The notes under the pieces: generated by a model | Databases searched by the model: none | Seen by the model: only the letters and a program-made list of their open reading frames with translations | What the model was told of the DNA's origin: nothing | Shown: positions 1 through 64,000 of the stretch, piece after piece | Layout of the letters: the number at the start of each line of letters is the position of its first letter | Position numbering within the stretch: the first letter of the stretch is position 1 | Program-made: the position numbers and the translations under genes | Assembly (NCBI RefSeq): GCF_012927265.1 | Contig: NZ_JABBGF010000001.1 | Span: 1,176,502 to 1,240,501 of the forward strand | DNA from: Chryseobacterium cheonjiense | GTDB taxonomy: Bacteria; Bacteroidota; Bacteroidia; Flavobacteriales; Weeksellaceae | DNA length: 64,000 nucleotides | Direction of reading: 5' to 3'

Positions 1-671
1 GCTTTTTTCCAGAGTTCCTCTCCGTTTTTTCCGATCAGCTGATGTAAAACTTCAACAGGTGTTTCCGACAAGGTCTCGATGGTTCTGACGCCCAACCTGG
101 ATAGGAGCTGAAAAGTGACATTTCCAACCATCGGGATCTTCTTTATGGAAAGCGGATTCAGAAATGGCTTGATTTTCTGTTCCGGAATTTCAAGTTTACC
201 AATAGGCTTCGATTCGCCGGTTCCGATCTTTGAAACGGTCTTATTGGTGGATAATGCAAAGCTGATAGGTAGTCCTGTGTTTTTTTTCACAGCCTCTGCA
301 ATTTCGGTCGTCCATTGATAACAGCCGAAGAACTTATCCATACCGGAAAGATCAAGATAGAACTCGTCAATACTTGCCTTTTCCAATACAGGAACCTTTT
401 CCTGGATAACCTCGGTGACCACATGTGACATATTGGAATACATTTCCATATCACCTTTAATGACTTTTGCTTCAGGACAAAGCCGAAGTGCTATCTTGAT
501 CGGCATGGCGCTTCTTACCCCAAAATATCTGGTCTCATAAGAGCATGATGCGACAACGCCTCTGTCACCACCACCGATTATAAGCGGCTTTCCAATAAGT
601 TCACTGTTCTTCAGTCTCTCACAGGAGACAAAGAATGTGTCCAAATCCATATGTGCTATTGCCCGTTTCAT
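1..671 (-). CDS. dinB: Y-family DNA polymerase (DinB/UmuC-like), partial
   Basis: Only the N-terminal ~223 residues lie in the window; the gene continues past the left edge. The protein starts MKRAIAHMDLDTFFVSCERL, the Y-family palm start with the first catalytic Asp (DLD). It continues through GVVASCSYETRYFGVRSAMP and KASIDEFYLDLSG, where S-I-D-E holds the second pair of metal-binding acids. A helix-hairpin-helix-like stretch (IKKIPMVGNVTFQLLSRLGV) follows. The expected role is error-prone lesion-bypass synthesis. It is divergent from an S24-type repressor with a shared palindromic operator, a layout that fits damage-induced expression. The ATG at 669-671 gives the full canonical N-terminus. 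Confidence 0.93.
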   Translation of the reverse strand, partial: MKRAIAHMDLDTFFVSCERLKNSELIGKPLIIGGGDRGVVASCSYETRYFGVRSAMPIKIALRLCPEAKVIKGDMEMYSNMSHVVTEVIQEKVPVLEKASIDEFYLDLSGMDKFFGCYQWTTEIAEAVKKNTGLPISFALSTNKTVSKIGTGESKPIGKLEIPEQKIKPFLNPLSIKKIPMVGNVTFQLLSRLGVRTIETLSETPVEVLHQLIGKNGEELWKK

Positions 672-715
672 TTGACAAAATTAGATTCATTTTGTATCAT
701 TTTTATTATATTTGC

Positions 716-732
716 TGATACAATTTGTATCA
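716..732. promoter_or_regulatory. Palindromic operator between dinB and the S24 repressor
   Basis: TGATACA-ATT-TGTATCA is a perfect 7-bp inverted repeat ending one base before the repressor ATG at 733. An extra half-site, TGTATCA, lies at 693-699, closer to dinB. A -7-like box TATATTTG (707-714) overlaps the left edge. This is most simply the autoregulatory site of the adjacent HTH/S24 protein, also covering the dinB promoter. The assignment to that regulator is inferred from position and symmetry. Confidence 0.6.
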
Positions 733-1500
733 ATGTCAATTTTTTCAGATAATATCAGGTTTCTAAGGCATAAAAAAAGTTTGTCCCAGCAAAGTATCGC
801 CGAGAATATAGGGATAAGCAGAGTCCGTTATGCCAAATATGAAGATGGTCGCTCCGAACCACCGTTTGACGTTCTTCTCAATATCTCCAAATATTTTAGC
901 ATCAGCATCGATCTGATGCTGACACTGGATGTGAGAAAATATTCTTTGGAAGATACCATCAAGCTGCCGGACAATAGAATTGTTCTTCCTATCAGAGTCG
1001 ATCATAATGGCAATGACCAGATTGAGGTCGTTCCACATAAAACTTCTATGGGTTACTTGAAAGGTTATGGTGATCCTGAATACATAGAAAGTCTTGACAT
1101 TATATCCTTACCGTTCTTGAAAGGCGGTAAGTTCAGGGCATTTCCGGCTGATGGGGATTCAATGCCTCCTTATAAGGACGGAACTTATATCGTAGGAAAA
1201 TATGTTGAAGATCTTTCTGATCTGAAAACAGACAGAACGTATGTTTTCATTACATCCAATGATGGAATCAGTTACAAAAGATTTCAGTTTCACGAAGCAG
1301 ATGGTATCTGGGTTAAGGCTGATAATAGTTTTTATGAACCATATAAAATTCTATTACCGGAGATTAAAGAGATCTGGGAATTTGCCTGTAGTATCAATAC
1401 AAAAGAATACGAACCAGATGAGTTTTCAGAACGAAATATGCAAAATTTCATAGCAGAGATCAAATCTGATATCAGGCATATCAAGGAAAGAATAATATAG
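733..1500 (+). CDS. LexA-like XRE/S24 repressor
   Basis: A 255-residue protein with an N-terminal HTH_3 domain (FSDNIRFLRHKKSLSQQSIAENIGIS, about residues 4-60) and a C-terminal S24 peptidase-like domain. The likely catalytic dyad is Ser143 (FPADGDSMPP) and Lys182 (ISYKRF). Proteins of this type repress SOS-like genes and self-cleave when RecA filaments form; in Bacteroidetes they often pair with a DinB/UmuC gene, as here. I chose the ATG at 733 over a TTG at 712 because the latter lies inside the palindromic operator. No cleavage dipeptide could be fixed by eye. Confidence 0.88.
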   Translation: MSIFSDNIRFLRHKKSLSQQSIAENIGISRVRYAKYEDGRSEPPFDVLLNISKYFSISIDLMLTLDVRKYSLEDTIKLPDNRIVLPIRVDHNGNDQIEVVPHKTSMGYLKGYGDPEYIESLDIISLPFLKGGKFRAFPADGDSMPPYKDGTYIVGKYVEDLSDLKTDRTYVFITSNDGISYKRFQFHEADGIWVKADNSFYEPYKILLPEIKEIWEFACSINTKEYEPDEFSERNMQNFIAEIKSDIRHIKERII

Positions 1501-1782
1501 AAAATATTTCCGTTTTTGATAATGCTTTAGACATCTGCGATTACCAATTACTGTACAATGATATGTCTCAATAATCATTTTAATCGGCAAAAATAAGAAA
1601 GTATAGGTATTGATTTGTCATCTTATCTGTAATTTTTTTAATCAAATTCGTAAAATACGACATCAAATTATTCACAATTAGGCGTTAAGCTAAATCAATC
1701 AGATAAAATACTTTAAATTTTTCTATTTATCTTACTTCGGACAAAATTATTTATTATTTGTAAGTGCAATTAATTTCATAAA

Positions 1783-1809
1783 AAACTACCGCTAATTAAG
1801 CGGTAGTTT
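1783..1809. terminator. Bidirectional terminator between convergent genes
   Basis: Perfect 10-bp stem AAACTACCGC / GCGGTAGTTT with a 7-nt loop, A/T-rich on both sides. Read on the minus strand it is followed by a T-run, fitting the end of the RHS operon; it can also stop the S24 gene. The rest of 1501-1847 is AT-rich with no gene visible. Confidence 0.8.
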
Positions 1810-1847
1810 AAAATGATATGATTGTCTTTCTAGTTAGGTGAAAATGA

Positions 1848-2255
1848 TCAAATTTTGTTATCAACTGTTTTTACATCAGCTGATTCCAACCTTTTTCTGC
1901 TTGTTTTTCCAGTATAAATAACTAAAAAAAGCGTTGATGTAAGTAAGATAAAAAAATAGATATAATATTTTCTACTGTAATCATAATACTCATCAATATC
2001 TTTAAAACTTTCTCTATTGAGATAATATGCTAGAAAAATACCAATAACTAAACAAGTTAATATGTATGATTCTCCTGAAAGACTCGTGTAATGAATATCA
2101 TATTGTTGGTAAAAAAAATTGTAAACATTTATAATTAATAGAGAAAATATTACTGTGAATACAGCGAATGTAGAAAATTTCGCAATTGACTTTCCCTCTC
2201 TTTTTTTGAAGTAAATAAAAATGTGAAAAAAAAGTAATCTTATAAATTTGATCAT
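1848..2255 (-). CDS. Small membrane protein, candidate RHS immunity protein
   Basis: No family recognised. The 135-residue protein starts at the ATG at 2255, one base after the stop of the RHS gene (TAA-A-ATG), the same spacing as between two other genes of this operon. It has about three hydrophobic segments: FIRLLFFHIFIYF at the N-terminus, FAVFTVIFSLLIINVYNFF, and YILTCLVIGIFLAYYL, followed by YYIYFFILLTSTLFLVIYT. The C-terminus is charged. A small gene directly downstream of an RHS toxin-like gene is the usual place for its immunity gene. A membrane immunity protein would suit the hydrophobic tail of the RHS protein. Function is inferred from position only. Confidence 0.65.
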   Translation of the reverse strand: MIKFIRLLFFHIFIYFKKREGKSIAKFSTFAVFTVIFSLLIINVYNFFYQQYDIHYTSLSGESYILTCLVIGIFLAYYLNRESFKDIDEYYDYSRKYYIYFFILLTSTLFLVIYTGKTSRKRLESADVKTVDNKI

Positions 2256-2256
2256 T

Positions 2257-5200
2257 TTAAAATAATGGTTTTCCGTCATTAAAATAAGTTTCAGCAACTG
2301 CCATTCCTCCAAAGTATACTAATGATATTCCTGCTCCCCAAGGCCCCATAAAACCAACAACTCCGGCAATGCCGTCTGCAATTGCTCTTGCATCAGATAT
2401 GTTTCCTTGTTGCCACTGATAAGCAGTATTTAGTAATCCAACAGTTCCGACAGCCTTTCCTAAAATATTAAGACCTTTTGAACTCACTCCTAGTACTTTT
2501 GCGGATGCAGGAAGTCTAGTGCTGATTGTTTCTGCAAAAATACGACTTTTTGTAATACTTGAAGAAGCGTTCCAATTTTTTAACCCCCAACTTGCTAACC
2601 GTGAGAAACCCTCAATAGTTCCAGCTATTCCCGTAAATTCTCTAGGATTGGTCTGAATCCAATTCAGACCATTATTAATAGTAGACTGAGTATTATTTAA
2701 AAAGTTCTGAGCGTAAATTCTAATTTCGTTCATAACACCAAAATCAGCATCAGTATATATTTCATCACCAATTCTGTAGGAATTTTGAGTTATGTCACTG
2801 GACCAAAAACGAATAGCTGTATAGCTTCCAAAGCTTGAGGTACCCCCGCCAAAGTCGCCTCCGAAGCCACCGCCAAAGCCGCCTCCGAAGCCACCGCCAC
2901 CGCCACCGAAGCCGCCACCGAAGCCGCCGCCTCCACCGCCACCGCCTCCAGAATTACTTGCAGCAGCATAGATAGAGCTAATTATACTTTGTACCATTGA
3001 ACTATCCATATAGCTAAATGATTTCACTCTAGGACTTCCATCGGGGTTAAATGTCCAGGAAGTGTATCCTTGTCCCGAATTATTCCATATGTAATCGATT
3101 TGAGCCTGAGTTAATCTTCCATCTGGATCAAACATATTCGATGGGTTATTTAGTACGTAGGCGTATGGACTTGTGGAATGATAAGCTTCTGAAAATTGAT
3201 CCATGTTTCCCCAACGACCTAAATCTGGCATATAGTGTCTCCAGCCATAATCAAGATTTCCATTACTTAGTAATTCTTTACCGTTATAAAGATGTTTGTA
3301 CTTATTGTTAGTGAGATCACCGGTGTTATAACCAGAATGTTTTAGACCAAAAGTATAATAATTATTTTCTTCCAGAATATTTGCTACACCATTCTGATTT
3401 CTTGTATAAGAAATCCTTATGTTGCCTAAATGATCCTTATACTGATAAACATATCTATTATTAACAAAATCAAAATAACCCTCCTCATTAATTAGAACAA
3501 AAGAAGTTTGTACACCATTGGAAACAGTATATTGAAAGTTTCCTAAGTAATCAGTAATTTCATTGTTATCAATCTTTCTTGCTTTTGCTCCGGTTGATGT
3601 ATAAATGAATTTGACTTCAGAATTGGATGTATTTTTAATTGATACTGGTAAATTTAAAAAATTATACGATATACTTATAATTCCTTTATCTAAATGACTA
3701 ACCATATTGCCATTAGCATCATAATTTATGGTTTGACCTTGTCCAATTCCCAATGGATATCCACTTAGAGCATTTCCACTTCCTGACTCTTTAATGTATG
3801 ATAATTTATTTCCATCGTAACTGTATGTTAGATCATCCATCACTTCAGCAACAGAGTTTACCATAGATCCTGTACGATGTAATGAAGAAATATTACCATT
3901 AAGATCATAATCAATTATCTCACTATATTCCTTAGAATAAGGATTTGTATCAATTTGAAAGAGCCCCGCTCTAACACGGTCAGCACCATCGTAAACATAA
4001 CCATACCTTCTTAAAGGTTCATTTGAGCCCGCCGCTGTTTTCCAATCTGTTTCACTAATTCCTCCATTATATTTTGGCTTTACCTTTAGGTTGGAATCAT
4101 AGTTATTTGGTGATTCTACACCTTCTACAGAATTATATTTTATCTTATATGCAAAAAGAGTATTCCCTAAATTCGTTATTTTATCTGAATTTATACCTGT
4201 TAACCAACCTCTTATATTATATTGATAGTTTATATTCTGCAAATTGTTACCAACCTTTTTATTTATAATTTGCCCTAAATCATTATAGCTATAATCCGTT
4301 AACAGCTCCTCTGGATTAGAATTAATTTTTTGATAATGTTGAGCAATGAAGCCATGATCATTGTAAACATATCTATCTTTTACATTAAATTCTATATTCG
4401 AGGTATTTTTTGAATGATTAGTATTTGTCTCTATAGTTTTACCTGAAAAATCTAAAAGAGATTCTATGTTAGTGAATCCGCCTAAATGATTTTTATTATT
4501 GGAACCTATTACTCGTCCTAAATTATCATACCATATAAACGTAGATGACCAACTATCATTTTCTACATTTTTCACATAGCTTGCAGTAGGAAGGCTTTTT
4601 GTACTCCTTACTGATGAAATACCATTTGAAGTATAATTTGTGGGAGATGATGGTAAAGTTGTTTGGTTTTTAATTTGAGGCGGTTGCACAGGGGCGTTCG
4701 CAGGATATGTGTCAAAATAATTAACATTCAAGATGGTCATGCTACCGGTAGGGAATGCTGTCTTTGAATAATATACATCTATTCCATTTTGTGAAAAAGG
4801 AGTTGTGCTATAACTTTCGTTATTTAAAATATTTACAGACATGTTATTAACATCTGTCTGCATTTGTATTCGTGTAGATGTATTTGAGAAAAAACCGCTA
4901 TATACTGTTCTACCAAATTTATCATATTTAGTAAATATCCAACCTTTATTCTGAAAGTTATTATTTGTAGTTCTAAGATTAGCATCTTGTACTAATATAG
5001 GTCTGTCTTGTTTATCATATACAATATAAATCCATCCGGCCCCAGGAAGCTTTTTCTCTACCAATCTATTATATTTGTCGTACTTATACTGATAGCATAA
5101 ATTATCTAAAATAGCAGGAACTAAAGAAGTAACAGCAGCTTTTGGAGGAATTATAAACGATAGATTGCCATACGTGTCATATACATAATAAGTATCTAAA

Positions 5201-5928
5201 TTTTCTGTAATTCCATTTGTTTTTTTATTAATCTGCCTGACTAAAATTTTTTGTTTTGAAGAATTTGTGTAGGTTTCAATTTGATTCCCATCTTCATCGA
5301 TTGATATATATCTAAATAAAGTGTTTATATTATAAAAGCCATTTGTGGTATAACTATCATCAGGTGCAATGTCAAGAGATATGTCATTCAATTGTGTAGC
5401 AGGATTCCAGGTTGTACTAGCCCGGTATCTCTTTACTGCATTTTCCGCATTTGTTCTATACTCATTTTTTTTAGTGTGGTTTCCATCTATCTGCCAATCT
5501 GTTCCGGGAGAAGCAGATTTTTCAATTCTCTGCAATGGAGACTTTTCTAACAATATTTCACTATAAGCATTTGGAACTCCATAATAGGAATTAATCTCAC
5601 CTGAAGAAATATTTATTTGATATGCCCCGTTTTGAGTATCTAAAGGCAGGGGAAGATAACTTTTCGTTTGCCTTCCGTTATTATCATATTCTGAGTGAAT
5701 GATAAGGTCTTTTCCATTAGGAGATCCTTTTATAGCAACGCTCTGCTTGGTTCTTCCCAAACCATCAAAGTAATTAACGCTTTGAATTTGCTTCGCATTA
5801 GACTGGGAAACGGTAACAGGCTCCAAGTATATTCTTGAGTATGTATAATTTTCATTATTGCTTAAATTTTGTGCAGTAATTATAACTGTTATAAAAAAGT
5901 TTATAAATAATAATATTTTTCTCATCAT
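2257..5928 (-). CDS. RHS repeat-associated core protein with glycine-rich hinge and toxin-like tail
   Basis: 1223 residues. A signal peptide (MMRKILLFINFFITVIITAQ) precedes a DUF6443-like start (YLEPVTVSQSNAKQIQSVNYFDGLGR). Many YD/RHS repeats follow (YDTYGNLSF, YDKYNRLVEKKLP, YNDLGQIINKKV, YDANGNMVSH). The RHS core is at about 825-935: YKDHLGNIRISY, NGKELLSNGNLDYGWRHYMPDLGRWGNMD, ending NPSNMFDPDGR. The variable C-terminus after that motif is ~290 residues: a linker, a Gly/Phe-rich hinge (~990-1032), and a hydrophobic, Gly-rich end (GIAGVVGFMGPWGAGISLVYF). In this family the tail is the toxin; no catalytic motif is recognisable here. It is the third gene of the operon, 2 nt after the upstream stop. 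Confidence 0.88.
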   Translation of the reverse strand: MMRKILLFINFFITVIITAQNLSNNENYTYSRIYLEPVTVSQSNAKQIQSVNYFDGLGRTKQSVAIKGSPNGKDLIIHSEYDNNGRQTKSYLPLPLDTQNGAYQINISSGEINSYYGVPNAYSEILLEKSPLQRIEKSASPGTDWQIDGNHTKKNEYRTNAENAVKRYRASTTWNPATQLNDISLDIAPDDSYTTNGFYNINTLFRYISIDEDGNQIETYTNSSKQKILVRQINKKTNGITENLDTYYVYDTYGNLSFIIPPKAAVTSLVPAILDNLCYQYKYDKYNRLVEKKLPGAGWIYIVYDKQDRPILVQDANLRTTNNNFQNKGWIFTKYDKFGRTVYSGFFSNTSTRIQMQTDVNNMSVNILNNESYSTTPFSQNGIDVYYSKTAFPTGSMTILNVNYFDTYPANAPVQPPQIKNQTTLPSSPTNYTSNGISSVRSTKSLPTASYVKNVENDSWSSTFIWYDNLGRVIGSNNKNHLGGFTNIESLLDFSGKTIETNTNHSKNTSNIEFNVKDRYVYNDHGFIAQHYQKINSNPEELLTDYSYNDLGQIINKKVGNNLQNINYQYNIRGWLTGINSDKITNLGNTLFAYKIKYNSVEGVESPNNYDSNLKVKPKYNGGISETDWKTAAGSNEPLRRYGYVYDGADRVRAGLFQIDTNPYSKEYSEIIDYDLNGNISSLHRTGSMVNSVAEVMDDLTYSYDGNKLSYIKESGSGNALSGYPLGIGQGQTINYDANGNMVSHLDKGIISISYNFLNLPVSIKNTSNSEVKFIYTSTGAKARKIDNNEITDYLGNFQYTVSNGVQTSFVLINEEGYFDFVNNRYVYQYKDHLGNIRISYTRNQNGVANILEENNYYTFGLKHSGYNTGDLTNNKYKHLYNGKELLSNGNLDYGWRHYMPDLGRWGNMDQFSEAYHSTSPYAYVLNNPSNMFDPDGRLTQAQIDYIWNNSGQGYTSWTFNPDGSPRVKSFSYMDSSMVQSIISSIYAAASNSGGGGGGGGGFGGGFGGGGGGFGGGFGGGFGGDFGGGTSSFGSYTAIRFWSSDITQNSYRIGDEIYTDADFGVMNEIRIYAQNFLNNTQSTINNGLNWIQTNPREFTGIAGTIEGFSRLASWGLKNWNASSSITKSRIFAETISTRLPASAKVLGVSSKGLNILGKAVGTVGLLNTAYQWQQGNISDARAIADGIAGVVGFMGPWGAGISLVYFGGMAVAETYFNDGKPLF
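2844..2950 (-). repeat. Glycine-rich hinge encoded by a short tandem repeat
   Basis: About 107 bp of GCC/TCC/ACC/GAA codon-sized units, read on the minus strand as runs of Gly broken by Phe (GGGFGGGFGG pattern). It is strikingly GC-rich against an AT-rich gene. Unit copies are near-identical (CCGAAGCCACCGCC and variants), so replication slippage in multiples of three is plausible. It lies between the RHS core and the hydrophobic tail. Confidence 0.85.
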
Positions 5929-5930
5929 TT

Positions 5931-8828
5931 CTAAAGTTGTGGTTTTAAATTATGTTTATATTCTTTCACAATATTCCCATTGACATCAACTGTCATTTTC
6001 AATTTTCCATTATTGTCGTATTTATAAATTTCTCTTACACCATTTGGAGGGGTAACAGTTGTAACTCCAACCAGAGGATCATAAGTAAAAGTAGTTATCA
6101 TGAAATCTTTAAGCAGAGAATTATTACGGTACTCATCGAGCTCTTGCAGTAAAAGGTTTTCAGAAGTTTCATCAACGTCCTGATTAGATCGAGTTACAAT
6201 TCCTTGTGATCCCTGTGGTATAAGTACAAACTTCAGATCACTAACAGTAGCTCCTTCAATTTTGGCAATGGGAAGAGTCTGATTATATCCATATATCAAT
6301 GTAGTAGGAACACCAATGCCAGTGTTTTCATCGATATTGGTTGTGAACTGCAATAAGTTTCCTTTGTCATCATATTTATCATATCTAATTGATGTTTTCA
6401 GACTTCCATCATTAGGATTTGTTGTAACTACTGATGTAGGGAAAAGGCTGTTATTTGCAAATTTTGTATTATTACTTGATATTACAGTTCCATTTTTCTT
6501 TTCAATAATTTGCACCGGAATTCCAATAATATTTTTGTCAATAAGATGTTGAAATTCATTGACTTGTCCAATCATAATGAGAGGATTAGGGTAAGTGAAA
6601 TTTTTTTCTAAAACTGTACCATCAGGAAGAGTTTGTTTTGTACTGGAAATACTATTGAATCTAAAACGATTTTCGAAATTCGACTCTGTTATTTTAGATA
6701 TTGTTGGCTGATTGTTTAAAAAATCGACCTCTTCTATTTTTAATTTTTTTATTGCTCCTGTTCTAGTATAACCGTAACCTGTTGGTATTGCTGTGATACC
6801 ACTGGAATTTTGTAATTCGTAATCGTAAATAAATTCTTTAACCTTGTTATTACTATTATTAAAAAATGATTTTTTAGAAATTAGGCCACTCTGTGTAAGA
6901 TTATAAAAATTCTTTACAGCATGCTGTACACCGTCTATGGTAGTATAAGTATCTGGATAGTCACTTGGTAATTTGAAATAATTATTGATATATCCCATGT
7001 TTTCACCTTCGCTTATTTTAACATTCTTATACAATACAAATTCAGAAGATGAATATGCATTTTCGTTTACAAATTTGTATCCGCTAGAACTATTGTTATC
7101 GTCAAATGAACTGTATGAATAAGAAATAATTTTATCAGGAGTAGTACTTGCGGGCGAATTATAATGTTTTTCATTCTTAATTCTTACACCGTAAGTATAA
7201 TCGACATTTTTGTAAGGCGGAGGTGTATTTTTTAGTTCATAAACTGATACTGAGCCAGATTCCCACATTCCGGGAAATTGAAAATTATGCCTTCCAGGAT
7301 TCACTAGTGAGGTCAATGTTACTGTATAACTATATTCGTCAGCTTGCACTGTTCCACAAGTCGAGAAACTGCTGGAATTGATGCCATCAAGATTAAAACC
7401 ACTATTCAAATAACCTGGATTTTCCGGTAAGAATGGATTATCTGGATTTCTGAATGCATGGAAAACAAAATAAATTTTCTTTTGTTTAGTAGGATCTCCT
7501 TGTAAAGTCCATCGGGCTAGACCTGCCGTGTATGTGTTTGAATAATTAAAATCGCCAATATGCTCAATACTTTGTATTGTTGGATCTATATAGTTTTCTT
7601 GCAAACTTTGTATATAGGTCGGACTATTTTTATCAAAAAAATATTCATTGGGTTCGAATCCATATTCAATAATTCCTCCTGTTGGAAGATGTATTTTTTT
7701 AAGAATGCCTATAACACTACTTGCTGGATATTTTTGTGTCTCCGTAAAATCCATGCAAGATATACCGGTAAAATTGGGAAGACTAACATTATCATCTAAA
7801 GAGTCATTGTAATACTCAAGCGTTGTAACTTCAGGAGAATTTGGATTTTCATAGTTTATTTTTGATATTTTATCTAATACTCTTTTCTGGTTGTTGAAAG
7901 AAGAGTAATATTTGAAAGAATACTCAAAAGTATATTCAAATAAATTTTTACCATAGTAATTTTGTCCTTTTATTTTAGATATACTATAAGGATCATGCAT
8001 TGTGTAAACTAATGTGTGATCATAATTATATTCAATATCTATTTTTCCTGAACCAATGCTATTGATTGTTTTCAGTTTGCAATTCTGGTATAATAAATTT
8101 GTAGTATCTAAGTAGTGATAGTTTTTGCGATATTCATAACTAAGAATTTCTTGTCCGGAAGCATCTTGAATACTGTTAAGATAAAATGCAGACCTATAAA
8201 GTTTATTTCCAGTTGTATAAAGAGATTGACTATAATCATTAAAAATATACTTATATCCCTTATCATCTGTTAGAGTAAAAGAATTAACAATCAGGGTTGC
8301 AGTATTACTTGTTCTGGTAAATTCCATTTTAACACTGTTTCTATCATAGTTGACTATAGAAAAAGTATTATTTGAAATATCACGGTAAATTTTAAATTTC
8401 CCTGAAACGCCATTTGGTAAATTATAGTAGTAAAGGTCATCAAAATCATTTAGATTATAATTTGAAGCAGAAGCATTATCAAATAACTCATCTAAACCAC
8501 CAACTATTTGCCTGGAAATTGCCCCTCCAGAAAACAGTGACCATCCAAAGCCTACGTCACTTACAAAATCCTCATTGTTAACATTGTAGGGATTGTAAGA
8601 TAATGTCAAATCCTCACGAATCTTCTCACCTTGTGATGAAATTCCACCTAGAGGAATTGATATATTGGGAACACCTGTAGCGGTAGACATCGGCATTTCC
8701 TGGTATGTGACATTATAGGAAGTGGATGGAATTGGTCTTGGAAGATCTCCAAAGTTTACTTGCTGACTTTGTGCAAAAATTCCAATCGACATAAGTAGAA
8801 AAGTAATTTCCTGTAGTTTTTTCATCAT
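5931..8828 (-). CDS. Secreted RHS-locus protein (upstream partner of the RHS gene)
   Basis: About 965 residues. The ATG at 8828 (or 8825) lies one base after the previous stop and begins MMKKLQEITFLLMSIGIFAQ, a clear signal peptide. The mature start (VNFGDLPRPIPSTSYNVTYQEMP, then ATGVPNISIPLGGI, LSYNPYN and VGFGWSLFSGGAISRQI) matches the SpvB/RHS-associated shell type seen upstream of DUF6443 proteins in Chryseobacterium. The C-terminus carries YD-like units (RYDKYDDKGNLLQF, YKYDNNGKLKMTVDVNGN). It probably forms part of the beta-rich cocoon that presents or encloses the RHS protein; this is family knowledge plus gene order. Confidence 0.75.
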   Translation of the reverse strand: MMKKLQEITFLLMSIGIFAQSQQVNFGDLPRPIPSTSYNVTYQEMPMSTATGVPNISIPLGGISSQGEKIREDLTLSYNPYNVNNEDFVSDVGFGWSLFSGGAISRQIVGGLDELFDNASASNYNLNDFDDLYYYNLPNGVSGKFKIYRDISNNTFSIVNYDRNSVKMEFTRTSNTATLIVNSFTLTDDKGYKYIFNDYSQSLYTTGNKLYRSAFYLNSIQDASGQEILSYEYRKNYHYLDTTNLLYQNCKLKTINSIGSGKIDIEYNYDHTLVYTMHDPYSISKIKGQNYYGKNLFEYTFEYSFKYYSSFNNQKRVLDKISKINYENPNSPEVTTLEYYNDSLDDNVSLPNFTGISCMDFTETQKYPASSVIGILKKIHLPTGGIIEYGFEPNEYFFDKNSPTYIQSLQENYIDPTIQSIEHIGDFNYSNTYTAGLARWTLQGDPTKQKKIYFVFHAFRNPDNPFLPENPGYLNSGFNLDGINSSSFSTCGTVQADEYSYTVTLTSLVNPGRHNFQFPGMWESGSVSVYELKNTPPPYKNVDYTYGVRIKNEKHYNSPASTTPDKIISYSYSSFDDNNSSSGYKFVNENAYSSSEFVLYKNVKISEGENMGYINNYFKLPSDYPDTYTTIDGVQHAVKNFYNLTQSGLISKKSFFNNSNNKVKEFIYDYELQNSSGITAIPTGYGYTRTGAIKKLKIEEVDFLNNQPTISKITESNFENRFRFNSISSTKQTLPDGTVLEKNFTYPNPLIMIGQVNEFQHLIDKNIIGIPVQIIEKKNGTVISSNNTKFANNSLFPTSVVTTNPNDGSLKTSIRYDKYDDKGNLLQFTTNIDENTGIGVPTTLIYGYNQTLPIAKIEGATVSDLKFVLIPQGSQGIVTRSNQDVDETSENLLLQELDEYRNNSLLKDFMITTFTYDPLVGVTTVTPPNGVREIYKYDNNGKLKMTVDVNGNIVKEYKHNLKPQL

Positions 8829-8829
8829 T

Positions 8830-10407
8830 TTATTTTTTAATAATTTTACCATTAGCGGTTTTTTCGGTATCCGTTTTTACAACAATAAGATATGCTCCTT
8901 GAATAAGATTCTGCGTATTGATCTTAGTTACCTTATTTTTGGTTTTTAAGCTCTGCAATTGTCTTCCGCCCATATCATATAGTACAATATCCGCTTCCTT
9001 AAAGTCGAACCCGATTTCCACATACGCATAGTCACTCACCGGATTCGGGTAAATTTTAATATCCTGCTTTTCAATCAGCTGGTCAATCTGTTTATCACCC
9101 AGCTTCACAATTTTCCAGTTTTCCTTTCCAAGCTCTTCTGCGCTGGTTCCCGCTAGAATTATAGATCCGTCTCTATTGAGTTTAATATCAGAAAGCCTTT
9201 CTTCTCTTTTCCTGGATTCGCCCTTTACATGCTTTCTCCACTGTTCATTACCATTCTGATCCAAATACAGCATCCAAAATGTTTCATCGTCACTTTCTAT
9301 CCTTCCTTCAGCCTGAGTATATCCGCCCAGTAAAATGCCTTTTGACGATTTATCATCTGAAGCATGCAGCACGCTCATTCCCATCAGCACATCCCGGTTT
9401 TTGAAATTGTAGGATTTCTGCCAGATTTCTTCCCCTCTTTCGTTGAGTGAAATCAGCCACAGGTCCGTTCCTTCTTCAATGCTCACGGTTTTATTTCCCG
9501 ATCTTTCCGATCTTGATTCACCTCCGATTAAATAACCTGTTGAGGTCAAAGCCAATGTTCTTAAATGGTCATCACCTTTCCCTCCGAAATTCTTTTCCCA
9601 TTCTACTTTGCCTTCCTTATTCAGCTTGATAATCCAGTAATCGCCCTCACCGAAGTTTTCTGTCTTCTTAGATCCTCCGGCACTGCTTCTGGAATACACC
9701 CCAAGCAATGCACCGCCATCTTTCGTAGGAATCATCTTCTCTACTTCATCCAAACCTTTTCCGCCTAAAATCAATTGCGATAATTCCTTTCCGCTTTTGT
9801 CCAGTTTTACAATCAAAATATCTTTAGATCCGTAACCTTTTGCAGAATTCTGAATATTCCCCGCCACAAAGAATCCCATATCGGTCGTCTGGATCACCGC
9901 TCTGGCCTCTTCATCCGAAGCTCCTCCAATGGTTTTCTGCCACAGTTCATCCCCGAATTCGTTAATTCTTATCAGCCAGATATCCGAGCCGCCCTTGGAA
10001 TCTTCTTTCTTGTCTAATCCTTTTCCGCTAAATGAAGTTCCTGAAAGAAGGAATCCGCCATCCTGCGTATTTACTGTAGAAGACAGAAAATCGTGGTTTT
10101 GTCCCGAGAAGTATTTTTCCCAAACCTGATCACCTTGTTGGTTTAATTTAATTAAATGGAAATCATAGCCATTATTCGGTTGCTGGCTGTTGGCTACTGA
10201 CATATTGCTTTTGCCTCCGGCTTTGGACATTCCATTTCCTGTCTGGATAGAGCTGCCGGTTATCAAATATTGTTGGTCAATGGTCGTGGTAACCTGGGAA
10301 AGAAAATCCTGGGTGGAGGATTTGATGTCTTTCTGCCAGACTACTTCCTGGGCGGAAATGCTCAGAACGGAGCATAAGAGTAATGCACCTGAGTAGATTT
10401 TATTCAT
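8830..10407 (-). CDS. T9SS-sorted secreted repeat protein
   Basis: 525 residues starting with signal peptide MNKIYSGALLLCSVLSISAQ. It holds several copies of a ~55-residue unit of the form GGxDxWLIKLNExGxxxWxKxxGG followed by TxDGGFLLxGxS, which suggests a beta-propeller. The last ~75 residues (IKIYPNPVSDYAYVEIGFDF..., VVKTDTEKTANGKIIKK) are a type A T9SS sorting domain, so the protein should cross the outer membrane by type IX secretion. It is the first gene of the RHS operon; a -7 box lies at 10454-10461. Confidence 0.88.
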   Translation of the reverse strand: MNKIYSGALLLCSVLSISAQEVVWQKDIKSSTQDFLSQVTTTIDQQYLITGSSIQTGNGMSKAGGKSNMSVANSQQPNNGYDFHLIKLNQQGDQVWEKYFSGQNHDFLSSTVNTQDGGFLLSGTSFSGKGLDKKEDSKGGSDIWLIRINEFGDELWQKTIGGASDEEARAVIQTTDMGFFVAGNIQNSAKGYGSKDILIVKLDKSGKELSQLILGGKGLDEVEKMIPTKDGGALLGVYSRSSAGGSKKTENFGEGDYWIIKLNKEGKVEWEKNFGGKGDDHLRTLALTSTGYLIGGESRSERSGNKTVSIEEGTDLWLISLNERGEEIWQKSYNFKNRDVLMGMSVLHASDDKSSKGILLGGYTQAEGRIESDDETFWMLYLDQNGNEQWRKHVKGESRKREERLSDIKLNRDGSIILAGTSAEELGKENWKIVKLGDKQIDQLIEKQDIKIYPNPVSDYAYVEIGFDFKEADIVLYDMGGRQLQSLKTKNKVTKINTQNLIQGAYLIVVKTDTEKTANGKIIKK

Positions 10408-10453
10408 TCTTAATGTTTATTTCGAGTTGTTGATTATTAATTTTAAATCGCTG

Positions 10454-10461
10454 CAAAAATA
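10454..10461 (-). promoter_or_regulatory. -7 box of the RHS operon promoter
   Basis: On the minus strand TATTTTTG matches the Bacteroidetes -7 consensus TAnnTTTG, 46 nt upstream of the ATG at 10407. A near -33 element (TTTC in place of TTTG) sits 19 nt further upstream. Confidence 0.5.
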
Positions 10462-10852
10462 TTATTTTTATTTCTCTATTGAAAGATATATTATATAAAT
10501 TTTATGTGAATTATATCATAACATTATATGTAACTTACTCTACAAAACTAAAAACTACATACGACAGAACGTGTCGTTTATTACATAAATTGATTAACAT
10601 TCGTGTAATTAACTTAAAGCCTGCTTAAAAATGTTACAAGAATGTGCGGATTGGTCTTAAAAATAAGCAACTTTTCTTAGCCACTCTGCAATATTTTGAG
10701 CAGGGTATTGTCAAAGTGGCTCAAAAATTGGGCAGCATCTTAGATATTGTGTTTTACTTTTTTTATTTCAAAAGCATTAAGTACACTTTATTAGTAATGA
10801 ACCTAATACATTGTCATTTCAGATCTCTGAAAAAAATCAACGGTATAATGGA

Positions 10853-10910
10853 GCAAGATGTGTCTTTGTATATACACCTTTTCAAGTTGTATATACAAAG
10901 ACGATCTTGC
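10853..10910. other. Long imperfect hairpin in the RHS/conjugation gap
   Basis: Arms 10853-10876 and 10888-10910 pair over about 22 bp (GCAAGAT, one mismatch, then GTCTTTGTATATACA) around an 11-nt loop, followed by TTTTT. It is far longer than a usual terminator. The surrounding 10408-11107 has no convincing gene. Upstream, a nested repeat AGCCACT...CTGC/GCAG...AGTGGCT occurs at about 10679-10721. Confidence 0.6.
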
Positions 10911-10926
10911 CTTTTTGCAAAGGGTG

Positions 10927-10950
10927 AAAAGACTTCGGAACTCGTCTTTT
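10927..10950. terminator. Short terminator-like hairpin
   Basis: AAAAGAC / GTCTTTT stem with a 10-nt loop and a T6 tail, immediately after the long hairpin. Plus-strand orientation gives the best T-run. No plus-strand gene ends nearby. Confidence 0.45.
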
Positions 10951-11107
10951 TTATAAAATCAGATATAATATTCTAAATTATTCTTTTTTAGTCTCCAAAG
11001 ATTACAAAGAAATCCAAATAATTCTTTTATAGCCCAAGTCCCTTTACTACTATTGTTTTCATCGATTTGATGTTCCAACTTTGCAACAGAAATATTAATC
11101 AAAAAAG

Positions 11108-11527
11108 ATGAAAACACTTTTTTACTTTTTCTTCAGTCTTTTGACAATACAGGTTTCGGGACAGATCGGCATCAATACGGCAACCCCCAAAATCATGCTG
11201 GATGTAGTAGGCAAACCAGTCGTTCCCAATCATTATGACGGGATAATTCCGCCCCGTATAACCGGTGATCACTTATCGAAAAAGATTTACTCTGTTTCGA
11301 AAAAGGGGGCATTGTTTTTCGTGGCGGTTCCGTACATATTGGCCGGTCAGGTCATCAACATTACGGAACCCGGAATTTATTATTTTGACGAGAATCTATG
11401 GCAACCTGCAAAAGGATACCGATCATTTGATTTCGCTACCGGGATTATTCTCACACCGCCTGCGGTTAAAACCTTTGTCTTGAAAAGTGTCACAGGAGTT
11501 CCGAGCTGGAGTTCACAATCTATCTAA
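11108..11527 (+). CDS. Secreted GINT-type hypothetical protein
   Basis: 139 residues with signal peptide MKTLFYFFFSLLTIQVSGQ and then IGINTATPKIMLDVVGKP, DGIIPPRITGDHL and GIYYFDENLWQPAKG. This is the head of a family of secreted Chryseobacterium proteins usually written as QIGINTxxPxxxLDVxGxP...DGIIPPRLTG...GYYYFDGxxW. Many members are longer with adhesin-like tails, so this copy may be short or truncated. A near-consensus promoter (TTG, 20 nt, CAACTTTG) ends about 35 nt before the ATG. It stops 8 bp before the mobilisation gene, so the mobile module may begin just after it. Confidence 0.6.
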   Translation: MKTLFYFFFSLLTIQVSGQIGINTATPKIMLDVVGKPVVPNHYDGIIPPRITGDHLSKKIYSVSKKGALFFVAVPYILAGQVINITEPGIYYFDENLWQPAKGYRSFDFATGIILTPPAVKTFVLKSVTGVPSWSSQSI

Positions 11528-11535
11528 AGGCAGCC

Positions 11536-11901
11536 TTGAACACAGAAGAGAGTAAAAGTTCTGAAGTAATCTTTTTCAGAATCAAAAAAGCGAGAAAGGA
11601 GAACTGGAAAAAAATATGCAGGGAAAGGAATATCTCTCTAACCCGTCTGATCGTTGATTCCGTGGAGAACAGAATCATGGATGATGAAAGAAGAAAGGTC
11701 ATTAGATTCATTGAAAAGCAGGACAACATTTTTTCGAAGATTGAGACCAATATCAATCAGGTCGCTAAGATGGTAAACGGTCAAAAGTATATTTCGGAAA
11801 GTCAACTGGAGGTATTTTCCAGGCAACTCAAGGAAATAGAAATACTGAAAGCCAGGCAGAACAGAATATTTGAAAATATCTACGCACTGCTTTCCAAATG
11901 A
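11536..11901 (+). CDS. Relaxosome accessory (MobA/MobC-like) protein
   Basis: 121 residues, small, basic, with a ribbon-helix-helix-like N-terminal half (EVIFFRIKKARKENWKKICRERNISLTRLIVDSV) and a predicted coiled C-terminal half (FIEKQDNIFSKIETNINQVAKMVNGQKYIS). Proteins of this kind bind oriT and assist the relaxase encoded directly downstream, with which it overlaps by 4 nt (ATGA). The only usable start is TTG at 11536, preceded by AAAGG; no ATG or GTG exists between the upstream in-frame stop and the conserved region. Confidence 0.7.
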   Translation: MNTEESKSSEVIFFRIKKARKENWKKICRERNISLTRLIVDSVENRIMDDERRKVIRFIEKQDNIFSKIETNINQVAKMVNGQKYISESQLEVFSRQLKEIEILKARQNRIFENIYALLSK

Positions 11902-13352
11902 TCGTCAAAGTGATGAAACCGGCGGGAACTAATTTTCCCGGAGTAGACTACAATGATAAAAAGATTGATAAAGGTAAAGGAGAACTGATGCTGATGAAGA
12001 ATTTTCCATCATTTATTAATAAAGACAGAGGCAAGCAACAGGTCAGGGATTACCTGAAAGTGATCTCAAAAAGCAACAAGGTGAAAAAGCCACAATTCCA
12101 CGCGGTGATCTCGACTAAATTTCAAGAGCATAGCAAGGAAGAGCTTACAAAGATCAGTGAAGATTTTATGGAAAAATTCGGGTACGGGCAACAGCCTTAC
12201 ATCGCCATTTTTCACGATGATACGGAGAACAATCACATTCATCTTGTTTCAACAAGAGTAAACAAACGGACCGGAAAAAAAATTGATGACAGCTACGAAA
12301 AGCTGAAGGCGCAAAAAGCATTAGCCGAAGTCCTGGAAAAGCGGTACGGCATCAATGAGGAAGAAAGATTAAATCAACTCTTAAATTATAAAATTGGCTC
12401 TTTTCAGCAGCTGAAAACTTTGCTCAACAGAAATGGTTACCAACTTACCGAAAACACAAATGACGGAAAATCCATGACCATTTCAAAAAACGGCATTGTC
12501 CAGCGAAGCATCTCAGCAAATCAGATTGTTTTTAGCAATCAGTACAGCGAGAAACGGATCAGGCAGATCAGAGCCATTTTTTCAAAATACAGGCAGCTCT
12601 ATTCTAACAAAGTATTTAGAGTGGATGACTACAGAAAACAAGAGGCAATGCTGCCCGACGACAAGCAAAAAGATCATTGGAAACCGGTAATTGAATTTGA
12701 AAGCGAGCTGCAGAAAAAGCTAAGAGATTCTTTCGGAATTGACATCGTGTTTCATCACAAGGATGATCAAATGCCTTTCGGTTACACACTGATCGATCAT
12801 AAGGCAGGGATTATTTGGAAAGGAAGTGATATTATGAAAATGGGTGACTTGTTTAGATTAACATCTGTCATAATGGATAAAAGGCTCTTTGAAAAGTTGA
12901 AAGATTATAATATCCCCAATTCGGAAACCAAAACGGTCTTACTGAAATTTTTAAAAGCAAAATATCCGGAGAAAGAACTGAAGGACTTTATGCTGTTTGA
13001 AAATAAAAAACTGAAAAGCAAAACGACATTCGATACGGTCAGAAGTGATGTCAAAGAATATCTCAAAAACCAAAGTAAAGAGGATGTTATTTTGATAAAA
13101 GCAGAGGATGAGAAATATTACGCTATCCATACACGACTTCACTTCATCAGTGAGCTGCGAACCCTGGTCGGCGAAAAACAATATCAACAGTTTCTGAATC
13201 CTCAATTGATGATTAATAAACAGACTGAAAACAATTCCGGAAACGTGCTGAACCAGGTCGTTAACGAGATGATTTTTGAATGGACAAAAAGTTCAGGAAG
13301 CACAAAAGACCCGGCCGAGAACGAATTGAAAAAGCGAAGAAAAAAAAGATAA
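11898..13352 (+). CDS. Relaxase/mobilisation nuclease (MobB-like)
   Basis: 484 residues. The N-terminal relaxase fold shows FHAVISTKFQEHSKEELTKI, then YIAIFHDDTENNHIHLVSTRVN with the metal-binding H-x-H at His113/His115 and an upstream FHDD motif. This is the MOBP-type signature common to Bacteroidetes elements. The C-terminal ~250 residues are lysine-rich and end ELKKRRKKR. It should nick oriT and pilot the single strand to the coupling protein encoded at 25653. oriT is probably close upstream of the mobilisation genes, but no nick site could be identified. Confidence 0.9.
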   Translation: MIVKVMKPAGTNFPGVDYNDKKIDKGKGELMLMKNFPSFINKDRGKQQVRDYLKVISKSNKVKKPQFHAVISTKFQEHSKEELTKISEDFMEKFGYGQQPYIAIFHDDTENNHIHLVSTRVNKRTGKKIDDSYEKLKAQKALAEVLEKRYGINEEERLNQLLNYKIGSFQQLKTLLNRNGYQLTENTNDGKSMTISKNGIVQRSISANQIVFSNQYSEKRIRQIRAIFSKYRQLYSNKVFRVDDYRKQEAMLPDDKQKDHWKPVIEFESELQKKLRDSFGIDIVFHHKDDQMPFGYTLIDHKAGIIWKGSDIMKMGDLFRLTSVIMDKRLFEKLKDYNIPNSETKTVLLKFLKAKYPEKELKDFMLFENKKLKSKTTFDTVRSDVKEYLKNQSKEDVILIKAEDEKYYAIHTRLHFISELRTLVGEKQYQQFLNPQLMINKQTENNSGNVLNQVVNEMIFEWTKSSGSTKDPAENELKKRRKKR

Positions 13353-13365
13353 AACGAACAACAAA

Positions 13366-14016
13366 ATGATTATCACATTCGGAACTCAAAAAGGAGGAAC
13401 AGGCAAAACCACATTAGCCATTGCTTTTGCCAATTACATTTCAGGAATATCCGAAAGAAAGGTTAATGTGTTCGATTTTGATTTTCAGAAATCTTTCTAC
13501 TACAAATGGAAGGAAGATGAACAGTCGGAATTGCCGAAACTGTATGATGTGGAGATTATCGATGATGAAAACAAGCAGCCCTTCTCAGATTTTGAACACC
13601 TGATCGAAATGAAGGAAAGTGAGGACATCAACATTTTTGATCTTGCGGGAACGCTGGATGCCCGGTACAGTGATCTGCTGATCTACAGTGATTTTATCCT
13701 GATCCCTTTTGAATATTCCAATGTCTCCGCAAAATCAACCCTGGTCTTTATCAACTTCCTGGGACTATTGGAAAGCCAGGCAGAGCGAATATTCATCCGT
13801 TCCAAATATGACAAAGGTTATAAGTATCAGAACCAGGAAGGTATGGATGCGGAAATCAGCAAGTATGGCGTGATCCTGAAAAGCCCAGTATTCAAAAGAA
13901 ACTGCCTTCAGACTATTGATACTCGAAAGCTATCCTATGAACAGAAATATGCGGTCAAAAATGCATTTGCAGAACTGGTCGATTACATCAACTACGCGCT
14001 TGAAATTAATATATAA
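13366..14016 (+). CDS. ParA-family ATPase (TraA-like)
   Basis: 216 residues with the deviant Walker A motif KGGTGKTT at 9-16 and NVFDFDFQKS as the A-prime region. INIFDLAGTLDARYSDLLIYSDFILIPFEYS is the Walker B/switch region. ParA/Soj-like proteins are standard at the start of Bacteroidetes conjugation loci (TraA). No ParB partner is seen. It begins 14 nt after the relaxase stop, so it is cotranscribed. Confidence 0.88.
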   Translation: MIITFGTQKGGTGKTTLAIAFANYISGISERKVNVFDFDFQKSFYYKWKEDEQSELPKLYDVEIIDDENKQPFSDFEHLIEMKESEDINIFDLAGTLDARYSDLLIYSDFILIPFEYSNVSAKSTLVFINFLGLLESQAERIFIRSKYDKGYKYQNQEGMDAEISKYGVILKSPVFKRNCLQTIDTRKLSYEQKYAVKNAFAELVDYINYALEINI

Positions 14017-14036
14017 CGATTCTAAAAACACCTATA

Positions 14037-14621
14037 ATGATCAAAATATTTCTTACTATCCTGGCTGTTTATCTGCTCTATTACGCAGGCAATATTGTTT
14101 ATGACCTTTTCCTGAAAAAGGATTCTTCCCAACAGAAAGAAGAGAGTGAAGAATATGCCCTGACAACATTAATCGGAAACAACACTCCAATACAAGAAGT
14201 CACCATCGATGATGTTGAACATCTTAAAACCCCAAGTTCTTTCAGCACCAAGGAACCATTTTCTTCAGTACATGAAGAGTCGGGTGAACCCTACGATCTG
14301 GAAGACTGGCGAAGGAAATTTGAATCCGAACAGGACATCGATGCTTTTGCAACCGATCCACAGATTGACGAACAATCAAAGGAGCAGATAGAAGTCCCGG
14401 AAGATGATTGGGCAGCGCAGGAGAGTATTCAGAATGATGAAAAAGGAACCTTTTCAGATCCAAAATCTGACGTTGAAGATCACATTAATACAACGCAGGA
14501 AAATGAAAGTTCCTCTTTGAAACTGAAACAGCAATTTCACCAATTCCTCAGCCTTGCCGAAACACACGTCCAGGTTCTTGCTGACAGTGACGGCTTTAAG
14601 GTCTATCACTCTTTGCTATAG
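14037..14621 (+). CDS. Membrane-anchored acidic protein of the transfer operon
   Basis: No family recognised. The 194-residue protein has one N-terminal transmembrane segment (MIKIFLTILAVYLLYYAGNIVYDLFL), a long acidic, probably disordered middle (many D/E/S/Q), and a short C-terminal helix (LKLKQQFHQFLSLAETHVQVLAD). Position between ParA and TraE corresponds to the TraB-TraD slots of CTnDOT, whose members are poorly conserved. It could be a cytoplasmic tether for the ATPase or ParA; that is a guess. Confidence 0.7.
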   Translation: MIKIFLTILAVYLLYYAGNIVYDLFLKKDSSQQKEESEEYALTTLIGNNTPIQEVTIDDVEHLKTPSSFSTKEPFSSVHEESGEPYDLEDWRRKFESEQDIDAFATDPQIDEQSKEQIEVPEDDWAAQESIQNDEKGTFSDPKSDVEDHINTTQENESSSLKLKQQFHQFLSLAETHVQVLADSDGFKVYHSLL

Positions 14622-14736
14622 TGATTTAAACAAACTTCAAACCCTTTTCATGATCCGCTCCATTGAGCCGGATAGCACACCCTCTATGACTTTTCTTGAT
14701 TAAAAAATACAATTCAACTATAAAATCTTATCTATT

Positions 14737-15057
14737 ATGAAACACAAATGCAAACATTACTCAACGCCGAAAAAATTGTTCACCGTCGCAATGCTTCTTA
14801 TGGCTGTCACTCCAATGCTGGCACAAGGCGGCGCCACAGCTATCTCCAATGCCGCCGATGATATCAAAGATTATTGGGATCCGATCAAGCTGATCTTAAA
14901 AGCCGTTGGCGGATTGGTTGGTTTTATCGGTGGTCTGCGGGTCTATAACAAGTGGACCAACGGCGACCAGGATGTTAATAAAGAGATCCTGGGTTATGGC
15001 GGTGCGATGATCTTCCTTATTGTTGTCCCTGAATTTGTAACCTCCTTTTTTGCCTAA
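14737..15057 (+). CDS. traE: TraE-like conjugal transfer protein (DUF4134)
   Basis: 106 residues with an N-terminal signal sequence (LFTVAMLLMAVTPMLAQG) and two hydrophobic segments (LILKAVGGLVGFIGGLRVYNKW, GGAMIFLIVVPEFVTSFF) joined by NGDQDVNKEILGYGG. This layout is the VirB2/TraE pilin-like type and matches DUF4134. It is followed by TraF after 3 nt. The 115-bp gap before it (14622-14736) holds no clear promoter or terminator. Confidence 0.88.
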   Translation: MKHKCKHYSTPKKLFTVAMLLMAVTPMLAQGGATAISNAADDIKDYWDPIKLILKAVGGLVGFIGGLRVYNKWTNGDQDVNKEILGYGGAMIFLIVVPEFVTSFFA

Positions 15058-15060
15058 GCA

Positions 15061-15375
15061 ATGGGATTCTATCTCTATAAGGGGCTGAAAAAGCCTCTTG
15101 TATTTTTCGGGCTTAAGGGAAAGTATATCATTTATGCGGTGGTCGTTATCGGCGCAGGAGTCATTGCCGCATTGGTCTTATCAAAATTCGGTTTGCTCGG
15201 ATCACTTTTGGGAGTGTCAGCTACAGCCGGCGGAGTTTACCTGATGTTCAGAAGACAAGACAAATACGGACTCTATGACAAGACCAGAAACTCCGACCAG
15301 GTCTTCGTTTTTCCAAAAAGAATGCATCACAAAAAATTACTAAAGAATGGCAACAACAAAGAAACACACCTTTGA
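15061..15375 (+). CDS. traF: TraF-like conjugal transfer protein (DUF4133)
   Basis: 104 residues, VirB3-like: GFYLYKGLKKPLVFFGLKGKYIIYAVVVIGAGVIAALVLSKFG with two close membrane helices and a basic cytoplasmic tail (FRRQDKYGLYDKTRN). DUF4133 members sit between TraE and the TraG ATPase, as here. Its 3' end overlaps the start of traG by 29 nt in another frame, which suggests translational coupling. Confidence 0.88.
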   Translation: MGFYLYKGLKKPLVFFGLKGKYIIYAVVVIGAGVIAALVLSKFGLLGSLLGVSATAGGVYLMFRRQDKYGLYDKTRNSDQVFVFPKRMHHKKLLKNGNNKETHL

Positions 15376-18300
15376 CATTCCCTTTATCGGTTACGATTAC
15401 GGAAAAGATTTCAACCGGGATTTTGATGTGCTGTTTGGGCAGTACGGCAATCCCATCATCGGGATTAGGATAAAAAACATCGTGGAACAGTATTCTGCTG
15501 ATCCCGATAATTACCTGAATTTCCACACGGTTCTTAACCAGATCGTGTCGATTATCGGAGAGGGAAGGATTGTTCAGAAACTGGACATCTTCACGAAAAA
15601 AAAATATACCGTTGAACCATCCGTCCAATTCCTACAGCAAAAGTATTCCGAACACTTTGAAGGGAGGCTTTTTAAGACTATTGAAACGATTTTGCTCTTC
15701 ACAGATATTGTTGATGACACGCTGAAAAAGAAAATAAAGCACTATCATTTTTCAGATAAGCGCTACAAAGAGTTGCGTGACAAATGTCAGAAGGTATTTA
15801 TGCTTTTGAAGCAGAGTGGCTGTGAACCTGAATTTTTATTTGAGAAAGATTTTGAATATTATATCTCAGGGATTTTGTCGATGCAGTTTTCCGATGTTCC
15901 GGTATTCGACAACATCAAAAGTACCAATGAATATTTGAGAATAGGCAACCGGTTTGTCAAAAATATCGCCTATGTCGATGTAGAAAATATTGACTTGCCT
16001 TCTGAAATAGAACCCTATTCGATACTTGGCGGAAATGGAGCAGCTTCCGAAACAGCCATTGATAATTTTACTTTCATCAATGAGCTGGAAGATTACGAGA
16101 CCATTGTTTACAACCAGATCATTACCATTCCATTGCAGGCACAGCAGCAAAGAGAACTCGACAAAAAGAAGAAAAAGCACGAAGGCGCGGCCAACAATTC
16201 GCCTTCCAATGCCATCATCGCAGAAGAAATTCAAACGCTGCTTCACAACATAGCCATTGATGGGCAGCTGGTCGTCAATGCTCATTTTTCTCTGCTTTTT
16301 TCAGCAAGCACGCCGGAAGCAATGGAAGGGATACAGTCGCAGATTGAAAATAAGCTGTTCACCAAAGGGATCATCGTTTCCAAAAATGCCTATAACCAAT
16401 TGGAATTGTTCCGGGCAGCACTTCCGGGCAATGCCACCGAACTCAGGGAATACGATCTTTTTATGACGACAAGCGAAGCGGCCTTGTGTTTTTTTTTTAA
16501 AGAAAGTTACCCCGTGAACGAAGAATCCAACTTTTACCTCCGCTTTACCGACAGGCAGGGCGTGCCTTTAAAAGTGGATCCGGCAGACCAGCCGATGAAA
16601 ACCGGAAGAATCAATAACCGGAACAAGTTTGTGCTGGGCCCCAGCGGCTCCGGCAAGTCATTCCTGATGAATAATATCATCGAGCAATACCTGACCTACA
16701 ATTATGATGTAGTTATTGTCGATACCGGAGATTCTTATTCAGGAATCTGCCAGTACAAAGGCGGGAGGTACATCCAATATACTGAAGAAAAACCGATCAC
16801 AATGAATCCTTTTTTGATGGACAAAAAAGAGTTTAATATTGAGAAAATTGAATTTCTGACCAACCTGATCTTCCTGATCTGGCAGGGTCCCGATGCAACG
16901 GTGTCCTCTGCTCAGAAATCGATCCTTGATAATGTGCTGATGTCCTATTATCACCAGTATTTCAATTCGGGAACCGATTGGTATGAGCATAAAACGTCAG
17001 AAGAGCTCATTCTTTATTTGAACAAATACAACATTCACGAAGAGGATATTCACAGTGACCGGTCATCGACCGAAAGTTCTGAAAAAAGCTATTACGATAT
17101 TCTGGGACTTCCGTTTGATGCTTCTTCAGATCAGATCAAAGAGACAGGAAGAAAATTGTTGAAATCTTACCATCCGGATAAAAACCTGAATAACCCGGAT
17201 TATGACAGCAAGAAGTTCTATAAGGTCTTCGAAGCGTATGAAGCACTGAGCGATGACTACCGAAGAAAGATCTATAATGAAACACAGCTGATCATTGTAA
17301 AATCAAAAGATATTATTGAACGTCCGGACTCACCGTCAGAATGGGATCAAAGTTTTCGAAAGGCTCTTATTAAAAAGATCAAAGAACTCGAAGAAGAACT
17401 GGAAGCCAAAGAGCTTTCGTTCAACGGCTTCTATGATTACTGCGACAAATTCCTGCTGCTGTATCTCAATAACAAGAAGCACAGTATTACGGAAAGAGAA
17501 TTCAACCTCCGGACATTTTTGTTTGTGCTGAGGGATTTTTACAAAGGCGGAAGATACGGAACGACTTTGAACGAATCTGCCGACAATACACTCTTCGATG
17601 AATCATTCATTGTCTTCGAGATCGATAATGTGAAGGATAATCCGAAACTGTTTCCGATTGTCACGCTGATCATTATGGACACCTTTATTCAGAAGATGAG
17701 GCTTAGAAAAGACCGTCGTAAAGCTCTGATCATAGAAGAAGCCTGGAAAGCGATTGCCAGTAAGCTTATGGGCGGATATATTCTGTACCTCTATAAAACC
17801 GTTCGGAAATTCTGGGGAGAGGCCGTCGTGGTAACACAGGAACTGGATGATATTATCGGGAATGCCGTGGTTAAGGATTCTATCATCAACAATTCCGACA
17901 CCTTTATCCTGTTAGACCAGACCAAGTTCAAGGACAACTTTGAACGCATAGCATCGCTGTTATCGCTGAATAAAGTGGAGCAAAACAAGATCTTCACGAT
18001 CAACAATCTCAATAACAAATCCGGAAGAAGCCGTTTCAAGGAATTTTATCTGAAGCGGGGTTCCAAAGGCGAGGTCTACGGCAATGAGGTTTCCCTTGAG
18101 CAATACCTGACCTATACCACCGAAAAGCCTGAGAAATCAGCAGTTGAATATTATGTACGGAAATATGGTAATTACGATGAAGCTCTGCTAAGGATCGTAA
18201 CGGACTTAAAAGCTTTTGGCGAGAGTCTTGAAAACCTGGTGTCCCTTGTCAATTTATACCACAATCCATTAGATCAAAATATCGTTTCCTACTACCAAAT

Positions 18301-18421
18301 GATGAAGAAAAACCATCCCGGGAAAAATATCTTCAAGATCATCGCTCAAGAATTGGAAGAACGAAATATCAGTTTCTCTGAACTAATGCATAAAAATGAA
18401 TATCAGTATGAAAAAGCTTAG
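15347..18421 (+). CDS. traG: TraG/VirB4-type conjugation ATPase with an embedded J-domain
   Basis: 1024 residues, longer than the roughly 830 of CTnDOT TraG. Walker A is GPSGSGKS at 431-438 and the Walker B region is LIIEEAW with Glu797/Glu798. The TraG signature FRGxxx-like start and C-terminal EVSLEQYLTYTTEKPE are present. Between them, residues ~581-645 form a complete DnaJ J-domain: YYDILGLPFDASSDQIKE, then SYHPDKN with HPD at 609-611, then FEAYEALSDDYRRKIYNE. A Glu/Lys-rich helix (KKIKELEEELEAKE) follows before the ATPase resumes at TFLFVLRDFYKGG. The protein powers substrate transfer and pilus assembly at the inner membrane; the J-domain suggests recruitment of DnaK. The frame is intact and codon use is even across the insert. 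Confidence 0.92.
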   Translation: MATTKKHTFDIPFIGYDYGKDFNRDFDVLFGQYGNPIIGIRIKNIVEQYSADPDNYLNFHTVLNQIVSIIGEGRIVQKLDIFTKKKYTVEPSVQFLQQKYSEHFEGRLFKTIETILLFTDIVDDTLKKKIKHYHFSDKRYKELRDKCQKVFMLLKQSGCEPEFLFEKDFEYYISGILSMQFSDVPVFDNIKSTNEYLRIGNRFVKNIAYVDVENIDLPSEIEPYSILGGNGAASETAIDNFTFINELEDYETIVYNQIITIPLQAQQQRELDKKKKKHEGAANNSPSNAIIAEEIQTLLHNIAIDGQLVVNAHFSLLFSASTPEAMEGIQSQIENKLFTKGIIVSKNAYNQLELFRAALPGNATELREYDLFMTTSEAALCFFFKESYPVNEESNFYLRFTDRQGVPLKVDPADQPMKTGRINNRNKFVLGPSGSGKSFLMNNIIEQYLTYNYDVVIVDTGDSYSGICQYKGGRYIQYTEEKPITMNPFLMDKKEFNIEKIEFLTNLIFLIWQGPDATVSSAQKSILDNVLMSYYHQYFNSGTDWYEHKTSEELILYLNKYNIHEEDIHSDRSSTESSEKSYYDILGLPFDASSDQIKETGRKLLKSYHPDKNLNNPDYDSKKFYKVFEAYEALSDDYRRKIYNETQLIIVKSKDIIERPDSPSEWDQSFRKALIKKIKELEEELEAKELSFNGFYDYCDKFLLLYLNNKKHSITEREFNLRTFLFVLRDFYKGGRYGTTLNESADNTLFDESFIVFEIDNVKDNPKLFPIVTLIIMDTFIQKMRLRKDRRKALIIEEAWKAIASKLMGGYILYLYKTVRKFWGEAVVVTQELDDIIGNAVVKDSIINNSDTFILLDQTKFKDNFERIASLLSLNKVEQNKIFTINNLNNKSGRSRFKEFYLKRGSKGEVYGNEVSLEQYLTYTTEKPEKSAVEYYVRKYGNYDEALLRIVTDLKAFGESLENLVSLVNLYHNPLDQNIVSYYQMMKKNHPGKNIFKIIAQELEERNISFSELMHKNEYQYEKA

Positions 18422-19061
18422 CCTGCTATTTTTAGGATTCTGTGGATGGCTATCCGCTCAGAATACCTACATTGACCCCACGGTAACCGCTGCGATGATT
18501 CTCTATTCGGAAAATCTGAAAGCCAAACAAAACGAGGTTATTGAAGAAACTTCCAGACTGAAGGATGCACAGACCTGGGTCGGAACACAGATGGTCGCCG
18601 CCAATGGTATTCAGAATAAAATACTGAAGGGATTAAAAGAAGTTTCCGGAACCTTACAAAATGGGATTCAGGTACAGGAAATTTATTCTGAGCTGAACAA
18701 ATGCTATACCTATTCCTCGCAGGTCGTCCAGTTAGCCTCACAGCATCCGCAGTATGCCATTTTCGGCGTAAAGGCTTCACAGAAAACCTACGAGCAAAGC
18801 CTGAAGATCGTCACCGATGTTTCGGATATTCTAGCATCGGGAGAGCTGAATCTGGCGACGGCAGGTGACCGCTACAAGATCCTGCACAACATTTCAGGAA
18901 ATGTAAAAAGCCTCAAACTGTGGTTGCTCGCCATCAAGCTGAGACTGGAAAAAGCAAACCGTCTGGGATTCTGGAATTCCATTAACCCCTTTGCCGGCTA
19001 CATCAATACCGATAAGGCCATTGTGGATGACATTATGAACCGTTACAAAAGAAATTTTTAA
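18408..19061 (+). CDS. TraI-like transfer protein, tandem paralogue 1
   Basis: About 217 residues; the ATG at 18408 starts MKKLSLLFLGFCGWLSAQ, a signal peptide, inside the end of traG. The mature protein is helical (ENLKAKQNEVIEETSRLKDAQTWVG...) and ends INTDKAIVDDIMNRYKRNF. It is the first of four successive genes ending with the same kind of motif. It sits where CTnDOT has traI (DUF4141, VirB5/TrbJ-like), so a periplasmic pilus-tip or channel component is likely. Confidence 0.72.
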   Translation: MKKLSLLFLGFCGWLSAQNTYIDPTVTAAMILYSENLKAKQNEVIEETSRLKDAQTWVGTQMVAANGIQNKILKGLKEVSGTLQNGIQVQEIYSELNKCYTYSSQVVQLASQHPQYAIFGVKASQKTYEQSLKIVTDVSDILASGELNLATAGDRYKILHNISGNVKSLKLWLLAIKLRLEKANRLGFWNSINPFAGYINTDKAIVDDIMNRYKRNF

Positions 19062-19071
19062 AACGCTTGTG

Positions 19072-19755
19072 ATGAAGAAGATTTTTGCGACTCTGTTCAT
19101 CCTGATTGGATATATTGTGATCACCTCTTCTAGCGGAGGTTCCACGCCTGCCTGGCAAAAAGAGAATGTCTCCTTTCCGATGATGAATATTGAGATCAAC
19201 GCCACGATGAAAGAACACGACCGGCAGAAAGAAATGCGGCAGAAACAAACTCTCAATGCCACAGTGGAAACCGCCAACCAGAATCAATGGAAGAACTTTA
19301 AAGACAAAGTCACCAAAATTCAGGACAGACTAAGAATCGTGTCACATGCGATACAAGCGATTCCGGCGGGAGTAGCGATCAACAGGGAAATTAATAAAAT
19401 AACGGAAAACCAGACCGCCATTATCAATGAGATCAATACGGCGCCTTATTCCATAATTGCAGTATTGCCTTCACAGATGCAGTTTGTAGATGACCTGCAA
19501 ATGACCTTGCGGTTACTCACAGGAATTATTCTGTCCTACGGAGCCATCAACCAGATGGAACAATCCGAACGGAAGATCTTACTGGATTATGCGGTGGGTG
19601 AAGTCAAAACACTCAGCAGAAATTCCACCTATATGCTCTTAAAAATAATGGACATCAAAGTCAAGGTTTTACGGAACAAAAGAGCCTTCCAGTATTATGT
19701 CAACCGAGACAAACAGGTAGTGGAAAGTATTATAAATAACATTAAATCCTTTTAA
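19072..19755 (+). CDS. Transfer-operon exported protein, tandem paralogue 2
   Basis: About 227 residues with an N-terminal membrane/signal segment (KKIFATLFILIGYIVITSSS) and long helices rich in Q/K/E (MKEHDRQKEMRQKQTLNATVETANQNQWKNFKDKVTKIQDRL). It ends VNRDKQVVESIINNIKSF, the divergent version of the shared C-terminal motif. A central LLTGIILSYGA stretch is moderately hydrophobic. It lies 10 nt after the previous stop. Function is unproven; a VirB5-like helical periplasmic protein is the best guess. Confidence 0.65.
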   Translation: MKKIFATLFILIGYIVITSSSGGSTPAWQKENVSFPMMNIEINATMKEHDRQKEMRQKQTLNATVETANQNQWKNFKDKVTKIQDRLRIVSHAIQAIPAGVAINREINKITENQTAIINEINTAPYSIIAVLPSQMQFVDDLQMTLRLLTGIILSYGAINQMEQSERKILLDYAVGEVKTLSRNSTYMLLKIMDIKVKVLRNKRAFQYYVNRDKQVVESIINNIKSF

Positions 19756-19757
19756 CA

Positions 19758-20423
19758 ATGAAGAAAATAATAGTTACAGGAACATTTCTCTTTTCTGTCC
19801 TTACCGTTAACAGCCAGCAAATTGTCATCAATGATAAGCTGCTGACCCAGATCACCGTGAATCACGGGGTACGTCTGGCGAGCGAACAGGCTTTCCTGAA
19901 TTCCTACAAAAAGCAGAAAGAACTGTACGACGATATCAACAATAAAACAATGCAGGTGATCGCCATCCAGGAATACATCTGCCAGCAGCTGAAGAATGTC
20001 AACTCGGCACTGACCCAGAGTAAAAAACTGGTCTATCTATACCAATATTTGGGAAGGATCGTCACGAATTCCAACAAAATGATGGATCTCTCTGCACAAC
20101 ACCCTGAATACGCCGCCCTAGTCTCAAAATATTATGTCGAGATCGGGAAGCAGATCCTAAAGCTGCAGCAGGAAGTGATGCAGGAGATTCTGAATGAAGA
20201 TAAGGATTTCCTGATGGATGCCAGCGACCGGGAAATGCTGATCGAAAAAGTGTTTACTCGTGTAAGGAATATTCACGGGAACATCCTGTACATTATTCTG
20301 AGACTCGAAAATGCCAGAAAGATACCATACCTGTATCAGGTTCCGGTACTTCGGAACTATATAAACATCGACAGAGCGATTGTCGGAGACATTATCACAA
20401 AATACAAATACATTTTCAATTAA
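19758..20423 (+). CDS. Transfer-operon exported protein, tandem paralogue 3
   Basis: 221 residues starting with signal peptide MKKIIVTGTFLFSVLTVNSQ, then helical (ASEQAFLNSYKKQKELYDDINNKTMQVIAIQEYICQQLKNVNSAL). It shares with paralogue 1 the STQHPEYA-like segment (LSAQHPEYAALVSKYYVE here, LASQHPQYAIFGVKAS there) and the ending INIDRAIVGDIITKYKYIFN. It begins 2 nt after the previous stop. The similarity to paralogue 1 extends over most of its length by eye. Confidence 0.68.
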   Translation: MKKIIVTGTFLFSVLTVNSQQIVINDKLLTQITVNHGVRLASEQAFLNSYKKQKELYDDINNKTMQVIAIQEYICQQLKNVNSALTQSKKLVYLYQYLGRIVTNSNKMMDLSAQHPEYAALVSKYYVEIGKQILKLQQEVMQEILNEDKDFLMDASDREMLIEKVFTRVRNIHGNILYIILRLENARKIPYLYQVPVLRNYINIDRAIVGDIITKYKYIFN

Positions 20424-20428
20424 GAATT

Positions 20429-21259
20429 ATGGAAACATTATTTAAAAAAGGAAAATTTTTGGTCTTTCTATTTCTTGCGTTTGCCGTATCATCACAAGTA
20501 AGCGTGAAAAGGTTAAACGATCCTTCGATTGTTGCCCAGCACAAACGGATGACCTTCGAGAGCTGGGGAGACTGGCGGCCTTATCCAAAATATTTCCTGG
20601 GCATCCAGACCAATTTTGCGTATGCAACGGTTTGGGGCATTTGGGCTCCCAAAATCAACCGGGACTATAAGGATGGGGACGATATCCGCCCGCTGAAACC
20701 TACCGGAGAACAGAATCTGAGATTTGCCCAGCTTAAATTCCAGGAAGAAGAGGCAAAGAAAATTAAAGCCGCTTCCGACACGATTTACAAAAGAAGCGTC
20801 CAGGACCTTGCCCACTGGACTTCGGCTACAGTGGATGCTGATCCGTTATGGCTCTTGTATTACAAACGAATGCTCAAACCGATAACGGAATTTCCGGATA
20901 CTCCACAGAATTTTATCGAATGGCGGTTGAAAGATGAACCCACTTATGAGGCTCTTAACACCACCGGAACATTAAAACGATGGCAGGATGAGCTGGACCT
21001 GATCAAGGAAAAATATTCAATGTCAAGGTCTATGGATATGCCGAGGGGAAAACGTTTTGTGATGTATCACGAGACACTCATCCGGTGGCGGAAATTTGTT
21101 CAGGAACTGAGAAAGTACAATAACCGGACAACGCTTCTTCTGGATTACAAAAACATCCTGAACAGCCATTTATCAACCGCTTTGCCCACACAATGGACGC
21201 CCGCTTCAGACCGGGCAATTGTTCAAAACGTGATGCAGCAATATAAACACAAATATTAG
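20429..21259 (+). CDS. Transfer-operon exported protein, tandem paralogue 4
   Basis: 276 residues with signal peptide KFLVFLFLAFAVSSQ, then a Trp/Tyr-rich section not shared with the others (WGDWRPYPKYFLGIQTNFAYATVWGIWAPKI). Helices and the ending WTPASDRAIVQNVMQQYKHKY follow. Only the C-terminal motif links it clearly to the three genes before it. The next gene (traJ) begins 2 nt after the stop. No named family was recognised. Confidence 0.65.
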   Translation: METLFKKGKFLVFLFLAFAVSSQVSVKRLNDPSIVAQHKRMTFESWGDWRPYPKYFLGIQTNFAYATVWGIWAPKINRDYKDGDDIRPLKPTGEQNLRFAQLKFQEEEAKKIKAASDTIYKRSVQDLAHWTSATVDADPLWLLYYKRMLKPITEFPDTPQNFIEWRLKDEPTYEALNTTGTLKRWQDELDLIKEKYSMSRSMDMPRGKRFVMYHETLIRWRKFVQELRKYNNRTTLLLDYKNILNSHLSTALPTQWTPASDRAIVQNVMQQYKHKY

Positions 21260-21261
21260 AG

Positions 21262-22512
21262 ATGAATAGAAAACGAACATTAATATTTTGTCTCCTGACG
21301 ATCTTTTTACCGGTCATAAGCTTTGCCCAGACCGATGGCGATTACAGCAATCTTCTTCAATTCCTCAAAGGTGATGGTGCGTTTGAAAAGTGGTTTATGG
21401 AGGTATTTACCAAGCTGGACACCAGCATTCAGGACAGCGCCCAAGGTTCCGCACTGGTCGGAAGGGCAATCGGTGGATTAGGCGCATTGATGTATCTAGG
21501 GTATATGGGCTGGCAGATGGCCGCCGGAGACCGTGAATGGGAAATTGTCCCGATGCTTAAACCTATTCTTATCGGGTTTACCCTGGTGTATTGGACGGGA
21601 TTTGTCAATCTGATCCAGGCACCGTTTGAAGCCATCGCCGAACCGGGCATTGCTATTTTCAGCGACATCGAATCCGAGGTTAATGACCTAAGGGTCCAGC
21701 GGTTCAAAAAACAACAGCAATTGCTTGATGCGGTCATCAAGCTCAGCGCCGAGGAGGATGCCAAGCAGGAGGTCATAAACAATACCTCTAAAGATGCGGA
21801 TGACTCGTGGTTTGACATCAGTGACGGGATTGATAAGCTTTTACAGCCCATCAAAGAATGGCAGATCAGGATGGAATTTCAGATGCAGAAACTGATTGCC
21901 GAAGTAATAGAATTTGTATGTCTGTCTATCCTGAGAATCTGCGTTTATTTGATTTTCTTTATCCACAAGATCTGGGCTTACATTCTCATTATTCTGGGTC
22001 CGATTGCAGTGGGAATGGCACTGGTACCGGGATTTGAAAACTCTCTATACAGCTGGGTATCCAAATTCATCAATGTTAACCTTTACACTTTTGTGGCCTA
22101 CACCATCATCAACATCGGCCAGCAACTTATCGCCTCAGGCTACACCATGGAAATCGAACGGTACGATACCCTGTTGACCAACGGTACAGTAACCAACCTG
22201 GATGCATTGATGGTCTATGTCAGTAATTCCGGAATGATCTATAATGGACTTTTTACCTGTGTGGCTTATATCGTGACTGGTATCGGGGTGCTGATGACGC
22301 CTACTATTGCTGATACGATTGTAACCGCCGGAGGAGCAGGTGCAATGACCAAAATGAAAAATGCCGCGGGAAAAGTTGCGAGTAGCACTAAAACAGCAGT
22401 ACTGGCAGTCAAAACAGGAGGTGCAGCAGCGGCGGCATCGGCTGTTAAAGCAGCAGCGGCAGGTACTGCTTCAGGAAGAGTTCAGGCAGCGATGAATAAT
22501 AAAAAGAAATAA
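21262..22512 (+). CDS. traJ: TraJ-like conjugal transfer membrane protein (VirB6/TrbL type)
   Basis: 416 residues. A signal peptide (TLIFCLLTIFLPVISFAQ) is followed by several membrane helices: ALVGRAIGGLGALMYLGYMGWQMA, LKPILIGFTLVYWTGFVNLI, ILRICVYLIFFIHKIWAYILIILGPIAVGMALVPG and GLFTCVAYIVTGIGVLMTP. The C-terminus is Ala/Lys-rich (AAAAASAVKAAAAGTASG). This arrangement matches TraJ of Bacteroides conjugative transposons, the polytopic inner-membrane core of the channel. Confidence 0.87.
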   Translation: MNRKRTLIFCLLTIFLPVISFAQTDGDYSNLLQFLKGDGAFEKWFMEVFTKLDTSIQDSAQGSALVGRAIGGLGALMYLGYMGWQMAAGDREWEIVPMLKPILIGFTLVYWTGFVNLIQAPFEAIAEPGIAIFSDIESEVNDLRVQRFKKQQQLLDAVIKLSAEEDAKQEVINNTSKDADDSWFDISDGIDKLLQPIKEWQIRMEFQMQKLIAEVIEFVCLSILRICVYLIFFIHKIWAYILIILGPIAVGMALVPGFENSLYSWVSKFINVNLYTFVAYTIINIGQQLIASGYTMEIERYDTLLTNGTVTNLDALMVYVSNSGMIYNGLFTCVAYIVTGIGVLMTPTIADTIVTAGGAGAMTKMKNAAGKVASSTKTAVLAVKTGGAAAAASAVKAAAAGTASGRVQAAMNNKKK

Positions 22513-22515
22513 GAC

Positions 22516-23130
22516 ATGCTTATCAAAAATATAGAACAGAGAATTAAGATTAACAAGATTGTTTCAGTTTCAACTGTTGCTTTTGCGGTTATCATTGTGC
22601 TGGCAGGATTCTTTTTTGCCTACAAAATGATCCAGGATTCCCGAAGATCAATTTACATTCTGGACAATGGTGTTCCTGTACTCGCCAAACAAACTGATGT
22701 CCTTTTGAACAGACCGGTAGAATACAAAGCGCAGATCGAATTGTTCCATCGCCTGTTTTTTACACTGGCTCCCGATGATCAGTATATCAAGGAAAATATC
22801 CAAAAGTCCTTGTATCTGATTGATGACAGCGGAAAGAAGGAATATACCAACCTTCGGGAAAAAGGATTTTACAACCAGATTGTCGCTTCCAGCTCAATGG
22901 TCAGCATCCAGGCCGATTCGATTGCGCTCAATATGGAGCAGAAGAAATTTCAGTTCTTCGGAAAGCAGATGATCACCAGGAAATCATCGGTCATTACCCG
23001 AAAGCTCATCACCGAGGGTTTCTTTGAGGATATAATCCGGAGCCCTAATAATCCTCACGGGGTTATGCTTAGGAACTGGCGCATCATCGATAATGAGGAG
23101 CTCTCCAATCAAACTAAAAACTCCTATTAA
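22516..23130 (+). CDS. traK: TraK-like conjugal transfer protein (VirB8 type)
   Basis: 204 residues with one N-terminal membrane anchor (IVSVSTVAFAVIIVLAGFFFAYKMIQ) and a periplasmic domain with the TraK signature VEYKAQIELFHRLFFTLAPDD and SLYLIDDSGKKEYTNLREKGFYNQIVAS, later GFFEDIIRSPNNPHGVMLRNW. The family is well conserved in Bacteroidetes elements and acts as a bitopic scaffold of the channel. It follows traJ by 3 nt. Confidence 0.9.
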   Translation: MLIKNIEQRIKINKIVSVSTVAFAVIIVLAGFFFAYKMIQDSRRSIYILDNGVPVLAKQTDVLLNRPVEYKAQIELFHRLFFTLAPDDQYIKENIQKSLYLIDDSGKKEYTNLREKGFYNQIVASSSMVSIQADSIALNMEQKKFQFFGKQMITRKSSVITRKLITEGFFEDIIRSPNNPHGVMLRNWRIIDNEELSNQTKNSY

Positions 23131-23131
23131 T

Positions 23132-23485
23132 ATGAATGCTTTTCTAAAACAAACCGGCAAAAAGTGGCTGGAACGTGTGGCTAAAAATCCGAAAAGGTTC
23201 TTTATGTATTCAATGATCATTCTTTCGGTCTCATTTATAGGCTCGCTGATACAGGGAATCTTCTTCCCTTCTGAAACAACTTTTAGTATAAAGCCGCCGG
23301 TTCTTTATTCCAAAAATGAAATCGGTCAGAATAAAGCTTCCGGTCAGGATAAGGTAATGGAAAAGATCGTCGGCGAGCTGAAATTACTGAAAGAAAAAAG
23401 AGACCGGAATGCTTTACAAAAAGAAGACAGCCTGAGGATCGAGTTTCTGTTTAACCGATACCAGCAATTAAAAAATAACCGGTAA
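23132..23485 (+). CDS. TraL-position small membrane protein
   Basis: 117 residues from the ATG at 23132, 1 nt after the traK stop. One membrane segment (FFMYSMIILSVSFIGSLIQGIFF) follows a basic start (KQTGKKWLERVAKNPKR), then a charged coiled tail (VMEKIVGELKLLKEKRDRNALQKEDSLRIEFLFNRYQQLKNN). Size and place between TraK and TraM match TraL (DUF3989-like), though the sequence resemblance is only general. Confidence 0.7.
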   Translation: MNAFLKQTGKKWLERVAKNPKRFFMYSMIILSVSFIGSLIQGIFFPSETTFSIKPPVLYSKNEIGQNKASGQDKVMEKIVGELKLLKEKRDRNALQKEDSLRIEFLFNRYQQLKNNR

Positions 23486-23518
23486 CACCCTTAGCAGTTA
23501 TAAAAAAATCAAAACGCA

Positions 23519-24721
23519 ATGAAGAAAATTAATTTCAGACAGAAAAAATATGTGCTGCCGCTTTTGGCTCTGCCGTTCCTGCTTCTTTTTGGGTACGTCG
23601 GTGCGGAGTTCTCGAAAGAGGATACGCCAAAAGACAAGCCCAAGGAGCTATCCCTTTCATTGGGTGAAACGAAGGATTCGATTATGAATAAAAATGATGC
23701 CTACGATGCATTCTTCAGGAAAGATGATAATCGTACGATGCTGGAAGGACTGGATCAAGAACAGGACAGCCTGCTGAACTATGATGACCAGCTGTCGTTA
23801 GCACAAAAAAGAAAAATTGATTCTCTTAAAACGGTATCCTCAAGGCAAAATCGATACCAGCCCAAAGAAAAGCTTTCATCCTATTATGATTCTAAACAGC
23901 GTAGTGAGGATAAAGATTATAAAAGGTCAGCGGAAATGATCCGCATGCTGAATGACAAATCATACGGAAGAGCGGAACCTAATATCTTAGCTGAAAGCCC
24001 TAAGGTGACACAAAGCGTTCAGCCTGATCCGGTCAAATACCTGAAGCAGCAGATGCTCGTGATGGATTCCCTGGAAAAAGCGAGAGACCCGGAATACCAA
24101 AGCAAATTGGCAGCTGAACAGCAGCTGAAAGCCAATAAGGAAAAGATGGACGAGTTTCTTAACTCCACCTTCAATGTCAGCAAGTCAGGAATCAACGCTG
24201 TGTTCAATGCATTCTATAAAGAACAGGAGAACAGCTTTATCAAGGCAGTGATAGACGAAAACAACAAAGGCTTTCTCGGCAGTCGGATCAGGTTCCGTTT
24301 ACTGGAGGACATTTTTGTCAGCAACCGAAAGATCAGCAAGGGTTCTATTCTCTATGGGCAGATTTCCGGATTTTCCATGCAAAGGGTTGACCTTAAGATC
24401 GTATCGGTATTTACCCAGGGAGAGATCTTTCCCGTTAACCTATCTATTTACGATGTGGACGGGATGAAGGGTTTATATGTTCCGCAAAGCGTGTTCCGGG
24501 ATATGATCCGCGAAATGGGAAGCAATTCGGTTCAGGGAACGCAGATGGATATGGGCGGACAGGGCTTCTTTACCAGCATCGGTTCCAAGTTGTTTACTTC
24601 CACATCAAAATCCATCGCCAATCTCATCAAAACCAATAAAACCAAGCTGAAGTACAACTCCTATGTATTCCTGATCGACGAAAAACAACTCAAAGAATCA
24701 CAGAACAAACAAAATCAATAA
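23519..24721 (+). CDS. traM: TraM-like conjugal transfer protein (VirB10 type)
   Basis: 400 residues: one N-terminal membrane helix (KKYVLPLLALPFLLLFGYVGAEF) and a long charged linker. A C-terminal domain starts around FIKAVIDENNKGFLGSRIRFRLLEDIFVSNRKISKGSILYGQISGFSMQRV, the conserved TraM/VirB10 beta-domain, and includes YDVDGMKGLYVPQSVFRDM. It bridges inner and outer membrane in the transfer channel. The gene order TraK-TraL-TraM-TraN is conserved. Confidence 0.9.
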   Translation: MKKINFRQKKYVLPLLALPFLLLFGYVGAEFSKEDTPKDKPKELSLSLGETKDSIMNKNDAYDAFFRKDDNRTMLEGLDQEQDSLLNYDDQLSLAQKRKIDSLKTVSSRQNRYQPKEKLSSYYDSKQRSEDKDYKRSAEMIRMLNDKSYGRAEPNILAESPKVTQSVQPDPVKYLKQQMLVMDSLEKARDPEYQSKLAAEQQLKANKEKMDEFLNSTFNVSKSGINAVFNAFYKEQENSFIKAVIDENNKGFLGSRIRFRLLEDIFVSNRKISKGSILYGQISGFSMQRVDLKIVSVFTQGEIFPVNLSIYDVDGMKGLYVPQSVFRDMIREMGSNSVQGTQMDMGGQGFFTSIGSKLFTSTSKSIANLIKTNKTKLKYNSYVFLIDEKQLKESQNKQNQ

Positions 24722-24722
24722 A

Positions 24723-25592
24723 ATGATGAAAACCTTATTATACAGCCTGCTGCTGTTCACCGCGCAATTGTTAAGAGCACAAACTGCTATCTCTGAGCAG
24801 GTTATTTCTAATCTGCCGGAACTTGAAATCACCGAAGGGATCAACCTTCATATGATCTCACCGGAACCGATTCAGTATGTTGATTTGTCTACCGCTCAAC
24901 TGACCGGTGATCTACCGGTACCAAATATTGCGAGAATAAAAATGACCGATAATCTTATCTCTGATAAGGATAAGAAAAAACAATTCACTCCTTTTTTTAG
25001 CGGCGATACAGTGGGCATTATTACCGTTGTCGGTCAGTCGTTCATCGCGCAGTATAAAGCTGTTTATAGAAATGCGGATAATCTAAATACGGTTACCAAT
25101 ATCCACATCCAGCCCGAAGCCATGCAGCCCATCGAGTTCGATAAAATGACTTTCTCGAACCGTGAACTCAGGAAGTTTGCCCTAGATATTATTCAGAAGA
25201 AGGCCGATAAAAAGCCGGTACGAACTGAAAACAGCCTAAATCTCGGTATGCAGCTCAATAATGTATATGTTATGGGAGATTATATTTTCCTGGATATGAC
25301 CTTTAAAAACATTTCCAACCTAAGTTATGATCTGGAGGCCCTTAAGTTTTCTATTGAAGATAAAAAGATCCACAAGACCACCAATAATCAGAGCATTGAA
25401 ATGACACCGGTGTTTCAGCTGAACGCGCAAAAGCATTTCAGGAAGAACTTCAGGAATATTTACGTGTTCAAAAAGTTCACCTATCCCAATTCCAAGGTGA
25501 TGATGATCCGTCTTATCGAGGAACAGCTCTCCGGAAGGACCATCAAAATGAAAGTAAACTACTCGGATATTCTTAAAGCCGACACCTTCTAA
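24723..25592 (+). CDS. traN: TraN-like conjugal transfer protein (VirB9 type)
   Basis: 289 residues starting at 24723 or the ATG three bases later, with signal peptide KTLLYSLLLFTAQLLRAQ. DUF4138-type features are visible: ITEGINLHMISPEPIQYVDLS, IARIKMTD, GIITVVGQSFIAQYKAVY, and a C-terminal domain with YVMGDYIFLDMTFKNISNLSYDLEALKFSIEDKK. The family forms the outer part of the channel. It starts 1 nt after traM. TraO, TraP and TraQ, which follow in CTnDOT, are absent here. Confidence 0.88.
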   Translation: MMKTLLYSLLLFTAQLLRAQTAISEQVISNLPELEITEGINLHMISPEPIQYVDLSTAQLTGDLPVPNIARIKMTDNLISDKDKKKQFTPFFSGDTVGIITVVGQSFIAQYKAVYRNADNLNTVTNIHIQPEAMQPIEFDKMTFSNRELRKFALDIIQKKADKKPVRTENSLNLGMQLNNVYVMGDYIFLDMTFKNISNLSYDLEALKFSIEDKKIHKTTNNQSIEMTPVFQLNAQKHFRKNFRNIYVFKKFTYPNSKVMMIRLIEEQLSGRTIKMKVNYSDILKADTF

Positions 25593-25652
25593 CAGGCAGG
25601 GCCTGTCCCAATTTTTAGATCTTCTAATCACTTAATTTTTTAATTAAAGAAA

Positions 25653-27647
25653 ATGCAAGAACAACAACATCAGATCAAAATCTACGGATTCCTACAAAAG
25701 GCAGTCTATGCTGTGGTAGCATTAGACTGTGCTTCTCTGTTTTACCTGAATGCCGACGTCCCTGTTATTTCCAATCTTCTGAAGAACTTCTCAAAAATGA
25801 GTTTTATCTATCCTCCGATCAATGCCAAGTTTGCCACATTGGTTTTAATAGGATTAGTGGCAGTAGGAACCAAAGCTAAGAAAAAGAAAGATCTCAATAT
25901 TGCTACCGGAATCATCATTCCAATGGTTTTGGGACTGGCAATGATGTTCAGCGCATTGATCTGGCAGGAAAAAGCAGGAAACACCGAACTTCCCAAAATA
26001 TTCCCGGGAATGAATCTTTATCAGGTCGTCTACGCAGTTCTCTCCTTTCTGGGAGCAGTTATCCTTCAGATGGGTGCCGACAGCATTTCCAAGATGATGC
26101 AGCAGAAAATGGGGAAAGACCGATGGAATGTGGAAGAAGAATCATTTGACCAGAACAAAGAGCTGGTTAATACCGATACAAGTATTAATATCCCTTACCT
26201 GTTCCGGTATAATGGTAAAATCAATAAAGGCTGGATCAACATCAATCCGTTCCGTGGAACAACAGTGATCGGAACACCTGGAAGCGGAAAGTCCTTCGGA
26301 GTGATCAACCCTGCTATCCGGCAGATGATCGCCAAAGGTTTCTGCCTGTGCATCTATGACTTCAAGTTTCCGGACCTGGCGCAGATCGCTTATTATCATT
26401 ATTTAATCAAGAAAAGCAAAGATCCGGGATACAATTACCGGTTTCACGTCATCAATCTGAACGAGGTCGAAAGATCAAAAAGGGTCAATCCTTTTCATAA
26501 AAAGTATATTGAGACGTTGGCCGAAGCACAGGAAATGGCAGAATCGACGGTGTCATCATTGCAAAAAGGCGGAAGCAGTTCGGGTGGAGGCTCCGATGCG
26601 TTCTTTACCCAATCTGCCATCAACTTCCTGTCATCCTGCATCTACTTTTTTGCCAGGCTGGAAAATGGGAAGTACTCGGATCTTCCCCATATTCTTGCCT
26701 TTATGAACCGAAGCTACCAGGAAATTTTTGATACGCTGTTCACCAATGAAGAGATCGGTTCCCTACTGTCTCCCTTCAAAACAGCCTATGATAACAAAGC
26801 TTTCGATCAACTGGAAGGACAGATCGGAACACTGAAAATATTCCTGTCGCGATTAGCGACCAAAGAAAGTTTCTGGGTGTTTTCAGGCGATGAAGTTGAA
26901 CTGAAAATTACAGACCGCAAGAACCCGTCTATTCTGATCTTAGCTTCAGACCCAGGAACACAGGATATTAATTCTGCTTTGTATTCCTCGGTGTTAAACC
27001 GAACCTTGCGACTGATCAATTCCAAGTATAACCTACCGGGAGGCATTATTGCCGATGAGTTCCCAACCATTTATATCCATAAGATCGATAATGTGGTGGC
27101 AACCGCTCGAAGCAACAGGGTGGCTGTCTTGCTCGGTCTTCAGGAAATCCCGCAGCTAAGGCAATTCTACAAAAAGGAAGTGGCGGATACCATTTCTGCC
27201 ATTGTCGGAAATATCCTTTCCGGTTCGGCGAGGGATAAAAATACGCTGGACTGGCTGGAAAAGCTGTTTGGAAAAATCAAGCAGAAATCCTACTCCCAAT
27301 CCATATCGCAGCAGGGAACGACCACCGGTATCAATGAGAAAATGGATCATATGATTCCCGCCGGAAAGATTGCAGCCCTGAAAACCGGCGAAATGGTCGG
27401 GATGATTGCTCAAGGCGAAGAAAACGATACGAACAAATACAAGACATCTGCCATTCACGGAAAAATAAATCTGGATACAAAAGCCATTAAAAAGGAAGAA
27501 CGAAACTACGTTCCGATGCCTGTCTACTATTCATTTACAGATAAAACGGGAAAAGACCGGAAAGAGGAAATCCTGATGACCAATTTCCGGAAGATCAACA
27601 AGGAAGTGGAACTCATTGTCAATGAATTTATAAAATCAGCCTCATGA
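25653..27647 (+). CDS. Type IV coupling protein (VirD4/TraG-type, MobC)
   Basis: 664 residues. Three to four N-terminal membrane helices occupy the first ~160 residues. Walker A is GTPGSGKS at 207-214 and Walker B is GGIIADEFPTIYI with Asp468-Glu469. The segment FKFPDLAQIAYYHY and the late AIVGNILSGSARDKNTLDWLEKLFG are typical of Bacteroidetes coupling ATPases. It links the relaxase-DNA complex to the Tra channel. A 60-nt gap with AT-rich leader separates it from traN; it overlaps the next gene by 4 nt. Confidence 0.9.
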   Translation: MQEQQHQIKIYGFLQKAVYAVVALDCASLFYLNADVPVISNLLKNFSKMSFIYPPINAKFATLVLIGLVAVGTKAKKKKDLNIATGIIIPMVLGLAMMFSALIWQEKAGNTELPKIFPGMNLYQVVYAVLSFLGAVILQMGADSISKMMQQKMGKDRWNVEEESFDQNKELVNTDTSINIPYLFRYNGKINKGWININPFRGTTVIGTPGSGKSFGVINPAIRQMIAKGFCLCIYDFKFPDLAQIAYYHYLIKKSKDPGYNYRFHVINLNEVERSKRVNPFHKKYIETLAEAQEMAESTVSSLQKGGSSSGGGSDAFFTQSAINFLSSCIYFFARLENGKYSDLPHILAFMNRSYQEIFDTLFTNEEIGSLLSPFKTAYDNKAFDQLEGQIGTLKIFLSRLATKESFWVFSGDEVELKITDRKNPSILILASDPGTQDINSALYSSVLNRTLRLINSKYNLPGGIIADEFPTIYIHKIDNVVATARSNRVAVLLGLQEIPQLRQFYKKEVADTISAIVGNILSGSARDKNTLDWLEKLFGKIKQKSYSQSISQQGTTTGINEKMDHMIPAGKIAALKTGEMVGMIAQGEENDTNKYKTSAIHGKINLDTKAIKKEERNYVPMPVYYSFTDKTGKDRKEEILMTNFRKINKEVELIVNEFIKSAS

Positions 27648-28459
27648 AAATACTTACCGCGTACTGTATAATCGGGATATTTTTTTCTTTTAACTGCTCT
27701 TTATATGGGCAATTCAATACGATTACGCCCACATCGCCACAGAAAGCAGAGAATCCTCAGGTAGCGAACAAGACAGAAGAAACTAAGAATCTGAAAAAGC
27801 AAACGGGCAAGAAATTCTGGAAGAATCTATTGAATGGAACACGTAAAGTTGACCTGAAAAAAGAATTGGATTCCCTGAAAACTATGATTAAAGAAAATTC
27901 CATATCCAACAGCAAAAAATGGGATATGCAAAAATTGAAGGATTCATTAATCTTGGAACTTCAAGGTCAATTTATTAACAAGGCACCGCATGATTTCAGA
28001 AAGAGATCGGCAGAAGATGAATATCCAAAGATTACGATGCCGCTGGACAGATCAATTTCCGTTACATCACCCTACGGCACAAGAGTGCATCCAATTTCCG
28101 GAACATTCAGAATGCACAATGGCATCGACCTGAAAGCTTACTATGAAAATGTATATGCTGTGATGGATGGAATCGTCACCGAAACCGGCTGGGATCCGAT
28201 GGGTGGAGGCCACTTTATCAAAGTAAAACATTATAACCGCTTTGAAACAGCCTACCTGCATCTCTCAGAAATCTATTATAAAGCCGGTGAGTTCGTTAAA
28301 GCGGGATTCGTAATCGCAAAAAGCGGAAATTCCGGAAATTCAACAGGAGCGCACCTGCACTTCGCCGTCCGGGAAAACGGTAAATACATCAATCCTGTCC
28401 GTTTTCTCAATGAGCTTCTCGAAGCGAATGAGTGGCTTGCTGCATCTTACCACAACTAA
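27644..28459 (+). CDS. Exported M23 metallopeptidase
   Basis: 271 residues; N-terminal signal (YCIIGIFFSFNCSLYGQ), then a Lys-rich linker and a C-terminal LytM/M23 domain. The zinc motifs are RMHNGIDLKA (H-x3-D) and GAHLHFAV (HxH). M23 enzymes cut peptidoglycan cross-links and in conjugation loci open the wall for the channel. It overlaps the coupling-protein stop by 4 nt (ATGA), so it belongs to the transfer operon. Confidence 0.9.
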   Translation: MKILTAYCIIGIFFSFNCSLYGQFNTITPTSPQKAENPQVANKTEETKNLKKQTGKKFWKNLLNGTRKVDLKKELDSLKTMIKENSISNSKKWDMQKLKDSLILELQGQFINKAPHDFRKRSAEDEYPKITMPLDRSISVTSPYGTRVHPISGTFRMHNGIDLKAYYENVYAVMDGIVTETGWDPMGGGHFIKVKHYNRFETAYLHLSEIYYKAGEFVKAGFVIAKSGNSGNSTGAHLHFAVRENGKYINPVRFLNELLEANEWLAASYHN

Positions 28460-28494
28460 ATACTCTTATACCCTAACATAAAAAACATCATTAT

Positions 28495-29190
28495 ATGGAA
28501 AATCACAATTTACCGACCGAAGACCTGAAAACTTACGGCATCATCAAAGAAGACCTGACATTTTCCGAAAAATTAAGTACTGAAGATGTCCGAAAGTTTC
28601 TACGGGGCTACACGATCGTCGCCGACAATGACAGGAACCGTGCTACTTTTCAGCTCACCGACAATAATACGCAGTTAAAGGTCATCTTTCTTGAAAGGGA
28701 CAAAAGCCTGTCGGAGATTCTGAAACAAAGCAAAGAAAAGGTCCAGTATACGGATATTAAAGACCTGTCAAAATCTCCGGCTGATTGGAACATCGAAAAG
28801 AAAGCGTTCATTTTCGATAAGGAAAACAACAAAACAGTGGAATTCGATTGTATTAAAAATGCCACCGAACTCACCGCTATAATCGCAGATCAGAAGGATC
28901 TGCAGGAACTGGGCCGATATAAGTCCGAACTGCAGAAGCTGAAAAATTACCTCTCTGACAAAATCGACCAATACCCGGAGATTGCCAAGGCAATTGCGAA
29001 TGACATCAATATTGTTTCCAGGAAACTCGATTCCGTGACAAGAATCTCTATAGAAGATAAAAGAATGCAAAACTCTATTAATTCCGATGTTCAGATAAAT
29101 GTCAACGACAGGGATCGGTATGAAGACGCTAACCGGGTACAAGAGAATGAGGAACAGCAGCAGGAAGAAAAACGAAGATTCAGGAGATAA
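28495..29190 (+). CDS. Element-borne hypothetical protein
   Basis: No family recognised. It is a 231-residue cytoplasmic-looking protein, charged throughout, with helical stretches (DLQELGRYKSELQKLKNYLSDKIDQYPEIAKAIANDINIVSRKLDSV) and a Glu/Gln/Arg-rich end. It begins 35 nt after the M23 gene with ATG preceded by ACATTAT, the usual AT-rich start context. It likely belongs to the transfer operon's accessory end. Confidence 0.72.
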   Translation: MENHNLPTEDLKTYGIIKEDLTFSEKLSTEDVRKFLRGYTIVADNDRNRATFQLTDNNTQLKVIFLERDKSLSEILKQSKEKVQYTDIKDLSKSPADWNIEKKAFIFDKENNKTVEFDCIKNATELTAIIADQKDLQELGRYKSELQKLKNYLSDKIDQYPEIAKAIANDINIVSRKLDSVTRISIEDKRMQNSINSDVQINVNDRDRYEDANRVQENEEQQQEEKRRFRR

Positions 29191-29247
29191 ATCCTTAGCC
29201 TTTACCATTCCTTAAAAATATGTAAACCTTACCTAACAAATGTAAAA

Positions 29248-30906
29248 ATGGATTTATTTGAAGAATACGACCAACTTCCGGAAGAGTTAAAGACAGTTCT
29301 GGATAAATGGCAGAAAAACGAAGCCAGCTTTGGACTTGATTACAAGGATTGTAAAAAGTTCCAGGAAGAATGTGAAGCGGTCGGATACACTTTTGACTAC
29401 CAGCTAGATGGTCAGCCTTTTGATCTACGCCCCATCCATACGGAAATGACACCATCCCAAAACGGACTCATTAGCCGTCAAAATCTCAGTAGTACACAAC
29501 CGGAAGAACATCTAACACCCGCATCAGACCTTCCAAAAGGCTGGAGCTGGAATGACTATGATGATGGCAGTGGTTCCCTGAAAAGTCCAAATGGCAGGAG
29601 TTACTACAGCTATGATCTGCAAACCCAGGAATACAAATTACCGTACGGTAAAAACGAGTGGACGGACATGAAAGACCGATCTGAAAACCCAAAAAGCCTG
29701 AATGAATTTAAACGCTTTGCAGAAAACGACCTGAGAGAAAAAGCCCAGCTCAGCCATATTTCTCCAAAGCTTTATGAACAGGAAATTAATGATTTGCTTG
29801 CTCATAGAACTATTACAAAAGAGCAAAAATTTATACTGGACGACTTAAAGATCAGCCCACACCAAAGGGAAAGCTACTCGGACGAGAAAGAATTCGGAAC
29901 AATAAGCGGCGATTACGCGCTAACTGAACAACAGTTAAGAAAACTACCGGATTTCATTGATGGACACCAGCTATCTAAGAATGATAAATACGAATTGGCT
30001 TATGGCTTACTTCAAAAACAGCAGTTTGCAGAAGCCTACTCTATATTGCCGGGAGGTGAAATTATCAAAATGTTCCTGGACGAAGAAGAGATGTCGGCTT
30101 ATAGGCCATTATCAATCGACGAAGTAAAATATAACAATCAAAACCACAACATTATGGAAACACAAAATGATTTCGACCAGGTCCAGTACCTGAAAGACCA
30201 GATGAAATACCTTGGTTTCGGCGAAGGCGAACAGCTTCATAAAGATTTAGAAAAAGGAATCGCTGCTAAAAAACAGCAGTTCGAAATTAAAACCGGTTCC
30301 GACAAAGTTCTGCCCGGCAATAAGGTGGATTTTACCTTAAAATTCAATAAAACAGACAGAGGTGGCATTTTTCTCAACTCCTACCACGCCAAACTAACAA
30401 TGGAGAACAGCGAGGAGCGTTCTCACAATTTTCCGGTAAGCAAAGAGAATAATTTTACCGCTAAGGAAGCCATTAATCTTCTGGAAGGACGCAGCGTGAA
30501 AAACGAATTTCTGAATCCTAAGACCAAGGAAGAAGGGACCGCCTTTGTGCAGTTTGATTTCAGTCACCCAAAAACCGAAAAGGGAAACTATTACTTTCAA
30601 AACTTCTACGAAAATTATGGCGTGGATACCGCCAAGATCGTAGAAAAAGCGGAGCTGGTTTTTGACAAGCCGGAATGGAAAGAAAATACTATAAAATCAC
30701 TGGAGAAAGGAAATATCGTCAAAGTAAAATTTAAGCAGGATGATTACCTCGTAGAAGGAAAAGCGGTTCTTGATCCTCAGTACAGGAATCTAAAACTTTA
30801 TGACAACGATATGACCCGGCTGAATGCCAACAAACCTCTTGAAGGTTTGGAACAGGACAACAGGCACGAAAAAAATAACGTGAAAGAGCAAAGCATCAAA
30901 CGATAA
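29248..30906 (+). CDS. Large element-borne protein of two joined modules
   Basis: 552 residues, no signal peptide. The N-terminal module (1-302) holds a short acidic start, a WW-like segment (LPKGWSWNDYDDGSGSLKSP) and helical parts. The second begins at Met303 (METQNDFDQVQYLKDQMKYLGFGEG), followed by a DUF3945/DUF4099-type region (DKVLPGNKVDFTLKFNKTDRGGIFLNSYHAKL) that is common as a separate protein on Bacteroidetes conjugative elements. The bases before Met303 look like a normal intergenic start context, so an old gene fusion is likely. Function is unknown. A strong terminator follows at 30928. Confidence 0.75.
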   Translation: MDLFEEYDQLPEELKTVLDKWQKNEASFGLDYKDCKKFQEECEAVGYTFDYQLDGQPFDLRPIHTEMTPSQNGLISRQNLSSTQPEEHLTPASDLPKGWSWNDYDDGSGSLKSPNGRSYYSYDLQTQEYKLPYGKNEWTDMKDRSENPKSLNEFKRFAENDLREKAQLSHISPKLYEQEINDLLAHRTITKEQKFILDDLKISPHQRESYSDEKEFGTISGDYALTEQQLRKLPDFIDGHQLSKNDKYELAYGLLQKQQFAEAYSILPGGEIIKMFLDEEEMSAYRPLSIDEVKYNNQNHNIMETQNDFDQVQYLKDQMKYLGFGEGEQLHKDLEKGIAAKKQQFEIKTGSDKVLPGNKVDFTLKFNKTDRGGIFLNSYHAKLTMENSEERSHNFPVSKENNFTAKEAINLLEGRSVKNEFLNPKTKEEGTAFVQFDFSHPKTEKGNYYFQNFYENYGVDTAKIVEKAELVFDKPEWKENTIKSLEKGNIVKVKFKQDDYLVEGKAVLDPQYRNLKLYDNDMTRLNANKPLEGLEQDNRHEKNNVKEQSIKR

Positions 30907-30927
30907 AGAAATACTGACCAATGTCCG

Positions 30928-30957
30928 AAAGCGGCAGGACTTCTGATCTGCCGCTTT
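30928..30957 (+). terminator. Rho-independent terminator of the transfer operon
   Basis: AAAGCGGCAG / CTGCCGCTTT perfect 10-bp stem with a 10-nt loop and T6 tail, 22 nt after the stop at 30906. It is GC-rich in the stem and marks the end of the long plus-strand transcript. Confidence 0.9.
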
Positions 30958-30973
30958 TTTAAAATCCAACACG

Positions 30974-31657
30974 ATGAAAATAAAATTGATACCTTTTATA
31001 TTGCTTACGAAGATGTTGATCGTAAGTTCCTGCCATAAGGAAATCAAATCCAAAAAAGGAGGAATTGACCTGATCTCCAACGTCTATTTTGATGCCTCCA
31101 GGGGTCTGGACCAGATGCAGAGTTTTCATATTTCTAAAATGAGCTATTCTGAAGATCATTTAATAGAGATAGTTCCCGACCGAACCTTTCCCGAAATCAA
31201 CAAGCAACTGTTTCTGATAAAAGATTCCTTGTACTATCCGCTTCTTTCCGAAAATAAAGCCACTATCTTTTCGGAAGTTGTCTTTAAACAAAAACCGCTA
31301 TCGGTATCGGAGAAGAAAGAAGGTGCTGTCTTTTCAAAAGAACATATCGCCAATTACAGGAACAGAAGAAAGTTATCTGATACCATTTTGTTTGGAAAAC
31401 AATACAAGCGTTTCGAGATCAACTCACCTTGGAACTACACCCGGTTTTATATCTATCCCACTGACACGATCTTACCCTATGCATTGTACAGACATGCTGA
31501 ACAGGATTATCGCGGCAGGCTGGAACGTATCGATTCTTACAACAAGAAGACCGACATTTTCGTCACCCTCCAATTGATCCCAAGAAAAAACTGGGACGAG
31601 GCCGCAAAAGAATTATTTGAATTTAATCATTTTGTAGAGCGAAGTAAAAGTGAATGA
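30974..31657 (+). CDS. Lipoprotein of unknown function
   Basis: 227 residues; the N-terminus (LIPFILLTKMLIVSSCHKEIKSKK) has a lipobox-like IVSSC, so it should be lipidated. No family recognised. The body is mixed beta/alpha with ISKMSYSEDHLIEIVPDRTFPE and KRFEINSPWNYTRFYIYPTDT. It starts only 17 nt after the terminator and has no clear promoter, so it may depend on read-through. Confidence 0.7.
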   Translation: MKIKLIPFILLTKMLIVSSCHKEIKSKKGGIDLISNVYFDASRGLDQMQSFHISKMSYSEDHLIEIVPDRTFPEINKQLFLIKDSLYYPLLSENKATIFSEVVFKQKPLSVSEKKEGAVFSKEHIANYRNRRKLSDTILFGKQYKRFEINSPWNYTRFYIYPTDTILPYALYRHAEQDYRGRLERIDSYNKKTDIFVTLQLIPRKNWDEAAKELFEFNHFVERSKSE

Positions 31658-31960
31658 TAATTTAGAATTTACTGACGATCTATCACAAAATCGAAATAAA
31701 TCAAAATAAATCAAATTGTCCCTGTAACTAAGAGAAATGATGATATTACCCAAGGCTTAAAGAGTTCCTTAACGAACAGGAGATATTGATCGTGTAGTAT
31801 TGTCTACGCCCACTTTTTATACCATTTCAATCTTTTTTATTAGCGATACTTTTAAAACTAATTGTTTTTAATCTTAAGTACATTTTTAAAGTTTAGTACT
31901 ATTGTTTTAGAGATTTCAATATCGCAATTTTGCTTTAGTAATATTCAAAAAGAATCAATC
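31658..31960. other. Intergenic gap with short tandem repeat
   Basis: About 300 bp without a gene. It holds two head-to-tail copies of AAATAAATCA (31694-31713) and, near the end, a promoter-like TTG-20 nt-CAATTTTG ahead of the HTH gene at 31961. Nothing else is recognisable. Confidence 0.5.
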
Positions 31961-32221
31961 ATGATTATAAATCTCATAACAAAAGAGGATCTTCAGGAGT
32001 TTAAAACCGAGTTGCTGGAAGACCTACAAAACCTTTTTCAAATCAAGATTTCCCAACAGAAATTATGGCTCCGCTCCTCAGAGGTCAAAGCACTTTTGAA
32101 AATTTCCTCCGGAACATTGCAAAACCTTCGCAACAGCGGGAAATTATCTTGTACCCGAGTCGGCGGGACAATATATTACAATTACAAAGACATTGAAGAA
32201 ATGCTTAAGAAGAAGCAATGA
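31961..32221 (+). CDS. HTH_17/excisionase-type DNA-binding protein
   Basis: 86 residues from the ATG at 31961. The winged-helix/MerR-like half (LWLRSSEVKALLKISSGTLQNLRNSGKLSCTRVGGTIYYNYKDIEEMLKKK) is the HTH_17 signature of Bacteroidetes mobile-element regulators and excisionases. The N-terminal helix (ITKEDLQEFKTELLEDLQNLFQ) may mediate dimers. Upstream in-frame codons to 31862 lie over the promoter-like region, so I chose 31961. It is likely a control protein of the element; DNA target unknown. Confidence 0.8.
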   Translation: MIINLITKEDLQEFKTELLEDLQNLFQIKISQQKLWLRSSEVKALLKISSGTLQNLRNSGKLSCTRVGGTIYYNYKDIEEMLKKKQ

Positions 32222-32242
32222 TATTTCCCAATACTGAAACCA

Positions 32243-32560
32243 ATGAATTATATCAAACACCTTACAGTTTTTTATGAAAAGGTGGCTCAGGATACTACGC
32301 TTAATCCATCACACATCAGCCTCTATTTAGCCTTATTCCAATTCTGGAACTTCAGCCGTTTCCGAAATCCGGTCAGAATTTCCCGCGATGAAGTGATGCG
32401 TATCAGTAAAATCCGCTCAAAAGCCACCTATCATAAATGCCTGAAGAATCTGCATTCTTCGGGCTATATTGATTACCAGCCGTCTTATAATCCATTTCAG
32501 GGAAGTCAGGTGGTGATGTTAGATTTTGGTGGGGAGTTGAAACCAATCCGTAAACGTTAA
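32243..32560 (+). CDS. Winged-helix hypothetical protein of the element
   Basis: 105 residues with a replication-initiator or phage-like winged-helix look: LNPSHISLYLALFQFWNFSRFRNPVRISRDEVMRISKIRSKATYHKCLKNLHSSGYIDYQPSYNPFQGSQVVML. This short form commonly follows the HTH_17 gene on Bacteroidetes conjugative elements. It lies 21 nt after the HTH_17 stop and is probably cotranscribed. The two proteins may control transfer or replication; not shown. Confidence 0.75.
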   Translation: MNYIKHLTVFYEKVAQDTTLNPSHISLYLALFQFWNFSRFRNPVRISRDEVMRISKIRSKATYHKCLKNLHSSGYIDYQPSYNPFQGSQVVMLDFGGELKPIRKR

Positions 32561-32680
32561 TTTCATGCTGTTAATATGCCTATTTTTGAAGATATCATAT
32601 CAATTTTGCGTGTTTTCACGGAATTGATTTTATCTTAGAATTTATAATTTAGTTTAAAATAAACCATATAAATTACAGCC

Positions 32681-32851
32681 ATGAGCTTAAATCAAACGCT
32701 ACAATGTCCGGTTTGTGCGGGGACAATCCCCTTTAATGTACAGCAGCTGATTGCAGCTGCCAGTTTTGAATGCCCGACATGTACATCAAGTATCAGAATG
32801 TCACCCTCGAGTGTCACTGAGGTAAAAAAATCTATGAAAAATTCACAATGA
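32681..32851 (+). CDS. Small four-cysteine zinc-ribbon protein
   Basis: A 56-residue ORF begins at the ATG at 32681. It has two CPxC knuckles (CPVC at 9-12 and CPTC at 31-34), spaced as in a rubredoxin-like zinc ribbon, and a Ser/Lys-rich end. Its start context is typical (AAATTACAGCC before ATG). Function unknown. Its last codons overlap another short ORF by ATGA. Confidence 0.6.
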   Translation: MSLNQTLQCPVCAGTIPFNVQQLIAAASFECPTCTSSIRMSPSSVTEVKKSMKNSQ

Positions 32852-32928
32852 TGAAAGGTCAGGTGAGCGCCAGAAAATTGTATACACTCGATATTAATGA
32901 ATGTATTGAAGTTGTTGATAAAGTGTAA
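32848..32928 (+). CDS. Possible 26-residue peptide overlapping the zinc-ribbon gene
   Basis: The ORF starts MMKGQVSARKLYTLDINECI and ends EVVDKV; its ATG overlaps the previous stop (ATGATG). The overlap suggests coupling, but the length is too small to be sure. It may be the stub of a gene broken downstream, as 32929-33090 shows no coding sense. Confidence 0.25.
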   Translation: MMKGQVSARKLYTLDINECIEVVDKV

Positions 32929-33090
32929 CACATAAATGCGCTTTAGAAATCCGCTATTGGTTAAACATACCCAGCTTCTGGTTACGTGTAGCAATATTGC
33001 TGAACAATTACAATTTAGCTATGTCATGGGCCCCTTCGAAAAACGGTTGGATATCTTTATTTTACATTCACAGAATACTTTCAAAGTAAA

Positions 33091-33114
33091 AACACCACTA
33101 AATCTAGTGGCGTT
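33091..33114. terminator. Bidirectional terminator
   Basis: Stem AACACCACTA / TAGTGGCGTT (one G-T wobble) around AATC, 3 nt from the stop of the OYE gene. On the minus strand it ends the eight-gene operon. Confidence 0.65.
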
Positions 33115-33116
33115 AT

Positions 33117-34223
33117 CTATTTAACTGAGGCGTAATCGGTATAGCCTCGTGCCGTACCACCTCCAAATACGCTATGACTATCGGAAATTAAATTTAAGGG
33201 TAAATTTCCCTTTACTCTGAACGGATAGTCCGGATTTGTCAGGAAATTCCGCCCAAATCCAATCAGATCTACCAACCCCTTCTGCAGTAATGTCTCTGCT
33301 TCTTCAGGCGTTTTGTTTCCTGTTGCGATGACCGTGTTTTTAAAAGTATTTCTCAGCTTAATTCTAAAGTCAATTGGAATCCGTGGGGCATCGTCCCAAT
33401 CTGCCTCGCAAAGATGAATATACAAAAGATCGAGATCATTTAATCCCTTGGCAGCCAGCATTATAGTTTCAAGGATTTCAGGGTCATTCATATCTTTAAA
33501 ACTGATAAATGGTGATAACCTGATTCCTGTTTTGTCTTTTCCGATAGCTTCGGAAACTGCTTTTGAGATTTCAATTAATAGCCTGATTCTGTTTTCTTTA
33601 GAGCCTCCATATTCATCAGTTCTTTTATTACTGTTGCTTCTCAAGAACTGATCAATCAAATAACCGTTGGCGCCGTGAATTTCGATGCCGTCAAAACCTG
33701 CTTCGATGGCATTTTTTGATGCTTGTACAAATTCGCTGATGACATTTTTGATATCCAATTTGTTCATTTCTTTTGGTTTATCCACGGGAATAAATGTTGC
33801 GTCACCGCCTAAAATATCATCAAAAATATAAACAGTGGTGTTTTGAGCTAAGATGTTTGACGGTGCTAAAGGTCTTAGTCCATTTACTTTTGAGCTGCTG
33901 ACTCTGCCAACGTGCCAAAGCTGAAGAAATATTTTGCTTCCGTTTTTGTAAACAGCATCGGTGATCAACTTCCAGCCTTCGATCTGTTCTTGAGTGTAAA
34001 TTCCGGGTGTTTTTGCATAACCCTTTCCCTGTAAGGAAATTTGTGTTGCTTCCGTTATGATGAGTCCTGCTGAACTCCTTTGAGCATAATATTCTGCCAT
34101 CAGACTATTCGGTATGTCTCCCGGCTGTGTCGATCTGGAACGGGTCATAGGAGCCATTACGAATCTATTCTTTAAATGATTTCCTCCCAAATTATAGGGT
34201 TGAAATAAATGATTATAGGTCAT
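33117..34223 (-). CDS. Old yellow enzyme-family ene-reductase (NemA-like)
   Basis: 368 residues, full length for the family. Visible motifs are FVMAPMTRSRS near the N-terminus, FLQLWHVGRVSSS, and GFDGIEIHGANGYLIDQFLRSNSNKRTDEYGGSxENR, the substrate-binding His-x-x-Asn and FMN-contact region. DLIGFGRNFLTNPDYPFR is the C-terminal phosphate-binding segment. It reduces activated C=C or nitro groups with NAD(P)H, cytoplasmic. It is the last gene of an operon of mostly exported enzymes, which suggests it handles an imported product. Confidence 0.92.
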   Translation of the reverse strand: MTYNHLFQPYNLGGNHLKNRFVMAPMTRSRSTQPGDIPNSLMAEYYAQRSSAGLIITEATQISLQGKGYAKTPGIYTQEQIEGWKLITDAVYKNGSKIFLQLWHVGRVSSSKVNGLRPLAPSNILAQNTTVYIFDDILGGDATFIPVDKPKEMNKLDIKNVISEFVQASKNAIEAGFDGIEIHGANGYLIDQFLRSNSNKRTDEYGGSKENRIRLLIEISKAVSEAIGKDKTGIRLSPFISFKDMNDPEILETIMLAAKGLNDLDLLYIHLCEADWDDAPRIPIDFRIKLRNTFKNTVIATGNKTPEEAETLLQKGLVDLIGFGRNFLTNPDYPFRVKGNLPLNLISDSHSVFGGGTARGYTDYASVK

Positions 34224-34284
34224 CTTTTGAGTATTAATGGTTATGGTTTATTAGAGTTCGTAATAAATCCAAATTTTTATTAAT

Positions 34285-35244
34285 TTAAAATTCACGGATC
34301 ACGGATTTTTCGTCGTAAGCCATTTGCGCGATTTCGTCTTTACGTTTGAAGCTTATCTCTTTATGTTGCTTGATGTAATTGATAATTTCAGTAGTTGCGG
34401 CAACCATTTGCGGCGTTCCGCCAATGCGGTCGTGAAAACTGATAGACATTTGGCGTCGCTTTTTTTCGGATTCCTGGTACAGTTGATCAAATTCCATTTT
34501 GACCTGACGGATAAACTGGTCTGCACTGAAGTTTTTTCCTTCGATCAATACAATGTCATTACACCGTATGGTGTAAGGAACAACCGCAAATTCTTTCCCT
34601 TTGACTTTAACCAGAAAAGGTTCGTCGCGGCTTAAATCATCGATATGATATTTGAAACCAAGTTCCTGCAAAATTTCCAGTGTGTTTGCTCCTCGCCTCA
34701 GCCAATTGGCGTTATAGCCGATGGGAGTGAAACCAGTGACTTTTTTAATAGCGTCCGCACCATCTTTGATGAATTTTTTCTCAGTTTCATAAGGCATTGA
34801 ATATTCCGTTGTCCAATCCATACCGTGTGCAGCTGCTTCATGACCTCTTTCCACGATTTCCTTGGCAAGGGCCGGATTTTTCAGTACCGCAGATCCCACC
34901 ATATGTGAGGTCACTTTGATGCCAAGCTTATCCCAATTGTCAAGCATTCTGGGGATACCTTCTTTGTAACCGTACTGGTACCAGGTTTCTCCCGGCAGAT
35001 CGACGAATCCTTTTTGCATATTTTGTGGGAATGGACTTTCAGCATTTACCGGCTGCCCTCCAGCTTCAAACTGCATTGATACGGATACTACAAGTCGTGA
35101 TCCGTCTGCCCACTTTGTATTTTCTTTTTTATAATGCACATGGCCATTCAATTTTGGAGAAGAAGCAAATACATTTAAGGGTTGCACGATTCCTGCAATT
35201 CCGATTAAGCCTGTTTTCTTAATAAAATCTCTTCTGCTACTCAT
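34285..35244 (-). CDS. Tat-exported polysaccharide deacetylase-like (PuuE-type) hydrolase
   Basis: 319 residues with a Tat motif (SRRDFIKK) and hydrophobic region at the N-terminus. The NodB-like barrel shows LVVSVSMQFEAGGQPVNAE, then KLGIKVTSHMVGSAVLKNPALAKEIVERGHEAAAHGMDWT and GYNANWLRRGANTLEILQELGFKYHIDDLS. This is the PuuE/allantoinase-like branch, in which the leading Asp motif is altered (SMQFE). Expected to hydrolyse a C-N bond of an amide or N-acetyl group; the real substrate is unknown. Confidence 0.82.
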   Translation of the reverse strand: MSSRRDFIKKTGLIGIAGIVQPLNVFASSPKLNGHVHYKKENTKWADGSRLVVSVSMQFEAGGQPVNAESPFPQNMQKGFVDLPGETWYQYGYKEGIPRMLDNWDKLGIKVTSHMVGSAVLKNPALAKEIVERGHEAAAHGMDWTTEYSMPYETEKKFIKDGADAIKKVTGFTPIGYNANWLRRGANTLEILQELGFKYHIDDLSRDEPFLVKVKGKEFAVVPYTIRCNDIVLIEGKNFSADQFIRQVKMEFDQLYQESEKKRRQMSISFHDRIGGTPQMVAATTEIINYIKQHKEISFKRKDEIAQMAYDEKSVIREF

Positions 35245-35262
35245 GGTTTTTAGATTTTAAAT

Positions 35263-35766
35263 TTATTGAAATGCCTTTTCTATAATCAGCGTTTCTTCAT
35301 ACATGGTAAATTGGGTGATCAGATTATTTTCGACGGTAATACGCATGGCAAAAGGCATCTTAAAATGTTTTTCGGTTTTCTTCACGGTCCTTTCAACCAT
35401 TCCAAAGACCGCAACCTGATTGCCTCGAAGCAAAAATGATTGCGCTTCAAATTTATCAGACCCTTCAACAAAATAGGTAAAAAGAGTTTTAAACAATTCA
35501 GAAATTTGATCCCTCTTGGAACGATGACCGGTCCAGGGCATATATTTGGATTCGAAAATATACCAGTCTACATTTTCTGAAATGACAGAGGCAATCTTAT
35601 CGGGATTTTTGGAGCCAACATATTCAAAGAATTTGTCAACGGTCTGTTTGGTCTGAAGCTCCTGTTCAGAATAGCTTTGTGCAGTTACATTGCCTGAGAA
35701 ATTCAAAATGACAAAAAATACGATTAATTTTAAAGCACTAATTGTCGTGTTCGTCTTGTTTTTCAT
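35263..35766 (-). CDS. Exported NTF2/SnoaL-like protein
   Basis: 167 residues. A signal peptide (LKLIVFFVILNFSGNVTAQ) precedes a cone-shaped NTF2-like domain: TVDKFFEYVGSKNPDKIASVISENVDWYIFESKYMPWTGHRSKRDQISELFKTLF. ENNLITQFTMYEETLIIEKAF is the typical end strand. Such domains bind or isomerise small hydrophobic ligands. It lies 19 nt upstream of the deacetylase start, same operon. Specific role unknown. Confidence 0.8.
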   Translation of the reverse strand: MKNKTNTTISALKLIVFFVILNFSGNVTAQSYSEQELQTKQTVDKFFEYVGSKNPDKIASVISENVDWYIFESKYMPWTGHRSKRDQISELFKTLFTYFVEGSDKFEAQSFLLRGNQVAVFGMVERTVKKTEKHFKMPFAMRITVENNLITQFTMYEETLIIEKAFQ

Positions 35767-35789
35767 AATTAGCTTTCAAAAAGTTTAAA

Positions 35790-37163
35790 TTAAAATTTAA
35801 GCTGGGTAGTAATTCCTGCGAAGAAAATATTCTTACCGGTTCCTGACGCTTTTATATAATCTTTAGCCTGGAACCATGTTCCTTCCAGGCGGAAATACAG
35901 AAACGGAGTTGGTTCCCAGACAATTTCGCTTTCCAGTTGATTTCCGATTTTCTTCTTGGTAGTGGTATTTCCGGGATAAATTAAAGAAGTATTGGGGGCG
36001 TAAATTCCATCATTGCCGCTGTATCTCCAGAACATATCATAATCGACGATCCAGTCAATGTTCTTGGTAATTTCAAAACTTAATGACGGATGAAAATCAA
36101 TTAAATTGGATGGTCCGATCACAGAAGCTAAGCCAAAGTAAGCACCTCTTGGGAATAACGGATTAAACGTCTGCAACATAGAATCACCCTGCGTTTTATC
36201 TCCACTGATAATTTCCGTTTTGAAACCAATTTCCGGTTTAAATTTTACCGAGTTAAACCGGTAACCACTGTTAATAGAAGCGGTCCATGCGCTGACTTTT
36301 TTTTCTGCCACATCGCCAAACTGAAATACAGCTTCACCATCATAACGCCAGTTTCCGGATTTACCCCAAATTCTAGTTCCTAACGAATGACGGAGTTCTC
36401 TTCCCTTGGCATCATCAAAATTGGCTTTCGTCCTCTTATAACCTAAATAATAAATGTCTATATTTTTGATAACGGGAATTTTATTAAATACAAAATAACT
36501 GCCCCAAAACTGCCGGTCCTGATTGGAAGTGTCATCAAAGATTCCATTGCGGGCGATCACGTAATTCGTAAAAAAGAAATCAGCTGAAACATTTTCCTTT
36601 TCTGTTATCAATTTCAAACCGTCAAAAGACTGCCTGTTATTCGGACCTTCTCTTAAAGCCACCAATCGCTGTGATCCGTACGACAGTTCCTGCCTTCCTG
36701 CTCTTACAATCAATTTTTTACTGCCTTCATTAATAATATTAAAATCCGCAAAAGCCTGATGCAAATCGAGAGGGTTCTGATCGACAGGACTTGGGTCAAT
36801 TCTACCGTCGGCCAAGCTGCTTTGAGCCTGAACAAAAGCCCTGAAAAATTTTCCCGCATGAAAATCCGCGTGGAACAAATATCTTGATAAAACATAGCCG
36901 TCACTGTCCTGCGGCCCGTCTCCCCAATTTTCATTTTTGGCATAGAAATACTGGAATCTTACATCGCCACCTAAACTTAGATAGGTGTCTTTTGAAGCAT
37001 TTAACGGGATAAATTTCATCTTACTGTACCAATCACTTTTTGTAGAATCATTTTTTATAAAACTGTAATCCTCATCGTACCGAAGCGACTTAAAAACCTG
37101 ATATTCCTGAGAAAAACAGAATATAGGAAGCAGGAGCGCTGATAATAAAAGTTTTGTTTTCAT
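35790..37163 (-). CDS. Outer-membrane porin (alginate export/AlgE-like)
   Basis: 457 residues, signal peptide MKTKLLLSALLLPIFCFSQ. The family features DVRFQYFYAKNENWGDGPQDSDGYVLSRYLFHADFHAGKFFRAFVQAQSS, LIVRAGRQELSYGSQRLVALREGPNNRQSFDGLKL and a C-terminal aromatic strand (YFRLEGTWFQ...ITTQLKF) are those of the alginate_exp beta-barrel family. Likely an uptake or export channel for the substrate of this operon, between NTF2-like and MBL genes. Substrate cannot be read from the sequence. Confidence 0.87.
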   Translation of the reverse strand: MKTKLLLSALLLPIFCFSQEYQVFKSLRYDEDYSFIKNDSTKSDWYSKMKFIPLNASKDTYLSLGGDVRFQYFYAKNENWGDGPQDSDGYVLSRYLFHADFHAGKFFRAFVQAQSSLADGRIDPSPVDQNPLDLHQAFADFNIINEGSKKLIVRAGRQELSYGSQRLVALREGPNNRQSFDGLKLITEKENVSADFFFTNYVIARNGIFDDTSNQDRQFWGSYFVFNKIPVIKNIDIYYLGYKRTKANFDDAKGRELRHSLGTRIWGKSGNWRYDGEAVFQFGDVAEKKVSAWTASINSGYRFNSVKFKPEIGFKTEIISGDKTQGDSMLQTFNPLFPRGAYFGLASVIGPSNLIDFHPSLSFEITKNIDWIVDYDMFWRYSGNDGIYAPNTSLIYPGNTTTKKKIGNQLESEIVWEPTPFLYFRLEGTWFQAKDYIKASGTGKNIFFAGITTQLKF

Positions 37164-37197
37164 AACTGTCTATTCAGATCAAACATTCTTAAAAACT

Positions 37198-38217
37198 TTA
37201 TTGAACTGCATTTTTCTTAATGTCTTTGTAGGCATTAGGAATATTGAAATTGTAATGCAGCCAATTGAATAGCGTATATCCTTTATCAAACTCTTTCATT
37301 GCCACGGCAGATTTGGTCTGTTCTAATGTGAGTCCTTCTTTTACAGCGTTTTCTACATTTTTCTGCAGTGCCGTTACATAATCAATGGTATACCTGATGC
37401 CTGCTTTATTGGTAATTCTACCGTGTCCCGGAACGACAATGTCTTTGTCAGAAATCATATTGTAGATTTTGTTGAGGTTTTTTACGGGTTCCAAAAAATA
37501 GCCATCAAACAACCAGGGAATAGCCGGGCTTTCAGCAATAAATGGATTTCCTGCCCACAAAACATTTCCTGCAGGAGATTTCAGATAAACGAAAAGATCT
37601 GCCGGAGACTGTGCTGTTCCCACGTTAATAACCTCCACAACATTTTCTTTTCCCATATCTATTTTCATCGTCTGGTCTACTGCAATCGTGACATCTGCAG
37701 GTCTGTAAACACTTTCCTCAATGCCGCGCCCGCTTCCGAAAAGTCCGATCATAAACTGTTTGATATGGTCATAGTTCTTTGAAAGATTTTCTTTGCAGAA
37801 TTCATTTTGAATAATAATAGTTTCCTTCGGGAGGAGATAATTTCCAAAGCAATGATCTCCGTGATCGCTTGTGTTGATGGCATAAACGATTGGTTTATCA
37901 GTTACTGATCTTATCAGCTTATATAACTGATCGTACAATCTTTTGCTTAACATGGTTTCAATCAGTAAAACACCTTTTTCACCCACGATAAATCCTGCGG
38001 AAGTTGCCTGTGGAATTCCTTTTGTGGTCTCGGCCTCTGTGGTACTGGGTGAGACCACATAAACGTTCTCCGAAATTTTATGCAGTTTTAACGTTACCTT
38101 ATTGGCATCCCAAATAGGAAGGTGGTCGGGCATTGCGGACTGGGCCAACATTGAAATATTGGTAAACAGGAAAGTAGCAACTAGCATGATTCCTGATATC
38201 ATTTTTTGAGTTTTCAT
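37198..38217 (-). CDS. Exported MBL-fold metallo-hydrolase lacking one canonical ligand
   Basis: 339 residues; signal peptide MISGIMLVATFLFTNISMLAQS. The metallo-beta-lactamase fold is clear (VYVVSPS, GFIVGEKGVLLIETML, INTSDHGDHCFGN, NVGTAQSPADLFVYL, VVPGHGRIT). The usual THxHxDH motif reads T-S-D-H-G-D-H, so Ser117 replaces the first His while His119, Asp121 and His122 remain. It may use a single metal or a different site. In the operon it is flanked by the porin and the amidohydrolase. Confidence 0.85.
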   Translation of the reverse strand: MKTQKMISGIMLVATFLFTNISMLAQSAMPDHLPIWDANKVTLKLHKISENVYVVSPSTTEAETTKGIPQATSAGFIVGEKGVLLIETMLSKRLYDQLYKLIRSVTDKPIVYAINTSDHGDHCFGNYLLPKETIIIQNEFCKENLSKNYDHIKQFMIGLFGSGRGIEESVYRPADVTIAVDQTMKIDMGKENVVEVINVGTAQSPADLFVYLKSPAGNVLWAGNPFIAESPAIPWLFDGYFLEPVKNLNKIYNMISDKDIVVPGHGRITNKAGIRYTIDYVTALQKNVENAVKEGLTLEQTKSAVAMKEFDKGYTLFNWLHYNFNIPNAYKDIKKNAVQ

Positions 38218-38237
38218 AATCTAAGTTTTAAGATGTT

Positions 38238-40013
38238 TTAATTTTTTATCGTTTGCACGTAACCTCCAAAATATTTCACCGGAGACCAATCCGGAATTAC
38301 AGGTTCAATCGCAGGATCTAACGTTTTAAAATCTCTTGCGCCGTAGACTACTTTTCCATTCATTACCGTTAAATCAGATTCTATATTTCGGACACTGTCA
38401 TTTGAAACTGTAAAATAATCTTCGGATAAAATGGAAAAATCAGCATACATTCCCTTGATCAGTTTTCCCTTGTCTTTTTCTTCGCCGGAAAACCAGGCAC
38501 TTCCCGAGGTGTAGAGCTGCAATGCGGTGAACTTGTCTAACACCTGATCTTTTGGCCAGAACTGCATTCCGCCCAACGTTTTTCCCGTGATCAGCCAATG
38601 TAGAGCCATCCAGGGATTGTAGGTGGAGATTCTCGTTGCATCAGTTCCCATTCCCACAGGAATTCCCATCTCAAGCATTTTTTTGATTGGAGGCAATTGC
38701 GTTTTGGGTTTGCCATACATTTTTTCATACAATTCACCCTGAAAATACATTCTGAACTGCACCGCTACACCGCCGTTTAACGCTTTTACCCGTTCTAATT
38801 CCCTCGGTGTAATGGTTTCTGCGTGATCGAAAAACCACCGTAAACCGTTAAATGGAATTTCTCTATTGACCTTCTCAAAAACATTCAGCATTCTGTCGAT
38901 TGACTCACCGTAGGTGGCGTGCAGACGAAATGGCCATCTGTTTTTGACAAGTAAGCGGACAATCGGTTCAAGATCAGATTCCATCTTATCGGAAAGAACA
39001 ATTCTTGGTTCGAGAAAATTTTCAAAATCGGCCGCTGAGGCTACGATGTTTTCTCCTGCACCTTCTTCGGTGTACCCATTGGCAACCAAAAGATTGTCAT
39101 TTTTATTGATGACCGTTTCTTTCACCCATTTTTCATAATCCTGAAGTTCTTTTCCTTTCTGTTGGGCAAACAGGTAGTAAGAAATTCTGAGATTCAGTTT
39201 TCCTTGTTTTGCTAGCTCCATCGAAGTTGAATAATCTGCCGGGAAATTCTGTGAACCTCCCGCAGCATCAATAACTGAAGTTAATCCAAAGCGGTTGAGT
39301 TCACGATTAAAGTAAAGAGAACTGTTGATTCTTTCTTCAGGAGTCAGTTTTGTAGTCAAACCTAACGTTGTGTAAATGGCTTTCGGCGTTTCTTTGGCGA
39401 ACATTAAACCTGTCAGGGTTCCGTCTTTATCCTGTTCCAAAATGCTTCCTTCATAGTGGGTATCTTTGGTGTAGCCCAAGATTTCAATTCCTTTTTTATT
39501 CAGAAAAGCTTTTCCATATAAATAGGTAATAAAAACAGGTTTGTCGGGTACAGCTTGATTGATTTCTTCAATAGTCGGCTGTCTTTTTTCCTCAAATCCG
39601 AATTCATTCCAACCACCGATCACTTTGATCCAAACTCCGGGAGGCGTCCTAGCCGCCTGTTCCTTGAGCATTTCCATTGCTCTTTTCAAAGTTTTAACGC
39701 CATCCCAACGCAATTCTGCATTGTAATTGAGTCCTTCACGAATAACGTGAATATGACTGTCATTCAGACCCGGAACTACTGTTTTTCCTTTGGCATCAAT
39801 AGTTTTCGCAGATGAGTTCCTATATTTTTCCAGGATACTTTTTGAAGTTCCTGTTTCCAGAATAATTCCGTTTTTTATTGCCATCGCCTGAACAAATTCT
39901 CCAGCTTTCTCCATCGTAGCAATTTTACCGTTGTAAACGATGAGGTCAGCTTTTTCCTGAGCCTGAATCAGCAGACCAAAGAAAAATAATGGGACTAACA
40001 GTATTCGTTTCAT
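38238..40013 (-). CDS. Exported amidohydrolase (YtcJ-like)
   Basis: 591 residues with signal peptide MKRILLVPLFFFGLLIQAQ. Family features: IYNGKIATMEK, VVPGLNDSHIHVIREG (metal-binding HxH), a central barrel, WFFDHAETITPRELERVKAL, VGMGTDATRISTYNPW (metal-binding Asp), and a C-terminal beta sandwich (GMYADFSILSEDYFTV). YtcJ-type amidohydrolases act on varied cyclic or N-substituted amides; substrate unknown. The signal peptide is notable, since many family members are cytoplasmic. Confidence 0.9.
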   Translation of the reverse strand: MKRILLVPLFFFGLLIQAQEKADLIVYNGKIATMEKAGEFVQAMAIKNGIILETGTSKSILEKYRNSSAKTIDAKGKTVVPGLNDSHIHVIREGLNYNAELRWDGVKTLKRAMEMLKEQAARTPPGVWIKVIGGWNEFGFEEKRQPTIEEINQAVPDKPVFITYLYGKAFLNKKGIEILGYTKDTHYEGSILEQDKDGTLTGLMFAKETPKAIYTTLGLTTKLTPEERINSSLYFNRELNRFGLTSVIDAAGGSQNFPADYSTSMELAKQGKLNLRISYYLFAQQKGKELQDYEKWVKETVINKNDNLLVANGYTEEGAGENIVASAADFENFLEPRIVLSDKMESDLEPIVRLLVKNRWPFRLHATYGESIDRMLNVFEKVNREIPFNGLRWFFDHAETITPRELERVKALNGGVAVQFRMYFQGELYEKMYGKPKTQLPPIKKMLEMGIPVGMGTDATRISTYNPWMALHWLITGKTLGGMQFWPKDQVLDKFTALQLYTSGSAWFSGEEKDKGKLIKGMYADFSILSEDYFTVSNDSVRNIESDLTVMNGKVVYGARDFKTLDPAIEPVIPDWSPVKYFGGYVQTIKN

Positions 40014-40044
40014 TTTTTTAAATTTAATGGGCTGTTGTCAAAGG

Positions 40045-41055
40045 TTATTTTGAAAGGAAAAATGCCAGTAGATCTTTTTGTACCTGAGCGGTATTTTCCT
40101 GAACAATCCAATGTCCGGCGCCCGCAATTTTAGATTCGGTTACATTGTCTGCTACCAATTTAGAATGGTCTTTTAAGAATGCTGCCGCAAAATATTCTCC
40201 GCCCATCGCCAGCAATGGCATTTTTAATTTCGTTTGCATCAAGACCAAATTGTCTTTTCCATCCTGAGGGAAGTTGGCAAACCATTTGAAACTTGATCTC
40301 GCCCCGTTTTTTACAGAGTACGCACGGATAAATTCTTCCGTTTCTTCAGCTGTGAAGGGGTCTTTTGCATGACCTACAACCGGCCAGAAATTGGTAAGAT
40401 ATTCTTTTTCTTTTCCGGTCACAATATCCCCCGAAGCAGGCCAGGCGAAAAAGCCAAACCACCACGCTGAAGCTGAAACCTGAGACCAAACCGGTTCGAT
40501 TCCTGGTAATAAAGCATCCATCAAAGCCACTTTTCTAACTTCGTCACCGTATTGAGCGGCATATGCATAAGCCACCATCAAACCGATATCATGTCCCGCA
40601 AGATTGATCTTGTTGTAACCTAATTTTTTCACAAGTTCGTGGATGTCTTTCGCCATATTTTTTTTGTCATAACCTCCGGCCGGTTTATCAGATTCACCAA
40701 CACCTCTCAAATCGGGTGCAATCACGGTGAAATGTTTAGAAAGTTCAGGAAGAAGACGGTTCCACATAAACCAGTTTTGACCAAAACCGTGAATCAATAC
40801 CAAAGGTTCTCCTTTTCCGCCAATCACATAATGGATTTTAACCCCATTTACCACGGCGGTCTGGTGTTTGAAATTAGCAGGCGGATTGGCGGGCTTAGGA
40901 TCAGTTTTAACCAATGAAGTTTTTGTCTTTACTGAATCTGTCTTTGAGGTAACATCCGATGTACTGAAAGAAGTCAGCATAAAGAAGTTGATTGCTAATA
41001 AGCTTAAAAAAAGCGTACTGTTTTTCTGTTTTAGATTTTTAATGAGTGATTTCAT
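40045..41055 (-). CDS. Exported alpha/beta hydrolase (epoxide hydrolase/dehalogenase type)
   Basis: 336 residues; membrane/signal segment TLFLSLLAINFFMLTSFS, then a linker rich in T/K/P and an alpha/beta-hydrolase domain. LVLIHGFGQNWFMW is the oxyanion loop and NLAGHDIGLMVAYAYA puts Asp156 as nucleophile, as in epoxide hydrolases and haloalkane dehalogenases, not a serine. The catalytic His is in KIAGAGHWIVQENTAQ. The exact reaction is not determinable. Part of the same operon. Confidence 0.87.
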   Translation of the reverse strand: MKSLIKNLKQKNSTLFLSLLAINFFMLTSFSTSDVTSKTDSVKTKTSLVKTDPKPANPPANFKHQTAVVNGVKIHYVIGGKGEPLVLIHGFGQNWFMWNRLLPELSKHFTVIAPDLRGVGESDKPAGGYDKKNMAKDIHELVKKLGYNKINLAGHDIGLMVAYAYAAQYGDEVRKVALMDALLPGIEPVWSQVSASAWWFGFFAWPASGDIVTGKEKEYLTNFWPVVGHAKDPFTAEETEEFIRAYSVKNGARSSFKWFANFPQDGKDNLVLMQTKLKMPLLAMGGEYFAAAFLKDHSKLVADNVTESKIAGAGHWIVQENTAQVQKDLLAFFLSK

Positions 41056-41084
41056 AATTGATAATTTGAATGAGTTATAATTTT

Positions 41085-41873
41085 TTAATTTTTATTATCC
41101 TGAAGCCATTCTGAAATGTAGAGTGCGATTTCCTGCCAGCCCGGCTGGCCTAATACGAAGTGATTCCTGTCCGGAAAAGCTTTAAAGTCGGTTACCGAAC
41201 TTCTATCGCTGTATTTTTTATAATTATCGAAATTCAACTGTCTGGGAATGGTGTGATCATTTTCACCTGCAATAAAGAGTATGGGAGCATGCGGCCTGCT
41301 GAAGTCTACTTTTGCTACGGATGTAATTGTATCTCTTACAACCAGCTTAGACTCCGGAATTGACAATTGCTGATAACCTTTTTCCTGCCATTCTAGGGGA
41401 AGCCCGTTGGCAAAAGCGTATTGCCATTGTGGAAAGCTCATCTGAAAGGTTTTTTTTATTGAAGTGAAAAATCCCAGCGGTCCCCAACCTGCCTTCATAA
41501 AAGAAAACTTGAAAGTCATTATACCTTGCGGAGGAACCGAATGAATCGCCACAACTGATGACGCTAAATCTTTTTGATTTAAGATTTGACCAATCAAACC
41601 ACCGATTGAATGACCAATAATAATGGGTTTTTCATCAAATGATCTGGCAATTTCTCCAAAATGATCAATCAATTGAGCAAGTCTTATAGATGCTACTTCT
41701 GCATCCGGATGTCTTTTTCGGAGTATCTCGGGAGATGCATCTTTGAATGGCCAGGGTGGAGCAATGGTTTTGTATCCTTTGTTATTGAAGAAGTCTTTCC
41801 ATTCGTTCCAACATTCATTGCTGACAAAGGCTCCTGTAATAAATAAGATGGTTTTTCGGTGATTTGTTTGCAT
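41085..41873 (-). CDS. Cytoplasmic alpha/beta hydrolase, first gene of the operon
   Basis: 262 residues from the ATG at 41873; a longer GTG start at 41912 is less likely. The motif GHSIGGLIGQIL has the nucleophile Ser, AGENDHTIPRQLN the acid region and FPDRNHFVLGQPGWQE the catalytic His. The start TILFITGAFVSNECWNEW resembles predicted esterase/peroxidase-like hydrolases; no signal peptide is seen. It is promoter-proximal in the operon and divergent from the HK/response regulator pair. Confidence 0.82.
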   Translation of the reverse strand: MQTNHRKTILFITGAFVSNECWNEWKDFFNNKGYKTIAPPWPFKDASPEILRKRHPDAEVASIRLAQLIDHFGEIARSFDEKPIIIGHSIGGLIGQILNQKDLASSVVAIHSVPPQGIMTFKFSFMKAGWGPLGFFTSIKKTFQMSFPQWQYAFANGLPLEWQEKGYQQLSIPESKLVVRDTITSVAKVDFSRPHAPILFIAGENDHTIPRQLNFDNYKKYSDRSSVTDFKAFPDRNHFVLGQPGWQEIALYISEWLQDNKN

Positions 41874-41979
41874 AACTGGGTTTAATATGGTTGTTATACC
41901 AACACTCTTCACAAAAATTGGGCATTATGTTTAATGGGTTTATAATCAGTTATTTGTGATTTTATCTGAATTTCTAATC

Positions 41980-42026
41980 CAACGATATTTCGTTGTAAAA
42001 CGAAAAATTGCAGCATTATTTCGTTG
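41980..42026. promoter_or_regulatory. Cluster of TTTCGTT/AACGAAA motifs in the divergent promoter region
   Basis: Within 47 bp: CAACGA (41980), TTTCGTTG (41988), AACGAAA (41999) and TTTCGTTG (42019), forming two overlapping inverted repeats (CAACGA/TCGTTG and TTTCGTT/AACGAAA). It lies between the hydrolase operon and the kinase gene, a typical place for an activator site. On the plus strand, TTGG at 42024 begins a sigma-54-like TTGG-N8-TTGAT with one mismatch in the -12 element. I propose it as the upstream activating site of the response regulator at 44364. Confidence 0.5.
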
Positions 42027-42124
42027 GTTGAAAAATTGATTTTTTTTCTTATTATGCATTGTATTTCAATGCTTTAAATTGTAATTTAGCCTTATATTTT
42101 ATAGTGTGAAATCCTCAGAAGCTA

Positions 42125-44359
42125 ATGAACTCATATTTACGATTTACCAACTTTTTAATGGTTTTAATTTTTACTTTTCTCCCTTTCTATATTGAAGCGA
42201 AAAGTATTGTTATTACCAAATACAATGTTGAGCAGGCAGAAAAACGATTGAAATATCTTGATGACAATAACGAAAAGGTAGACATGCTTTTAGCATTAGG
42301 AAATTTTTACTTTGAAAGAGACAAATATAATCTTGCACCTGTTACAAAGGCAATCCATTATTCTAATAAAGCATTTGCGCTCAGTAAAAAACTCAAATAC
42401 AAGAAAGGTATTGGAGCAACTTATTTATTGAGTTCTATGCTTGAGCAGCACGATAATCATCTGGTTAAGAGCTATTCTTACGCTGTTGCTGCGATAAATA
42501 ATCTCAAAAATATTAATGAATATAATCTCCTCGGAGAATCCTGGATAATGATCTGGTCCAGCAAAACTCTGATGGGATTAAAATACGATGACCGTATATT
42601 TTATCTCGACAAAGCAATCAGCTATTTTGAAAAGTCAGGAAATAAACATCGAATCGGAGACTGCTACAGGGAAAAAGGGGATATCTATCTTTTGTTGGGA
42701 AATGGAGTTGAATCTATTAAATGCTTAAAAAAGTCACTGTCCCTATATCAACAGACTAACTATAAAAATTTACAGTACCTATATGATCTGATGGGTGCAG
42801 CTTATATTTTTTTAGGAGATTATAAGGAAGGACTGAAATATTGTTTTCTGGCGCTCTATACCAACGAAACACTCGGTGATAGAAAAGAATTTAATGATGT
42901 GATTTACAATAGAATTGGAATGGCGTACGAAGAAATGACAGACTATACTAATGCTTTACTGTATTATCAGAAATCTTTGCAAATCGCTGAAAAATTTAAA
43001 AATACCGATGACATTAAAGCAATTGTGGGAAATATTTCGCGCACAATGCTAAAAACCGGTCATTACGACGATGCTTTAGCACTAATTACCACGATAAAAA
43101 AGAAATATAAGACTATTGGTAAGGGCAATTCTTTTAAATTAGATTGTATTACGATCAGGATTTTTTTACATAAGAAACAGTACGATAAAGCAATTCCTTA
43201 CCAGAAAAAATTATTGCACAATATTTCGTCCGTACATGATTATGATATTCTGGCTTTAATATATACCACTTTAGTTGATCTTAATTTAGCTCTGAAAAAC
43301 TATGAAAAGGCTGAATTTTACAACCAGCTTCAATATAATATCTGCAGAAAAATTAATAAGGACAGTTATTTTGCCGATTTTAATCTTTGGGAATATAAAA
43401 TAGATTCGGCAAGAGGAGATTTAAAGCCCGCATTGGAGCATTACAAGGAATATGTGAAATTCAGTAAGAGACATTTTGACGAAAAAAAAGCAAAGGAAAT
43501 CAGTAAGTTGAATGTACTTTATGAAACTGAAAAGAAGGACAGATACATCAGCGACCTAACCAGTAAGTCTACCTTACAGAATGCCAGCCTCGAAAAAGCG
43601 TCGTTGACCAGGAATATTATGTTGGGAGGTTTCATCGTTTTAATGGTTTTTGTATGTTTTCTTTACAGAGCATATCGTCTGAAGCAGAGAAATAACTTAA
43701 TGCTCAGTACACAGCAGGATCAAATTAAACAGACCAATATCTCATTAAATAATGCCATCACAGAAAAAGAATGGCTGTTGCGGGAAATCCATCACCGGGT
43801 AAAAAATAATTTGCATATGGTTGTTGGGTTATTAGCAAGTCAAAACGAATATCTGGAAGGTAAAGAAGCTATCGAAGCTAATTTGGAAAGCCAGAGAAGG
43901 GTAGAGGCGATGTCGATGATTCATAATAAACTGTATCAGTCTGAAAATCTTTCGATGATCGATATGCCATCCTATATATTGGATCTTACGTATTATTTAT
44001 CTGATTCTTTTGACGTAAGAAAACAGATCAGATTTGCTCTCAATATTGATAAAGTAGATTTTCCCTTATCACATTCTGTACCGATCGGTCTGATTTTAAA
44101 TGAAGCGGTGACCAATTCCATCAAATATGCCTTTCCAGGTAATAATGAAGGCGTCATTACCATAAATCTTAATAAAGAAAACGATAAATTTCATCTTACA
44201 GTTCGGGATAATGGAATGGGAATTCCTGAACCCATCGATATTGAAAATTCGAAATCTTTAGGTTTAAAGCTGATGAAAGGTTTGAGCGAAGATATTATGG
44301 CAGAATTTCACGTCAGTAACGAAGCAGGAACAAAAATCGAATTAATTTTTACAATTTAG
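42125..44359 (+). CDS. TPR-containing histidine kinase (HisKA_2 type)
   Basis: 744 residues. The N-terminal signal/membrane segment is followed by tetratricopeptide repeats up to ~470 (LMGAAYIFLGDYKEGLKYCFLAL, YNRIGMAYEEMTDYTNALLYYQKSL), then a membrane helix (MLGGFIVLMVFVCFLYRAYRL) and a coiled segment. The HisKA_2 box is EIHHRVKNNLHMVVGLL (His556/His557), followed by HATPase (IGLILNEAVTNSIKYAFPG, VRDNGMGIPE, SLGLKLMKGL). The TPRs probably sense a periplasmic signal. Its partner regulator is 4 nt downstream. Confidence 0.9.
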   Translation: MNSYLRFTNFLMVLIFTFLPFYIEAKSIVITKYNVEQAEKRLKYLDDNNEKVDMLLALGNFYFERDKYNLAPVTKAIHYSNKAFALSKKLKYKKGIGATYLLSSMLEQHDNHLVKSYSYAVAAINNLKNINEYNLLGESWIMIWSSKTLMGLKYDDRIFYLDKAISYFEKSGNKHRIGDCYREKGDIYLLLGNGVESIKCLKKSLSLYQQTNYKNLQYLYDLMGAAYIFLGDYKEGLKYCFLALYTNETLGDRKEFNDVIYNRIGMAYEEMTDYTNALLYYQKSLQIAEKFKNTDDIKAIVGNISRTMLKTGHYDDALALITTIKKKYKTIGKGNSFKLDCITIRIFLHKKQYDKAIPYQKKLLHNISSVHDYDILALIYTTLVDLNLALKNYEKAEFYNQLQYNICRKINKDSYFADFNLWEYKIDSARGDLKPALEHYKEYVKFSKRHFDEKKAKEISKLNVLYETEKKDRYISDLTSKSTLQNASLEKASLTRNIMLGGFIVLMVFVCFLYRAYRLKQRNNLMLSTQQDQIKQTNISLNNAITEKEWLLREIHHRVKNNLHMVVGLLASQNEYLEGKEAIEANLESQRRVEAMSMIHNKLYQSENLSMIDMPSYILDLTYYLSDSFDVRKQIRFALNIDKVDFPLSHSVPIGLILNEAVTNSIKYAFPGNNEGVITINLNKENDKFHLTVRDNGMGIPEPIDIENSKSLGLKLMKGLSEDIMAEFHVSNEAGTKIELIFTI

Positions 44360-44363
44360 AATC

Positions 44364-46295
44364 ATGAATACAAATACAAAAATCCTGATCGTAGAAGATA
44401 ATTTTGTGGAAGCTAATCACTTAAGATTGATGTTGAAAAACGCAGGATACACTGTTCAGGGAATTGCACGAAGTGTTAGCGATGCCAAAGAAAATATTGC
44501 CCAAGAGAAACCGGGGCTTGTATTATTAGACATTTTTTTGACAGGTAAAGACACAGGAATCGATTTAGGGAAATTTTTGAAGGAAGAAGATATAGGCTTC
44601 ATTTATTTATCAGCCAACTCAGGTCAGGATGTTTTGCGTGACGCCAAAGCAACACATCCTTATGGCTTTCTTGTAAAGCCATTTCGTGAACAGGATCTTT
44701 TGATAATGATGCAGATAGCAGGATATCATCAGAAGCATAGTATAGAATCTTCTATTAGAAAAGAACAATTATTTCAAAGACAACTCAAAGACTTAATTTC
44801 CAATTTCGGAACCTGGGATCAATATCTTAAGCAAATCTGTATGGCTTTACAGCCTTTAATTCCTTACGAACTGATGATTGCCAATTATGTATCCGACGAA
44901 ACTTCGAAGAATTTTTTTGTAGGCTTTCTGAGAACAGGTTTTAGTGAGTATCAAAAAATCACCTTGGAAAGTTTGCAGGAACTAATGAGTTTAAAACTTC
45001 ACGAACTGGAATTGATTCTGAAAAATTCGATGATGGAAGAGAGAATAATTCATCATAACGAATATGAATTCCAGAAGAAAAAAATGGAACCGACGCTTCA
45101 TAAAATCATTGGAAATCATCTTGGAATGAAATCCAATCTAACGCTTCCAATTCCTTTGTCTATATCGAAAAAGGGTAAATTTGTATTCTCATTTTATAGT
45201 AAGAATCCTGCTGTGTTTGATGAGAATCATCTGGGGATTTGCAAAAGACTGCAGGATAATTTGATTTATAATGTTGAAAATATTGTTGCAAGTCAAATCC
45301 AAGAAAGTCAAAAACCAATTACCTTAAAACCATTAGAAAATCAATTTGAAGGGATTATCGGAAAAAGTCCTGCTTTACTTAGCGTTTTTGATAATATAAG
45401 TCAGGTTGCACCAACAGATACTACTATTTTAATTACTGGTGAAAGCGGTACAGGAAAGGAGAAAATTGCTACTGCTATTCACAGTTTATCATCAAGAAAA
45501 AATCAGCCTTTCGTCAAAATAAGCTGTGCATCACTACCTGCCACTCTGATAGAGACAGAACTTTTCGGTCACGAAAAAGGTTCATTTACAGGAGCTCTGC
45601 ATCAGCATATCGGGAAATTCGAGCAGGCCAACAAGGGCACTTTATTTTTAGATGAGATAGGGGAGATTCCCTTGGATATTCAGGTCAAATTACTGAGGGT
45701 TCTTCAGGAAAAAGAAATCGAGCGTGTGGGAAGCATCAGATCCATTAAAGTAGACATCCGAATTATTGCCGCCACCAATCGTAATCTTGAGAAAGAAGTT
45801 GCTGAAGGAAGGTTTCGTCTCGATCTGTATTATAGGCTTTGTGTCTTTCCATTGCAGTTACCTGCTTTAAGAGAAAGAAAGGATGATATCGGAATTTTAG
45901 CACAACATTTCATTCGTAAATTCTGCGAAAAATTAAATAAAAACGAATTACATCTCTCTTCTGAATCGTTGAAAAGCCTACTCAGTTATCATTGGCCGGG
46001 AAATATCCGTGAACTGGAAAACCTGATTGAAAGAAGCGTCATTCTGACAAAAGGTGAGTATATAGATCTCATTCCATTACCAGTAAAAGCAAGTTCAGAC
46101 AACCTTCATGCTGATGAGGATTTTGGACAGCATAAAACGATAGAGGAAAATGAAAGAGCTCATATTCTCAATGTTTTAAATAAATGTGGTGGAAGAATAA
46201 GAGGTGAGGATGGTGCAGCCAAAATTCTTGGTGTTCCTCCGACTACACTTGCATCCAAGATTTTGAAGCTCGGCATCAAGCGAAATCACTTTTAA
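44364..46295 (+). CDS. NtrC-family sigma-54-dependent response regulator
   Basis: 643 residues. The receiver domain has VEDN at 10-13 and LLDIF with phosphoacceptor Asp56, then LVKPF. A linker/GAF-like segment is followed by an AAA+ domain with GESGTGKE (Walker A), GHEKGSFTGA (the GAFTGA sigma-54 contact loop, with Ser for Ala), LDEIGEIP (Walker B) and WPGNIRELENLIERS. The C-terminus is a Fis-type HTH (AKILGVPPTTLASKILKLGI). It should activate sigma-54 promoters, probably the divergent hydrolase operon. Confidence 0.93.
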   Translation: MNTNTKILIVEDNFVEANHLRLMLKNAGYTVQGIARSVSDAKENIAQEKPGLVLLDIFLTGKDTGIDLGKFLKEEDIGFIYLSANSGQDVLRDAKATHPYGFLVKPFREQDLLIMMQIAGYHQKHSIESSIRKEQLFQRQLKDLISNFGTWDQYLKQICMALQPLIPYELMIANYVSDETSKNFFVGFLRTGFSEYQKITLESLQELMSLKLHELELILKNSMMEERIIHHNEYEFQKKKMEPTLHKIIGNHLGMKSNLTLPIPLSISKKGKFVFSFYSKNPAVFDENHLGICKRLQDNLIYNVENIVASQIQESQKPITLKPLENQFEGIIGKSPALLSVFDNISQVAPTDTTILITGESGTGKEKIATAIHSLSSRKNQPFVKISCASLPATLIETELFGHEKGSFTGALHQHIGKFEQANKGTLFLDEIGEIPLDIQVKLLRVLQEKEIERVGSIRSIKVDIRIIAATNRNLEKEVAEGRFRLDLYYRLCVFPLQLPALRERKDDIGILAQHFIRKFCEKLNKNELHLSSESLKSLLSYHWPGNIRELENLIERSVILTKGEYIDLIPLPVKASSDNLHADEDFGQHKTIEENERAHILNVLNKCGGRIRGEDGAAKILGVPPTTLASKILKLGIKRNHF

Positions 46296-46358
46296 AACTT
46301 ATAATTTTTCTTGAAAAATTACATTTTGAAAAAATTAAAAAATCTTATCATACGTTAA

Positions 46359-46388
46359 TTGGAACGAGCGTTCCGTTATTTACCTTTG
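46359..46388 (+). promoter_or_regulatory. Promoter of the SDR gene with TetR operator between its boxes
   Basis: TTG at 46359-46361 and TACCTTTG at 46381-46388 are spaced exactly 19 bp, the Bacteroidetes -33/-7 arrangement. The palindrome GGAACGAGCGTTCC (46361-46374) lies within that spacer. The same core recurs before the tetR gene at 47201-47214, so it is the likely TetR operator. Confidence 0.7.
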
Positions 46389-46429
46389 CCTTATCAAAAT
46401 TTATTAATTAATCATTAAAACAATTCAAA

Positions 46430-47182
46430 ATGAAAAATTTAGAAAACAAGGTGGCTATTGTGACAGGAGGAAATAGCGGAATCGGATTTGCGGCAGCCGC
46501 GGAATTATCAGCAAAAGGTGCAAAAGTAATAATAACAGGAAGAAACAAAGAAGCCCTTCAAGAAGCGGAAAATGAACTCAGTGTAACAGGAATTCAGGCT
46601 GATCAGTCAGATCTGAATTCTATTGATGATCTTGTAAAGCAGGTCACGTCTCAGTTCGGGAAAGTTGACATTTTATTTTTAAATGCAGGTATTGCTGCTT
46701 TCGCACCTTTAGAGGCAGCTTCTGAACATCATTACGACAATATTATGAATGTAAATGTAAAAGGAACTTATTTTACACTTCAAAAACTATTACCAATATT
46801 AAATGACGGCGCCTCCATTATTTTTAATACTTCAGTAAATGCCCATTTGGCAATGCCCAATTCAAGTGTTTATGCTGCTAGTAAAGCCGCTGTTCTTTCT
46901 ATGAATAAAGTATTCGCAGCTGAATTGGCATCAAGAAAAATCAGAGTTAATGCTGTTTCGCCCGGACCAGTGGAAACGCCACTTTATGGAAAATTAGGAT
47001 TGGCAACAGAAGAAGTGGAAGGTTTAGGAGCAGTTCTTGGACAGAAAATTTTACTGAAACGTTTTGCGCAATCTTCCGAAATTGCAAAAACGGTTGGCTT
47101 TCTCGCTTCAGACGATTCATCCTTCATTACTGGAACGGAAATCATTGTTGATGGCGGTTTGACTGTCAATTCTGTTGTATAG
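46430..47182 (+). CDS. SDR-family oxidoreductase
   Basis: 250 residues, classical short-chain dehydrogenase: TGGNSGIGFAAAAEL (cofactor loop), FLNAGIAAF (NAG motif), active-site Ser and YAASKAA (Tyr-x-x-x-Lys), and SPGPVETPLYGKLG. FLASDDSSFITGTEIIVDGGLTVN is the standard C-terminus. The gene probably encodes an NAD(P)-linked reductase of unknown substrate. It lies 71 nt before the tetR gene, which has a matching operator and so likely represses it. Confidence 0.92.
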   Translation: MKNLENKVAIVTGGNSGIGFAAAAELSAKGAKVIITGRNKEALQEAENELSVTGIQADQSDLNSIDDLVKQVTSQFGKVDILFLNAGIAAFAPLEAASEHHYDNIMNVNVKGTYFTLQKLLPILNDGASIIFNTSVNAHLAMPNSSVYAASKAAVLSMNKVFAAELASRKIRVNAVSPGPVETPLYGKLGLATEEVEGLGAVLGQKILLKRFAQSSEIAKTVGFLASDDSSFITGTEIIVDGGLTVNSVV

Positions 47183-47198
47183 TTCTTTTGCTAAAATA

Positions 47199-47232
47199 AC
47201 GGAATGAATGTTCCGTTATTTTGTTATATTTG
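47199..47232 (+). promoter_or_regulatory. TetR operator and -7 box upstream of tetR
   Basis: AACGGAATGAATGTTCCGTT (47199-47218) is an inverted repeat with the same core as the one at 46361 (GGAAYGARYGTTCC). TATATTTG at 47225-47232 is the -7 box. The operator overlaps the -33 region, so autoregulation is likely. Confidence 0.65.
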
Positions 47233-47253
47233 TTATTCAATTAATTTGGCATT

Positions 47254-47835
47254 ATGGCACGAACAAAAGAATTTGATGAAGAACGAGCTCTAAATAAAGC
47301 GATAGAAATTTTCTGGCATAAGGGTTATAATGGCACTTCGGCTCAGGATCTTGTGACTCATCTGGGGTTAAGTCGATCGAGCCTTTATGATACGTTTGGA
47401 GATAAAAAAAAGTTATTTATAAAATCGTTAGATAAGTACCAGAAGCAGAATCAGGATGCCATTAGCGAGCTTTTCAACGCTTCAGAAAATATAAAAGATA
47501 CATTGCAAGCAATTTTTAAACAAGCTATTATAGAAAGTCTGGAAGATAGAATTACGAAAGGCTGCTTTATGGTCAATTCTTCTGTTGAATTGGCAATGCA
47601 CGATTCTGCAATTGCTAAAATAGTACAGGAAAATACAGATACAATGGTTAATGTATTTACAAATGCAATTCAGAAAGGTCAGGATTTAGGACAGATTTCC
47701 GATAGAACGGATGCAAAAGTTTTAGCTAGATTTATCTTTAACAATTATGCTGGAATCCGAGTTATGGCTAGAAGCGGAGAAATGGATAAACAGGTTTACG
47801 ATGACATTGTGAAAGCAATACTTTCTTTATTGTAG
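47254..47835 (+). CDS. TetR/AcrR family transcriptional regulator
   Basis: 193 residues. N-terminal HTH: FDEERALNKAIEIFWHKGYNGTSAQDLVTHLGLSRSSLYDTFGDKKKLFIKSLDKY, a canonical TetR_N domain. The ligand domain follows (GCFMVNSSVELAMHDSAIAKIVQENTDTM and RFIFNNYAGIRVMARSG), the TetR_C pattern of the AcrR-like group that controls quinone or aldehyde stress genes. It follows the SDR gene it probably represses. Confidence 0.92.
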   Translation: MARTKEFDEERALNKAIEIFWHKGYNGTSAQDLVTHLGLSRSSLYDTFGDKKKLFIKSLDKYQKQNQDAISELFNASENIKDTLQAIFKQAIIESLEDRITKGCFMVNSSVELAMHDSAIAKIVQENTDTMVNVFTNAIQKGQDLGQISDRTDAKVLARFIFNNYAGIRVMARSGEMDKQVYDDIVKAILSLL

Positions 47836-47852
47836 AAAATATACCATCATAA

Positions 47853-48036
47853 TATGACAGGAACAAGACATTAGGAGGAGACAATCCGTCACAATTTTAT
47901 AACAGTGTTATGCCTGTAGTAGGTTTTTCTAATCAATTGGATGTTGATAAGCCATTTAATGAGGGACCCATATTACGGAGAACATACTTTATCAGGGACT
48001 TATATTTATGGAGGATTTTTTAGAAAATATAAATAA
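47853..48036 (+). pseudogene. C-terminal gene remnant with frameshift
   Basis: Coding-like sense appears without a start: LGGDNPSQFYNSVMPVVGFS, then FNEGP in one frame. At about 47967-47970 (CCCA) the frame shifts by one and reads YYGEHTLSGTYIYGGFFRKYK to TAA at 48034. The composite is a plausible C-terminus of a longer lost gene. It ends 3 nt before the lipoprotein gene at 48040. Parent family not recognised. Confidence 0.45.
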
Positions 48037-48039
48037 ATC

Positions 48040-48381
48040 ATGAAAAACATCGTAGTGTTAGTGTTCGCTTCTTTTTTAGCATCATGTGCAAAGAAAATAG
48101 AACAAAAAGTTTTTACATATGGAAATATTATTGTTAAGACTTATACCATCGAAAGAGGAGATGTACAAAGTGCAAATCCCGATAAAAGCTATGTCGAAGT
48201 CAGGAGAGGCTTACAAGCAGAAATACCATTAGTATATGATTCATATGGCATCAACAGTGTCTCAATAAAATTTAAAAACAAAACAATTCTTGTTAAAGGA
48301 AATGATGAACAGACGATTGATCTAATTAAAAATGCTCATATAAAAAAAGCAGATGTTTTCGGATATAGAATCGTAAAATAA
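48040..48381 (+). CDS. Small lipoprotein of unknown function
   Basis: 113 residues; lipoprotein signal (MKNIVVLVFASFLASCAKK) with LASC lipobox and Lys+2. The mature part is a small beta-rich domain (EQKVFTYGNIIVKTYTIERGDVQS, then NKTILVKGNDEQTI). No family recognised. It lies directly behind a gene remnant and before RHS debris, so it may be an orphan from a toxin-immunity locus. Confidence 0.6.
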   Translation: MKNIVVLVFASFLASCAKKIEQKVFTYGNIIVKTYTIERGDVQSANPDKSYVEVRRGLQAEIPLVYDSYGINSVSIKFKNKTILVKGNDEQTIDLIKNAHIKKADVFGYRIVK

Positions 48382-48518
48382 AAACTACCGAAATACAAAT
48401 TCGCTTCACAAAAGATTCTGTTAAGCGAATATTCGTCATTAAAATAACATTTATATCAGGCAGATGATACCAAACTGGCTAGGTCTACAACAAATCCTTT
48501 TTTTATAGGCAGCAGACA

Positions 48519-48864
48519 GTCGATTACCTGGATGGTTCACAGTATGACACCCTGGTAGATCATTGTATAGGCTGTCCTGTGCAGGCGGTAGATTAAAGTT
48601 TGTGCCGACTTCGGAAGGGTATTTGATTTTTAGAAAAATATGTGTATTTACAATTATACGGATCATCTGGGGATTGTCCGTCTGAACTATGCAGATGCTA
48701 ATCATGATGGCGGTATACTGCTACGAGGCATGAATGTAAAGCATTGTGAAGATCTGTGAGACGGTAATTTGACTTGTTATGATGTCTGGATGCCGAGGGA
48801 AGTTGTAGAGGTGAATAACTACTATGCCGATCCCCAGATTGTATTGTTGCCTAAAAAATCATAG
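48519..48864 (+). pseudogene. Decayed RHS core fragment
   Basis: In shifting frames the RHS core reads VDYLDGSQYDTL, then KFVPTSEGYLIF, then CIYNYTDHLGIVRLNYADAN, NVKHCEDL-stop-DGNLTCYDVW and EVVEVNNYYADPQI, ending KKS. This is the YDHLGNxRxSYAD...VxxNNYYPFG core of Chryseobacterium RHS proteins with stops and frameshifts. No intact start or tail is left. Confidence 0.75.
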
Positions 48865-49147
48865 AGGGCCAAGAGCTTCGGTGTAGAGTTTCCTCTTGTA
48901 TTGAGGCTCAGGTCAATAATCCGACTTTAAGCTGTTTTATGGCCTTCAACATACTTTCATATGCGGTTGAATAATCTTTTAAAACAACTTTACATTATTC
49001 TCATCAGAATGAATTGTGCTTCTGGTATTCAATAATTAATTAAACTAAAATTTTCTCAATTATTTGATTTTCGTAATCAATTGTTTCGATTTAATTACAA
49101 CAGATTTCGATAGTCAATCTAATTTTGTATCATAATAAAATCAAGGT

Positions 49148-49984
49148 ATGGAAACAGAAAAAGTATGGTTCGTAACGGGAGCATCCAGAGGAATGGGGCT
49201 TTCATTAGTCAAAAAACTTCTCGAAGACGGTTACAAGGTTGCTGCAACCAGCAGAAAATCCCGGAGTTTAGCTGAGGCGCTCGGAGATTTTGACAAACAG
49301 CAGTTTTTACCGTTGGAAGTAGATCTGACAAACGGCAAATCTATTAGCAAAGCATTTGAAAAGACTGTTGGCCACTTCGGGAGAATAGACGTTTTGGTCA
49401 ATAATGCAGGCTATGGTATCGGTGGGGCCGTGGAAGAATTAAACCAAGAAGAGATCAAGGACAGTTTTGACATTAACGTGATGGCTGTGATTAAGACGAT
49501 GCAGTCGGTCATGCCATATTTTAGAGAACAAAAATCGGGAAACATCATCAATATTTCATCAATTGCAGGATTTGCCCCGGGAATCGGATGGGCTATGTAC
49601 GCCGCAACAAAATATGCGGTAATGGGACTGTCCGAGGTCATGGCAGAAGATGTGAAAGAGTTAGGTGTTAAAGTAACGGTGGTGGCGCCGGGTGCTTTCC
49701 GCACCGAGTTTCTGGAAGAAAGCTCCCTTGTATTTGCTGAAAATAAAATTGACGGCTACGATGCGATCAGGGCTTCACACGAAAAATACGCTGTAATGAA
49801 CGGCGCGCAGGCCGGAGATCCCGACAAGCTGGCCCAAGTTTTAATCAATCTTGTACAGAATCCCAATCCGCCCGTACGCCTGTATTTGGGAAGTGATGCT
49901 TACCATCGTGCACAGGACAAGATAAAGTTGCTATCAGAGGAACTGGAAAGTAATAAGGACATTTCTTCTTCTACCGATTTTTAA
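49148..49984 (+). CDS. SDR-family oxidoreductase
   Basis: 278 residues: VTGASRGMGLSLVKKLLEDGYKVAATSRK (nucleotide loop), DVLVNNAGYGIGGAVEE (NNAG), NIINISSIAGFAPGIGWAMYAATKYAVMGLSE (Ser, Tyr-x3-Lys) and VVAPGAFRTEFLEE. It is a classical SDR of the type found beside AraC regulators. A -7 box (TAATTTTG, ~49123-49130) lies close upstream. The AraC-type gene follows after a terminator and may control it. Confidence 0.92.
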   Translation: METEKVWFVTGASRGMGLSLVKKLLEDGYKVAATSRKSRSLAEALGDFDKQQFLPLEVDLTNGKSISKAFEKTVGHFGRIDVLVNNAGYGIGGAVEELNQEEIKDSFDINVMAVIKTMQSVMPYFREQKSGNIINISSIAGFAPGIGWAMYAATKYAVMGLSEVMAEDVKELGVKVTVVAPGAFRTEFLEESSLVFAENKIDGYDAIRASHEKYAVMNGAQAGDPDKLAQVLINLVQNPNPPVRLYLGSDAYHRAQDKIKLLSEELESNKDISSSTDF

Positions 49985-50002
49985 ATGATCATCTGAATTA
50001 AT

Positions 50003-50030
50003 AACGCTGCCATTTTAAAGTGGCAGTGTT
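50003..50030 (+). terminator. Rho-independent terminator after the SDR gene
   Basis: AACGCTGCCA / TGGCAGTGTT stem (one G-U) around TTTTAAAG with a T-run, 19 nt after the SDR stop and 31 nt before the AraC ATG. Confidence 0.88.
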
Positions 50031-50060
50031 TTTTTTGTTTGATTTTCGTATATTTAGTCA

Positions 50061-50963
50061 ATGGAAAAAATGCAGTCACTGGAAGAATTTTACCGGTCGA
50101 AATTTAATCGGGTTCCTGAAAATATACGTAATGGGGTGGGGCACTTTAATGTCTTTGCCATCGATGAGTACATCGGTAACAATGCTAAGCCGGTGGTTTA
50201 TAGCCGGAAAGATTATTTTAAGATAACCCTGATCATCGGTCGAAACCGGATTCATTATGCTGACAAGGTCATTGATATCCAAAAGCAGGCGCTCTTTTTT
50301 ACCAATCCGCACATCCCTTACAAGTTTGAATGGCTTGATGATCATAAGGCGGGATTCTTTTGCGTGTTTACGCCGGCTTTTTTCCATCATTTCGGAAATC
50401 TGAACGACTATGAAGTTTTTAAACCCGACGTCATACCTGTTTTTGAACTTACAGATGAGCAGCTGGAAGATGTAAAGCAGGTTTACAGGAAAATGCAGAC
50501 TGAGTTGGTTTCAGATTATGCTCATAAATATGATCTGTTGAGAAACCGGGTATTTGATCTGCTACACTATACCCTTAAGATGAAACCGGCTTCAAAAGCT
50601 GAAAAGCAGCAGGCTAATGCGTCTCAGAGGATCACTCATCTGTTCTTGGAACTGTTAGAGCGTCAGTTTCCGATTGAAGATGCAAGGCAGCGGATCCAGT
50701 TTCGTTCACCTTCTGAATTCGCGGGGCAGCTCTCTGTCCATGTTAATCATCTCAATCGCGCCGTTAAAGAAATTACTGAAAAAACGACTTCGGAGATTAT
50801 TGCGGAACGTTTATTACAGGAGGCAAAGATCTTATTAAGACATACCGAATGGAATGTTTCCGAAATTGCCTATTCACTAGGGTTCAAAGAGGCTACGCAT
50901 TTTAATAATTTTTTCAGAAAGAATATGCAGATGACACCGATGCGGTTCCGGGAAATGCAGTGA
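50061..50963 (+). CDS. AraC-family transcriptional regulator
   Basis: 300 residues: N-terminal cupin-like sensor (YADKVIDIQKQALFFTNPHIPYKFEWLDDHKAGFFCVFTPAFFHHF) and C-terminal AraC double HTH (LSVHVNHLNRAVKEITEKTTSEIIAERLLQEAKILLRHTEWNVSEIAYSLGFKEATHFNNFFRKNMQMTPMRFRE). It starts at 50061 just downstream of a terminator and is probably the regulator of the upstream SDR gene. Confidence 0.92.
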   Translation: MEKMQSLEEFYRSKFNRVPENIRNGVGHFNVFAIDEYIGNNAKPVVYSRKDYFKITLIIGRNRIHYADKVIDIQKQALFFTNPHIPYKFEWLDDHKAGFFCVFTPAFFHHFGNLNDYEVFKPDVIPVFELTDEQLEDVKQVYRKMQTELVSDYAHKYDLLRNRVFDLLHYTLKMKPASKAEKQQANASQRITHLFLELLERQFPIEDARQRIQFRSPSEFAGQLSVHVNHLNRAVKEITEKTTSEIIAERLLQEAKILLRHTEWNVSEIAYSLGFKEATHFNNFFRKNMQMTPMRFREMQ

Positions 50964-51186
50964 TTACTTCGATCGTGAATTGTTAAATAGCTTATTGATT
51001 TTGTAGTCTGTGCTTCTGATTCGTGTCAATGATCTCACCGTAAGCCCAGCTACTCTAGATAGTATTACATTATCCATCGCATGATGCATAAATTTAGAAC
51101 AGAATAAGACTACATATGTAATATTTTTAGACATATATACGCACAGTCGGACAATTGTGTAATTTTTAGAATTTTTTTCTCGTTTC

Positions 51187-51904
51187 CTAAAATGGAAAAA
51201 AGATCTCTTCACCTTTCAACATCTTGCCAACTTTTTCGAAATCGCCCTCAAAGTCAAGTTCAATCTTAAAATCCTCAATAACAGATTGTCCGTCGTTTGT
51301 AACTTGAAGCTTTAGCCAACAATTTTAACCCCAAACATACTCTTGATTTACAATCAAAGAATGATTAAAATTTATACTTTTGAATAAGTCGTTTAAATTA
51401 CTATTAGATTTATTTTAATAAGTTCATCTTTACTTAAAATAATTTTCTGTTATAAGTTTGTTTTTGATATTAATGATAGAATTATCTTGTATTGATCTTA
51501 TAGATTCTAGTAAAGGATTATGTTCACCATCGTAATATACGGTAAATAATGATACAACTTAATCAAATTCTTGGTAAACTTCTATATTACTAATCCTTTC
51601 AAACAATTCTTCGTAGACTCCTAAGTCATTAAAATTGAATTTATTTAGAAATATGTTATCATCTTTTTCAAAAAAATTAAAAGTTAACGCCGCCAAAATG
51701 ATGATTATAATCCTACTCATTGTAATGATACCTGATTAGAGCTTTTGTCATTTGAATAAATTCATTACTGTCCGTATCAATAACATAATTTTTATCCTGA
51801 CAACAAGTACAGAGATCAATATTATTAAGTCCACTAATCAATTTTTTATATCTCACATCTTTAACACAATTTACACAAATCGGTATATTTTCTTCTTCAG
51901 TCAT
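51187..51904 (-). pseudogene. Decayed gene with CxxC head and RES-like N-terminal region
   Basis: From the ATG at 51904 (MTEEENIPICVNCVKDVRYKK...LCTCCQDKNY) the frame runs to TAG at 51713-51715. Restoring Trp there and removing one base in the homopolymers near 51670-51682 gives NEWDYNHHFGGVNFNFFEKDD, then LFERISNIEVYQEFD, TAA at 51559, and VVSLFTVYYDGEHNPLLESI. Further stops lie at 51430 and 51325, and coding sense continues (NCWLKLQVTNDGQSVIEDF) to TAG at 51187. The CxxC pairs and the EWDYN and YYDGxxNPLL motifs recall the N-terminal region of RES-type toxins. Four or more lesions make it a pseudogene. Confidence 0.6.
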
Positions 51905-52538
51905 ATGATTTAATTCTCCTATTTGCAAATTTTAATAAATATAAACCTTATTTACAAGCACTATTATCTGACATAATGCTCGTAAAATCAGAATGTAAGT
52001 AACTTGTAAAAGGTCAGGTAAAAGTTAAATAAAATAGTAATGTAAATCATCATTTACTTTAGTCTTCATGTATTCATAAAAAATAAAAAAACAGAAAGCA
52101 AAGATAATTCGCTCTCTAGTCAAATATCTAAATTCTGACAAGAGCAGTCCTTCTGATTTTCAGAAAACTCTTTACGTATAAAAATCTACACAAAGATTTT
52201 TTTCCGAAGAACCTTGGCAGAATGACACTCTCATTTTCAAAAGGCTTTCTTTTTTCTTTTTTCTTTTTTTAAAATTTTTTTTCTTCGTTTTCTTTTAGAA
52301 ATATTTCAACTGAGAAATTTCAGGTGCAAAAGAAGGATTAAATTCTTTATTTGAACTCTAAAAAAACTTGTTCAAAATTTGAACTTTTTCCTTGCAAATT
52401 TGAGCAGAAATTTTTAGTTTTACTACGTAAAATTTAAATTAGGATTTTACCACTTTTTTGCCAATGTCCTATTTAAGGCCATCCACAGAGATACTACAGC
52501 GAAAATCTTATCCATAAAGCGATGAGGAATGGGCACAA
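51905..52538. other. AT-rich intergenic stretch
   Basis: No gene is visible. It contains a pyrimidine-rich tract around 52249-52300 (long TC/T runs). It ends in the tRNA-Ser-like segment at 52539. Confidence 0.5.
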
Positions 52539-52557
52539 AATCCCTCACTCTCCGCCA
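52539..52557 (+). mobile_element. tRNA-Ser 3'-end fragment, probable attachment site (attR)
   Basis: AATCCCTCACTCTCCGCCA equals the T-arm 3' strand, acceptor strand and CCA end of a bacterial tRNA-Ser with acceptor GGAGAGT. The bases before it (GGGCACAAA) no longer make a T-loop, and no tRNA body precedes it. A terminator follows at 52579. This is the pattern left when an element integrates into a tRNA 3' end: the intact tRNA would lie left, outside the window. Confidence 0.6.
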
Positions 52558-52578
52558 GGTTAGAAACCAAAATAAGCT

Positions 52579-52611
52579 AAAACGCTGTAAACATTATGTT
52601 TACAGCGTTTT
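52579..52611 (+). terminator. Terminator behind the tRNA-Ser fragment
   Basis: 15-bp perfect stem AAAACGCTGTAAACA / TGTTTACAGCGTTTT around TTA with a T6 tail, plus an outer GCTAAAA/TTTTAGC pair. It probably is the original terminator of the tRNA gene now displaced to the left. Confidence 0.85.
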
Positions 52612-52640
52612 TTGTTTTAGCGCAGTATCAAAAAAAACCA

Positions 52641-52654
52641 AAATAGGTCACGAT
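52641..52654 (+). repeat. Conserved intergenic 14-mer, copy 1
   Basis: AAATAGGTCACGAT, preceded by an A-rich run and followed by TTA. An exact copy lies at 60631-60644 in a similar A-rich setting; a weaker copy (AAGGTCACAAT) is at ~53432. Function unknown. Confidence 0.5.
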
Positions 52655-52774
52655 TTACCTGATGCTGAAAAAAAACTTGTAACTACAGAGAGTTAAAATC
52701 TAACCTGCTTGGATGACATAAAGAAGTACAAAAGATTCGTCATTTTTTACAATAAGCGTGTCGTTGGAAGTCTA

Positions 52775-52782
52775 TACATTTG
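52775..52782 (+). promoter_or_regulatory. -7 box of the secreted-protein gene at 52828
   Basis: TACATTTG matches TAnnTTTG exactly, 45 nt before the ATG. No good -33 TTG is at the standard distance. Confidence 0.5.
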
Positions 52783-52827
52783 CACCTTCAAAATTTAGAG
52801 TTAACTATAAAAAGATTATAATCATTT

Positions 52828-53349
52828 ATGAAAAAGTGTATGCTTGCTTCTGTTGCGATATTAGGGTTCATCACAATCGGAGCACAAAACGTTAAGTTAA
52901 ATGTAAGGTTAAAACCAATCCAGACTTTGGTGGTTAACAATTCTCAGAAAATTGTAAACTTAGACTACATAACGAAAGATGATTATGCAAACGGAGTTTC
53001 TTCACTTAATACAGATCATTTAACCATCTTCAGTACCGGAGGATTTCAGGTGAAGGTTAAAAATGCTAACGCTATTCTGCAAAACGGAGGCAAAAACATC
53101 AAAGCGAATACGATTCAGCTTAAAGCCAGCGCAGGTACAGATCCTGTAAACGGAGCACAATATGCACAGGGTGCCACCCTTTCTGCAAACGCAACAACTT
53201 TGGTAACGTCTACGGTAGGAGCTGCCAATAAGAAAATCAGTATTGAATACAAAGGTGCAGGAGCAAATGATTACATGGATAACTATATTGCAGGACAGGA
53301 TCCTACAGTATATACAAGTGAACTTACGTACACGATTATTGCACAGTAA
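52828..53349 (+). CDS. Secreted hypothetical protein
   Basis: 173 residues with signal peptide MKKCMLASVAILGFITIGAQ. The mature protein is small-residue and Asn/Ala/Thr-rich with alternating beta strands (VKLNVRLKPIQTLVVNNSQKIVNLDYI; TLSANATTLVTSTVGAANKKISIEYKG), like DUF4402/fimbrial-type or curli-like subunits. No family could be assigned. It is preceded by a good -7 box and stands alone. Confidence 0.7.
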   Translation: MKKCMLASVAILGFITIGAQNVKLNVRLKPIQTLVVNNSQKIVNLDYITKDDYANGVSSLNTDHLTIFSTGGFQVKVKNANAILQNGGKNIKANTIQLKASAGTDPVNGAQYAQGATLSANATTLVTSTVGAANKKISIEYKGAGANDYMDNYIAGQDPTVYTSELTYTIIAQ

Positions 53350-54072
53350 TAATATTCTATAAAAAGTAAAACTGCTACAGGAAATGAAGGTTTTTTCATA
53401 AAGTTAATCGTTTAATGTAGTTAGTATTATTAAGGTCACAATTTAGCCGGCTTCTAAAAATCCACATTCATTGTAATGATTGTTGGATTAAAGATTTTAT
53501 ACTAATGAAATTGTTTTTATTTCCTGATGCTAAATTAGGTGTCCTCTTTTAACAATAATTTCAAATTTGCCGATAAGATTTATGAATTTTCCGAATTAGG
53601 TAATAATATTTAATTTTTGTATAGTATTATTTAATCTATATTGGTTTTTGTTGATTAAAGATCAGAATATTGTATTTATTGCTGTTAAGTGATTTTGTTT
53701 ATATTGTAAAGTGTTGAACAGGAAATGTCTAAATTTTATTGATCAGAGAAACCGACAACAAAGGAACAGTAGTAATCCAAACGCATCCCTACTTTCATCT
53801 GTTTGATTGCTGAAGAGCGTTACATAATCTGGTGAAATCACATCCCGAATTCTGAGACGTTTTCCTGGGAGTTTGATTGCTTGTTATCTTGGGATTTCAA
53901 TGGAAAGGTTAAGCCGCATCCGTAAGATTTTTTAAGGAGTAATAAAAAATCTTTTAATAAAAGTCAATCTCATTTCTTAACAAATGTCATCGTTCAGGAT
54001 TTCTGATAATTATAATTTTACCAATGTAATGTTAGCGATTACAATTTAAAATTAACATTAAAAATTATTATT
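53350..54072. other. AT-rich intergenic region without a gene
   Basis: About 720 bp without a convincing ORF. Around 53745-53900 one frame reads coding-like (ETDNKGTVVIQTHPYFHLFDC) with four stops in ~50 codons; too weak to call. Confidence 0.4.
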
Positions 54073-54429
54073 ATGAATGCATCAATTCTTTTACAGGACA
54101 GCTTATTAATGATCTGGAACAACCGTAACTCTGCGGAAAGACTTTCATTAATGGAGAAAATCTACGCTCCTGACATCCATTTTTACGAAAGCAACGACAG
54201 CGAACCTTTTGTTGGCATCGAATCCATCAATAATCTCATCGGAAAACTGCAGCAGGAATGGGCTCCCGATTTTGAATTCGTTGTTACGGAATCTCCAAAA
54301 TTCAACCATAATGTTCAGCATATCAGTTGGAAACTTGGAGCACCCGAACTGACTGTAGCCATAGGATCCGATATTGCATTTATTGAAGATGATAAAATAA
54401 AATCTCTGTATCTTTTTCTAAACAGCTAA
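54073..54429 (+). CDS. SnoaL/NTF2-like protein
   Basis: 118 residues, no signal peptide: LLMIWNNRNSAERLSLMEKIYAPDIHFYESNDSEPFVGIESINNLIGKLQQEWAPDFEFVV and a closing beta hairpin (DIAFIEDDKIKSLYLFLN), the cone-shaped SnoaL-like fold. These bind or isomerise small hydrophobic compounds; role unknown. It ends in a bidirectional terminator shared with the convergent hydrolase gene. Confidence 0.82.
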   Translation: MNASILLQDSLLMIWNNRNSAERLSLMEKIYAPDIHFYESNDSEPFVGIESINNLIGKLQQEWAPDFEFVVTESPKFNHNVQHISWKLGAPELTVAIGSDIAFIEDDKIKSLYLFLNS

Positions 54430-54576
54430 ACTTTAAACACAGCCTGCTGTTGGGCTTATTTGCTCTTTTGTCCTATAAAAAAACCCTGAAACTTGAATAA
54501 TTCCTAAGGCTATAATTTTTTGCTTTTCGTGTCTGCAGAGCAATAAAACTATTTTAGAGTAGATTCTGGCTAAACG

Positions 54577-54605
54577 AAAAGGAGACCCCATAACGGTCTC
54601 CTTTT
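54577..54605. terminator. Bidirectional terminator between convergent genes
   Basis: AAAAGGAGACC / GGTCTCCTTTT stem with a 7-nt loop and T-run; it serves both the gene at 54429 and the minus-strand gene ending at 54648. Confidence 0.85.
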
Positions 54606-54647
54606 TTACTTCAGCGATTTTGAGGTTTGAGGTATTCAGCAATGCTT

Positions 54648-55727
54648 TCAATTGCAGTAGGAAACCCGAGGATTGGTAGTGTCTCCGCATTTAAACTGGT
54701 ATTTGGCTTGCAGGTATTTCGGTACCGGATTATCTGTGACCTCCAGCGGAGTCATCGATTGTCCGTTATAAGAAGGCATGGTAATCTGCGCAGCGGAACC
54801 ATTGCCCAGAGCGGTATTTTTGGCATTGCTGTTTCCATTGAAACTGTAATCCATCATGGCATCCAAAAGACGATATACCCCATAATAGTCCAGCGCGTCA
54901 AAAGTTGTTCGCGAACTTGGCATTGCATGGTCTGTTACATAATTGTACCCGTTAACGGTAGATGATTTAATGTAAATGAAATCTTTTTCAGCATTAGGAA
55001 TATTAATATTTTTAAAAATATCAATGGCCATTCTGTGATCGTTAAAATCATCCTCATCATATACCTGTGTGATCATTTTGGTATTTGAAGGAAAATTTTG
55101 TAATTGCTCTTGGGTGCTTAGCGGACTGTTCCAATTAAAAGAATACCAGGGTGCCATCGTGAAAAGAAAGCGCCCGTACTGTCCCCAGCCTTTTTCAGTA
55201 AATGCCTTATAGGCAAGATCAATACTGGCTCCTCCACCAAATGAGTGTCCCATAAAACCTACTTTCTGAGTATCAATAATGTTGGGATAATCTGCCGCAG
55301 CTTTTGTGAAACCTTCCCACAGCGTCTGGTAACGGTGATTAACGCTTATGTCAATAGTCCGGTAAGGTACAAAAACCACTACATAACCTTTCTTTGCAAT
55401 AAAATTATAAAGTTCTATATTATAATCTTTATCCTCGCCGCCAAAAGGATGCGAAAAGAATATAGTAGGTCTCGGAGAAGTAATCCCCTGAGGATAGAAA
55501 ATTGAAACCTGTGTTGCCGTATACTGTGGATTAGTGAAGTTAATTTCTGCTACTTGATAGCTTCCGTCTGAACCATATCCTGATGTAGGCTTTTGTATCG
55601 GTCCCTGAAGGCTGTTGCCAAGCTTAGACTGAAGAGGGGAGGCTTCTTCAGTTTCGGTAGTAGTCTGAGAACATGCAGAAGTGGTAATAAATATAATAAT
55701 TACCCATAGATGTAATAGTGTTTTCAT
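54648..55727 (-). CDS. Lipoprotein alpha/beta hydrolase (dienelactone/cutinase-like)
   Basis: 359 residues with lipoprotein signal (MKTLLHLWVIIIFITTSACSQ). The hydrolase domain shows TIFFSHPFGGEDKDY and VGFMGHSFGGGASIDLAY (Ser nucleophile), with DHAMPSS as the His region. The family includes PET-hydrolase/platelet-activating-factor acetylhydrolase-like enzymes; substrate unknown. It overlaps the gene before it by 4 nt and is the last gene in the LytS/LytTR operon. Confidence 0.88.
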   Translation of the reverse strand: MKTLLHLWVIIIFITTSACSQTTTETEEASPLQSKLGNSLQGPIQKPTSGYGSDGSYQVAEINFTNPQYTATQVSIFYPQGITSPRPTIFFSHPFGGEDKDYNIELYNFIAKKGYVVVFVPYRTIDISVNHRYQTLWEGFTKAAADYPNIIDTQKVGFMGHSFGGGASIDLAYKAFTEKGWGQYGRFLFTMAPWYSFNWNSPLSTQEQLQNFPSNTKMITQVYDEDDFNDHRMAIDIFKNINIPNAEKDFIYIKSSTVNGYNYVTDHAMPSSRTTFDALDYYGVYRLLDAMMDYSFNGNSNAKNTALGNGSAAQITMPSYNGQSMTPLEVTDNPVPKYLQAKYQFKCGDTTNPRVSYCN

Positions 55728-56107
55728 TTTCTTTTATTTTTAATATTTTGAACCATTTGATCTTTAATTTCCTGATATTTTTCGTATTGTCCTGGGTCAA
55801 GAATCTGGCTCAGAGCATTGGATTTTTCTTTCTGTAAAACTTTCAGTTTTTTAAATTTAACGAGCTTACCTTCGTTACTTTGCAGAATAGGATCATTCTT
55901 TCGTGCATATTGAAGATTAAGTGCAGAAACCTGCTCTACCTGCTTTGGGGTTAATGCTAATTTACTTGTCATCCACTCCGTCAGCATCTTTGCACGTTGT
56001 TCGGGAGTACTGTCCTTTAATTTTTTTGTCTGTGCTTCAAGATTCACAAAGGTCATGCAAAGGAATGCTGTAATAAAGACCGGCCATAGTTTTTGCTTTA
56101 AAATCAT
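55724..56107 (-). CDS. Exported Spy-like/LTxxQ-type protein
   Basis: 127 residues from the ATG at 56107, giving signal peptide MILKQKLWPVFITAFLCMTFVNLEAQ. The helical mature part (DSTPEQRAKMLTEWMTSKLALTPKQVEQVSALNLQYARKNDPIL) resembles LTxxQ/DUF4890-type small periplasmic proteins. The next gene's ATG overlaps its stop (ATGA). Probably a periplasmic chaperone-like or sensor protein of the operon. Confidence 0.75.
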   Translation of the reverse strand: MILKQKLWPVFITAFLCMTFVNLEAQTKKLKDSTPEQRAKMLTEWMTSKLALTPKQVEQVSALNLQYARKNDPILQSNEGKLVKFKKLKVLQKEKSNALSQILDPGQYEKYQEIKDQMVQNIKNKRK

Positions 56108-56205
56108 CTTGGAAAATTTAATTTTAATGAAACAAATGTAGCAAGAATGATGATTTTCTTTAAGATTAAAAAGGGTGAACCTGCTAAATTTCAGGGTGAA
56201 ATTCA

Positions 56206-56982
56206 TCATTGATCCAGCCACTTTCTAAAATGCATGGCTTTTGCCTTACTGACAACGACCTGTTCCGGAGGTAACGGATGTATTTTGACAAGTAGCCTCC
56301 CATTGAAAAAGTATTCTACGGCATCAACGGCGTTCTTGTTAATAATGAATTGACGGTTAGCCCTGAAAAAGAGCGCCGGGTCAAGGTCATTTTCCAACTG
56401 TTCAAGTGTAAATTCCACTATATATTGCATTCCATTGGTCACATGGGCGTATACCATCTCGTTGGCGGTGCGGAACCAATTGATTTTAGCTGCTTCTACA
56501 GGAATAAGCCTGCCACGGTAGTGGATAAGAAAGGATTGTTTATACTTCTTTGCCGTATTTGTGAGTTTTTGCAGCAGGATTCCTGTTTCAGCATGTTCAT
56601 TATTTGAGACAGATGCTATAAGTAAATCGTATTTAAATAAAGTGCGTTGTACTTCTTTCTTGTCAAAAGGTTTTAAGATATAATCAATGCCATTGTTACG
56701 GAAAGCTTCGATGGCATAATCATGATATGCTGTAACAAAAATAACGGGTTTTCTTATGTTGACGCGTCTGAAGATTTCAAAAGATAACCCATCGGAAAGG
56801 CGGATATCTGAAAAAATCAAATCATAAGCACTCTCATTTAAAGCAAACCAATCCACCGCTTCTGCTATATTTTGCAGCGTCTTCACCATATGAATCTCGG
56901 GATTGATTTCTTTCAGGATATATTCCAGATTTCTTGCGGTAGCAGATTCATCCTCAATGATGACGATTTGTAAATTTTTCAT
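56206..56982 (-). CDS. LytTR-family response regulator
   Basis: 258 residues: receiver with VIIEDESAT, phosphoacceptor Asp59 (LIFSDIRLSDG), TAYHDYAIEAFRNNGIDYILKPFDKKE, then a LytTR DNA-binding domain (FLIHYRGRLIPVEAAKINWFRTANEMVYAHVTNG; DPALFFRANRQFIINKNAVDAVEYFFNGRLLVKI). It overlaps the sensor gene by 4 nt and probably controls this operon. Confidence 0.93.
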   Translation of the reverse strand: MKNLQIVIIEDESATARNLEYILKEINPEIHMVKTLQNIAEAVDWFALNESAYDLIFSDIRLSDGLSFEIFRRVNIRKPVIFVTAYHDYAIEAFRNNGIDYILKPFDKKEVQRTLFKYDLLIASVSNNEHAETGILLQKLTNTAKKYKQSFLIHYRGRLIPVEAAKINWFRTANEMVYAHVTNGMQYIVEFTLEQLENDLDPALFFRANRQFIINKNAVDAVEYFFNGRLLVKIHPLPPEQVVVSKAKAMHFRKWLDQ

Positions 56983-57998
56983 AATAAAGGAAGCTTTACG
57001 ATAAAATATTCTGCGGTCTGATGGATCTCTATCTCATGATGCGTTTGCAATCTGTATCTTTCATTCAGGTTGATAAGTCCAAGTCCGGTATTTTCCGCCT
57101 CGCCAATGGTTGGCTGGAGATTATTTTGAATAATGAGCCATTTATCTTTTTCAAAAATTTCTACCGTTAAAGGATTTGAAAGGGTAGCGCTGTTATGCTT
57201 TACTGCATTTTCAACCAAAGGCTGCAGTGATAAATGAAGAATTTGCTTATTAATAATAGCTTCGCTGATATTGATATGAATCTGAAAAGTATTTTCCAGC
57301 CGCATTTTTACCAATTCGATATAGGATTTTAAATGTTCAAGCTCCTGCCCGAGAATTACCAGATTGTTGTCTGGAGAGACCAATGTGTATCTGAAGATTT
57401 TTGAAAGATGGAGAATATAGTTTTGAGCCAGATCCGGATTTTCCCTGGTTATAGCAGAAAGGCTGCTCAGGGTATTGAATAGAAAATGGGGGTTAAGCTG
57501 CTCCCGAAGCAATTGCAGCTGAGCCTGCAGATAAGCGGAATTGAGCTGTTCGTTGATCAGGTCTTTATTTCTGCTTTCACGCATCAGAAGAATAAGACGG
57601 ATCACTATAGCAATCATGATACTGCTGAGTAAAAACCGGGCAAAGTATCCTCTGATTCTGCCTCCCGGAAATGGATGAGTACCGAAAAGTAAAGAATGGA
57701 GCATGCTTCCTAATATTATTGCTGCTACAATCAACAAACCATTGAATAGGTATAGTTTCAGGTATTGGTTGTTTTTCCTAAGCACATTCAGAAACTTGCC
57801 GTCAGAAAGATTAAGATAAAATAACAGAAGGCAGAAGAACATATTATATAAAAACTGGAAAGCATATTCTCCAATATCGAACTGCCAGTACCGGGCAATA
57901 ATCCCATCACTGTTTAAAGCCATCAGTTTTGCAGAATTAACTATCAGAGTGATCAAAAAGGCACTATAAAAATATATTTTTCTCTCCTTCTTATTCAT
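56979..57998 (-). CDS. LytS-like sensor histidine kinase
   Basis: 339 residues. About four N-terminal membrane helices (to ~135) end with a linker, then LQLLREQLNPHFLFNTLSSLSAI with phosphoacceptor His171. An HATPase (LSLQPLVENAVKHNSATL, GLGLINLNERYRLQTHH) is short, as in the His_kinase/LytS family. It pairs with the LytTR regulator in this operon. It is divergent from nothing immediately upstream. Confidence 0.93.
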   Translation of the reverse strand: MNKKERKIYFYSAFLITLIVNSAKLMALNSDGIIARYWQFDIGEYAFQFLYNMFFCLLLFYLNLSDGKFLNVLRKNNQYLKLYLFNGLLIVAAIILGSMLHSLLFGTHPFPGGRIRGYFARFLLSSIMIAIVIRLILLMRESRNKDLINEQLNSAYLQAQLQLLREQLNPHFLFNTLSSLSAITRENPDLAQNYILHLSKIFRYTLVSPDNNLVILGQELEHLKSYIELVKMRLENTFQIHINISEAIINKQILHLSLQPLVENAVKHNSATLSNPLTVEIFEKDKWLIIQNNLQPTIGEAENTGLGLINLNERYRLQTHHEIEIHQTAEYFIVKLPLL

Positions 57999-58170
57999 GG
58001 GTACAAAGAAAGTAAAATATTACAACCAATGCTATAATAAATGGTTGAAACGGCAAAACCTGGCGGTGAAATGTTTGTTAGGAATCATACCATTACTATA
58101 TTACATGAAAATTAAGATAATCAAAATACAGAAGCCATTCCATCGATTCATACATTTCACTAAGAATTTA

Positions 58171-58527
58171 TTAATGTTCACAAGAGGTCCCTTCCTTCTC
58201 CAGTTGCTTATTGCCCCAATGATGCAGATGCTTGATAAAGGGAATCAGCTCCATCCCGGTTTCGCTTAAAGCATATTCTACTTTTGGTGGTACTTCGTGG
58301 TACACTTTCCGGGTAATCAAACGGTCATCTTCAAGTTCTCTTAAAGTCTGTGTTAACATTTTGGTGGTAATATCAGGCAATGTTCTTCTCAGTTCCCCAT
58401 AACGCAACACTTCCTTAGAATTAAGATGCCACAATATTCTCCCCTTATATTTACCTCCAATTCTTTTAAACGCGTAATCTACCCCGCATTGCTGATCGGT
58501 TTCAGCAGTTGTCATTTTATTTTTCAT
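58171..58527 (-). CDS. HxlR-family transcriptional regulator
   Basis: 118 residues with CGVDYAFKRIGGKYKGRILWHLNSKEVLRYGELRRTLPDITTKMLTQTLRELEDDRLITRKVYHEVPPKVEYALSETGMELIPFIKHLHHWG, the winged-helix HxlR signature with an N-terminal Cys usable as redox sensor. It is divergent from a quinone-oxidoreductase-like gene with a perfect inverted repeat between them, so local control is likely. Confidence 0.92.
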   Translation of the reverse strand: MKNKMTTAETDQQCGVDYAFKRIGGKYKGRILWHLNSKEVLRYGELRRTLPDITTKMLTQTLRELEDDRLITRKVYHEVPPKVEYALSETGMELIPFIKHLHHWGNKQLEKEGTSCEH

Positions 58528-58565
58528 CTTTTTATAAATTTAATGTATTGATTTTCAATAATACA

Positions 58566-58596
58566 TACTTTTTAGTATATAGATTACCAAAAAGTA
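58566..58596. promoter_or_regulatory. HxlR-type inverted-repeat operator
   Basis: TACTTTTT (58566-58573) and AAAAAGTA (58589-58596) form a perfect 8-bp inverted repeat with a 15-bp spacer in the divergent gap; flanking ATACATAC copies extend it. The spacing fits a winged-helix dimer site. Confidence 0.65.
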
Positions 58597-58705
58597 CATA
58601 CTTGTGACAAAGATACCATTAAATTAATTTTGTGCCATCATTTTAAAAAAATTAAAGATGCAACAATCAAATAAAAACAAAAGCAATTTTGAAAAAAATA
58701 AAACA

Positions 58706-59707
58706 ATGAAAGCCGTACGTCAGCATGAGTTTGGAGGTCCTGAAGTATTGGTATATGAAGATGCTCCTATTCCGGAATTACACAAAGGCGAGGTAAGAGT
58801 GAAAGTGCATGCGATAGGCCTAAATCCACCCGACTGGTATCTTCGGGACGGATACAAAATGTTACCTCCGGAATGGCAGCCGAAAGGCCCTTTCCCGATC
58901 ATTCTGGGTACCGACATTTCGGGAGTCATTGAATCGGTTGCCGATGATGTGGAGGAATTCTCTGTGGGTGATGAAGTGTATTCGATGGTGAGATTTCCAA
59001 GCTATGGCCCAAGTCAGGCTTACGCAGAATACGTTAATGTACCCGTGTCGGAACTTGCTCTAAAACCAGCCGGTATTGACCACGTCCATACTGCCGGCGC
59101 TCCGATGTCGCTCCTTACCGCTTGGCAGTTTATGGTTGAGGTTGGCCACGATGAGCAGAATCCTCTTCAACCGAATAAGCACATCCCGGTTTCTCTCGAA
59201 GGTAAAACCGTACTGATCAATGGAGCAGGGGGTGGAGTAGGTCATTTCGCAGTGCAGCTTGCCAAATGGAAAGGCGCCCGGGTTATTGCCGTAGCTTCCG
59301 GCCGACAGGAAGAATTGGTAAGAGAACTTGGGGCCAATGAATTTATTGATTATACCAAAACAAATGCTGATGAAGTCTTAAAAAATATCGACCTGGTTAT
59401 TGATGCGGTAGGAGGACCCAGGACAGGTAGATTTTTAAAGACCTTAAAACCGGGCGGATCATTATTTCCGATCTTCCCTTTAGGGTTTTCCGATCATGAT
59501 GAAGCAGAAAGATTAGGGGTCACTGTATCAGCAACCCAGGTACGCGCCAATGGCAAGCAGCTTTCAGAACTTGCAGCCTTACTTGATCAGGGAGTTATCC
59601 GTGTTGTGATCGACAGTACATTTCCATTAGCTCAGGCCCGTCAATCTCATGAAAGAGCGGCCAGAGGTCATATACAGGGAAAGATCGTCCTGACTGTAGA
59701 TTGGTAA
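58706..59707 (+). CDS. Zinc-independent NADP-dependent quinone/enone oxidoreductase
   Basis: 333 residues from the ATG at 58706 (MKAVRQHEFGGPEVLVYEDAPIPE); an in-frame ATG at 58658 would add 16 Lys/Asn-rich residues. MDR family: HAIGLNPPDWYLRDGYK, LGTDISGVIESVADDVEEFSVGDEVY, VLINGAGGGVGHFAVQLAKWKGARVIAV (nucleotide loop) and DLVIDAVGGPRTGRFLKTLKPGG. No catalytic zinc ligands, as in quinone oxidoreductases. Likely induced via the HxlR protein by a reactive compound. Confidence 0.9.
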   Translation: MKAVRQHEFGGPEVLVYEDAPIPELHKGEVRVKVHAIGLNPPDWYLRDGYKMLPPEWQPKGPFPIILGTDISGVIESVADDVEEFSVGDEVYSMVRFPSYGPSQAYAEYVNVPVSELALKPAGIDHVHTAGAPMSLLTAWQFMVEVGHDEQNPLQPNKHIPVSLEGKTVLINGAGGGVGHFAVQLAKWKGARVIAVASGRQEELVRELGANEFIDYTKTNADEVLKNIDLVIDAVGGPRTGRFLKTLKPGGSLFPIFPLGFSDHDEAERLGVTVSATQVRANGKQLSELAALLDQGVIRVVIDSTFPLAQARQSHERAARGHIQGKIVLTVDW

Positions 59708-59786
59708 TTATTAAACAAACATTAAAAGAGTGGCTTTCTGAGTTCAAAAAAAGCCTTGGCTTATATTATACTCTAATAATAACTCA

Positions 59787-60238
59787 ATGAAAAAGACATT
59801 AACAGAAGACAAAATACTGCTGAAAGAACTCGTGGACAAGATTTCTATTTTAGGAGACCAAAAAGATTTCAACAATCAGGTGAAGCTTTTACAGAGAATG
59901 CCCTATCAAAAACCAGAGCTGAGGGCAAAGTTATTATGGAATTGAAAGGTCGCGACATCATGGCTAAGGTTTTTGCAGAATTTCTTAAAGATGTAGAGAT
60001 CATTTACCATTTTAACGGACAATCCTTTTTTACCGTCAAAGGAAATGAGGCCACAGGCATCTGTTATTGCACGATTACATTGATTAGTGATCGAGAAGGT
60101 AAGAAGATTAGGACTATCATTGGAGCGGTTTACAATGATCAGTATGTCCGACAGGGGAGTCAATGGTTTATTGACAAGCGTGTGGGGGATTTTTTATGGC
60201 AAGAAAAATGCGAAATTCATTCTTCCGAATTACAGTAA
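59787..60238 (+). pseudogene. SnoaL-like gene with frameshift
   Basis: The ATG at 59787 gives MKKTLTEDKILLKELVDKIS...QKDFNNQVKL, then at the T4 run 59887-59890 the frame must shift by one base to read FTENALSKTRAEGKVIMELKG and the remaining domain to 60238 (AKVFAEFLKDVEIIYHFNGQSFFTVKGNEATG...GAVYNDQYVRQGSQWFIDKR). The joined protein would be a complete SnoaL-like domain. One missing T would restore it, so it is either a real pseudogene, a slippage site or a sequencing error. Confidence 0.75.
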
Positions 60239-60357
60239 TCGTTTAACTCGCCTTCTCCTACATATTCATTATTGAAGACGACAATTAATACTATGAGTAT
60301 ACAAGATTTGATTTCTTGTAATGTTATAGTAATTAATTAATCTTTAATACCATAAAA

Positions 60358-60381
60358 AAATTCCGGCAATTGCCGGAATTT
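60358..60381. terminator. Palindromic terminator
   Basis: Perfect palindrome AAATTCCGGCAATTGCCGGAATTT with T-run on both sides; ends the small minus-strand gene at 60421 and the SnoaL gene. Confidence 0.85.
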
Positions 60382-60420
60382 TTACTTTTTTAGGAAATTG
60401 CTTCCTTAAACAACGTTACG

Positions 60421-60552
60421 TTAATCCCCTTTTTTATGATGATGAGGTTTAAGCGTGGTTTTGTTCTTCGGCGTTTCCTTATTATCTCTCTGGCGCTGAT
60501 CTAACTTACCTGTAGATTCGGCAACTTTTTTTGGACCTGGTTTAATTCCCAT
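60421..60552 (-). CDS. Small basic His-tailed protein
   Basis: A 43-residue ORF: MGIKPGPKKVAESTGKLDQR, then a Lys/Asn-rich stretch ending PHHHKKGD. It has an AT-rich start context (TTTATT before ATG) and a terminator 40 nt downstream, which support its being real. No family name recognised; it may bind metal or nucleic acid. Confidence 0.6.
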   Translation of the reverse strand: MGIKPGPKKVAESTGKLDQRQRDNKETPKNKTTLKPHHHKKGD

Positions 60553-60630
60553 AATAAATATATTTAAAAATTAATGTAAACAGGTATCTTCACGAAGCGT
60601 CCCTGCCGTTTCCAATGATTTAAAAAAATC

Positions 60631-60644
60631 AAATAGGTCACGAT
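60631..60644 (+). repeat. Conserved intergenic 14-mer, copy 2
   Basis: AAATAGGTCACGAT in an A-rich context (AAAAAAATC before it), exact copy of 52641-52654. It lies in the gap upstream of the small gene and downstream of the stop at 60730. Confidence 0.5.
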
Positions 60645-60729
60645 GTATATGTCCTGTTTGTGATTGTTTTGAAAATTTCAAATTAAAATCCTGATAAACC
60701 CGACTAACAAAGTCAATTTTAGAACCGGA

Positions 60730-61257
60730 TCAATCGTTTTCCTTCTTTTTTGACGATATTACGCTTATGGCAACAGCAGTCACTGCAGCTGCTAAAGCCA
60801 CTTTCACCAGAAAGCCCTTTCTGTTGTATTTCCATTCGGCGCCCCAGCCACGTTCGGCGAAGATATTGGGCATATGACCGTTTTTTAAATCGCTGATAAT
60901 TCCTTCAAAGGCTCCTACACGGTCTGCCAGTACAAGCGGAAGCCATCTTCCATAGCTGGATTCACTGTAACGGAAGGCCATCTTTCTTATTGCTCCGTTG
61001 ACACCTTCCGGTGGCGATGCAGTACCGAAAACAGCAGTTAAATTAGGCCGTTCCACGGACTTTAAAATTTCAACGTCTTCAGCTTGTTGTTGAGGCCTAT
61101 CCCATGCGTAACCGTCATGTTCTTCATTAGTCCGTTTTTTCATAGGATATACAGGATCATTTTCAGGGTCGGCATCTATTCCCCAGCCTTTTATATGAGT
61201 ATAATCTGCCTGCTCGCTTTTCTTAAAATCGGAAGGCTTTGTTTCATCTGTAAGCAT
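60730..61257 (-). CDS. Hypothetical protein with C-terminal membrane anchor
   Basis: 175 residues; a charged, Trp/Tyr-containing soluble part (KGWGIDADPENDPVYPMKKRTNEEHDGYAWDRPQQQ; FGTASPPEGVNGAIRKMAFRYSESSYGRWLPLVLADRV) and a C-terminal transmembrane segment (FLVKVALAAAVTAVAISVISSKKK). This type is found in Bacteroidetes beside oxidoreductases; function unknown. It lies 29 nt downstream of the dehydrogenase stop and is probably cotranscribed. Confidence 0.75.
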   Translation of the reverse strand: MLTDETKPSDFKKSEQADYTHIKGWGIDADPENDPVYPMKKRTNEEHDGYAWDRPQQQAEDVEILKSVERPNLTAVFGTASPPEGVNGAIRKMAFRYSESSYGRWLPLVLADRVGAFEGIISDLKNGHMPNIFAERGWGAEWKYNRKGFLVKVALAAAVTAVAISVISSKKKEND

Positions 61258-61286
61258 GTCGTAATATTTTTTGTGGTTAAAACTTG

Positions 61287-62438
61287 TTATGCGGTTGGCG
61301 GAATAAGTACTGTTTTTATACAGCCATCCAGCTTGCGTGAAAATATGTGATAGGCATCAGCTACCTCTTCCATCGGAATTCTGTGAGTAATAATCTGTTT
61401 GGGATCAAGAATGCCGTTTTTTACATGCTCAATAAGCTTGGGCAGGTTACGTTTCACAGCAGCCTGGTTGGCCCTGATCGTAATTCCTTTGTTTACCACG
61501 TTACCTATCGGCACCAAAGCATCGGTAGGTCCGTATACACCTACGATAGAAACAATTCCTCCTTTCTTCACAGAATTAATGGCCCAATGAAGCGCTGTTG
61601 TAGAACCACCCTGTAAAAGTAACTTTGTCCCCAGAACCGTATTCATTAAATTGCCTTTCGCTTCGCAGCCAACAGCATCTATACATACATCTGCGCCAAG
61701 CGAATCGGTTTGTGTTTTTATAAAAACTACAGGGTCTCCAATACTATTAAAATTATAAGCTTCACATTGGGCATATTGTGCTACAAAATCAAGTCTGTAT
61801 TCCAGATGGTCGATGACGATTACTCTTCCTGCGCCAAAAAGCCATGCAGATTTGGCCGCCATAATACCGATAGGTCCTGCGCCAAAAACCACTACCGTAT
61901 CGCCTTTTTGAATACTTGCCATTTCTGCTGCCTGATATCCTGTAGGCACTACATCGGTAAGCAGAACTGCATCGTCAGGGTCCATCCAGTCAGGAATAAC
62001 GGTTGGTCCTACATCTGCATAAGGAACGCGGGCATATTCCGCCTGTCCACCCTGAAAGCCGCCTGCCGTATGGGAATAACCAAAAATACCTCCAACCGCA
62101 GTTGCCATTGGATTTGATTCATGGCAATTGCCGTAAAGTTCCTGTTTGCAGAATGCGCATTTTCCACAGGCTATATTAAAAGGCACCATTACTTTATCGC
62201 CCACTTTAAGCTTTTGTAAGGAAGGGCCTATTTCAACCACTTCACCGATGAATTCATGGCCAAATGTAGTACCCACCCGTGTATCGGGAACAAGGCCATG
62301 ATAAAGATGGAGATCTGAGCCGCAGATGCAGGATCTTAAAACCCGCACGATGGCGTCTTCCGGATGTTCTATTTGTGGCTCAGGCATATTGCGGTCTGCG
62401 CGCACGCGAAAAGGTCCGCGAAAATTCATTGCTAACAT
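61287..62438 (-). CDS. Zinc-dependent alcohol dehydrogenase (formaldehyde/threonine dehydrogenase-like)
   Basis: About 383 residues from the ATG at 62438; a longer ORF to 62507 is mainly hydrophobic and unlikely. Motifs: RSCICGSDLHLYHG (catalytic Cys), GHEFIGEVVEIG, CGKCAFCKQELYGNC (structural zinc), and VVFGAGPIGIMAAKSAWLFGAGRVIVIDHLEYRL (NAD loop). DPKQIITHRIPMEEVADAYHIF is the C-terminal pattern. It oxidises an alcohol or glutathione-independent aldehyde; substrate unknown. Confidence 0.92.
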   Translation of the reverse strand: MLAMNFRGPFRVRADRNMPEPQIEHPEDAIVRVLRSCICGSDLHLYHGLVPDTRVGTTFGHEFIGEVVEIGPSLQKLKVGDKVMVPFNIACGKCAFCKQELYGNCHESNPMATAVGGIFGYSHTAGGFQGGQAEYARVPYADVGPTVIPDWMDPDDAVLLTDVVPTGYQAAEMASIQKGDTVVVFGAGPIGIMAAKSAWLFGAGRVIVIDHLEYRLDFVAQYAQCEAYNFNSIGDPVVFIKTQTDSLGADVCIDAVGCEAKGNLMNTVLGTKLLLQGGSTTALHWAINSVKKGGIVSIVGVYGPTDALVPIGNVVNKGITIRANQAAVKRNLPKLIEHVKNGILDPKQIITHRIPMEEVADAYHIFSRKLDGCIKTVLIPPTA

Positions 62439-62554
62439 ATTGTATATTTTTGATTGGTGATAGAATAGTAAGAGCAAAATAGAGACCACCATAACCTGCT
62501 CGTCCATAATTTATAGTTTTTTGAAGGAATGTGGTATCGAGAGATTTTAAGAAT

Positions 62555-62710
62555 ATGGAATTGTTAGAAGATAAAAAGGAAAATTTATATAAAAGATTAA
62601 TCGGGTCCGTTAATAACATATGTACTAATGGTTATGCGGGCTCGATAAGAAATCATGCTATGAATATTAAAGCATTCAAAGATTCAAAGGAGAATATTCC
62701 TGCATTTTAG
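62555..62710 (+). CDS. Possible 51-residue protein
   Basis: ORF from ATG 62555: MELLEDKKENLYKRLIGSVN... to IPAF. It has coding-like composition (LEDKKENLYKRL helix) but no recognisable family. It may be the stub of a lost gene. Confidence 0.3.
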   Translation: MELLEDKKENLYKRLIGSVNNICTNGYAGSIRNHAMNIKAFKDSKENIPAF

Positions 62711-62783
62711 TCTAAACAGAAATTATCTTCGTTGATATCAGGCATAGTTACAAACATTGGAAGCTTCAGCTAAATAATTTTCA

Positions 62784-62791
62784 TATTTTTG
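62784..62791 (+). promoter_or_regulatory. -7 box abutting the XRE gene start
   Basis: TATTTTTG matches TAnnTTTG and ends only 4 nt before the first ATG (62795), so the transcript would be nearly leaderless. Confidence 0.45.
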
Positions 62792-62794
62792 CGT

Positions 62795-63349
62795 ATGATG
62801 ACTTCAAAATTAGCACATTACCGACGTAGTAAGGGATTAAGCCAGCAACAGCTTGCAGATATTTCCGGTGTGAGTGCAAGAACAATACAGCGCATCGAAA
62901 GTGGAAAAGTAGAAGCACATCCAGCGACGTTAAAAATGCTTGCGGACACACTCGAAATAGACACTCAGGAACTGTCAGTGCAAAAACAGTTATCAGAGGC
63001 CCCGGAAAAGGGAAATGGAGATATGGTTAAGCCACTATTTCACATGTTAGCATTAATCGGGCTTTTTTTTCCTGTTTTCAATATTGTTCTTCCCGGACTT
63101 TTTTGGTTTTTTAAGAAAGATGAATCCCGGATTTACGACCTTGAAGGGAAGTTGGTTATTAATTTTCAGATTACTATGTCGCTTCTGCTGATACCATCAG
63201 TTTTATTGATGATATTTGTGTTTTCCGTTGGGTTTCCGCTGACTGTGATCATCTATTTTTATAACCTGATCATGTGTCTTTTCAATATTTTCAGGAGTAT
63301 CAACAAAAGAGCATGCTTTTATCCTCTGACCTATCAATTTCTGAAATAA
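62795..63349 (+). CDS. XRE-HTH membrane protein (DUF4870-like)
   Basis: 184 residues. HTH_3 (KLAHYRRSKGLSQQQLADISGVSARTIQRIESGKVEAHPATLKMLADTL) precedes three C-terminal membrane helices (HMLALIGLFFPVFNIVLPGLFWFF; FQITMSLLLIPSVLLMIFVFSVGFPLTVIIYFYNL). This membrane-anchored regulator layout (HTH plus DUF4870-like) is common in Bacteroidetes. The start could be 62795 or 62798. Confidence 0.85.
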   Translation: MMTSKLAHYRRSKGLSQQQLADISGVSARTIQRIESGKVEAHPATLKMLADTLEIDTQELSVQKQLSEAPEKGNGDMVKPLFHMLALIGLFFPVFNIVLPGLFWFFKKDESRIYDLEGKLVINFQITMSLLLIPSVLLMIFVFSVGFPLTVIIYFYNLIMCLFNIFRSINKRACFYPLTYQFLK

Positions 63350-63429
63350 ACTCTCAAAATACGCCTTCCAGGGCTAAATGGCGTATATATGTCGTGAAGG
63401 AGTCCTGGTATAATATATCTATTTGCCGC

Positions 63430-63437
63430 TACATTTG
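63430..63437 (+). promoter_or_regulatory. -7 box upstream of the serine hydrolase
   Basis: TACATTTG matches TAnnTTTG, 18 nt before the ATG at 63455; -33 element not clear. Confidence 0.45.
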
Positions 63438-63454
63438 TCGTAAAATATTTCTTC

Positions 63455-64000
63455 ATGAAAAAACTCTTTACACTCATGTTCTTAATATGGATATTGCCTT
63501 TAGCTGCCCAAAAAAATATTAGGATCAGACATCTCGATGGAAAAACAATTGATGTACAAATTCTTCATCAGCGACTGTCTCGTTTGGTCGATAGCGCAAA
63601 AATTGCCGGCCTGCAGGTTGCCATTATCAACCAAAATAAAATAATCTATTCATCAAGTTTTGGTTACAAGGACCTTGAAAGCAAGAAAAAATTGAATGAC
63701 AGTACAGTGATGTATGCAGCTTCACTTACCAAGCCGGTCAGTGCATATATCTTTATGCGTCTGGTAGAGAAAGGTATATTCGATCTTGACCAGCCGGTGT
63801 ATAAGTACCTGAAAAAGCCGATAGGAGAATATGCAAAATGGAAAGATCTGGCAGACAATCCTGAATCCTTCAACCAGATTACCCCTAGAATGCTCCTAAG
63901 CCATAGTTCGGGACTGCCGGTTCTTCGACAGCTGTATGGTAACAAAGTCAATCTTATTGCGAAGCCCGGTGAAAAGTTCTATTATTCTAACGAGGGCATC
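63455..64000 (+). CDS. Beta-lactamase-family serine hydrolase (class C-like/esterase), partial
   Basis: The first 182 residues are in the window. Signal peptide MKKLFTLMFLIWILPLAAQ is followed by the penicillin-binding/beta-lactamase fold: SxxK motif SLTK at Ser90-Lys93, GIFDLDQPVYKYLKKP, MLLSHSSGLPVL, and YSN-motif FYYSNEG at Tyr177-Asn179. These are exported esterases or D-Ala-D-Ala peptidase-like hydrolases. It runs past the right edge. Confidence 0.9.
   Translation, partial: MKKLFTLMFLIWILPLAAQKNIRIRHLDGKTIDVQILHQRLSRLVDSAKIAGLQVAIINQNKIIYSSSFGYKDLESKKKLNDSTVMYAASLTKPVSAYIFMRLVEKGIFDLDQPVYKYLKKPIGEYAKWKDLADNPESFNQITPRMLLSHSSGLPVLRQLYGNKVNLIAKPGEKFYYSNEGI

Follow-up and report, generated by a model that had tools for sequence, protein, structure and literature searches.

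Transfer Gene Context

The window, that is, the whole stretch of 64,000 nucleotides of Chryseobacterium cheonjiense DNA that was analysed, carries a Bacteroidota T4SS gene set in which a TraG ATPase is accompanied by a relaxase, TraE, TraF, TraK, TraM, TraN and a coupling protein:

11898-13352, + strand: relaxase (MobA/VirD2-like; PF03432, E 3.4e-23)
13366-14016, + strand: ParA-like ATPase (PF13614, E 6.5e-11)
14737-15057, + strand: DUF4134 protein, TraE position (PF13572, E 1.3e-25)
15061-15375, + strand: DUF4133 protein, TraF position, overlapping the start of TraG (PF13571, E 0.001, below cut-off; the pWB8 match, 41.6%, is annotated DUF4133)
15347-18421, + strand: TraG/VirB4-type conjugation ATPase with internal J-domain, 1024 aa (TIGR03783, PF19044, PF00226)
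18396-21259, + strand: four genes (221, 228, 221 and 276 aa) between TraG and TrbL, with no Pfam match
21262-22512, + strand: TrbL/VirB6-like protein (PF04610, E 6.4e-7)
22516-23130, + strand: TraK, presumably the VirB8 position (no Pfam match; 62.5% identity to the annotated traK of pWB8)
23519-24721, + strand: TraM, which we take to be the VirB10 position (PF12508, E 9.5e-36)
24723-25592, + strand: TraN (DUF4138), presumably the VirB9 position (PF13595, E 1.2e-44)
25653-27647, + strand: coupling protein (TrwB/TraD-like; PF10412, E 1.3e-14)
27644-28459, + strand: M23 peptidase (PF01551, E 1.8e-27)

The four genes following TraG recur in the same order on pWB8, at locus L191 and on a Mucilaginibacter plasmid whose TraG is devoid of a J-domain (J-less) and whose gene order is that of the window. 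J-less sister systems share much the same gene order as the window, so that no gene gained together with the J-domain was seen in this comparison, and the relaxase of the window matches relaxases of J-domain-bearing (J+) and J-less systems alike. Searches of the host's own genome revealed one full DnaK and no other J-domain or HSP70 within the window; therefore, the host DnaK would be the partner.

TraG ATPase and Its J-Domain

The TraG frame comprises 1024 codons without an internal stop, and both Walker A and Walker B lie in this single frame, together with the following elements:

16637-16660, + strand: Walker A, GPSGSGKS, residues 431-438 (sequence; invariant in a 16-sequence alignment)
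16967-17086, + strand: variable linker before the J-domain, residues 541-580 (alignment; model confidence below 50 at residues 574-578, model 190-194)
17087-17278, + strand: J-domain, residues 581-644 (PF00226, E 1.9e-18; PDB J-domains; helices I-IV in the model)
17171-17179, + strand: HPD motif, residues 609-611 (kept in 81/81)
17279-17410, + strand: variable linker and long helix after the J-domain, residues 645-688 (alignment, model)
17735-17740, + strand: Walker B glutamates, residues 797-798 (sequence; invariant in the same 16-sequence alignment)

The protein matches TIGR03783 (E 1.2e-140, 470 bits against a cut-off of 261.55) and PF19044 (E 1.8e-131, 439 bits against 25.8); from these curated scores, the Walker motifs, the VirB4 fold of the predicted model and the T4SS gene context, it is assigned as a TraG/VirB4-type ATPase. 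It does not belong to the narrow CTnDOT-like TraG group, whose members have about 830 aa and no insert, since it has 1024 aa, carries an insert and falls outside this group in the trees.

A preliminary description had read a TraG ATPase at 15347-18421 of the forward strand, with Walker A at residues 431-438, Walker B at 797-798 and, between them, a full DnaJ J-domain at about 581-645 with HPD at 609-611, and had proposed a comparison with PF00226. The coordinates, strand, frame and motif positions are correct, and the profile is matched well over its cut-off: PF00226 covers residues 581-644 along its whole length (1-63/63) with 66.7 bits against 27.8. Solved J-domains match the same stretch, the best being DNAJB9 (E 1.2e-13), and the HPD sits between helices II and III, as in the PF00226 family. 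A chance match or a frame artefact as the source of the J-domain is excluded by the intact frame, the PF00226 score and the conservation across loci.

An AlphaFold model of residues 385-960, obtained after the addition of J-less IMG/VR rows to the alignment, reached a mean pLDDT of 80.8; an earlier alignment of 41 rows, probably too alike, gave 59.5 and an unreliable ATPase core. The model shows, among the helices of the VirB4-like ATPase, a folded J-domain (pLDDT about 78-87) with a low-confidence segment on either side, which suggests that it is solvent-exposed on flexible tethers. The predicted ATPase part resembles VirB4 4ag6 (Z 27.6, 348 aligned, rmsd 3.4) and 8rtd (Z 25.8). No J-domain chain appears in the VIA-align rows for the whole model among the 50 matches listed; ATPase chains fill this list, and the result is thus no evidence against the J-domain.

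Origin and Distribution of the Insertion

The nearest J-less relatives, the Sphingobacteriaceae TraGs of about 800-950 aa, align on both flanks of the J-domain, which, as judged by these alignments, is a true insertion in TraG. At the corresponding site sister TraGs have a bare loop or other inserts, with neither HPD nor a Pfam J match; the site thus tolerates inserts. Trees built without the insert, from which three J-less TraGs shorter than 700 aa (L099, L148, L149) were omitted, indicate that the insertion arose once, the J+ clade consisting mostly of Weeksellaceae together with Capnocytophaga and one Sphingobacterium plasmid. The comparison of TraG homologues and the mapping of the J-domain on a tree, both suggested in the preliminary description, therefore bear out its guess of a clade-limited feature: J+ TraGs are confined to one clade. 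Neither of the two outcomes that it had named as refuting was found, the Pfam match being strong and the 55 J-less TraGs in the tree all lacking a J match at E 0.1, a result which also rules out the J segment as part of the ordinary TraG fold. Likewise, nine IMG/VR loci, some of them incomplete, gave no J match at E 1. Two IMG/VR scans found nothing, and another yielded 20 loci, of which one new row (L174) was used.

J+ and J-less TraGs occur together in some Weeksellaceae genomes (e.g., G554 and G420), and a host-wide requirement for the J-domain in TraG is ruled out by such genomes; per-genome copy counts from the many-genome searches, which scored at most 2, 4 or 5 candidates per genome depending on the search, are to be read as "at least". 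When 60 genomes from the order were searched with PF00226 (E 1e-8), frames longer than 1000 codons appeared in G000 and G337 only. A tblastn search of plasmids with the J segment returned 326 records; among the 60 matches listed, several of them unannotated, the only TraG-annotated one is from Chryseobacterium JJR-5R, and no J-domain in other plasmid-borne T4SS ATPases was seen among these 60. Of two J genes examined more closely, one lies beside CbpM and the other has no annotated T4SS gene in the surrounding region displayed.

Conservation of the HPD Motif and the J-Domain

The census of J+ TraGs comprises 80 loci, 77 of them intact and full-length; L027, L069 and L077 were left out as split or truncated. 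The HPD is kept in all 77 intact loci and also in these three, giving 81/81 with the window, and in nine more J+ genes from elsewhere, at least one of which (L153) apparently duplicates a gene already counted among the 80. Across the 78 intact rows both His, all four Pro and both Asp codons are used, and because synonymous codons vary in this way the HPD is regarded as being under protein-level selection rather than merely recent. Ten of the 68 J positions are invariant in these rows (the HPD, Y583, L586, A630, Y631, L634, R640 and Y643), and helix II is basic, with K/R at 598 in 78/78, at 602 in 78/78 and at 603 in 77/78. Position 601 of the same helix is mostly Gly (52/78), whereas it is Tyr in the DnaJ, CbpA-like, J-TM and HscB-like J-domains of the host.

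The pN/pS, quoted since synonymous sites are near saturation and dN/dS is only rough, is 0.14 for the J-domain, 0.21 and 0.16 for the linkers and 0.04 and 0.05 for the two P-loop blocks; the J-domain is under weaker constraint than the ATPase core and under stronger constraint than both linkers. In L110 (genome G267) the J-like helices are kept and the HPD is lost (PF00226 E 0.089, below cut-off). Since this locus still has almost all genes of a transfer system around it (relaxase, TraE to TraN, coupling protein, M23), DnaK coupling may be dispensable in some lineages.

Possible Role of the J-Domain

The data show a conserved DnaJ-type J-domain that entered a VirB4-type conjugation ATPase of Bacteroidota once, at a loop of its helical subdomain lying between the two Walker motifs, and a DnaK in the host. 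In the proposed mechanism, the tethered domain would recruit the host DnaK to TraG and trigger its ATP hydrolysis there, and DnaK would then clamp a protein held at or near the ATPase ring; the likeliest clients would be subunits that traverse the complex or dock on it (pilin, relaxase, other transfer proteins), or else the oligomeric ATPase. We infer that the J-domain is exposed, that it binds and stimulates DnaK, that it acts on such a client and that transfer is affected. The TraG sequence is compatible with DnaK recruitment, given the invariant HPD, the basic helix II and the presence of a host DnaK, while the Gly-rich position 601 would count against it. The preliminary description saw in a TraG that recruits DnaK a new way to couple substrate unfolding or channel assembly to the Hsp70 system; of this reading, the inserted, clade-limited J-domain is supported, and the coupling is hypothetical. 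On the whole, the J-domain probably recruits the host DnaK to TraG, remodelling the ATPase or its protein clients. A more far-reaching version, which is tentative and somewhat doubtful, is that of a T4SS motor with its own Hsp70 arm: up to one J-domain per subunit would project from the helical subdomain, with host DnaK as an additional motor, or as a remodeller, in channel assembly or on protein substrates. Such an arm would be the bacterial analogue of the import motors that Hsp70 drives, and would have decayed again in at least one lineage. In the part of PMC12624023 available, R388 VirB4 is described as occurring in two assemblies and as having a role in pilus biogenesis, and how T4SSs reorganise VirB4 ATPases is called unclear.

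The J fold could instead be a structural insert that serves the ATPase ring only as a spacer or a surface for contacts and no longer works with DnaK, as the use of the same site by other inserts in sister lineages, the weaker constraint on the J-domain than on the ATPase core and the loss of the HPD in L110 with most of the transfer system present would all allow. The HPD, located in a loop, is not known to play a role in the J fold itself. Its invariance in all 81 sequences despite synonymous codon variation makes this reading unlikely, since frequent loss would be expected for a mere spacer. Still less likely, at long odds, the recruited DnaK would serve quality control or stress sensing, that is, it would protect the ATPase, help it to fold or recycle it while it is being made or under heat, or would tie transfer to the amount of free DnaK, with no role in translocation. 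The ATPase is large and multi-domain, and a tethered J-domain, on linkers that the model suggests are flexible, would act locally either way. The present data do not separate this reading from the main one; against it, J-less TraGs manage without the domain, also in those Weeksellaceae genomes that hold both kinds.

The J-domain may also serve the relaxase-DNA complex and not the secretion ATPase; it could, for instance, help host DnaK to act on this complex before hand-over to the coupling protein. Evidence suggests that VirB4 may bind DNA directly (PMC12624023, in the part available), and, in the accessible text of PMC3756968, separate DnaJ-domain proteins adjoin plasmid replication genes and DnaJ and DnaK act in phage replication. 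However, J+ elements showed no relaxase feature of their own, the relaxase of the window resembling those of both kinds of system, and this explanation is highly improbable.

Literature and Significance

No description of a J-domain in TraG or VirB4 was found in the literature searched, which covers few subscription papers and preprints. In particular, the available text of PMC12857230 makes no mention of DnaJ, J-domain or DnaK, nor does the main text of PMC12624023, as far as available, mention DnaK; in the accessible part of PMC10434189 the "J domain" matches are choice-of-anchor J and the single DnaJ match is a separate gene, and the portions available of PMC5458099, PMC9259494, PMC5714932 and PMC5625009 describe no J-domain in TraG or VirB4. 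A J-domain nested in a P-loop transport ATPase is thus an arrangement without description in this literature, and TraG with the J-domain is a new variant within a known ATPase family. Its location inside the conjugation motor hints that conjugation and protein folding are linked in a way not yet described, and allows a residue-level test (H609Q) of Hsp70 in conjugation, in which J-less and HPD-less relatives are natural controls.

Comparison with Known Systems

The CTnDOT-type TraG is of the same family by the curated models (TIGR03783, PF19044) and has the same kind of T4SS context. The high-scoring TIGR03783 TraGs compared here, other than CTnDOT TraG itself, have about 830 aa and no insert, share 31-33% identity with the window TraG (six rows) and lie outside the J+ clade. 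The best comparison is not CTnDOT TraG and is instead the closer J-less class, which occurs in Sphingobacteriaceae as well as on certain plasmids of Pontibacter and Bacteroides. Within it, the Sphingobacteriaceae TraGs (e.g., Pedobacter pA27BH1 and Mucilaginibacter plasmids) form the sister group with 47-52% identity (four rows: L084, L085, L092, L097) and differ by the bare loop or other insert, with no J match, at the J site.

VirB4/TrwK of R388 (7O41) and Thermoanaerobacter VirB4 (4AG6) have the ATPase-domain fold in common with the window TraG (Z 24-28; 7O41 profile match, E 4.5e-10) and have no J-domain in the aligned chains, the insertion point being at about TrwK 559/560 as counted on the alignment. 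Local recruitment of Hsp70 by a J-domain that forms part of a larger machine, or is attached to one, is known from Sec63, Pam18/Tim14 and auxilin, which are eukaryotic or organellar and not part of a P-loop motor. Mobile elements with their own J-domain are likewise represented by the stand-alone DnaJ-domain proteins of pGIAK1 and pRE25; according to the available text, the pGIAK1 protein differs in being separate, small (21 kDa) and beside a replication gene, not in a transfer ATPase (PMC3756968). Finally, the J-domains of the host DnaJ, CbpA-like and J-TM proteins are 35-50% identical to that of TraG and lie near the protein start, whereas in TraG the domain lies inside the ATPase.

Identification of the J-Domain and of Its Operon

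The TraG of the window is encoded by an uninterrupted reading frame of 1024 codons (15347-18421, + strand) and is a TraG family conjugation ATPase according to TIGR03783 (470 bits, cut-off 261.55), with a PF19044 match at E 1.8e-131. The preliminary description had placed a full J-domain in this single frame, between Walker A (431-438) and Walker B (797-798), and the profile check confirms it: residues 581-644 match the DnaJ profile PF00226 in full (66.7 bits, cut-off 27.8; E 1.9e-18), and PDB J-domains, including human, yeast, and bacterial ones, match the same residues.

A Pfam scan of the neighbors places TraG in a type IV secretion (T4SS) operon, whose gene order is that of the Sphingobacterium faecium plasmid pWB8.

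Genes of the operon and of the adjoining region
Relaxase (PF03432)
ParA-like protein, after the relaxase
DUF4134 and DUF4133 proteins, before TraG
18396-21259, four genes with no Pfam match, between TraG and TrbL
TrbL (PF04610), after the four genes
TraK (by similarity to pWB8), after TrbL
TraM (PF12508), after TraK
TraN (PF13595), after TraM
Coupling protein (PF10412), after TraN
M23 peptidase, after the coupling protein
2257-10407, - strand, adjoining the transfer region, three large genes: DUF6443 protein; protein with a weak RHS repeat match; protein with a type IX secretion sorting tail

Judged by eye, the products of the four Pfam-less genes have signal-like N-termini and a common C-terminal pattern, and those at 18396 and 19758 also cross-match each other's loci in relatives; on these grounds the four genes may be paralogues.

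Insertion Site and Predicted Structure

In alignments of TraGs with and without the domain (J+ and J-less), the J-domain and its linkers (about residues 541-688) sit between two conserved blocks that are only a few residues apart in Pedobacter, Pontibacter, and CTnDOT-like TraGs; on this sequence comparison the J-domain is an insertion, and its insertion point follows residue 559 of TrwK, the VirB4 of plasmid R388 (counted by hand on the profile alignment). TraGs of Mucilaginibacter and of Bacteroides plasmids carry different inserts at this site, with neither HPD nor a Pfam J match. Such other inserts were seen in L084 and L086 (Mucilaginibacter), L088 and L089 (Phocaeicola, Bacteroides), L098, and L138-L141, the last four being assessed from length and profile gap only. 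Judged from the sequences, the site is a hot spot for inserts.

Residues 385-960 were modelled by AlphaFold from 31 rows (mean pLDDT 80.8, pTM 0.71). The ATPase part best matches VirB4 structures (4ag6 from Thermoanaerobacter, Z 27.6; 8rtd, Z 25.8), and the predicted J helices (582-586, 594-607, 621-635, and 637-654) fall in a purely helical stretch between ATPase beta strands. The pLDDT is 78-87 in the J blocks and below 50 near both ends, at residues 574-578 and 652-660, which suggests that in the model the J-domain is a tethered unit within the ATPase.

Conservation of the J-Domain

A scan of genome contigs found 113 relatives, of which 80 were retained; 77 are intact and full length, and three, split or truncated, were set aside. 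These loci are close relatives by search design (68-91% identity) and thus carry little information on distant forms. The HPD motif (residues 609-611) is kept in 81 of 81 sequences, namely the 77 intact ones, the J-bearing pieces of the three others, and the window protein. In the 78 intact rows its codons vary: CAT 67 and CAC 11 for His; CCC 25, CCG 24, CCT 22, and CCA 7 for Pro; GAT 57 and GAC 21 for Asp. No variation occurs at ten of the 68 J positions (HPD, Y583, L586, A630, Y631, L634, R640, and Y643), and in helix II Lys or Arg occupies positions 598 and 602 in all 78 rows and 603 in 77. Median pN/pS over 250 pairs, rough because synonymous sites are near saturation, is 0.14 for the J-domain. 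It is lowest in the P-loop blocks (0.04 and 0.05) and higher than in the J-domain both in the linkers (0.21 and 0.16) and in the C-terminus (0.23).

Residues 600-608 of helix II fall into two kinds of block: 52 rows have Gly (AGRKLLKFY-like), 25 have Phe (AFRKLAIEY-like), and one has Ala. Across L001-L080 the core tree explains these types with 6 changes, against 21 for shuffled types, a difference that may be a hint of exchange of J segments by recombination.

Distribution and Origin

Genome searches scored at most 2 to 5 candidates per genome, so that counts are lower bounds. A J-TraG profile match (E <= 1e-90) is present in at least 46 of 148 Weeksellaceae genomes, the family of the window, which also appears to include Riemerella (L153 and L079 share the same TraG core); in at least 44 of the 46 one match or more runs across the whole profile, the exceptions being G398, with a split gene only, and G267, with a degenerate J-domain (locus L110). 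The family has at least 55 whole-profile genes, whose reading frames measure 1018-1070 codons; one gene, in G1125, is interrupted by a stop within the matched stretch. HPD was checked in the fetched genes only. More than one full-length J+ TraG occurs in G1138 (at least four) and G1121 (at least three), so a cell probably hosts several related elements. The family of G758 is taken here as Sphingobacteriaceae, its member G1083 having a TraG whose core is identical to that of a Mucilaginibacter robiniae plasmid. At least 49 of 201 genomes of this family have a profile match; none of those scored spans the J region and, fragments excepted, they stop at about profile position 535-590 and restart at about 650-700. 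Among the matches scored, the class-wide search (395 genomes) gave a spanning match in the window's own genome only, and every spanning match of the order-wide search (296 genomes) belongs to Weeksellaceae. Outside Weeksellaceae, J+ TraGs were found in Capnocytophaga (L063, L065, L066, and truncated L069) and on pWB8.

Two Sphingobacteriaceae genomes have a J-less TraG interrupted at Walker B, between the EEAW and KAI codons, by a group II intron:
L189, G1023:C66:144000-151000, Rfam intron ends
L190, G959:C1:1453500-1460500, Rfam intron ends, reverse transcriptase domains confirmed

The preliminary description considered the J-domain a possible one-clade feature, and trees built from TraG with the insert removed agree. 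Among 85 TraGs, 29 J+ rows group with L110 in a single clade (SH-aLRT 100) that excludes the 55 J-less rows, some of which are long-branched. A careful tree of 61 rows, with 24 long or redundant rows dropped and CTnDOT-like TraGs as root, recovers J+ plus L110 at 100/100 and J+ alone at 91/84, nested among J-less rows; most simply, these sequences point to a single gain of the J-domain.

Possible Recruitment of DnaK

The simplest reading is that a J-domain tethered inside a ring ATPase would recruit the host DnaK to the ring, since HPD is intact, helix II is basic, and the domain is tethered; on these sequence features, functional recruitment by the window TraG appears reasonably probable. The genome encodes one full DnaK and four other J-domain genes, all outside the window, in which the Pfam scan (40 of the 77 other ORFs of at least 90 aa) reported no other J-domain or HSP70. 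The same genome has one more HSP70-like match, a short one at G000:C2:410137-410559 (L137; 347-codon frame, E 1.3e-9), also outside the window.

According to parts of PMC12624023 and PMC9259494, the R388 VirB4 ATPase powers pilus biogenesis and takes two forms, a trimer of dimers in the free state and a hexamer of dimers within the machine; the title of a work cited by PMC12624023 ascribes pilin dislocation to VirB4. DnaK might act on clients such as pilin or on the VirB4-type ring itself, and neither target is firmly preferred.

The main rival, rather unlikely in our judgement, takes the J-domain as a spacer on the ATPase, and finds an argument in L110 (L110:314-3304), sister of all J+ TraGs in the careful tree. 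Here helices I, II, and IV are recognisable and HPD is absent (PF00226 E 0.089), while the transfer gene set is almost complete: its surroundings (L191, G267:C15:6500-26499) hold relaxase, TraE, TraF, TraG, four small genes, TrbL, TraK, TraM, TraN, coupling protein, and M23 (32-64% identity to the window set), with no match in this neighborhood to the ParA-like gene and the 194-aa gene of the window. This element may work without DnaK, or may be failing; the case counts against a general need for DnaK, the recruitment of which remains our preferred reading for the window protein.

Comparison with Known Systems

Domain databases would list the combination of ATPase and J-domain automatically. 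In the literature searched, with subscription papers and preprints mostly outside its scope, no description of a J-domain inside a transfer motor was found; what appears new is this part, not the family or the domain. The TraG ATPase family, the J-domain, and plasmid-borne stand-alone DnaJ-domain proteins are already known, the last being described for pGIAK1 and pRE25 in the portion consulted of PMC3756968. Plasmid pWB8 has a TraG, 65% identical to that of the window, which also bears the J-domain and is annotated just as a TraG family ATPase.
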